From the IMG/VR virus record IMGVR_UViG_3300042453_001630, positions 1-24,915 of that record: 24,915 nt of DNA; one strand, written 5' to 3'. This document shows, piece by piece, positions 1 to 24,915 of this stretch. Both the position numbers and the translations under genes were made by a program. Origin of the DNA: a virus. The notes under the pieces are model-generated. The model was not told the origin of the DNA and did no database searches. It saw only the letters and a program-made list of their open reading frames with translations. Positions within the stretch are counted from its first letter, which is position 1, and each line of letters begins with the position of its first letter.

Positions 1-240
1 CTTATCCGCCATAGTTTCATTCTGGATTTCCTTCGGGGTTACCTCTTCCTCCCCCATGACAAGGACATGCTTCCAGAGGACAAGTTTGTGAAGCTAGAAG
101 AGAATAGCCCCAACAACTACGGAAGGCTCTCTTTTGGGGTTGACCGCATGAGACCGCTACCTTGGGATAGCCAAGTCTGGTATGCCCAGCAGTGGACTCA
201 GGAAGAATTGGACGAGGCTAAGAAGCGCGGACTGATTTAG
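1..240 (+). CDS. C-terminal fragment of a plus-strand phage protein, unknown
   Basis: Reading frame 1 is open from the window edge to a TAG at 238-240, giving 79 residues of ordinary protein composition that end in ..EELDEAKKRGLI. It contains hydrophobic-aromatic stretches (FILDFLRGYLFLPHD) and a charged amphipathic end. The start lies outside the window. It converges tail-to-tail with the giant minus-strand gene, and the two stop regions overlap by 4 nt, a packing typical of phage genes. I do not recognise the family. The frame could be fortuitous, since only 80 codons are seen, but the amino-acid mix and the exact abutment on the neighbouring stop favour a real gene. Confidence 0.55.
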   Translation, partial: LIRHSFILDFLRGYLFLPHDKDMLPEDKFVKLEENSPNNYGRLSFGVDRMRPLPWDSQVWYAQQWTQEELDEAKKRGLI

Positions 241-3200
241 CGTCCAGCGCGGATACGGGCCAATTCCTTCTCGCGTTCTTCGGCTGCTTTGATCATATCG
301 CGGCGGGCCTTTTTCACAATGCGAGCGAAGTCTGTGTCATTGAGGCGCATGAGATAGAGCCATTCTGAAAGGGCGGAGAAGTAAAGCAGTCGCTGTTCTT
401 CTGGAGTATACATTTCCATCTCGTCCCGATCCATCAGCATCTTGGTTTGAAGGGCTGTTTCTTTTGCTTGATCAAATCCGATATCAAACATGCCAAGACT
501 CATGGCGTTATCGTAAGACTTGTAGCGATAGAATGGAGAACGCTCTTTGGAATACTTGTCAAATGACATAATCTCTCCGTTTTCATCTAGAACAGTCTCG
601 CTTTCAAGCTGCATGCCAACCATGTATGAAGCGTAGTTAAAGGCTTCAATAACTCGGTTTTCAACAATCTGCGGGGTTCCTCCAACCAGCAAGTTGCCAG
701 TGATGTCTGCAAGAAATTGACGCCAGTTTCTATCGGCCATCTCTTTCTGCTTCTCTTCGTCGGGTTCTTCCATGTCAACGCCAAGCATTCCGTAAAGGAC
801 TGCTGCGGTGCCGCCAGAAATAACAGGAAGGACAAATCGTTTTGTGGTATGGAAAAGGATAAGACCGCCAATGGTTCCAGCTAGTCCCCCCTTGCCGCCA
901 CTGGTTCCATTAAGTGCGTCTCTGGCATCAGAGTAAAGCCTCATGCGTTGCTGGATGGCAAATGAGTTGAACGGAACAAGCAGGGCTTTGGTGAAGTTTT
1001 CCCAGCCAGTTTTACCGCTTTGGGCAAATGTTGCCATGGATGTCGGGTCACTGGAACCCTGATAAATGTCGGTCATTTGCTCGGCATAAGCCGCCGCCTG
1101 CCTTCTGACGGGGTCTGTTTTGACAAGCTCGGCTTCCTTGGCCCAATCATCAATTTTGATGTCGTTCTTGTTTAACTCTCCTTCGTAGTAAGTCATCCAT
1201 GCAGCAGAAGCTGCGATGAAGTCGGATTGCTTGAGAGCAACCATCCAGACATCAGCAATCTTTCCACCCTGCTCTTTGGCTTGTTCCCATTTGCTTTCGC
1301 TAAAGTAGCGTTCCATGCGGCTTTGATGGCCCTCCATCTGGTTGATGTATTTGTAACCAGCAGACGAATCTCCACGGCGTCCAATGGAAAACAGATTCAA
1401 AAGTTCTCTGGCTGCTTTTTGAGTTGATGGAGCAACGTTTTTGGCCAGAAGGTCTCCTCGCCCACCACTACCCAAAGCCGTAAGAAGCTGGTCTGGGGGC
1501 TGCTTGATCCATTGAAATACACCACCAAGCGCGATGCCCGTGCCAAGCTTTCTGGAGATAATGCTGAAAGAATCAAGTGCTTTTTCCAAAGCTCCTCCGC
1601 TTACAGATCCACGCCTTGCTCTGGAAGCCCGCAATCTATTTAGTCGATCCACAAAGAAGTCACGATTGGCTTTGTCGCCAAAGAACTCCACCGATTCTGG
1701 GGTCTTCATAAAGGCGAAGATCTGCTGCCAAGCAGTGTTGGTATAAGCCTTGTTAATCTGATCGGACAAGCTATTGAATGCGGCGCGCCGAAGATTGAAT
1801 TCAATTTCTTTAGGGTTGCCGTCCTTGTCTTTAGGAAGCTTTGTATAGTCTTGACGCTTGATAGTGTAGACAGATTGCTTTGGTTGCAGCGAAATAGAAT
1901 TGGCAATGCTCACATCTTCTGGGCCAAGAGCCAAAGCTGGGCCAGCCGAAGTGAAGGCAATCGGAAGATAGTTGGGGCTATCGTAGTTGTTTGCCTGATC
2001 GTTGAAATTCTCGTCAAACTGTTTAAGAAAGTCTTTGTATTTCGGGAATAGCACATCCTTGTACCACATCAACGAATCGTAGTTCGGGCGGTATTCGCGC
2101 TTCATGTTGTTCAAGATCTCTTGAACAGAAGCCCCATCAACTTTGTTTAGGATTGCCTCAACGCGATCTGCCATAGCCACACGGTCTTTCTGGCGCGACT
2201 CACGGGCATTGGCGATATATTCATTGATCAGGTTTCGGCGTTGCTGAATTGAAGTTGCTTCATCCTTGAACGGAAATTCTTGGATCAAGAATCCAGCCAC
2301 ACCTTCAGAAAGAATGCCGTCTTGATTGCGGGCTGCGTCACCGTATGTCTTTTCGTTGCCTTGGTGGAACTCTGCCATCAGATCTTGTATTTCATCAATG
2401 GTGTTATTGGCCTTGGTGAATCCCTCGTTCAAATCCAACATGCCCATCATCTCGTAAGCCTTGGCCATGAAGTCTTTTCCGAAGACGTTGCGGAAGGTGT
2501 CGGCCACCGATTGCAATTCCAAAGAGAAGTTGCGAAGGGTTTCCTGAAGTTTCAAAGATCCGAATGAAGGAATAAGAGGAATCCAAGCCTTGTTGCGTTG
2601 GATCATTTTTGAATCCTGTGCCGCCTTGCGAGCGTTCTGCTGACCCTTGGCTGTAGCCACAAAGTATTCCGCGCCATTGGTCTGATTGTTATAAATCATG
2701 TTGTTGGAAATACGGATAAACATTTGCCTCTCTTGTGTATTAATGGATTTCAAATCCACATTTAACATTGATTCAACAAGATTCTTCTGAGTATTAGTAA
2801 GCGCGGTTGTGTCGTATCCTCGCAACCCGTCTTGGGTTTCGATTGCTTTGTCTGTAAGGATGGACTCCAAGGCTTCGCGATTCTCCCTGCCTTCAATCTC
2901 TTCAATGATGTTGATAAGGCTCATCAACTCTGGAATGGTATTTGGATCAAGATCGTATTTGCGGGCCAATCTTTCATTGGTCTCGCGCTCCACCTCGGCC
3001 TGATCCTTAACAGACTCTGTTTCCAGTTGAGAAATGTATCCAGTGATTTCTTCATCTGGAACAACCACATAGTCAGGAGAACGCACATCCTTGAATCCGC
3101 GCAAGTAGTAGTTGATCATCTCGGCAAACATACGCGGATCATCCAGCTTGTTTGCTGCGACATTGCCGATCTGCTGGAGAATTAGACGCTGCGGACTCAT

Positions 3201-6200
3201 GGCGACTTTCTTCTGTTTGGAAAGTTCCTTGGCGCGTTTCTGTGCTGCCTTGGCCTCGCGGAGATCGGCATCATAGTTGGCGTTCTCTACCACCTTGGCA
3301 GCGTATTCGACAAAGCTCTCCATGGACTTCTCGCTCGTCCAGATTACTTTAGCTGCACGTTTGGCTAGGGCTTGTGCCTGCTTCGGGCGCACGGGGCCGC
3401 GAAGTTCCATGGATTTGATAATCTCAACCACCTCATCTGCGGTGCGTTGCTGCTCCTGCTTTGCCGCACGATTGGCTGCTGCCTTTAGACGAATTTGACT
3501 TTTAAGCAATGCCTTTTCATCACCAGTAATCTTAACTGGTTTAACGCGCACACCCATAAATACATCAAAAAGGCGTTGCATGACGGGGCGCGGACGATCA
3601 GGATCAACTTCTTTTGGAAGTGTTACACCTTCGGGCAAGGCTTCCACCGAAAGACCAGTCTGGGTTTCAAGGAATGCCGTAGAGATGGACTGCTGGATAT
3701 CGTATTGCTTGGCAATGGCGTTGGCCACCTTCTGGGCATTGGCTGGGGTAAGATTGGTGTTCTCTGAAATGAGATCTTGGAGTTGGCGGACATCTCCCCC
3801 TTGATCCATCCAGACAGAGGCTATCTCGCTGATCTTGTAGGTTGTCGGGCCTTTGGCCTCGGACGCCGCATCCACCTTGGCCATAGACTCCTTCATATTG
3901 GAAAGAGTAGATGCTTCGGGGCTCCCCTCGGAGAAGGTAGGGATAGCGTCTTCTCTGCGGGATTCGCGGACTTCTCCCTGCACGTTGATAAATTTATTGT
4001 ATGCCTGTTTGAATTCGGCGTTGATCTCGGAGACGTTTCGGGCCGCAATGTATTCAGCGGCTCGGCGGGTCAGCTTATATCCCAGCTTGTTGGCCCATGC
4101 CTCAACACGCGCCACAGCACGTTCAAACCACTTCCTGCCCCTCCATCCTTCGGCTAGTAGCTCGACGGCTCTGGCGGCTTCCTCGGCGGTTCTGGCCTTC
4201 TCTGCGTAGCCCAACCTAGTGATGGCATCGTTGATTTCTTTTCTTTCTTTCGGGGTCAACCCCGCAACCAACTTATTCAATGCTCCATCGGCATTGGCGG
4301 ATTCCGCAATCTCATGGTTAAGGACTCGCTCTATAGCAGTATCGTCTTTCAGGGCTGCGGCGTTTAGCTCAATGGCTACTACCTTCCCATCTCGGATGAT
4401 GGTGCGGCCTTCAAAGGAGGCATCAGGCTCATTGACCACCGATACGATCCCACCTCGCCCAAATCCCAAAGACTCCAGCTTGGTCGCTACTGCTTCGGTC
4501 TCCATGCCAGCAGGGCGGCTGGGCATCTGTAATTTTGGTCTGCGAGACTCGCGAATCGTTGGGGGAGTAGGTGGGGGAGTTTCGGGCTTTTCAACAAAAT
4601 CTTCTGGCTTGTATTCTTTGTCAGCAAGAGCCACCCACTCTCCGCTGTCCCTGCTCTTGAAAACTGACACATTAATACCAGTTCTGTCTGGCCCGCCGCG
4701 CTCCATCCATTCCAAGAGATCCGCTGTTGCTTTGGAGTAGAATCCGCCCTTACGAGTGGGACTCCACTTGATATCTACGGGCATCAGAACGCCAGTGCGC
4801 TCGGCCATGGCAGCACTCTCCACACCCTCTTCAGGAAGTTCAATGCCAACAAGCTGGGAAGGATCATAGGACGTTTTGCTCATGGGAAGGCGGGATACCG
4901 CTGTTCCCCCCAAGGAGGCATTCATTAACTGAAGTTTCTTGGCCAAGACAGCAGACCGCGAGGCATCGGCATCGATATCCGAAGCAGTAGCAAAAACGAA
5001 ACGGTTGGGCTTATTGTCGTTTTGGATGGTCGAAGCCCTCCAGATACGACCCATGGCTTGGATAGTGGAGATTCCGCGATAAGGCGAGAACATGAAGATC
5101 TCTGTGCGGGGTTCGTTGCCCGTGGTGTCATCCAGATTGATGCCAGTGCCGCCAGATTCCACCGAAGCCAAAAGGACATTGGTGGGGCCAGCAAACTCTT
5201 TCTGGGCCTTCTGAGAGGTGGTGCCAGACTTGCCGTGGAGTTCGGTGAACTTGATGCCCTCCTTTTTGAGTTCGTCGCGAAGTAGGACAACGGGGCTGGG
5301 GATTATCCCAAGATCAACAGGATCACTCAACTCCATCCTGCCATCCATTCCCATGGTGGACATGCGCCCACGAATCTTCAGATCATTGATTCGGGAGAAG
5401 TAGATGACAATCTTGCGGCCAGCATCCAACTCGCGCTTGGCAATCTTGACGGCATCACCAATCTTGGTCAGTTCAGCCCCATACAAAACATATGAGTTCG
5501 GAGCCAGAAGCAAGTAACCCTGCGCTTGGAAGCTGGACATCTGAGCCAAGGCGTCCAAGAAGGGCTTGGCCCAAGGATTTTTCTCAAGATCGGTTCCCTT
5601 GACATCATGGAACTGAACATCGGTGCCTTCGTAAGATATCTCTCGCTTGATGAATCGTCCATTGTTTCCAGCCTCTGTCATTATTCCGTTGACCCACTTA
5701 TACAGATTGGCCTTACGGTTCTTACCACTTGGCACATCGTAGTATTTCTGTTCAATGCTGCCAAAGCGGCGGGTCTTGATGACTGTGCCATTTTCCACGG
5801 CATTGCTGAGATATTCTTCAGGGCTATTGAACCCAAGCACCTTGTAGAGATAGGCAAGTTGATGGGGTTTGTCGGCGGGTGTGGCGGAGTAGAACGCCGT
5901 GCGTTCGGCCCTTCCGAAGATGTCTCTGAACTTAATTTGCCACTGTCCAAGCTCTGTTCCAGCCCGCTCATCAGGCATAGCGCCGAATGTGTTGGCGAGG
6001 TTCTGCGACTCATCAAAGATAACGATAGCGCCAGTGGGGATGTTTTGGCTGGTGACACGATTGTAGGTGGTAATGCTTATCGATCCACTGTCAGCAGGCT
6101 TGTCAGTCTCGGTCAGCAGATTAAGCGTGACTCCCATTGCCTCGCTATCTTTGGCCATGGAGCCTCCAAGGATAGGAGTCTTGCGTCCCTCCCAAGGTTT

Positions 6201-9200
6201 ACCTATGGCGGCATTCTCGGTGACGATGACAACGGGCTTGCCCTGCTTGGCGTAATGATCGGCCACCGCGATGATTTGGCGCGTCTTGCCAACGCCAGCA
6301 CCATCTCCGTTGAGGGCCACATTAAAGCGATCCATAGAGTCAATGACGGCATTGGCTCCGTCAACTTGGATCGGATACATTTGTGGCTTGAGATTAGGAG
6401 CAATGCGGTCAGGAAGATTGGCGCGAGGCGAGACAATGTCCACCATCTGATCCTTGGCCTTGCGTTCAGTCAGTTTGGGGGCTTTGGGTTTCGGAGCAAC
6501 CTGTTCAACAGCCTCTTCGACAATCTGCCCCTCACGCCTAACCAAGGTGGAGACGGGGACTTGCTCGCCACCCTTTCTACGGGATTCGCGGTCTTCGTAT
6601 GCTCGGATTCTGGCCCCCTCAAGTTCCCTGACATCAGCCATTAACTGCAACTCTGGGCTGCTGGTTCTGAGATAGTTGACAATGTCGCGAACCCTCTTGT
6701 TTGAGGGGTTGGTGGACATCAGCCAATCCACATAATTGGAGTCTTTGGCATAAAGATCATCCACCTTGATATCCCTGTATTTGCCAAATCCAACGGCTTG
6801 TTCCCCCATGGGGCCAGCGGCGGCACCCCGCAATGGGGTAGAAAGTTTGTCCCACTCCACAAACTCTGGAAGGATGGCAACTGTTTTGGCCCCCTCAAGA
6901 TTTTGGAGATTCTTTCCAGAAAAGGCGACAGACAGGCTTTGTCCACCAGCAATATCACTGGCGTAGACGTTGGCCTTTCGGACAGCCTCATCGGGATCAG
7001 TCGATAAAATGGTGAGATATTGAAACGACTTGGCCCTTGGCGGAACTGGCTTGCCATCAATGAATTGGCGAACAAACCAGAGTGTGTAGAAGTTATTCTT
7101 CTTGGATATGGCAAGAACAGCGTCAGCCTTGTCAGACTGCTCGCTTGGAAGGATCTGTGCTTGTGGTATGGTGGTCATGGGCAGTGGGGTAGGTGCAGCA
7201 ATACCCACTTGCTCAGACGGCTTTTTCTTTTGTTCGTTCAAAATTTCTTGCGCCACCTTGACAGATTCTTTTGTTGTGGGGGGAGGCGTTTCGGGTTCGG
7301 GCCTTGCTCTAGGCCCAAATCCCTTACCAGTAGGAAGCTGGGAAATGTCCGCGCCATAGCGCATACGAATCTCACCTCTCAAAGCCTGCATCCTGTCTGA
7401 GTTTTCCTTGGCTCTTACGGAAAGGGGGTCTGTCTTTTTGAGATATTCCGAAGGACGCTCTTCACCCCGTCCCGCCGCAATAAATTCGTCGGTAATTTTA
7501 GAGGACTCAGCCCGCAACCTATCCAACTCCTTGTTGATTTCACCAGCAGTCATTGTTGCTGTATCCTTCACCCTGCGGGGTTTGCGTGTTGGTTTGGCAA
7601 CTTCTGGCGCGACAGGCTCTTCCGCTTTCGCCACTTCCTGCGGAGCGGGCGGCACATAGATGTCTCCATCCAGTGTCCAGCCTGCGGGCATACGCACACC
7701 TGTTCCCACTTGATCGACCCCGATACGAAGATTCTTCGCGATGGCTTCGGCTACTACTTCGTTTGCTCCTGTGTCGATTTGGATCTTTCGGGCTTCGGGG
7801 TTCAGCCTTGGGCGTTCTGCTTCGGGCAACGCCGCCAACCCCGCATCCGTAAGCACAGGTTGATCTTTATACACCTCGACCAACCCTGCCTCCACCAAAG
7901 AAGGGATATCTTCTGGGGCTTGTTCTGCTCTTGCTACTCGGCGTAGAGGTTCAAGATTCGGGGTTTCAGGGGTCGGGGTTACTTCGGGAGTTGCCTCGGC
8001 GGGAGGAGTCACTGCGGGGGCAGCTTCGGCAAGCGGGCGGATCTCCGTGATCTGGTTGCCGATATGGGTAGAAGATGTTCCGTCTTCTTTGTAAAGTTTT
8101 TCTACGGGGCTTAGTCCTGTTTCGGGATTTCGCTGTGCCGTATAGGAGTTAATCACTGCATTGTTGCGGCGATCCACGGTAGCAATCGTGGGTTCTGCAT
8201 CTGCTGGGATCTGCGCCGAATCCGAAACAGGAACAAATTGATTGTCTTGGATGTATCCAATTCTGGTAGAAGTATTACCAGCGGTAGACTGCATATCCTC
8301 CATTATGGAGCGGCTGGCTTCTGGCTGGACAAACAATACCGAATGAGGCTCAAAAGTCTGTCCTTGTCCCACTCCTTCAGATTGTTTAGTGCGAACAGTT
8401 TTGCCTTCGGGCGTCACCTCATAGGTGCTTCCTTGGGCTGTGGTAAATCCAGCTACTGTCGGTTTTTCAACAGGAACGGCCTCTGTGGGCGTTGGAATCG
8501 GAGTGGGCGGCTCCTCCTTCTCTACGATTTCTGGAGTCTCTACAGGGGCTACTGCGCCTTCGGGAGTGGGTTCTACGGGCGGGGTGACGGGAACTGTCGG
8601 CTCGACCCCGACTCCTTCTTCTTCTAGTTCTATTCCTGCTGCTGCGGTAGCTTCTTCTTGGAGACGGGCTACTCGCTGTTCTGGGGTTTCGGCGGTCTCC
8701 TCGGCTTGGGCTTCGTTAATAACTTGATTAGCCTGTTCACTAACCACCTGTGCTGTTTCTGGAGCAACAGGAGCGGCTTGTTCTGCAACCACTTTAGTTT
8801 CGGCGGCTTGTTTGGCCTTGGTAAACGGAGCAGCCACCCCAACTGCGGCAGCGCCAGCACCGCCACCAATAAGCGCCTCGCCAGCAATTTCTTTCGGGCG
8901 AAGATCAAGTCCTTGCTCGGTAAGGAATGTTTCGCCAATCTGTTGGACTGCGGCCTGACCACCTTCTGGGATACCTTCACCAATAAACGACTGCGAAATG
9001 CGCTTGGCAAGCCCGCCAGCCAGTTTGTCCCCATTAGGGAGATATCTAGCGCCAATGGCATTAAGCGCACCACTGGCTCCTGCTGTAGCCCAAGCCCACC
9101 CAAGATCATCGGCATTGGGTTGCTCGCGCCCTTGATTGGCAGCACGTTCACGCGCCACTGGCCCGACAACCTGACTCATTTCAAATAATGCAGGGCCAAT

Positions 9201-9782
9201 AAATTGACCAGCAACAGCACCAGCCACCGTTCCCTTTGGCCCGACTGCGGTTCCAACTATACCGCCAAGCAATCCTCCTGCGGCCCTTGTTCCAATAGCG
9301 CCAGCAAGTTGACCAGCCTGTTCGACAATTGCGCGAGGCAGAAACTGAGGAGCAAATCCGCCAATTTGGAACTCTCCTTCTTGAGGCTGCATGAATCTCT
9401 GTGCCGCTGGAACATAGCCTTTAGGCTCCTCGATTGCCCCCCGCAATGTCGCCCCCACTTCGGGAGCGCCCAATACTTCGGCTGTCTCACCCATTGCCTC
9501 AAGCGGTTGTCCAATAGCTTGCTTGAGAGCTTGTGGAACTTGGGCTATTTCTTCAAAAATAGAAGTGCCAACTGGAACCTGTGGCTCGACTGGTGTTGGC
9601 CTTGCTTCGGGCTGCTCTACTTCGGGCTGTTCGGAGAAAAATCCCGAAACCTCATCCAATGAATACCCAGCATCCTTGGCTTGTGTAAATCTATTATCTT
9701 GCTCGGATGCAAATCCCCAGATTTCATCATCTGAGTAACCAGCATCCCGCGCTTGCTTGAGTTTATCGGCGGTAAAATTCAT
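237..9782 (-). CDS. Giant polyvalent protein with SF2 (Strawberry-notch/DarB-like) helicase, 3181 aa
   Basis: A single uninterrupted 3181-codon frame. Visible order: residues 5-52, two ~22-residue helical repeats (QARDAGYSDDE, QAKDAGYSLDE); 155-325, Gly/Ala-rich glycine-zipper segments that could enter a membrane; ~330-620, Pro/Glu/Val linkers around a folded patch near 446-590; ~990-1040, an ExoX-C-terminal-like motif (GFGKYRDIKVDDL..YVDWL); ~1130-1650, an SF2 helicase with Walker A GDGAGVGKT (K1166), DESQ (D1257), SATP (S1299) and QAMGRIWRAS (R1579); ~1760-1910, a metallopeptidase-like segment whose motif is HEIAE (H1823); ~1950-3181, a long helical region with an LPD38-like stretch near 2900-2945 and a hydrophobic segment near 2965-3000. 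Such proteins are known in phages and plasmids and are thought to be delivered with the DNA to protect or process it; that role is inferred here. It is the last gene of the virion-type run, starts 12 nt after the previous stop and has no clear SD. Confidence 0.85.
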   Translation of the reverse strand: MNFTADKLKQARDAGYSDDEIWGFASEQDNRFTQAKDAGYSLDEVSGFFSEQPEVEQPEARPTPVEPQVPVGTSIFEEIAQVPQALKQAIGQPLEAMGETAEVLGAPEVGATLRGAIEEPKGYVPAAQRFMQPQEGEFQIGGFAPQFLPRAIVEQAGQLAGAIGTRAAGGLLGGIVGTAVGPKGTVAGAVAGQFIGPALFEMSQVVGPVARERAANQGREQPNADDLGWAWATAGASGALNAIGARYLPNGDKLAGGLAKRISQSFIGEGIPEGGQAAVQQIGETFLTEQGLDLRPKEIAGEALIGGGAGAAAVGVAAPFTKAKQAAETKVVAEQAAPVAPETAQVVSEQANQVINEAQAEETAETPEQRVARLQEEATAAAGIELEEEGVGVEPTVPVTPPVEPTPEGAVAPVETPEIVEKEEPPTPIPTPTEAVPVEKPTVAGFTTAQGSTYEVTPEGKTVRTKQSEGVGQGQTFEPHSVLFVQPEASRSIMEDMQSTAGNTSTRIGYIQDNQFVPVSDSAQIPADAEPTIATVDRRNNAVINSYTAQRNPETGLSPVEKLYKEDGTSSTHIGNQITEIRPLAEAAPAVTPPAEATPEVTPTPETPNLEPLRRVARAEQAPEDIPSLVEAGLVEVYKDQPVLTDAGLAALPEAERPRLNPEARKIQIDTGANEVVAEAIAKNLRIGVDQVGTGVRMPAGWTLDGDIYVPPAPQEVAKAEEPVAPEVAKPTRKPRRVKDTATMTAGEINKELDRLRAESSKITDEFIAAGRGEERPSEYLKKTDPLSVRAKENSDRMQALRGEIRMRYGADISQLPTGKGFGPRARPEPETPPPTTKESVKVAQEILNEQKKKPSEQVGIAAPTPLPMTTIPQAQILPSEQSDKADAVLAISKKNNFYTLWFVRQFIDGKPVPPRAKSFQYLTILSTDPDEAVRKANVYASDIAGGQSLSVAFSGKNLQNLEGAKTVAILPEFVEWDKLSTPLRGAAAGPMGEQAVGFGKYRDIKVDDLYAKDSNYVDWLMSTNPSNKRVRDIVNYLRTSSPELQLMADVRELEGARIRAYEDRESRRKGGEQVPVSTLVRREGQIVEEAVEQVAPKPKAPKLTERKAKDQMVDIVSPRANLPDRIAPNLKPQMYPIQVDGANAVIDSMDRFNVALNGDGAGVGKTRQIIAVADHYAKQGKPVVIVTENAAIGKPWEGRKTPILGGSMAKDSEAMGVTLNLLTETDKPADSGSISITTYNRVTSQNIPTGAIVIFDESQNLANTFGAMPDERAGTELGQWQIKFRDIFGRAERTAFYSATPADKPHQLAYLYKVLGFNSPEEYLSNAVENGTVIKTRRFGSIEQKYYDVPSGKNRKANLYKWVNGIMTEAGNNGRFIKREISYEGTDVQFHDVKGTDLEKNPWAKPFLDALAQMSSFQAQGYLLLAPNSYVLYGAELTKIGDAVKIAKRELDAGRKIVIYFSRINDLKIRGRMSTMGMDGRMELSDPVDLGIIPSPVVLLRDELKKEGIKFTELHGKSGTTSQKAQKEFAGPTNVLLASVESGGTGINLDDTTGNEPRTEIFMFSPYRGISTIQAMGRIWRASTIQNDNKPNRFVFATASDIDADASRSAVLAKKLQLMNASLGGTAVSRLPMSKTSYDPSQLVGIELPEEGVESAAMAERTGVLMPVDIKWSPTRKGGFYSKATADLLEWMERGGPDRTGINVSVFKSRDSGEWVALADKEYKPEDFVEKPETPPPTPPTIRESRRPKLQMPSRPAGMETEAVATKLESLGFGRGGIVSVVNEPDASFEGRTIIRDGKVVAIELNAAALKDDTAIERVLNHEIAESANADGALNKLVAGLTPKERKEINDAITRLGYAEKARTAEEAARAVELLAEGWRGRKWFERAVARVEAWANKLGYKLTRRAAEYIAARNVSEINAEFKQAYNKFINVQGEVRESRREDAIPTFSEGSPEASTLSNMKESMAKVDAASEAKGPTTYKISEIASVWMDQGGDVRQLQDLISENTNLTPANAQKVANAIAKQYDIQQSISTAFLETQTGLSVEALPEGVTLPKEVDPDRPRPVMQRLFDVFMGVRVKPVKITGDEKALLKSQIRLKAAANRAAKQEQQRTADEVVEIIKSMELRGPVRPKQAQALAKRAAKVIWTSEKSMESFVEYAAKVVENANYDADLREAKAAQKRAKELSKQKKVAMSPQRLILQQIGNVAANKLDDPRMFAEMINYYLRGFKDVRSPDYVVVPDEEITGYISQLETESVKDQAEVERETNERLARKYDLDPNTIPELMSLINIIEEIEGRENREALESILTDKAIETQDGLRGYDTTALTNTQKNLVESMLNVDLKSINTQERQMFIRISNNMIYNNQTNGAEYFVATAKGQQNARKAAQDSKMIQRNKAWIPLIPSFGSLKLQETLRNFSLELQSVADTFRNVFGKDFMAKAYEMMGMLDLNEGFTKANNTIDEIQDLMAEFHQGNEKTYGDAARNQDGILSEGVAGFLIQEFPFKDEATSIQQRRNLINEYIANARESRQKDRVAMADRVEAILNKVDGASVQEILNNMKREYRPNYDSLMWYKDVLFPKYKDFLKQFDENFNDQANNYDSPNYLPIAFTSAGPALALGPEDVSIANSISLQPKQSVYTIKRQDYTKLPKDKDGNPKEIEFNLRRAAFNSLSDQINKAYTNTAWQQIFAFMKTPESVEFFGDKANRDFFVDRLNRLRASRARRGSVSGGALEKALDSFSIISRKLGTGIALGGVFQWIKQPPDQLLTALGSGGRGDLLAKNVAPSTQKAARELLNLFSIGRRGDSSAGYKYINQMEGHQSRMERYFSESKWEQAKEQGGKIADVWMVALKQSDFIAASAAWMTYYEGELNKNDIKIDDWAKEAELVKTDPVRRQAAAYAEQMTDIYQGSSDPTSMATFAQSGKTGWENFTKALLVPFNSFAIQQRMRLYSDARDALNGTSGGKGGLAGTIGGLILFHTTKRFVLPVISGGTAAVLYGMLGVDMEEPDEEKQKEMADRNWRQFLADITGNLLVGGTPQIVENRVIEAFNYASYMVGMQLESETVLDENGEIMSFDKYSKERSPFYRYKSYDNAMSLGMFDIGFDQAKETALQTKMLMDRDEMEMYTPEEQRLLYFSALSEWLYLMRLNDTDFARIVKKARRDMIKAAEEREKELARIRAGR

Positions 9783-9794
9783 TGCCCAACAGGA

Positions 9795-10952
9795 TTATCG
9801 ACCGCCAAAGATATCACCCAATGCGGGTCTTTGTCCAGTTGTTCCTTGTTGGGGTTGTGGGGCGGTTTGCCCGCCGCGCTGGCGATTTAAATTGTTGATC
9901 TCATCTTCAAGAATACCTTGATCGGCCAATGCTCCCTGAAGCTGTCTTTGTGTGGCTTTGTCGCTTGGACTTGTTTCAAGAAGTTTTTGGTAGCGAGCAA
10001 CCTCACCCTTGATTTTAATAACGTCTTTTTGGAGATCGCTTATGGTTCCTGAAATAGATTTCTTTTCCTCTTTTGCTTCGGCCTCAACACCCTTCATCTT
10101 TTCTCCCTCTGCATACTTTTTGCCGATGGCCTCATTCGCCGCAACATAATCAATTTTTCCATCTTTGGTGAAATCAGCAATGCTCATTCCGTATGCGCCA
10201 AGATCTTTAGCTATGGTTGCTTTAGCCTCCGCATCGGCTTTTGCTTCAGCGGCTAATCCAGTCATTTGTTTTTCTTGATATTGAAGCGCCCTTTGCAACA
10301 GATCTGGAACAACTTTCTGAACTGTTGGATGTTCTGCTCCTTCCATATTTAAAAGATTGTAAAGTGCTGACACAGCATCTGGATCTGTTGGAAGAATCGG
10401 TGCGGAAAAATTTCCGCTAGGAAGAGGGACGCCACCGCGAATGGATTTCAGAATAAAGTCAGCACCAGCTTGGATTTTTTGATTGTTTTTTTCAGTTATT
10501 TCTGATGCTTCTATTTCTAAATCTTGATCTTTTTTAAGTCGGGCCTCTTGCTGCTCCATCAGAGCAATCCTTTTTTGCTCTGATTCCATTTGTTGAGCCA
10601 TTTTTTGTTGCTCAATCATGTTCTTGTATTGCTCATCCCATTCCTGCTGCATGCGAAGACCTCTGCGGGTTGTGGCTTCGGGGCGTTCTCCCATTCCCCC
10701 ATAAGCTTTTGGAAGATCCATTGGATCACGGCGACCAGCCATAACTTCAGAAGCAACCCAAGCATCTTTTTCTGCTCGTGTTGCCATGGGAGATATTCCT
10801 CTTCCAGCTTCAAATCTTTCACGTTGTTGTGTTCCCAATGGAGAAAGTCCTGCTTCAGCATAGGCTTGGCGCGTTTCTCCAGAAGCAAGCGGAGAAACCC
10901 CGAATCCCATACGCTCCCTAATAATATCAGTAGATGTTAGCGGTTCGGCCAT
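9795..10952 (-). CDS. Coiled-coil phage protein with three N-terminal SPL repeats (virion-associated?)
   Basis: A 385-aa protein of unrecognised family. I chose the ATG at 10952 because it lies one base after the upstream stop (TAAtATG), the same junction seen at 22043; a longer version begins at 10988 inside the upstream gene. Residues 17-68 form three ~17-residue units with the pattern G-x-[VLI]-S-P-[LM]-x-[ST] (GVSPLASGE, GLSPLGTQQ, GISPMATRA). Residues ~90-165 and ~300-360 are Gln/Glu/Lys-rich and predicted coiled coil. The C-terminus is Gln/Gly/Pro-rich and disordered. Placed between a low-complexity protein and the giant polyvalent gene, it is most likely a virion or ejection component, but nothing proves this. 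Confidence 0.7.
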   Translation of the reverse strand: MAEPLTSTDIIRERMGFGVSPLASGETRQAYAEAGLSPLGTQQRERFEAGRGISPMATRAEKDAWVASEVMAGRRDPMDLPKAYGGMGERPEATTRRGLRMQQEWDEQYKNMIEQQKMAQQMESEQKRIALMEQQEARLKKDQDLEIEASEITEKNNQKIQAGADFILKSIRGGVPLPSGNFSAPILPTDPDAVSALYNLLNMEGAEHPTVQKVVPDLLQRALQYQEKQMTGLAAEAKADAEAKATIAKDLGAYGMSIADFTKDGKIDYVAANEAIGKKYAEGEKMKGVEAEAKEEKKSISGTISDLQKDVIKIKGEVARYQKLLETSPSDKATQRQLQGALADQGILEDEINNLNRQRGGQTAPQPQQGTTGQRPALGDIFGGR

Positions 10953-10953
10953 A

Positions 10954-12066
10954 TTACGCTCTTTCAAAAATCCTCCTACGCTGCTCATCTGTTATTGTAG
11001 ATGAAGCAAGACTTGAAGCGGCTGGCTGCGGCCCGCCAAGTCGCGATCCAATTCCGCTACGATTAGCAAAAAGAGAAGGAGCTTGAGCCAACGGCCCGCG
11101 AAAATCAGGAGCCTGTCCGACAGATCTTTGCATTGCGCCAAATCCAGTAGATGCCAAAATGGGGGCATTGCGCTCAACTCTTTGAGCCACCGCTTCTTGA
11201 GATTGTGGGAACAAACCAACAAGCGATTGACCGAATCTTCCTTGTGGCGCTGGTGTAGCAGCAAATCTTGGGCCTCGGCTTTCTCCAAATTCCCTCATGG
11301 TCTGTGTGTAGTTGCTGGCAATTTTTTGACCAGCATTTCTCATTTGTGCAAGCAGTGCCTGTTGCTGTTCGGGTGTTCTACTTCCTCCAAATCCAGCATT
11401 TGGTTCTGATGCTTTCATTGCTGCTAAAGAAACCCCAGAAATGTCTTTTGGAGTAAATGTATTTCTTCCTTGGTTTCTAGCCTGTTCGGTTGCTCTAGCA
11501 ATAGCAGAAATATCTCCAGTTGCTTTAGCGGCTTGAACCAACGGGTTTTGACTCCAGTCTGAAATTCTAGCAAAACCAGCCATTGGTCGAGATGCTTGTT
11601 CTGTGGCACTTGATGGCAAGATTGGTTGAGTTGTAGGTTGTGCTTGACTCTGAACTGGCATGGATAGGGCTGAAGAAATCTGTTGAGGTGCGGCAGCAGA
11701 ATAACTAGAAAATGGAGTTTGTGTTTTTGTTACATCAAACCTTGGAAGGCCAGCCGTTGCAGCAAAAAGTCCATAGTTATACGGTTGACTTGCTGGTTGT
11801 GGAGCGGGCTGTGGCTCGTTCCCCATTCCAAACATGGAACCAAACACAGGGCTGGTTCCCATAAGTGGCCCCTTATATTGAAGTTGCGAGAGTGATGCCC
11901 CAGCAGGCGGAACACTAACACCAGCCATGGTTGGGGGAGGGGTTCCAACAGCAGGAGTAAATGCCTGCATGATAGACTGTCCAACGCCGCGCAAAAAATC
12001 TCCAGTGCGTTGTGATGAAGGAAAAAGCGGCTTTCCTAAAATGGTTGGATTAAAATCAATGGCCAT
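10954..12066 (-). CDS. Low-complexity Ala/Gln/Pro/Ser-rich phage protein, unknown
   Basis: 370 aa, ATG start at 12066, 4 nt after the stop of the structural-type gene upstream, with no SD. The first ~40 residues look ordered (MAIDFNPTILGKPLFP.., an amphipathic stretch with FLRGVGQSIMQAF). Most of the remainder is rich in Ala, Gln, Pro, Ser and Gly and probably disordered, with short helical islands such as SQNPLVQAAKATGDISAIARA and TPEQQQALLAQMRNAGQKI. It ends with a basic helix (DEQRRRIFERA). Its position in the virion-type run suggests an internal or accessory virion protein. No catalytic motif, signal peptide or membrane segment is visible. Confidence 0.65.
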   Translation of the reverse strand: MAIDFNPTILGKPLFPSSQRTGDFLRGVGQSIMQAFTPAVGTPPPTMAGVSVPPAGASLSQLQYKGPLMGTSPVFGSMFGMGNEPQPAPQPASQPYNYGLFAATAGLPRFDVTKTQTPFSSYSAAAPQQISSALSMPVQSQAQPTTQPILPSSATEQASRPMAGFARISDWSQNPLVQAAKATGDISAIARATEQARNQGRNTFTPKDISGVSLAAMKASEPNAGFGGSRTPEQQQALLAQMRNAGQKIASNYTQTMREFGESRGPRFAATPAPQGRFGQSLVGLFPQSQEAVAQRVERNAPILASTGFGAMQRSVGQAPDFRGPLAQAPSLFANRSGIGSRLGGPQPAASSLASSTITDEQRRRIFERA

Positions 12067-12070
12067 AAAA

Positions 12071-13045
12071 TCAAGTCATATTTACGAGTCGGCGGGTTAG
12101 CCAAGGAGCAATTTGCATAACTCCTTCTTGCCCTGCGTTATACTCTTTTAGTTCGGCGTTGAGAAGGAGAATCGCTCTGTCCATGTAATATTGTCCGCGC
12201 TCGACATCGGCTTTTTCTTCGGCGTTAAGTGCCATAAGACCCAGCTTGATGGCCTCCAGTGAGTCGGGGTAGAGGGGGTCGTTGTCACTAATAGCCCAGC
12301 AATGTTTGCGTTTGAAGATGCCTTGGACGGCTTCCCAATTGCGATCCACCAGATAACGGCGATAGCTTATAGCCCGCTCCCCCGCCTCATACTTGGCCAA
12401 GGTGGTCGCTCCCGCTGATAGGGAGATAACGCCCGTGGTAGGGGTTTTCTCGACAGAATAGATCTCTTTGAATGTCTGAGATGTGGTTTGTGTTCCGTCT
12501 CCAAGGTCAAGACGAATTCCCTCCACTCGTTCTCCATCCACTGTAGAATAAATTTTATTCCCATTTGAGTCCTTTCCGCGAATCCAGATATAGCTTCCTG
12601 CACACTCTGTTTCACTGCTAGATAGGGTAAGTGCTGATGCGGTCTCAATGTCCCGAAAGGTTACAAAGCCTTCGCCCATGTCTTGAATCGGGCCGTAGTA
12701 TTTCTCGTCGGTCTTGCGGATGCCGCGCCCTTGGGGTAGATACTGATACCATTCGCTTTGGACTGCGTTTGTTTTATATCCAGATTTACCCGCCCGAATA
12801 CAGGTCTCCAGATGGCGAGGGAGAGTGATAAACTTATTATCGTTGGCGTCCTCGTAGGCCGTTATTGTTGCTTGTACCAGAGTACCAAGCCATTTACCCT
12901 CGCTCAAGACCCTCTCGCAGAAGCGATTAATATTATTACGGAGTTCGGCGTCCGCATCAAAACCCGCCAGATCGGGAGGATCGGCAACAGGTCGGACGGA
13001 CGCAGGAATTCTCTCGCAACAAAGCCCAAGGGAAAGACTCGACAT
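12071..13045 (-). CDS. Conserved phage structural-type protein (adaptor/tail-associated?)
   Basis: 324 aa from the ATG at 13045; a GTG at 13075 would add ten residues, and neither start has an SD. The frame shows features familiar from uncharacterised phage structural proteins: an N-terminal helical stretch with NNINRFCERVLSEGKW, a beta-rich middle (ITLPRHLETCI, YYGPIQDMGEGFVTFRDI, repeated Y/I/V strands with Gly turns) and a helical C-terminus (SLEAIKLGLMALNAEEKADVE) followed by repeated LLNAELKEYN-type helices. This helix-beta-helix shape suits a head-tail adaptor or tail-tube-associated protein, but I cannot assign it to a named family. It sits between the glycosyltransferase-like gene (47 nt away) and two low-complexity proteins. 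Confidence 0.65.
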   Translation of the reverse strand: MSSLSLGLCCERIPASVRPVADPPDLAGFDADAELRNNINRFCERVLSEGKWLGTLVQATITAYEDANDNKFITLPRHLETCIRAGKSGYKTNAVQSEWYQYLPQGRGIRKTDEKYYGPIQDMGEGFVTFRDIETASALTLSSSETECAGSYIWIRGKDSNGNKIYSTVDGERVEGIRLDLGDGTQTTSQTFKEIYSVEKTPTTGVISLSAGATTLAKYEAGERAISYRRYLVDRNWEAVQGIFKRKHCWAISDNDPLYPDSLEAIKLGLMALNAEEKADVERGQYYMDRAILLLNAELKEYNAGQEGVMQIAPWLTRRLVNMT

Positions 13046-13092
13046 AATTGGCAAAGAAATTACCACCTTCGCCACAGAAGGTCAATAGCGGA

Positions 13093-13878
13093 TTATTGCT
13101 TGAAAAGTAAATCCGCCGAAGCCCCACTTCCAACCCACGGCAAAAACTGTTTAAGATCTTTTACGGGCCACTCCGTATTACTTTGCAGTCTCTCCCAATC
13201 CTCACAGGCATTATCGTATCCACCTTTGTATATACGTTGTTTCTGGGCCACTTGTTGCGGGGTCACCCATGCCATATGAAGGATCTTGCCTACCGTCATG
13301 GAGGTCTTTCCACGATCTAGAAGCTTGCCCTTATTCCCGTTGAAGATCGGGGGCTCATGGCGCTCCATCCAAAGCCCAACACTATACCGCCAAGCCCGAA
13401 TCCACTCATTCTTCCTATTTCCATAACCATCTGTAGATGTGGATTTTACGTTAGGGCCAAGCATGTAATCCATTTCAAACTGAGCGGTATTGGTTTCGGG
13501 GTTTGCGGCGAATAGTTCGACTAATCTCCGCATCTGCTCTTCAGTCCATAACTCGTCGCTATCCATTTGAAGCAAGACCCCATCTTTTTTAAAGGCGGTC
13601 AACGCCGCATTGATCATCTCAGTCTTCCCGCCCCACTCTGGTTTGGAATTGACCGTGATTCGGGGATGGGATGCTAGGGCTTGCAGGAATTGATGGGTGC
13701 CGTCATGGGAGACTTTACCAGTTTGGTTCCCCATCCAAGATGTGTCCTTCTGGGGCATCGCCGCCCCCTCCACAATCGACCAATGCCAGTCGGTATCCCT
13801 TAATCGGCAAAGTTCGGCAAACTGCGCCCCGATCCACGGAGAACCATCAAGAACAATTGTAAATATGTTGAGGGTCAC
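13093..13878 (-). CDS. GT-A fold glycosyltransferase-like protein
   Basis: 261 aa. The start is taken as the GTG at 13878 because it overlaps the preceding stop as GTGA; the longer reading would need a TTG further upstream. The N-terminus MTLNIFTIVLDGSPWI is a beta strand leading into a loop as in family-2-like nucleotide-sugar transferases. Residues 84-109 (GKTEMINAAL..GVLLQMDSDELWT) carry a DSD motif at 106-108, matching the metal/nucleotide-sugar DxD site, followed by Glu. A later segment (MERHEPPIFNG, HMAWVTPQQVAQK) may be the acceptor side. It probably transfers sugar to a phage or host target such as a virion protein, DNA or surface glycan. The target is not inferable from sequence. It is unusual to find it next to structural genes. 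Confidence 0.7.
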   Translation of the reverse strand: MTLNIFTIVLDGSPWIGAQFAELCRLRDTDWHWSIVEGAAMPQKDTSWMGNQTGKVSHDGTHQFLQALASHPRITVNSKPEWGGKTEMINAALTAFKKDGVLLQMDSDELWTEEQMRRLVELFAANPETNTAQFEMDYMLGPNVKSTSTDGYGNRKNEWIRAWRYSVGLWMERHEPPIFNGNKGKLLDRGKTSMTVGKILHMAWVTPQQVAQKQRIYKGGYDNACEDWERLQSNTEWPVKDLKQFLPWVGSGASADLLFKQ

Positions 13879-14102
13879 AACCCGTCCCAAAGATCTCCCT
13901 GACCCAACTTATCTAGATATTCTCCGAAGGTAATTAGCTGTTCTTCGTTATAGATATAGTCGAATAGATGATCTCTGAGTCGATCTTCGCTATCTAATCC
14001 AAGCTCAAAGCACAAGGACTCAAAATAGGCATCTTGAACCCGCGAGAGTTCGTTGATGAAGTCTTTGACCTTGAAGATACTATCGTCTGGATGTGGTTTC
14101 AT
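13875..14102 (-). CDS. Small acidic helical protein, unknown
   Basis: 75 aa with an ATG that overlaps the previous stop as ATGA (14102-14099). It is rich in Asp, Glu and Leu and almost wholly helical (IFKVKDFINELSRVQDAYFE). No cysteine pairs, membrane segment or catalytic motif is visible, and I do not recognise the family. Its stop overlaps the GTG of the glycosyltransferase-like gene, so it is translationally coupled on both sides. Confidence 0.6.
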   Translation of the reverse strand: MKPHPDDSIFKVKDFINELSRVQDAYFESLCFELGLDSEDRLRDHLFDYIYNEEQLITFGEYLDKLGQGDLWDGL

Positions 14103-14236
14103 TTTTCTTTGAATCCACCCTTTTTACTCTTCATCTTCTTATAGACCTTGGGGTCGATAGTGGATTTGGATTTCGGGCGGCTAGTGCCAGCTTTTTTCCT
14201 TGCGTTGATATTGTCGTATAGTCCTTTTTTCTTCAT
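14099..14236 (-). CDS. Small lysine-rich phage protein (KKGLYxNI type), 45 aa
   Basis: 45 aa beginning MKKKGLYDNINARKKAG; I prefer this ATG at 14236 to a longer in-frame version reaching 14392, because the extension runs through the neighbouring gene and because small phage proteins beginning KKGLYxNIxAKRK are common in phage genomes. Upstream is AGGAAAAT, one of the few SD-like sequences in this window. About a third of the residues are Lys or Arg. Function is unknown; the charge suggests nucleic-acid or virion contact. It is the second of three small basic genes around the nuclease gene. Confidence 0.65.
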   Translation of the reverse strand: MKKKGLYDNINARKKAGTSRPKSKSTIDPKVYKKMKSKKGGFKEK

Positions 14237-14240
14237 AGTA

Positions 14241-14477
14241 TTATTTTCCTTTCTTAACTGATTTGCTTCCTTGGCATCCCCACTTTTTGCGGGAAAGACT
14301 GTTGGGAGAGTTGCGGTCTTTGCGCCAGTCTCCTTTGATTTTGTTACTACGGGCACAGTAGGCATCGGCGCGGGGGCTACCAATGGGGCCAATCTTGCTT
14401 CCCTTCTCTCCGTATTTTACGGTCTTCTTACGCCCTGTTTCAGGGTTGGTTACAGTTTTGCTGAATTTCTTTTTCAT
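14241..14477 (-). CDS. Small basic phage protein, DUF6321-like
   Basis: 78 aa from the ATG at 14477, which overlaps the nuclease stop as ATGA; a longer start at 14504 is inside the nuclease gene. Recognisable conserved pieces are VTNPETGRKKTVKYGEKG and DAYCARSNKIKGDWRKD followed by NSPNSLSRKKWGCQG. I remember this pattern from small phage and metagenomic proteins annotated DUF6321; the number should be checked. Two cysteines (in AYCAR and WGCQG) and high Lys/Arg content suggest a compact basic fold. No function is established. Confidence 0.7.
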   Translation of the reverse strand: MKKKFSKTVTNPETGRKKTVKYGEKGSKIGPIGSPRADAYCARSNKIKGDWRKDRNSPNSLSRKKWGCQGSKSVKKGK

Positions 14478-15340
14478 TTTTTTAGGTTTCTCCAGTAGTT
14501 GCAATGGCCTCTAACACGGCAGTAGTTCGCGCAACGTTTATCTTCCCCAAGCCGTTCCTCAACAACACCTCCGATACTTTTGGCGTGAGACTCAGCCTGT
14601 AGTCGGTCTTCGTAAGTCCCATTGTTAACCGCTCGCTTTGCTCCCTTTTTTGGGAGGACGGCATAGAGGTCTGGAACGCGCCAGCGTTCGGATTCAGTGC
14701 AGATCGGTATCTGGTCATCGTGAAGGTCTTTTGCTTGTTGGTGGAGTGTAATGCGGCTTTTGATATATGCAAACGTTTCTTCGGGCTTCCATGCATCCAG
14801 CTTGATTTCCACAATTGCACACTTTGGATAGTCAGCTTTAATCTTGGAGTCCCGCATTCTCCAATCTTTCATTACCAAGATGATGGCTGCGCGTTTCACT
14901 GGATAGCCATTGTGTTCCAGTAGCAGGCGGTTGACCGCCGCCTGTGCCGTCCACTCAAACCTGTCATCACTCATGGCCTTGTAGACGCTACTCACCTTGT
15001 AGTCATAGAGGACTTGCTCTTGCTTGTCATAGAGGTCGATCTGGCCTCCGAGTTTCACGCCGTCAACATCCAAATATAGCCTCACTTCTGCCAAGTATCT
15101 TTCGGGGTTGCGTTTGGCGATCTGCTCCAAAACATAATGGTTGGCAGTCCCCAGCATTGTCCACACGCGATCCGAAGCATCTTCGGTGATGGTGTCGGCA
15201 TGACGTTTCATCAACTCCCGAATCTTTGGAGGTTGGAAGAGGCTCGTTGTGGTGATGTCTGCCTCCCCCGCCGAATATGAAGACTCGCTCACCAAGTCAA
15301 CGAACGGCTGGGGGAGATTGAATGTATTAGTGACAGTCAC
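14474..15340 (-). CDS. PD-(D/E)XK nuclease, Cas4/RecB-like
   Basis: 288 aa. It starts with GTG at 15340, chosen because it overlaps the stop of the upstream small gene (TAGTG). Motifs: a His in GTANHYVLE (~68), the metal-binding Asp of GGQIDLYD (D102), the D-x-K core of LYDYKVS (D113, K115) and Gln133 in WTAQAAVNR, as in RecB/Cas4-type exonucleases. Four cysteines (C214 in IPICTESERW; C270, C274, C280 in CANYCRVRGHC) could hold an iron-sulfur cluster, as in Cas4/AddB-type nucleases. Expected role: DNA end-processing in phage recombination or replication, working with the OB-like and SWIM proteins upstream. No CRISPR context is present, so this is not a Cas4 in an adaptation module. Confidence 0.85.
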   Translation of the reverse strand: MTVTNTFNLPQPFVDLVSESSYSAGEADITTTSLFQPPKIRELMKRHADTITEDASDRVWTMLGTANHYVLEQIAKRNPERYLAEVRLYLDVDGVKLGGQIDLYDKQEQVLYDYKVSSVYKAMSDDRFEWTAQAAVNRLLLEHNGYPVKRAAIILVMKDWRMRDSKIKADYPKCAIVEIKLDAWKPEETFAYIKSRITLHQQAKDLHDDQIPICTESERWRVPDLYAVLPKKGAKRAVNNGTYEDRLQAESHAKSIGGVVEERLGEDKRCANYCRVRGHCNYWRNLKK

Positions 15341-15501
15341 TAGCGTTTCTTTTTCTTTTTGCTCATGCCAGCCTCGCTGAGTGCGATGGCCACAGCCTGT
15401 TTCTGGCTGGTAACTTTCTTACCAGAACCGCTTTTGAGTTTCCCGCTGCCATACTCGCGCATGACCTTACTGATCTTTTTTTCTCCTTTGGATTTCTTCA
15501 T
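15340..15501 (-). CDS. Small lysine-rich protein, DUF6496-like, 53 aa
   Basis: A 53-codon frame shorter than common ORF cutoffs. Sequence features: KVMREYGSGKLKSGSG, then QKQAVAIALSEAG and a run of lysines at the end (SKKKKKR). The EYG..LKSGSG/KQAVAIALSEAG pattern matches the small family I remember as DUF6496, found in phages and bacteria. It starts 3 nt after the SWIM protein stop, and its TAG overlaps the GTG of the nuclease. The strong positive charge suggests DNA or RNA binding, but no function is established. Confidence 0.75.
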   Translation of the reverse strand: MKKSKGEKKISKVMREYGSGKLKSGSGKKVTSQKQAVAIALSEAGMSKKKKKR

Positions 15502-15504
15502 ATA

Positions 15505-15765
15505 CTATGCTGCTATTTCTAGTTGGTTGTTGTTGGTTGGCTTCGGCGTTTCGACGCCCAAGAGTTTGCAGAGGTATCGGATATGGAAGCATTCTTTGCG
15601 GAAGTGATAGCCTGAACAAGTGCAGGAACATCCTGTGATGTCTCCCGCTTCATCGGTAGTGAACTCCACCAAGTAGTAGTCTTCGCGATTAGACCGACTT
15701 TGAACGAGGAATGATCCTTTATCATGCGACAGAATTTCGATGCCGCGCTCTCGCTCATCAGTCAT
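15505..15765 (-). CDS. SWIM zinc-finger protein
   Basis: 86 aa, ATG at 15765, overlapping the end of the OB-like gene by 8 nt. Residues 44-61 read TGCSCTCSGYHFRKECFH, a SWIM-type pattern C-x-C...C-x-H (C46/C48/C50, C59, H61), preceded by two beta strands (SFLVQSRSN, YYLVEFTTD). SWIM domains bind zinc and usually mediate DNA or protein contacts. In phages, small SWIM proteins often sit beside recombination genes, as here beside the nuclease. A role in DNA binding or recruitment is inferred; catalysis is not expected. Confidence 0.8.
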   Translation of the reverse strand: MTDERERGIEILSHDKGSFLVQSRSNREDYYLVEFTTDEAGDITGCSCTCSGYHFRKECFHIRYLCKLLGVETPKPTNNNQLEIAA

Positions 15766-16381
15766 TCGCTTGAGGATTTTTCAAGGATTCGGCCTTGCTT
15801 GCCCCGAAGCCAAGTTGTTCGGGCGTGTATGCCGTGATGGGCATTGCTGAAATATGGCCTTGGCGATCTGCCTGAATGAAGAGGGTGGTTGCAATTCCCT
15901 GACGATGCTGCTCTGGAAGGTTGAGTTCCACCGCAATATCATTGGCCTTCTTGACGCACAGACGCATCAGGTTTGCCGCCTGACAGAGGAATTGCTTGGC
16001 GTCCTTGTCTGGATGGGATGGGGCTGTAATAACCTTTTCTACGGGCTTCTGGAGCGATTGCGGGGTACTCTGGGCTGCGGGCAAGCTGGAAGCGGGCACC
16101 CCAGCAGGCTGGATCTCCATGGAATCAGTCTTTTGCTTGGAATTGCCAGAGGCAATAATGACTACCGACTTACCGACATATTGTTGGAATTTCGATGCAA
16201 TGTCCTTATTCTCAGTAAAATACACATGGGCTACGCCATCAACAATCAATTCGATAACGCACAACGAATTGTTCTTCACCCATTTAGGGGGCGATTTAAC
16301 TGATACGAGCTTCGGCCCGTTTTTCGCGAGCGTGAAATGTGAGAGGATTGGTGCTTTGGGTTGGTTGGATTGATATGCCAT
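15758..16381 (-). CDS. OB-like, possible ssDNA-binding phage protein
   Basis: 207 aa, first gene of the run after the terminator and promoter. Residues ~10-80 are beta-rich (FTLAKNGPKLVSVKSPPKW, LCVIELIVDGVAHVYFTEN, KSVVIIASG), consistent with an OB-like or single-domain fold. Residues ~85-125 form a Pro/Ser/Gln linker. Residues ~127-175 are a helical domain (AKQFLCQAANLMRLCVKKANDIAVE) followed by TLFIQADRQGHISAMP. Phage ssDNA-binding or DNA-metabolism proteins with a disordered linker have this layout, and the downstream nuclease and SWIM gene support such a role, but no diagnostic motif is seen. Confidence 0.6.
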   Translation of the reverse strand: MAYQSNQPKAPILSHFTLAKNGPKLVSVKSPPKWVKNNSLCVIELIVDGVAHVYFTENKDIASKFQQYVGKSVVIIASGNSKQKTDSMEIQPAGVPASSLPAAQSTPQSLQKPVEKVITAPSHPDKDAKQFLCQAANLMRLCVKKANDIAVELNLPEQHRQGIATTLFIQADRQGHISAMPITAYTPEQLGFGASKAESLKNPQAND

Positions 16382-16395
16382 ATAGGTAGATGTTC

Positions 16396-16422
16396 GTTAT
16401 ATCCGACAACCCAACCTGTCAA
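16396..16422 (-). promoter_or_regulatory. Sigma70-like promoter for the 16381-13875 run
   Basis: On the minus strand a perfect TTGACA (16422-16417) is followed after 15 nt by TATAAC (16401-16396, five of six matches). The spacer is shorter than the usual 16-18. Transcription would begin near 16389, leaving only ~8 nt before the ATG at 16381, and no SD is present. The position immediately past the HNH terminator is what a start for the next operon would need. Confidence 0.5.
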
Positions 16423-16428
16423 GCGTTC

Positions 16429-16466
16429 AAAAAAAAGCGGGGCCGAGTTTTTAGCCCGACCCCGCT
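16429..16466 (-). terminator. Intrinsic terminator of the HNH gene
   Basis: On the minus strand AGCGGGG (16466-16460) pairs perfectly with CCCCGCT (16442-16436), partly extended inward by C-G and G-C pairs after one mismatch, and is followed at once by eight T (16436-16429; the first T also closes the stem). It lies ~50 nt past the HNH stop and just before the promoter of the next operon, so it would isolate the HNH transcript. Confidence 0.8.
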
Positions 16467-16514
16467 CCACACACACATTGAAAACAGGAAGACGAATGCC
16501 TTCCATTAGTGAAT

Positions 16515-17279
16515 CTAGCAAATTTGGAAAATCATGCAAGGCATTTTTGTGCCCTTTTTCCAATTTTCTTTTGGATAAAGTGGTTGAAGGTTTGTCCAGT
16601 GGCAAGCCGTCTTTTGTTGCTCTGGATCAGTAAGATCAAAAGAAGCAAGTGGGCGAATGTGGTCTATGTGAAAACTGTTTGGCCTATCCCAAGCCATGCC
16701 TTCACGAAACTGGCTTTCAATGTGCTTGCGAAGAAACTCATAAGAACACCCTATTAAATCTATTGTTCTTGTTGATTTTTGAACGTTTGCTTTTTTTATT
16801 GAAATTCGTATTCGGCTTCTGATTCTAGAAGATAGAGCAAACTGAGGGTTGGTTTGATATTGTTTTTGCTCATATTTTCTCCGTCTTTCTCTAAATTTAT
16901 CTTTGTTTTTTTGGTAATAAATAGCATGCTTTTTTTTAATTTTCTTGAAATTTTTTTTGTAATATCTCGCTTTTTTCTCTTTTATTTTTTGCTTGTTTTG
17001 GGGATCTTCTCTCCATGCTTTCTGTTTTCTGTTAAACTCTAACTTATTTTTTAAATATCTTTCTTTGTTCTGTCTTAAATATCTTTCTCTATTTTTGGGA
17101 ATTTTTCTATATTCTTCCCTTGTTTTTTTTGTTTTTTCAAATGCTTCTGGAGAGAGCCACTTTTCGTATATTTTAATAGCCCCATTCTTGAGCTTTCGTT
17201 TTTGATATCTATAAAAAATTCTTCCATCAGATGGCCTAATAAATCCATGTTTGTGTTTTTCAGAATTTTGAGTAGTCAT
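16515..17279 (-). CDS. Free-standing HNH endonuclease
   Basis: 254 aa, ATG at 17279. The catalytic core is near the C-terminus: FHIDHIRPLASF (H204, D206, H207), then CHWTNLQPLYPKENW (N230, N239), the H-N-N arrangement of phage HNH nucleases. Residues ~60-140 are an Arg/Lys/Tyr-rich helical region with repeating R-Y-x-x-K-N-K units, as in many phage free-standing HNH enzymes, probably for DNA binding. It probably nicks or cuts related phage DNA lacking this insertion. Base composition is very AT-rich (13 G+C in 60 at 17041-17100 by hand count), unlike the DNA-metabolism genes next to it, which suggests recent acquisition. It has its own terminator and is divergent from the plus-strand cassette. 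Confidence 0.85.
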   Translation of the reverse strand: MTTQNSEKHKHGFIRPSDGRIFYRYQKRKLKNGAIKIYEKWLSPEAFEKTKKTREEYRKIPKNRERYLRQNKERYLKNKLEFNRKQKAWREDPQNKQKIKEKKARYYKKNFKKIKKKHAIYYQKNKDKFRERRRKYEQKQYQTNPQFALSSRIRSRIRISIKKANVQKSTRTIDLIGCSYEFLRKHIESQFREGMAWDRPNSFHIDHIRPLASFDLTDPEQQKTACHWTNLQPLYPKENWKKGTKMPCMIFQIC

Positions 17280-17295
17280 GTTTTATGGAAATAAC

Positions 17296-17310
17296 ATATT
17301 TTGAAAATAT
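17296..17310. promoter_or_regulatory. 15-bp palindrome in the divergent intergenic region
   Basis: ATATTTT-G-AAAATAT is a perfect inverted repeat with a single central base, lying between the start codons of the HNH gene (17279) and the 786-aa gene (17362). A further small hairpin (CAAGA, 5-nt loop, TCTTG) lies at 17313-17327. The place and symmetry suit a repressor operator, but AT-rich DNA makes short palindromes by chance more likely. Confidence 0.35.
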
Positions 17311-17324
17311 TGCAAGAAACAATC

Positions 17325-17353
17325 TTGATAGTAATGTTTTTTTAAAGTAGATT
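17325..17353 (+). promoter_or_regulatory. Possible promoter for the plus-strand cassette
   Basis: TTGATA (17325-17330) is followed after 17 nt by TAGATT (17348-17353). These are imperfect matches to sigma70 boxes. A start near 17360 would make the message almost leaderless before the ATG at 17362, and there is no SD upstream of that ATG. Confidence 0.3.
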
Positions 17354-17361
17354 TATCTCTT

Positions 17362-19722
17362 ATGGCAGAACAACCAGCTTTAAACCGCTCTTATGTTATA
17401 TCTTATGCGGCTAATGACAGGAATTTCGCGGTGGTTGGAATTCGCCTTGATCCACGTGTTGCGGGGTATCGGGTGCCAGAGGATCTAAGCCCGCACCCAG
17501 ATTCTAAACGGTATCCTAACCATGTCTTTACAGGCTCCCAGCCCTCCAATGGGGATGAGCGGGTTACCCATGTCTACGAGATCCTCCCTTCTCCTTGGGT
17601 TCCTTTTACCCGCTATGATGATGATCTAGGCCCGATCCAAGGAAGACGCAGGGCGGTCAAGAACGAGAGCCAGCAGGCCGATCTAACATCTTCTACCAAG
17701 ATCTCCTACGAAGGTCGCGATGGTTCGGCAATTGTTTCAAATGAGATTGAAGAGACTTGGTCAATCAAAACCGATGAAGATGGCAATTCTCTTTTCCCTC
17801 TAAAAGATCGGGATTTTTATGATGCTTCCCGTGGAGCCGTCCAAGAACGCCGCCAACTCTTTGTCCCAACAGGCGAAGAAGAGGGAACGCTAGAGAATGT
17901 CAACGGAGTCATCACCCAAACCTCCTACGAGCCTTACAACGAATTTCTTTCGGTTAAGGTTGTCCAGACATACAAAGTGGATGGGCCGCAATTGGTTGGC
18001 AATGTTACCGACGAGGCCAAACAGTTGGTTACGGTTACTACCCAGCGCAAGGGATCAGACGGGTATGTTCCTCCTAGCCCCAGCGCCACAAAGACCGTTG
18101 AGGTAACTAGGGAAGACGCCGAATCCTTAATTGAAAGGGTGGTAGACACGCCTGAAGTTTTTAGCGCCCAAGCCTATCGAAAAACCAAGGAAGATTTGAC
18201 TCCTCAAAAATTCAAAGCAGCGCAGGAAGATCAAGTTTTTGAACAAACTATAGAAGGAACGGCCAATCCAAATATTGTTTTAGCAACTGGCGAATTTGTA
18301 AAATCAGAAGAACAAGTCAATAAATTTACCAAGAGGGTATCCGTTACATCGCGTTCAATAACTTCTGCCGTAACACTTTTAGAGAAAGTTCTGACTCCTC
18401 AAGGTCAAATAGCAAACAGGATTCTCACTCTTGCTTCGGTAGATCAATCTTTTGTTCCTTCAGCGACCATGATTGATGCCAGTGTTGAGGCGTTGGGAGA
18501 CGGAAGAACAGTAAAAACAGAAGTAACCGTTCCTAATGTTTTCAACGCAAGAACCCTTTCAGCGGCGAAGCCAGATGTTATTCCAGAACAGTTCCAAGCG
18601 ACGAATCCTATTTTAACCACGCAGGAGATTGTTGCCCAATCAAGCGTTTCAATGCCTTCGTTGGGTTCCACCGATCTTGAAAAAAGGGAAGAAAGAATAG
18701 GAGAATTTACGGTTCGCAAAACATCGGCAACAAGAAGTATAACATTTCCAACTCTTCGTGGCCAAGAATACGACCCTAGTACAAATATCATAATAAAATT
18801 TAATGAAAAAATTGTTCCGTCAGGAAGCAGCCTTGGAAGACCAGCAACAATTGTAGATCCTATTTCTCAAGATTTTGATCTGGTAAAAGAATTTGATTTG
18901 GCTTCTATTCAGTCAGAGCTTAGTTCTATTTTATTTGAATTTCCAACAAGATCATCTTTGTCTCTGCCTCCAGTTTTAAAGGGCGTAACGGTAATTTATA
19001 ATGGATCTGAAGAAAACGCCTCATATCAAGGAATTGGAGGTGTCAACCAATTTCTTGGAAGTGGATCTATTTCTGACTCTGCAAGCGCGACCGCATCCGC
19101 TTCGGCAAAGGCCGATATTTCCATAGAAATGGAAGATGTTTTTGCGAGCAATATCCCAACAACAAGTTTTGTGTTTTTTTTAAAATATCCTGTTACTCTT
19201 AATAAGATTCTTGCAAAAGTCGGAGCACAACAATGGCCAGTATTTAAACCTAAATCTCATACAATTGTTGCAAGCGGAGAATCTAAATCGGTTAGAGTGT
19301 CCGCTTCTGGAAGTTGGTCTTCTTCTGCTGTTCCAAAATCTGCCGCTGCTGGGGAAGAGGGAATTACCACATTTCAATTCACAAAACAATCTGGATTTGG
19401 ATCTGGATATAGTTTAAGTAATAATGTTTCTATTGTTAATATTCCTTCGTGCCTCCATGGAAACATCGGAGTTCAAGAGCAGGGAAGTAATACTTATTCT
19501 GGAGAAGCAACAATTAACTTCAATTGGGGAAATTTGGGAATTTTTCCAAACACATCAAAATCAGTAGAAGCTAAAGCAAAATATTATGCCGATCTTGGCG
19601 CAACAACCCCAACTGATATACCAAGAGCGGGAAAATACTTAATTGATTCAAGAGTTGAAATTTATCAGTACGGATTTGCCAGAGTTTATGCCGAAGTTTT
19701 AGATGCTTCTATTTTTGCATAA
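17362..19722 (+). CDS. Large beta-rich repeated protein, fibre/adsorption-like, 786 aa
   Basis: No named domain is recognised. Most of the protein is beta-prone with many Ser, Thr, Val and Gly and few cysteines. Residues ~1-100 include aromatic and proline-rich motifs (ILPSPWVPFTRYDDDLG). A unit of ~110 residues appears twice, ~223-333 and ~353-460, sharing P-x-VF-[NS]-A...K-x-D-x-x-P-x-x-F-x-A and ending in TSRSI or ATRSI. Residues ~575-590 are Ser/Ala-rich, and the end is beta-rich. Size, repeats and beta content suit a phage fibre or other exposed virion protein, inferred only. G+C falls along the gene (34 of 60 at 17461-17520, 18 of 60 at 19141-19200 by hand count), hinting at a mosaic. 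It starts a plus-strand cassette with no SD. Confidence 0.75.
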   Translation: MAEQPALNRSYVISYAANDRNFAVVGIRLDPRVAGYRVPEDLSPHPDSKRYPNHVFTGSQPSNGDERVTHVYEILPSPWVPFTRYDDDLGPIQGRRRAVKNESQQADLTSSTKISYEGRDGSAIVSNEIEETWSIKTDEDGNSLFPLKDRDFYDASRGAVQERRQLFVPTGEEEGTLENVNGVITQTSYEPYNEFLSVKVVQTYKVDGPQLVGNVTDEAKQLVTVTTQRKGSDGYVPPSPSATKTVEVTREDAESLIERVVDTPEVFSAQAYRKTKEDLTPQKFKAAQEDQVFEQTIEGTANPNIVLATGEFVKSEEQVNKFTKRVSVTSRSITSAVTLLEKVLTPQGQIANRILTLASVDQSFVPSATMIDASVEALGDGRTVKTEVTVPNVFNARTLSAAKPDVIPEQFQATNPILTTQEIVAQSSVSMPSLGSTDLEKREERIGEFTVRKTSATRSITFPTLRGQEYDPSTNIIIKFNEKIVPSGSSLGRPATIVDPISQDFDLVKEFDLASIQSELSSILFEFPTRSSLSLPPVLKGVTVIYNGSEENASYQGIGGVNQFLGSGSISDSASATASASAKADISIEMEDVFASNIPTTSFVFFLKYPVTLNKILAKVGAQQWPVFKPKSHTIVASGESKSVRVSASGSWSSSAVPKSAAAGEEGITTFQFTKQSGFGSGYSLSNNVSIVNIPSCLHGNIGVQEQGSNTYSGEATINFNWGNLGIFPNTSKSVEAKAKYYADLGATTPTDIPRAGKYLIDSRVEIYQYGFARVYAEVLDASIFA
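18028..18741 (+). repeat. Two divergent ~110-aa units inside the 786-aa protein
   Basis: Protein residues ~223-333 and ~353-460 align by eye: DTPEVFSAQ.. against TVPNVFNAR.., KEDLTPQKFKAA against KPDVIPEQFQAT, FEQTIEG against TQEIVAQ, and SVTSRSI against SATRSI. The first unit lies mostly in G+C-richer DNA and the second in AT-richer DNA. They are too diverged for a recent DNA duplication. Confidence 0.5.
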
Positions 19723-19736
19723 AAATATTAAATAAA

Positions 19737-20186
19737 ATGGAAGAAAATAAAGATCAAAACTCTTCGATTGACCGCAGACTAGAACGCGAGCAACAAAGAT
19801 TTTCAAGACGGCTTGAGCGTGATATGCGGCGTAAAAGCGGATTCCATTCTAGCACCATTCGTGCATTGGAGTCTGAAAAAACCGCACAATGGGCCAATAA
19901 AATTTACGCAGAAAAAAGCGCACAAAATGCAGCGATAAATATCGGGAATGGCTTACGCCCCGCCGCATCAATGCCATCGTATAACTCCTCAAGCACATCT
20001 GGCCTTGGTGGAGGAGCAGAGTCGCTTAATACTGGCAATAATTATGCGACAGCAGGGAGTTTTGGCTCAGAAATAAATTCTCAGAAAAAATCTACTGATA
20101 CCGATAATGGATTTTATACAGTTTTTGTTTGTGTTGGTGGCGTGGCGAAACAATTAGACGTTTATGTTAGAAGTGATCCGTATTAA
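19737..20186 (+). CDS. Small partner of the fibre-like protein, unknown
   Basis: 149 aa, ATG at 19737, 14 nt after the fibre-like gene, with an A/T-rich leader and no SD. The N-terminal ~55 residues are highly charged and helical (DRRLEREQQRFSRRLERDMRRKSG), a probable coiled coil. Residues ~65-120 are Ser/Gly/Asn-rich and disordered. The last ~25 residues form a beta hairpin-like end (GFYTVFVCVGGVAKQLDVYV). A coiled coil plus a small beta end could suit a fibre-associated or chaperone-like partner, but no family is recognised. Its stop overlaps the stop of the convergent helix-turn-helix gene by 4 nt. Confidence 0.65.
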   Translation: MEENKDQNSSIDRRLEREQQRFSRRLERDMRRKSGFHSSTIRALESEKTAQWANKIYAEKSAQNAAINIGNGLRPAASMPSYNSSSTSGLGGGAESLNTGNNYATAGSFGSEINSQKKSTDTDNGFYTVFVCVGGVAKQLDVYVRSDPY

Positions 20187-20473
20187 ATTTTCGGTCTAAC
20201 AAAGTTCATTGTTTTAATAGTCCCTCCATCTTTGACCCTTTTCTTTTCACGATCAAACTTCTCCTCGCTGATCATGTTGCGAATTCGGGAATTGGACAGT
20301 CCAGTAATTTTCATTACTTGATCCACTGTTTTCCATCCATCAGCGTTCATCGCCTCAATGGTAGTGTATTCGCTGTTGTCTTTAAAAGACCTCCAAACAT
20401 CGTCCCACTGGTTGACTACAATTTTAGAAGCGGGCTTTTTTGCTCTATTAGTTTTGCTATGTGCTGTTTCCAT
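20183..20473 (-). CDS. Small helix-turn-helix-type protein
   Basis: 96 aa from the ATG at 20473; the longer reading to 20533 lies inside the phosphoesterase gene and is less likely. An AAAGGT lies ~10 nt upstream. The first ~20 residues are basic. Residues ~42-85 (ADGWKTVDQVMKITGLSNSRIRNMI, then EKFDREKKRV) have the spacing of a helix-turn-helix with a basic wing or tail, so it probably binds DNA as a small regulator. It overlaps the phosphoesterase frame by 58 nt and ends convergently against the plus-strand cassette. Confidence 0.6.
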   Translation of the reverse strand: METAHSKTNRAKKPASKIVVNQWDDVWRSFKDNSEYTTIEAMNADGWKTVDQVMKITGLSNSRIRNMISEEKFDREKKRVKDGGTIKTMNFVRPKI

Positions 20474-21213
20474 GAGAATGTACCTTTGTCTACGGTGAAG
20501 GTGAGGAATCCAAAGTCTACTTTGCCCACACATCGGCGGGCTCCGAACTTGCTGCCTGCTCCTTGGAGGGCTGGGGTGGTCATGGCAATCCAGTCATGGC
20601 CTCCGCAGAAGTTGTGGTAGTGGACATGGGAGCGCAGGATGACGTTGGCTTTGTGTTGCTCGCCATCTTCAGCCAGCAGCACATTCCACAGCCTGTCCTT
20701 GGCCACTGCTGTATGGCGCGTATGGGGGAGGCTCCCGCTTCCTGCTGGGTGGTGTTTGAGATCGAAGACGATTCCTTCGACTTCAATCCAGAGTTGGTCG
20801 GAGATGGTAGCTCCCACTCGTTCTGCGATAACATTCTCCCAATCCTCTCCGTCTGAGGAACTCACATGGTAGGGAGTGCCCCTTGAAATTGCTATCTTGC
20901 AGTTCTTTGTTTTCGGGATTTGACGGATGATCTTTACGGCCATATCCGCCTGATCCTCCATATCGGGGGCTAGAAGCTCCGTAGCCCCGCTTTTCTTCCC
21001 CTTACCGTCCACCAGATCTCCGTTGACAAAAACGATGTCGTAGGGGCCGTTGCGGGCAATCTCGCGGGCATACCATGTCCAGTGGGCTTTGTTGATTTGC
21101 GCCCAGAGCGGGATTTCCCCGTTTTCATCTTTTTCGGGCAACCAGCCTGTAGGGGTAAGCCCAACACGATGGCCGCAGTGAAAGTCCGAAAGGACTGCTA
21201 TTTTTTTGCTCAT
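20416..21213 (-). CDS. Calcineurin-like metallophosphoesterase
   Basis: 265 aa from the ATG at 21213, which overlaps the previous stop as ATGA; upstream codons to 21273 belong to the neighbour. Motifs in order: SDFHCGH (D10, H12), NGDLVDG (D66), RGTPYH (H116, in place of the usual GNHD), and RSHVHYHNF (H196, H198, H200), the metal ligands of this superfamily. Phages often carry such enzymes near replication genes; substrates may be nucleotides, RNA or DNA ends, and which applies here cannot be told. The C-terminus (GFLTFTVDKGTFSW) runs 58 nt into the helix-turn-helix gene. Confidence 0.85.
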   Translation of the reverse strand: MSKKIAVLSDFHCGHRVGLTPTGWLPEKDENGEIPLWAQINKAHWTWYAREIARNGPYDIVFVNGDLVDGKGKKSGATELLAPDMEDQADMAVKIIRQIPKTKNCKIAISRGTPYHVSSSDGEDWENVIAERVGATISDQLWIEVEGIVFDLKHHPAGSGSLPHTRHTAVAKDRLWNVLLAEDGEQHKANVILRSHVHYHNFCGGHDWIAMTTPALQGAGSKFGARRCVGKVDFGFLTFTVDKGTFSWKQHIAKLIEQKSPLLKL

Positions 21214-21812
21214 AGAGAGGTTGCTTGGTTGCAAAGATCTAAACACCGCGCATAGCCTATAATGTCTACACAACTATCCTTATGACGGGGTGAGTTGGTG
21301 AGTCTGGAAAGCTTGACCGCAATCATGCACATGGCGATTTGTTGCGGGGTCACATTGGTTCCAAGGATGGCCCCCCACATCTTGGCTTGCTTGGTAAAAT
21401 CTTCAATCGGGCTTCCGTAGTCGGTCTGGCGATCATAGGAAGTAAGACGTTTGGCAATGTCGCACACATCTTCTTTGTCCAATCTAACCATAGATGGGTA
21501 GAGACGCAAGGGTTTTTCTAGCCATTGGGCTACAGCAACTTCCGCTCTGGCTCCTTTGGACTTCTCCCACTTGGGAAGAAGAACCAACTCATCGCATTCA
21601 AAGACCGCATCAATATCTCTTCGGGCACAGTCCTCAATAAACTTGCTGTCCATTTGGGAGTTGTGGGGATTTAGCCCTAGCTCCTGATCCATCCTTGCGG
21701 GGTTGATAACTTTGTGCCCCGCTTTCAATAGGGTCTCTTCGGCCTCAAAGAATGCTGGATGATTGAGTTGTGGAATGCCGCGCATGGCCCCACAGATGTA
21801 TACTGTAGTCAT
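21210..21812 (-). CDS. DUF4406 protein fused to a DUF6378-like domain
   Basis: 200 aa, ATG at 21812, 9 nt after the previous stop. Residues 1-100 follow the DUF4406 pattern, a nucleoside-2-deoxyribosyltransferase-like Rossmann fold: VYICGAMRG (4-12), HPAFFEAEETLLKAGHKVINPARMD (18-42) and RRDIDAVFECDELVLLP, then KSKGARAEVAVAQWL. Residues ~126-195 (YGSPIEDFTKQAKMWGAIL, IAMCMIAVKLSRLTNSPRHKDS, IDIIGYARCL-like end) match what is annotated DUF6378 in phages. Each half is usually seen alone or in various combinations. It may act on nucleotides or modified bases, but activity is unproven. Confidence 0.75.
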   Translation of the reverse strand: MTTVYICGAMRGIPQLNHPAFFEAEETLLKAGHKVINPARMDQELGLNPHNSQMDSKFIEDCARRDIDAVFECDELVLLPKWEKSKGARAEVAVAQWLEKPLRLYPSMVRLDKEDVCDIAKRLTSYDRQTDYGSPIEDFTKQAKMWGAILGTNVTPQQIAMCMIAVKLSRLTNSPRHKDSCVDIIGYARCLDLCNQATSL

Positions 21813-21821
21813 GTGTTGTGT

Positions 21822-22043
21822 TTAGTTAAAATGGATAGACCGACTTGCCATCAAATCGTTCAAAATTTGGCGAATCTCTTCAACAGTAGCGTTATTCCAA
21901 TGAGGATAAGCATTGTGCTTAAGATGATTGCGTAGCTCGTTATCAAGGTCATTAAGAACGCAATACATATCACCCGCCTTAACTGCTTGCTCAAACTCAA
22001 CCTGTTCTTCGGGCAAGCTGAAGGATAGTAATCCATTGGCCAT
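21822..22043 (-). CDS. Small conserved phage protein (LPEEQVEFEQAV type)
   Basis: 73 aa, ATG at 22043 one base after the upstream stop (TAAtATG). The pattern SLPEEQVEFEQAVKAGDMYC, then VLNDLDNELRNHLKHN and TVEEIRQILNDL, recalls a small protein present in many unrelated phages. It is acidic and helical. I know no established function. It lies among nucleotide-metabolism genes. Confidence 0.65.
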   Translation of the reverse strand: MANGLLSFSLPEEQVEFEQAVKAGDMYCVLNDLDNELRNHLKHNAYPHWNNATVEEIRQILNDLMASRSIHFN

Positions 22044-22044
22044 A

Positions 22045-22308
22045 TTAAGAATCTTTGATAACCTTCTTTAAATCGCCGTCATCCAAATCATCATCATCGT
22101 CATCTTCTTCCGATTGCCCGTAAAGGATATCATGGATGTTAGAGACCAGTCCTTCAATGGCGTAATCATTGCCAAACTTAATGAAGGCGTTCTTTGTTTC
22201 CTGTCCCTCTTCAAATGTGGCCACAATAAACCCAGAATCGAAATATTCAACCAGATCTTTCGATAGCTTGTCCAAGACCTTTTGGAGCCTTTCGTCGTGG
22301 ACGGCCAT
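22045..22308 (-). CDS. Small protein with acidic tail, unknown
   Basis: 87 aa, ATG at 22308, 4 nt after the zinc-ribbon stop, no SD. Residues 1-65 form a helix-strand mix (LDKLSKDLVEYFDSGFIVATF, AFIKFGNDYAIEGLVSNIHD). Residues ~68-80 are nearly all Asp/Glu (EEDDDDDDLDDGD) and the end is basic. Acidic tails of this kind occur in DNA-mimic or ssDNA-binding-associated phage proteins, but there is no further support for either. Family unknown. Confidence 0.6.
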   Translation of the reverse strand: MAVHDERLQKVLDKLSKDLVEYFDSGFIVATFEEGQETKNAFIKFGNDYAIEGLVSNIHDILYGQSEEDDDDDDLDDGDLKKVIKDS

Positions 22309-22312
22309 AGAC

Positions 22313-22468
22313 TTAATCGATCTGTTCTTTGCAGTTGCGGCATGTCTTGATTATTCCGACATGGGCAACGTGGATTTGTTCAATATTATTTGATCCGCAA
22401 TAGTAGCAAGATTTTGCTTCGGGCTTGCGGTAGACTTTTTTCTTGCGGGGTTTTGCCTCGTCCTTCAT
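22313..22468 (-). CDS. 51-aa zinc-ribbon protein
   Basis: A frame of 51 codons, shorter than usual cutoffs. Its ATG (22468) shares a base with the endolysin stop (TAATG), and the stop lies 4 nt before the next gene, so it fills an otherwise empty gap. The first ~17 residues are basic (KPRKKKVYRKP). Two C-x-x-C pairs (CYYC and CRNC, ~20 residues apart) form a typical small zinc ribbon. Probable nucleic-acid binding; function unknown. Confidence 0.75.
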   Translation of the reverse strand: MKDEAKPRKKKVYRKPEAKSCYYCGSNNIEQIHVAHVGIIKTCRNCKEQID

Positions 22469-23151
22469 TACGCTTTCGATGGATTGATTCTGATGTAATT
22501 TCTTACCAGTGAAGGTGTTCTGGTTTTAAGCCAAACGCCATCACCTGAGTTGCTATCCCTTGTTCCGCGCTGGTTGGTATTCCCTTCCACACACTGGAAA
22601 TTGTTTTCTCCAACCTTGACCACAATTCCAATATGTGAGAAGTCAAAAATCACCAGATCACCAACTTGGGGTTTGGCTTTCTCTGTCAGAATCTTGGTAG
22701 TTGCAGGGCGGGATTTGGCCCATTCAATATATCCGAATGCCGCTGCCGTTTTAGGTCTCCATTTCTCTGGAGTAAGAAGTTTGAGATTGAGCCATTTAAC
22801 AACATCTGGGTCTTTAAGCCATTCGCGAATTATCCACGATGTAAAGGCGGCGCACCATGGCCAAGCTGCTGGTTTTAAGGTAGTTGCAGATTGGTATTCC
22901 CGAATCTTGGCTCCTTTATTGTTCCCACCAACCTCTTTGACTCCGACTTGAGACAGTGCAATCTCAACGAGTCTTTCGATTGCGGGGCTTTCTTTTTTTT
23001 GGGGTGCTACTGGAACGCTCGGCTCTGGCGCGGAGTTCGTCTTGGATTCGGACGGCAAGCTCGGCAAGGACGGCGCTTGGCCATCTTTTGATTCTAGCCC
23101 AAGTAGTTTCAGGATCAATTGCCACACGGCGGCATTTCTCCAATCTACCAT
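22468..23151 (-). CDS. Endolysin, CHAP/NlpC-type cysteine peptidoglycan hydrolase
   Basis: 227 aa from the ATG at 23151 (a TTG at 23178 would add nine residues; I prefer the ATG, which overlaps the stop of the small gene upstream by 7 nt). Residues 1-20 are a hydrophobic helix (NAAVWQLILKLLGLE), and 21-55 are a Pro/Ser linker. From ~57 the catalytic domain reads IERLVEIALSQVGVKEVGG, PWCAAFTSWI (C100), GDLVIFDFSHIGIVV (H173) and CVEGNTN (N191), the C-H-N/E arrangement of CHAP amidases or endopeptidases. It should cut peptidoglycan at lysis. The N-terminal helix might be an anchor or signal-arrest segment; that is uncertain. It lies next to holin-like genes. Confidence 0.85.
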   Translation of the reverse strand: MVDWRNAAVWQLILKLLGLESKDGQAPSLPSLPSESKTNSAPEPSVPVAPQKKESPAIERLVEIALSQVGVKEVGGNNKGAKIREYQSATTLKPAAWPWCAAFTSWIIREWLKDPDVVKWLNLKLLTPEKWRPKTAAAFGYIEWAKSRPATTKILTEKAKPQVGDLVIFDFSHIGIVVKVGENNFQCVEGNTNQRGTRDSNSGDGVWLKTRTPSLVRNYIRINPSKA

Positions 23152-23345
23152 TTGCAGACTCGTTTGCCAATGTCCCAATTCCTAGAAATCCGTTCCACCT
23201 CGGACTCCGATGGTGATGGAAGTTTTTCCATCATCGCCCCGCTTGACTTTGGTGAAGAATCGGATGGAACTGAATAAACGGACAAGGAAATTTCTGCGAT
23301 CTTCTTTGGGAGGGACGGGGACGAGTATTGCTTTGAGGACTTCAT
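23145..23345 (-). CDS. Small Ser/Pro-rich ORF in the lysis cassette, doubtful
   Basis: 66 codons, ATG at 23345, ending 7 nt inside the endolysin start. It fills the 200-nt space between the two-TM holin-like gene and the endolysin, where a gene is expected. Composition is Ser, Pro, Lys and Glu rich (SSPSLPKKIAEISLSVYSVPS), with no clear signal peptide, membrane segment or lipobox, and there is no SD. It could be a small lysis accessory protein or a non-coding leader. Confidence 0.4.
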   Translation of the reverse strand: MKSSKQYSSPSLPKKIAEISLSVYSVPSDSSPKSSGAMMEKLPSPSESEVERISRNWDIGKRVCKW

Positions 23346-23357
23346 GGGAAAGAGGCT

Positions 23358-23717
23358 TCACAGACGTTTCTTGCGGCTACAGGCGGGCTTGCGGGCTGGT
23401 TTGCGGGCAGCAGGCACCTCAATAGCCCTACGGACTTCAGTGTAGGTTACAGGCCCAGCCACGCCATCCACATCTGTATTGACCAAGGCTTGAATCTTTT
23501 TGACTCCTTTGACTTGCATCTCATTGGTAACGTAATTAACAATGGAGAGAATAAGGGCAACAACAAACCCTGTAAGACTGACCTGATCAACAGATTCAGC
23601 CAACTTGGGATCAATCATGGCGAGCTTAGAAACAACCGCCGCCACAGCCATGGCGATAAGCGGGGTGATGATGCCGCCAGATTTAGAGACCAAAAATGCT
23701 AGGATTTTATCTTTCAT
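23358..23717 (-). CDS. Two-TM holin-like protein with peptidoglycan-binding-like motif
   Basis: 119 aa, ATG at 23717, with an AGGTGG upstream inside the previous gene's end. Two hydrophobic segments are clear, ~15-35 (IITPLIAMAVAAVVSKL) and ~47-64 (VSLTGFVVALILSIVNYV). Residues 70-100 (KGVKKIQALVNTDVDGVAGPVTYTEVRRAI) match half of a PG_binding_1 repeat (V-x-x-I-Q-x-L-N...D-G-x-x-G-P-x-T). The last ~15 residues are strongly basic. A small two-TM protein next to an endolysin suggests a holin. The PG-binding half is unusual. A membrane anchor for some other role cannot be excluded. Confidence 0.7.
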   Translation of the reverse strand: MKDKILAFLVSKSGGIITPLIAMAVAAVVSKLAMIDPKLAESVDQVSLTGFVVALILSIVNYVTNEMQVKGVKKIQALVNTDVDGVAGPVTYTEVRRAIEVPAARKPARKPACSRKKRL

Positions 23718-23721
23718 TTGA

Positions 23722-24006
23722 TTATTCTTCCACCTTCACACGCTGAACCGCCGATTCAATCGTAAAACGAATCAAGGACTCGGAAGCATCGATACCATTA
23801 CGAAGAGCCGCTTGGGTAAGCTTTTTAACAGCAGCCTCTCGTTTTTGCGACCCAGTTTTGCTGGAGTCGGCCAACTCGCGGACGATGTCCAATGCGAGAG
23901 GAAGGAGAGATGCGGCGGCATCCACGAAGAGTTCACGAAGGATGGGAGCATAGAAACTCCAGATTTTGGCGGGAACCCCGAAGATGTAAGTAAGGAATGA
24001 TTTCAT
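23722..24006 (-). CDS. Holin-like protein (LLH-type C-terminus)
   Basis: 94 aa, ATG at 24006, 4 nt before the next gene. The N-terminus carries a hydrophobic/amphipathic stretch (SFLTYIFGVPAKIWSFYAPI, VDAAASLLPLALDIV). Residues ~52-92 (GSQKREAAVKKLTQAALRNG, then LIRFTIESAVQRVKVEE) resemble the C-terminal end of LL-H family phage holins. It sits in the lysis cassette, so holin or antiholin is likely. Membrane topology is unclear because no single long, strongly hydrophobic segment is present. Confidence 0.6.
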   Translation of the reverse strand: MKSFLTYIFGVPAKIWSFYAPILRELFVDAAASLLPLALDIVRELADSSKTGSQKREAAVKKLTQAALRNGIDASESLIRFTIESAVQRVKVEE

Positions 24007-24022
24007 AGGTTTTAAAGCTAGA

Positions 24023-24307
24023 CTAGAATCCTTTGGATTTCAAGTAATCTTCGATTCTTTTTGTGCGCTCGTCAATTCGGGCCAAGGTCTCGCTGCGGGT
24101 TTGGTTCTCTTGATTCATTAGGTCAATCCGCGCATCCTGTTTTGCATCATTGGTTTGTATATGTCGCATCTGCTCTGGCAAGACAATCCACCCATTGAGG
24201 GCCGAAAACAAAGTAATCATCAAGGCAACCCCCGCAATCAACTCGCTCATCGTGAGCTTCACGCCTCTCTCAAGTCCCCTCCTTCTTGGTATTTCTTCGA
24301 TGCTCAT
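24023..24307 (-). CDS. Membrane protein with coiled coil (spanin- or holin-accessory-like)
   Basis: 94 aa. The ATG at 24307 is chosen because it overlaps the upstream stop as ATGA; a longer reading to 24343 lies inside the neighbour. A basic N-terminus (PRRRGLERGVKL) precedes one membrane helix at ~23-43 (LIAGVALMITLFSALNGWIVL). Residues ~50-90 form a heptad-like coiled coil (DAKQDARIDLMNQENQTRSE). One TM plus coiled coil is the shape of hemolysin XhlA-like or i-spanin-like phage lysis proteins. Which of these applies cannot be decided. Confidence 0.65.
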   Translation of the reverse strand: MSIEEIPRRRGLERGVKLTMSELIAGVALMITLFSALNGWIVLPEQMRHIQTNDAKQDARIDLMNQENQTRSETLARIDERTKRIEDYLKSKGF

Positions 24308-24699
24308 AGTGAAGTAATAATGGAAGCCACTTGATAGCGCCAAGGCCAGTCGATATAGGTGGCTAAGTTTGCGGGGTTGGCTGTGTCTCCGCGATAGGCA
24401 GCGGCAATATGCCCCAAAGCTTGTCTTTCATTCCATTGGATGAGTCCAGCCCCCGACACCGAAACAGCATCATAAATAGCCTTCCAGACATAGTTCTTAG
24501 GAAGAGAGATATACGATGCCTCATCCAATGGTGCGCCTGCGGCTACGGCGATCTTAGCCCAGAGATACTGTTCTGGGAGAGTGTAGTAATCCGCGACCGA
24601 CCCCGAATACTGAATATTAACCAGCCATTGGGCCAGCATCATCCTTCGGGGCTGATCCGCCGCCGAAGCAAACACCGCATCTAAAGTAGGGAGAGCCAT
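24304..24699 (-). CDS. Small phage protein with three Y..[LW]P..Y repeats
   Basis: 131 aa, ATG at 24699. A 15-residue motif occurs three times: ADYYTLPEQYLWAKI (36-50), ASYISLPKNYVWKAI (61-75) and ATYIDWPWRYQVASI (113-127), giving A-x-Y-x-x-[LW]-P-x-x-Y-x-[WV]-x-x-I. The protein is Ala-, Tyr- and Trp-rich with no membrane helix. It lies directly before the lysis-type genes and after an acidic protein, a position often held by late virion or tail proteins. Family not recognised. Confidence 0.65.
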   Translation of the reverse strand: MALPTLDAVFASAADQPRRMMLAQWLVNIQYSGSVADYYTLPEQYLWAKIAVAAGAPLDEASYISLPKNYVWKAIYDAVSVSGAGLIQWNERQALGHIAAAYRGDTANPANLATYIDWPWRYQVASIITSL

Positions 24700-24718
24700 A
24701 GCCTATGGTCTCCGTCCT

Positions 24719-24915
24719 TTAAGCCATGCCCATGATACGCTCACCCATGCCAGCCATAGGAGAAGCTGCTTCCATTTCGTCAGCAGCCTCGTCCTCCATC
24801 TCGTCTTCGTCTTCGGCCTCTTCAGCCGCAATCTCGACGCCAGCCAACATAGTGGGAACCAGCGAATCTCCGTCAACACGGAAGGTCACAAGCTCTTCAA
24901 AGGTGTCGCCATCAG
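24719..24915 (-). CDS. C-terminal fragment of a phage protein with acidic tail
   Basis: The frame is open from the window end to a TAA at 24719-24721. The visible ~65 residues run from DGDTFEELVTFRVDGDSLVP through a Glu/Asp/Ala-rich segment (EEAEDEDEMEDEAADEMEAA) to a Met/Gly end (MAGMGERIMGMA). The start is outside the window, and the family cannot be identified. The gap to the next gene holds AGGACGGAG about 10 nt before that gene's ATG, one of the better SD candidates here. Confidence 0.65.
   Translation of the reverse strand, partial: DGDTFEELVTFRVDGDSLVPTMLAGVEIAAEEAEDEDEMEDEAADEMEAASPMAGMGERIMGMA

Follow-up and report, generated by a model that had tools for sequence, protein, structure and literature searches.

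An AT-rich gene for an HNH endonuclease-like protein in the window (the whole 24,915-nt stretch of the viral record IMGVR_UViG_3300042453_001630 that was analysed here) appears to be a sporadic insert beside a pre-existing small RNA (sRNA) gene; the terminator of this sRNA and the TTGACA box of the next operon predate the insert, and the sRNA itself probably acts in trans. Judging from the comparison of related sequences, we assign this reading a probability of about 0.8. The first-pass annotation had described the HNH gene, together with the terminator and the promoter found next to it, as a self-contained insertion. The insertion stands, given that 57 of 66 related loci show no HNH gene in the DNA examined and that its limits can be read against relatives with an empty site, but the self-containment does not, because parts of the supposed unit predate the insert.

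In the mechanism that we propose, a free-standing, homing-type HNH gene would have entered the gap between two divergent phage genes and replaced a few dozen bases, with its reading frame running into the sRNA promoter, the -10 box of which would provide the stop codon. The sRNA would be terminated by the hairpin with eight T, and the TTGACA box would belong to the promoter/operator of the next operon. The sRNA would probably act in trans, with its GU-rich linker pairing with the CA-rich start of the DUF4406-DUF6378 mRNA and altering its translation. The features involved are listed in Table 1.

Table 1. Features of the insertion site, its flanks and the predicted sRNA target (window coordinates).
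Feature	Coordinates	Strand	Basis or remarks
Conserved downstream gene (207 aa) without a family match	15758..16381	-	Query for relatives
Ancestral promoter/operator of the downstream gene	16396..16422	-	TTGACA with dyad TTGACA-N8-TGTC
Predicted sRNA, ~77 nt	16429..16505	-	Start inferred from the -10 box; structure-model matches
Intrinsic terminator of the sRNA	16429..16468	-	Hairpin 16468-16434 and T tract; also in empty relatives
Unpaired GU-rich linker of the sRNA, CAATGTGTGTG in the window	16469..16486	-	TGTGTG in 49/55 distinct stretches
5' hairpin of the sRNA, GGAAGGC-ATTC-GTCTTCC	16487..16504	-	Folding
sRNA promoter, TTGCAT-N16-TAGATT, TG one base before the -10 box	16512..16539	-	Conserved boxes
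HNH endonuclease-like gene, 254 aa	16515..17279	-	ORF; conserved motif residues; annotated phage match
Segment inserted or replaced in comparison with the empty relative L001	16541..17338	-	~798 bp in place of ~26 bp (L001:5817-5842)
Divergent gene, 786 aa, highly variable among relatives	17362..19722	+	Comparison with relatives
DUF4406-DUF6378 gene, CA-rich start region, predicted sRNA target	21210..21812	-	Profile matches; duplex energies

The HNH gene and its product

The first-pass annotation was right that the HNH gene is far poorer in G+C than its neighbours: its G+C content is 32.5%, whereas the downstream gene has 50.3%, the divergent gene 42.8% and the window as a whole 48.3%; of all 765-bp stretches in the window, the three poorest (30.3–30.5%, with starts at 16636–16661) lie mostly inside it. 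Nine HNH copies in relatives are also poorer in G+C (34–40%) than their own loci (41–47%), so that the low G+C content is a property of the HNH gene family. The situation named at the outset as speaking against an insertion, with all homologous phages carrying the gene at matching composition, is not what is seen among the relatives: most lack the gene, and the copies that exist differ in composition from their loci.

The residues H204-I-D206-H207 and H227-W-x-N230-L-Q-P-L, which we take to be the HNH catalytic motif, are invariant in all 10 HNH homologues. The protein matches 114 of 50,697 phage records, with no match covering 80% of its length; among the best 20 of the 114, one is annotated as a putative HNH endonuclease and one as endonuclease VII. 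The profile libraries yielded no named HNH family, with nothing matched in Pfam at E ≤ 0.1 or in NCBIfam at E ≤ 1. The AlphaFold model has a mean pLDDT of 73.9, with confident N-terminal and helical parts and an unsure HNH part (below 60 across the motif). A Foldseek comparison of this model with the PDB produced no match at E ≤ 0.001, and the sequence has two weak matches among PDB chains, both to unrelated proteins (E of 0.23 and 0.99). An initial search for close relatives of the HNH protein was negative, and a search with the HNH alignment as the query found 161 relatives, of which 79 distinct loci were kept. The sole firm group in the HNH tree (10 rows) unites the window copy with that of L054 (99/99), and both of these copies lie upstream of the sRNA promoter. 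By its sequence, the gene most likely encodes a free-standing homing-type endonuclease; the insertion of an HNH nuclease gene is in itself ordinary.

Distribution of the HNH gene among relatives

The relatives comprise 66 loci on viral contigs of uncultivated phages that were found with the downstream gene as the query, several of them near-duplicates (for example, L009/L010 and L054/L056). HNH homologues were sought by tblastn (threshold of 1e-4) in the DNA examined around these loci. An HNH gene lies between both flanking genes in five loci (L020, L031, L054, L056 and L057) and is missing from this place in the other 61; four loci carry it elsewhere in the DNA examined (L043, L058 twice, L060 and L064), and in 57 of the 66, no homologue was detected at this threshold in that DNA. 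The distance between the start codons of the two flanking genes is 198–269 bp (median of 211) in the 61 loci that have no HNH gene at the site, compared with 823–1134 bp in the five loci that have one and 981 bp in the window. The copies located elsewhere lie 3' of an exonuclease gene (L043, L058 and L060) or 3' of a glycosyltransferase-like gene (L058 and L064) and are always oriented with the operon. Overall, the presence and absence of the HNH gene mark it as a sporadic insert; its family occupies two positions within the gap between the divergent genes and two other gene junctions, with no dependence on an intron or intein. L058 contains two different HNH copies (8415–9164 and 10934–11749) within one operon, each at its own gene junction.

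Limits of the insertion

Comparison with HNH-less relatives, which the first-pass annotation had proposed as the way to find the limits of the insertion, does yield them. In the alignment of the window with L001, a relative with an empty site whose downstream protein is 97% identical to that of the window, homology extends up to 17339 and is found again from 16540, with the edges uncertain by a few bases. The insert ends a single base short of the -35 box of the sRNA promoter. This ancestral promoter supplies the last ~8 codons of the HNH frame (PCMIFQIC) and its stop codon, TAG, which sits within the -10 box.

The other occupied sites fall on one or the other edge of the same element. In L020, compared with the empty L011, homology breaks at L020:5042 (L011:5790) and restarts at 5845 in both, which is the base before TTGCA. 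In L054, compared with the empty L062, homology restarts 7 bases before TTGCA and, on the other side, is already lost inside the divergent gene. Between L031 and L012, homology continues past the terminator hairpin, up to L031:5334, and restarts at 6022, inside the downstream gene, so that in L031, the HNH gene lies after the terminator, the T tract of which is reduced to four T. The HNH gene of L057 likewise follows the terminator. There, the HNH frame (5103–5957) begins with a duplicate of the downstream gene's initial codons (MSFQNPNQREKD), and the downstream gene itself, which comes after the HNH frame, has a different upstream region and a different start codon; the insertion thus seems to have captured the translation start of the downstream gene.

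The preservation of expression at the invaded locus, as originally claimed, is plausible in effect, given that the insert stops at the edge of the pre-existing sRNA promoter; it would not depend on imported regulatory parts.

Neighbouring genes

The products of the two flanking genes differ in conservation: that of the divergent gene is 40% identical to its counterpart in L001, compared with 97% for its neighbour. Segments of the divergent gene match in repeated blocks in several relatives; as a guess, this is perhaps a fibre-type gene, and an exchange boundary perhaps lies at the sRNA region. Upstream in window coordinates, 237–9782 encodes a 3181-aa protein with AAA_34 and helicase C-terminal matches, for which no PHROG match was found at E ≤ 0.01. 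The 50,697 phage records contained no match to the downstream gene, to 12071–13075 or to 1120 residues of the 3181-aa protein.

Terminator and downstream promoter

The strong hairpin followed by eight T that had been noticed beyond the HNH gene is borne out by folding. It consists of 14 pairs (9 of them G-C), the most among the 24 terminator-like sites listed for 9700–24915, and the fold of 16417–16480 reaches -29 kcal/mol (z of -4.7, with none of 200 shuffles as good). The hairpin, the run of T and the TTGACA box are all found in relatives that have no HNH gene (such as L001, L009 and L011), and the homology to the empty L001 and L011 spans the terminator and the TTGACA box unbroken. Both elements thus predate the insertion, and the assignment of the terminator and the promoter to the HNH gene as its own was rejected. 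Because the hairpin in these relatives lies between divergent genes and has no protein-coding gene upstream in its direction, what it ends must be short and non-coding. We infer that, in the window, HNH transcripts also end at this terminator and would thus carry the sRNA as their 3' end.

Beyond the hairpin, TTGACA-N15-TATAAC is present as the first-pass annotation had it (TTGACA at 16422–16417 and TATAAC at 16401–16396). A consensus promoter scan with spacers of 16–18 did not list this site because the spacing is too short, and promoter-like sites in 9700–24915 are not in excess (18 found, compared with 20.0 expected). The TTGACA box occurs in 54 of 67 sources (the 66 loci and the window). 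Of the 30 distinct stretches that contain it, 15 have TATAAC at the same spacing and all 30 have the dyad TTGACA-N7/8-TGTC (spacing of 8 in 28 and 7 in 2); the inner bases of the dyad and the -10 box vary among the relatives. The dyad possibly represents an operator for a repressor at the start of the operon. It occupies 16422–16405 of the minus strand in the window and starts at 5579 in L062.

The predicted small RNA gene

The conserved element that adjoins the HNH gene is best read as a small RNA gene with its own promoter and terminator, a reading that is based on the conservation of its boxes and its predicted structure. In an alignment of 55 distinct stretches that were anchored on the linker and unselected for the boxes, each base of TTGCA is conserved in 100%, the TA of the -10 box in 95–96% and its TT in 91–95%, compared with a mean of 57% in the spacer; the TG one base before the -10 box is conserved in 89–95%, and 48 of the 55 stretches contain TTGCAW-N16-TANNTT.

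A structure model built on 19 close members matches the window and 59 of the 66 loci at this place (E ≤ 0.01 for the window and 46 loci, and 0.02–0.8 for 13 more); second matches elsewhere are just weak reverse-strand ones, in L046 and L047. In the seven loci without a model match (L041, L042, L054, L056, L057, L060 and L062), the element was judged to be present by eye. Thus, by model or by eye, the element is found in the window and in all 66 relatives, including all five with an HNH gene at the site (the L056 stretch is identical to that of L054).

In the model-fitted alignment of all 62 matches (44 distinct rows, including the two weak reverse-strand matches), 97.6% of the cells are paired, two-sided changes occur at 19 of the 21 modelled pairs and none of 500 shuffles scores as high on any of five measures, although fitting to the model makes these counts lean towards structure. 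When 12 diverged members were aligned without such fitting, 3 of 14 pairs were compensated, all of them in the terminator, and the first hairpin was not predicted; L046 folds without the first hairpin.

A known Rfam RNA was considered and rejected given that, in the window, no family of Rfam 15 reaches its gathering score (the best sub-threshold E value is 0.33). Two Rfam families, BTnc201 and AniS, have a similar layout of a hairpin, a UGUGUGUG-type single strand and a terminator, but the sRNA is not a member of either, scoring 18.8 and 16.5 bits where the gathering scores are 105 and 50, respectively (E of 0.33 and 1.2); the likeness is probably due to chance or convergence.

A scan of the viral collection with the linker pattern identified 38 stretches, all on contigs of the 66 relatives (with the names compared by eye), and among 35 pattern-matched stretches in bacterial genomes, no relative of the downstream gene was confirmed. 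A search of the window for CACACATGAAAA with 2 mismatches revealed no excess.

Other readings of the conserved element have to be weighed against that of a trans-acting sRNA. The element could be a leader, with transcripts from the TTGCA promoter reading into the downstream operon whenever an antiterminator forms; the element is found beside the same gene, and the contigs of all 38 pattern-matched stretches hold that gene. We consider such attenuation unlikely, given that in 54 of the 67 sources a separate TTGACA box for the downstream gene follows the terminator, that no fold of the nascent RNA in the window competes strongly (-12.8 before and -34.5 after formation of the 3' arm) and that no conserved pairing partner was noticed, without a dedicated search, between the terminator and the gene. 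To about the same extent, we doubt that the terminator merely insulates the divergent operons from antisense or stray transcription, with the RNA itself being functionless. A strong terminator in this place would provide insulation in any case, but insulation leaves the conserved -35 and -10 boxes, the compensated 5' hairpin and the conserved unpaired linker unexplained.

Far less probable is a small peptide encoded in the conserved stretch. An ATG does occur in the linker of many members (CATGTGT or AATGTGTG in 47 of the 55 distinct stretches), but by inspection, the length differences of the linker are not multiples of three, so that no peptide frame is kept, and the changes follow base pairing. 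Least credible of all is the joint arrival of the HNH gene, the terminator and the promoter as a cassette: the three parts adjoin in the window and HNH transcripts would stop at the hairpin, but hairpin, T-run and TTGACA occur without the HNH gene, in unbroken homology to L001 and L011, and the HNH genes of L031 and L057 follow the terminator instead of preceding it.

Predicted target of the small RNA

For the sRNA, which we favour over these alternatives, a target is predicted from pairing energies: the linker is predicted to pair with the start region of the DUF4406-DUF6378 gene. When the linker was compared with the start regions of 17 genes across the relatives, this gene stood out, with a mean duplex energy of -16.6 over 15 distinct starts, compared with -9.6 for shuffles, and with the other genes at z of -1.4 to +0.8; the gene was chosen after looking at all 17, and the relatives are not independent. 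Of its 48 distinct start regions, 46 (96%) reach -14 kcal/mol or lower, compared with 0–13% for 12 other genes. In 21 distinct pairs of sRNA and start region taken from the same sequence, the mean z is -2.5 and 17 pairs fall below -1.5, whereas control genes have means of +1.19, +0.60 and +0.42; these pairs were scored against dinucleotide shuffles, with the linker found by a pattern that fits close members only.

An open target scan covered all reading frames of at least 45 codons in 24 sources. The DUF4406-DUF6378 gene is among the top three in all eight sources where its start can be scored (the window (W), L009, L012, L032, L036, L038, L040 and L046), and among the 16 sources that have no scorable start of this gene, no one target recurs consistently. 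The top match in the window and in L038 is the reverse strand of the sRNA itself. The linker of the window has an extra A that bulges the pairing, and there the gene ranks third of 96 frames (z of -2.0).

A weaker candidate is the gene at 20183–20533, with a mean z of -1.46 over 11 pairs (5 of them below -1.5) and a place in the top three in 9 of the 24 sources of the open scan. The product of this gene has a weak HTH/excisionase-like match, and its start region reads ACACATGG or ATGGAAACAACACAT in relatives.

Shine-Dalgarno-like words occur at 3 of 25 gene starts of the window, compared with a background of 10%, with 5 of the 25 coordinates not being start codons; because the starts mostly have no such word, pairing across the start codon instead of at a Shine-Dalgarno site is plausible. 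As for the direction of the effect, we would by default guess repression; the CA-rich leader might have a different role. The few Shine-Dalgarno sites, together with the TTG-N19-TAnnTT spacing of the sRNA promoter, which is presumably Bacteroidota-like, may point to a host that can do without such sites.

More tentatively, and with a probability that we would put below even, a trans-acting sRNA at the head of an exonuclease-containing operon would control the DUF4406-DUF6378 gene and perhaps the gene at 20183–20533, through pairing of its linker with CA-rich starts devoid of Shine-Dalgarno sites; HNH elements would have landed on either edge of the sRNA gene, leaving it intact, and would use its terminator, so that the endonuclease mRNA would end in the sRNA and could release it.

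Relation to known systems and implications

As described in the relevant part of PMC2988022, phage T4 carries free-standing HNH and GIY-YIG endonucleases in intergenic regions; such invaders may displace promoters, and expression of nrdB is maintained by a middle promoter that separates it from mobE. With the T4-type mob genes, as presented there, the gene described here shares the HNH motif, the free-standing intergenic location, the sporadic occurrence and the preservation of neighbouring promoters. It differs from them in that the preserved neighbour is a small RNA gene, the terminator of which is shared with the HNH gene, and in that cleavage and homing are putative here. The portion of PMC10448857 drawn upon here concerns homing endonuclease genes near boundaries of genetic exchange, and the HNH gene of the window is similarly placed between a variable gene (40% identity to L001) and a conserved one (97%).

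Small regulatory RNAs encoded by phages are a known kind (PMC12197685, in the part considered). The predicted sRNA resembles the RNAs covered there in being short and intergenic and in having its own promoter, an intrinsic terminator and a predicted target at an mRNA start; it differs from them in lacking a gathering-score match in Rfam and in being known from sequences of uncultivated phages alone.

Thus, the mobile nuclease appears to borrow a terminator rather than bring one, and it leaves the neighbouring RNA gene in place. The insertion exposes an sRNA gene that lies beside one gene in every relative fetched and has a statistically outstanding predicted target, which provides a concrete test case of RNA control in a group of phages that has no cultured relative among the records searched. 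At such sites, one genome taken alone would lead to regulation being credited to the wrong element.
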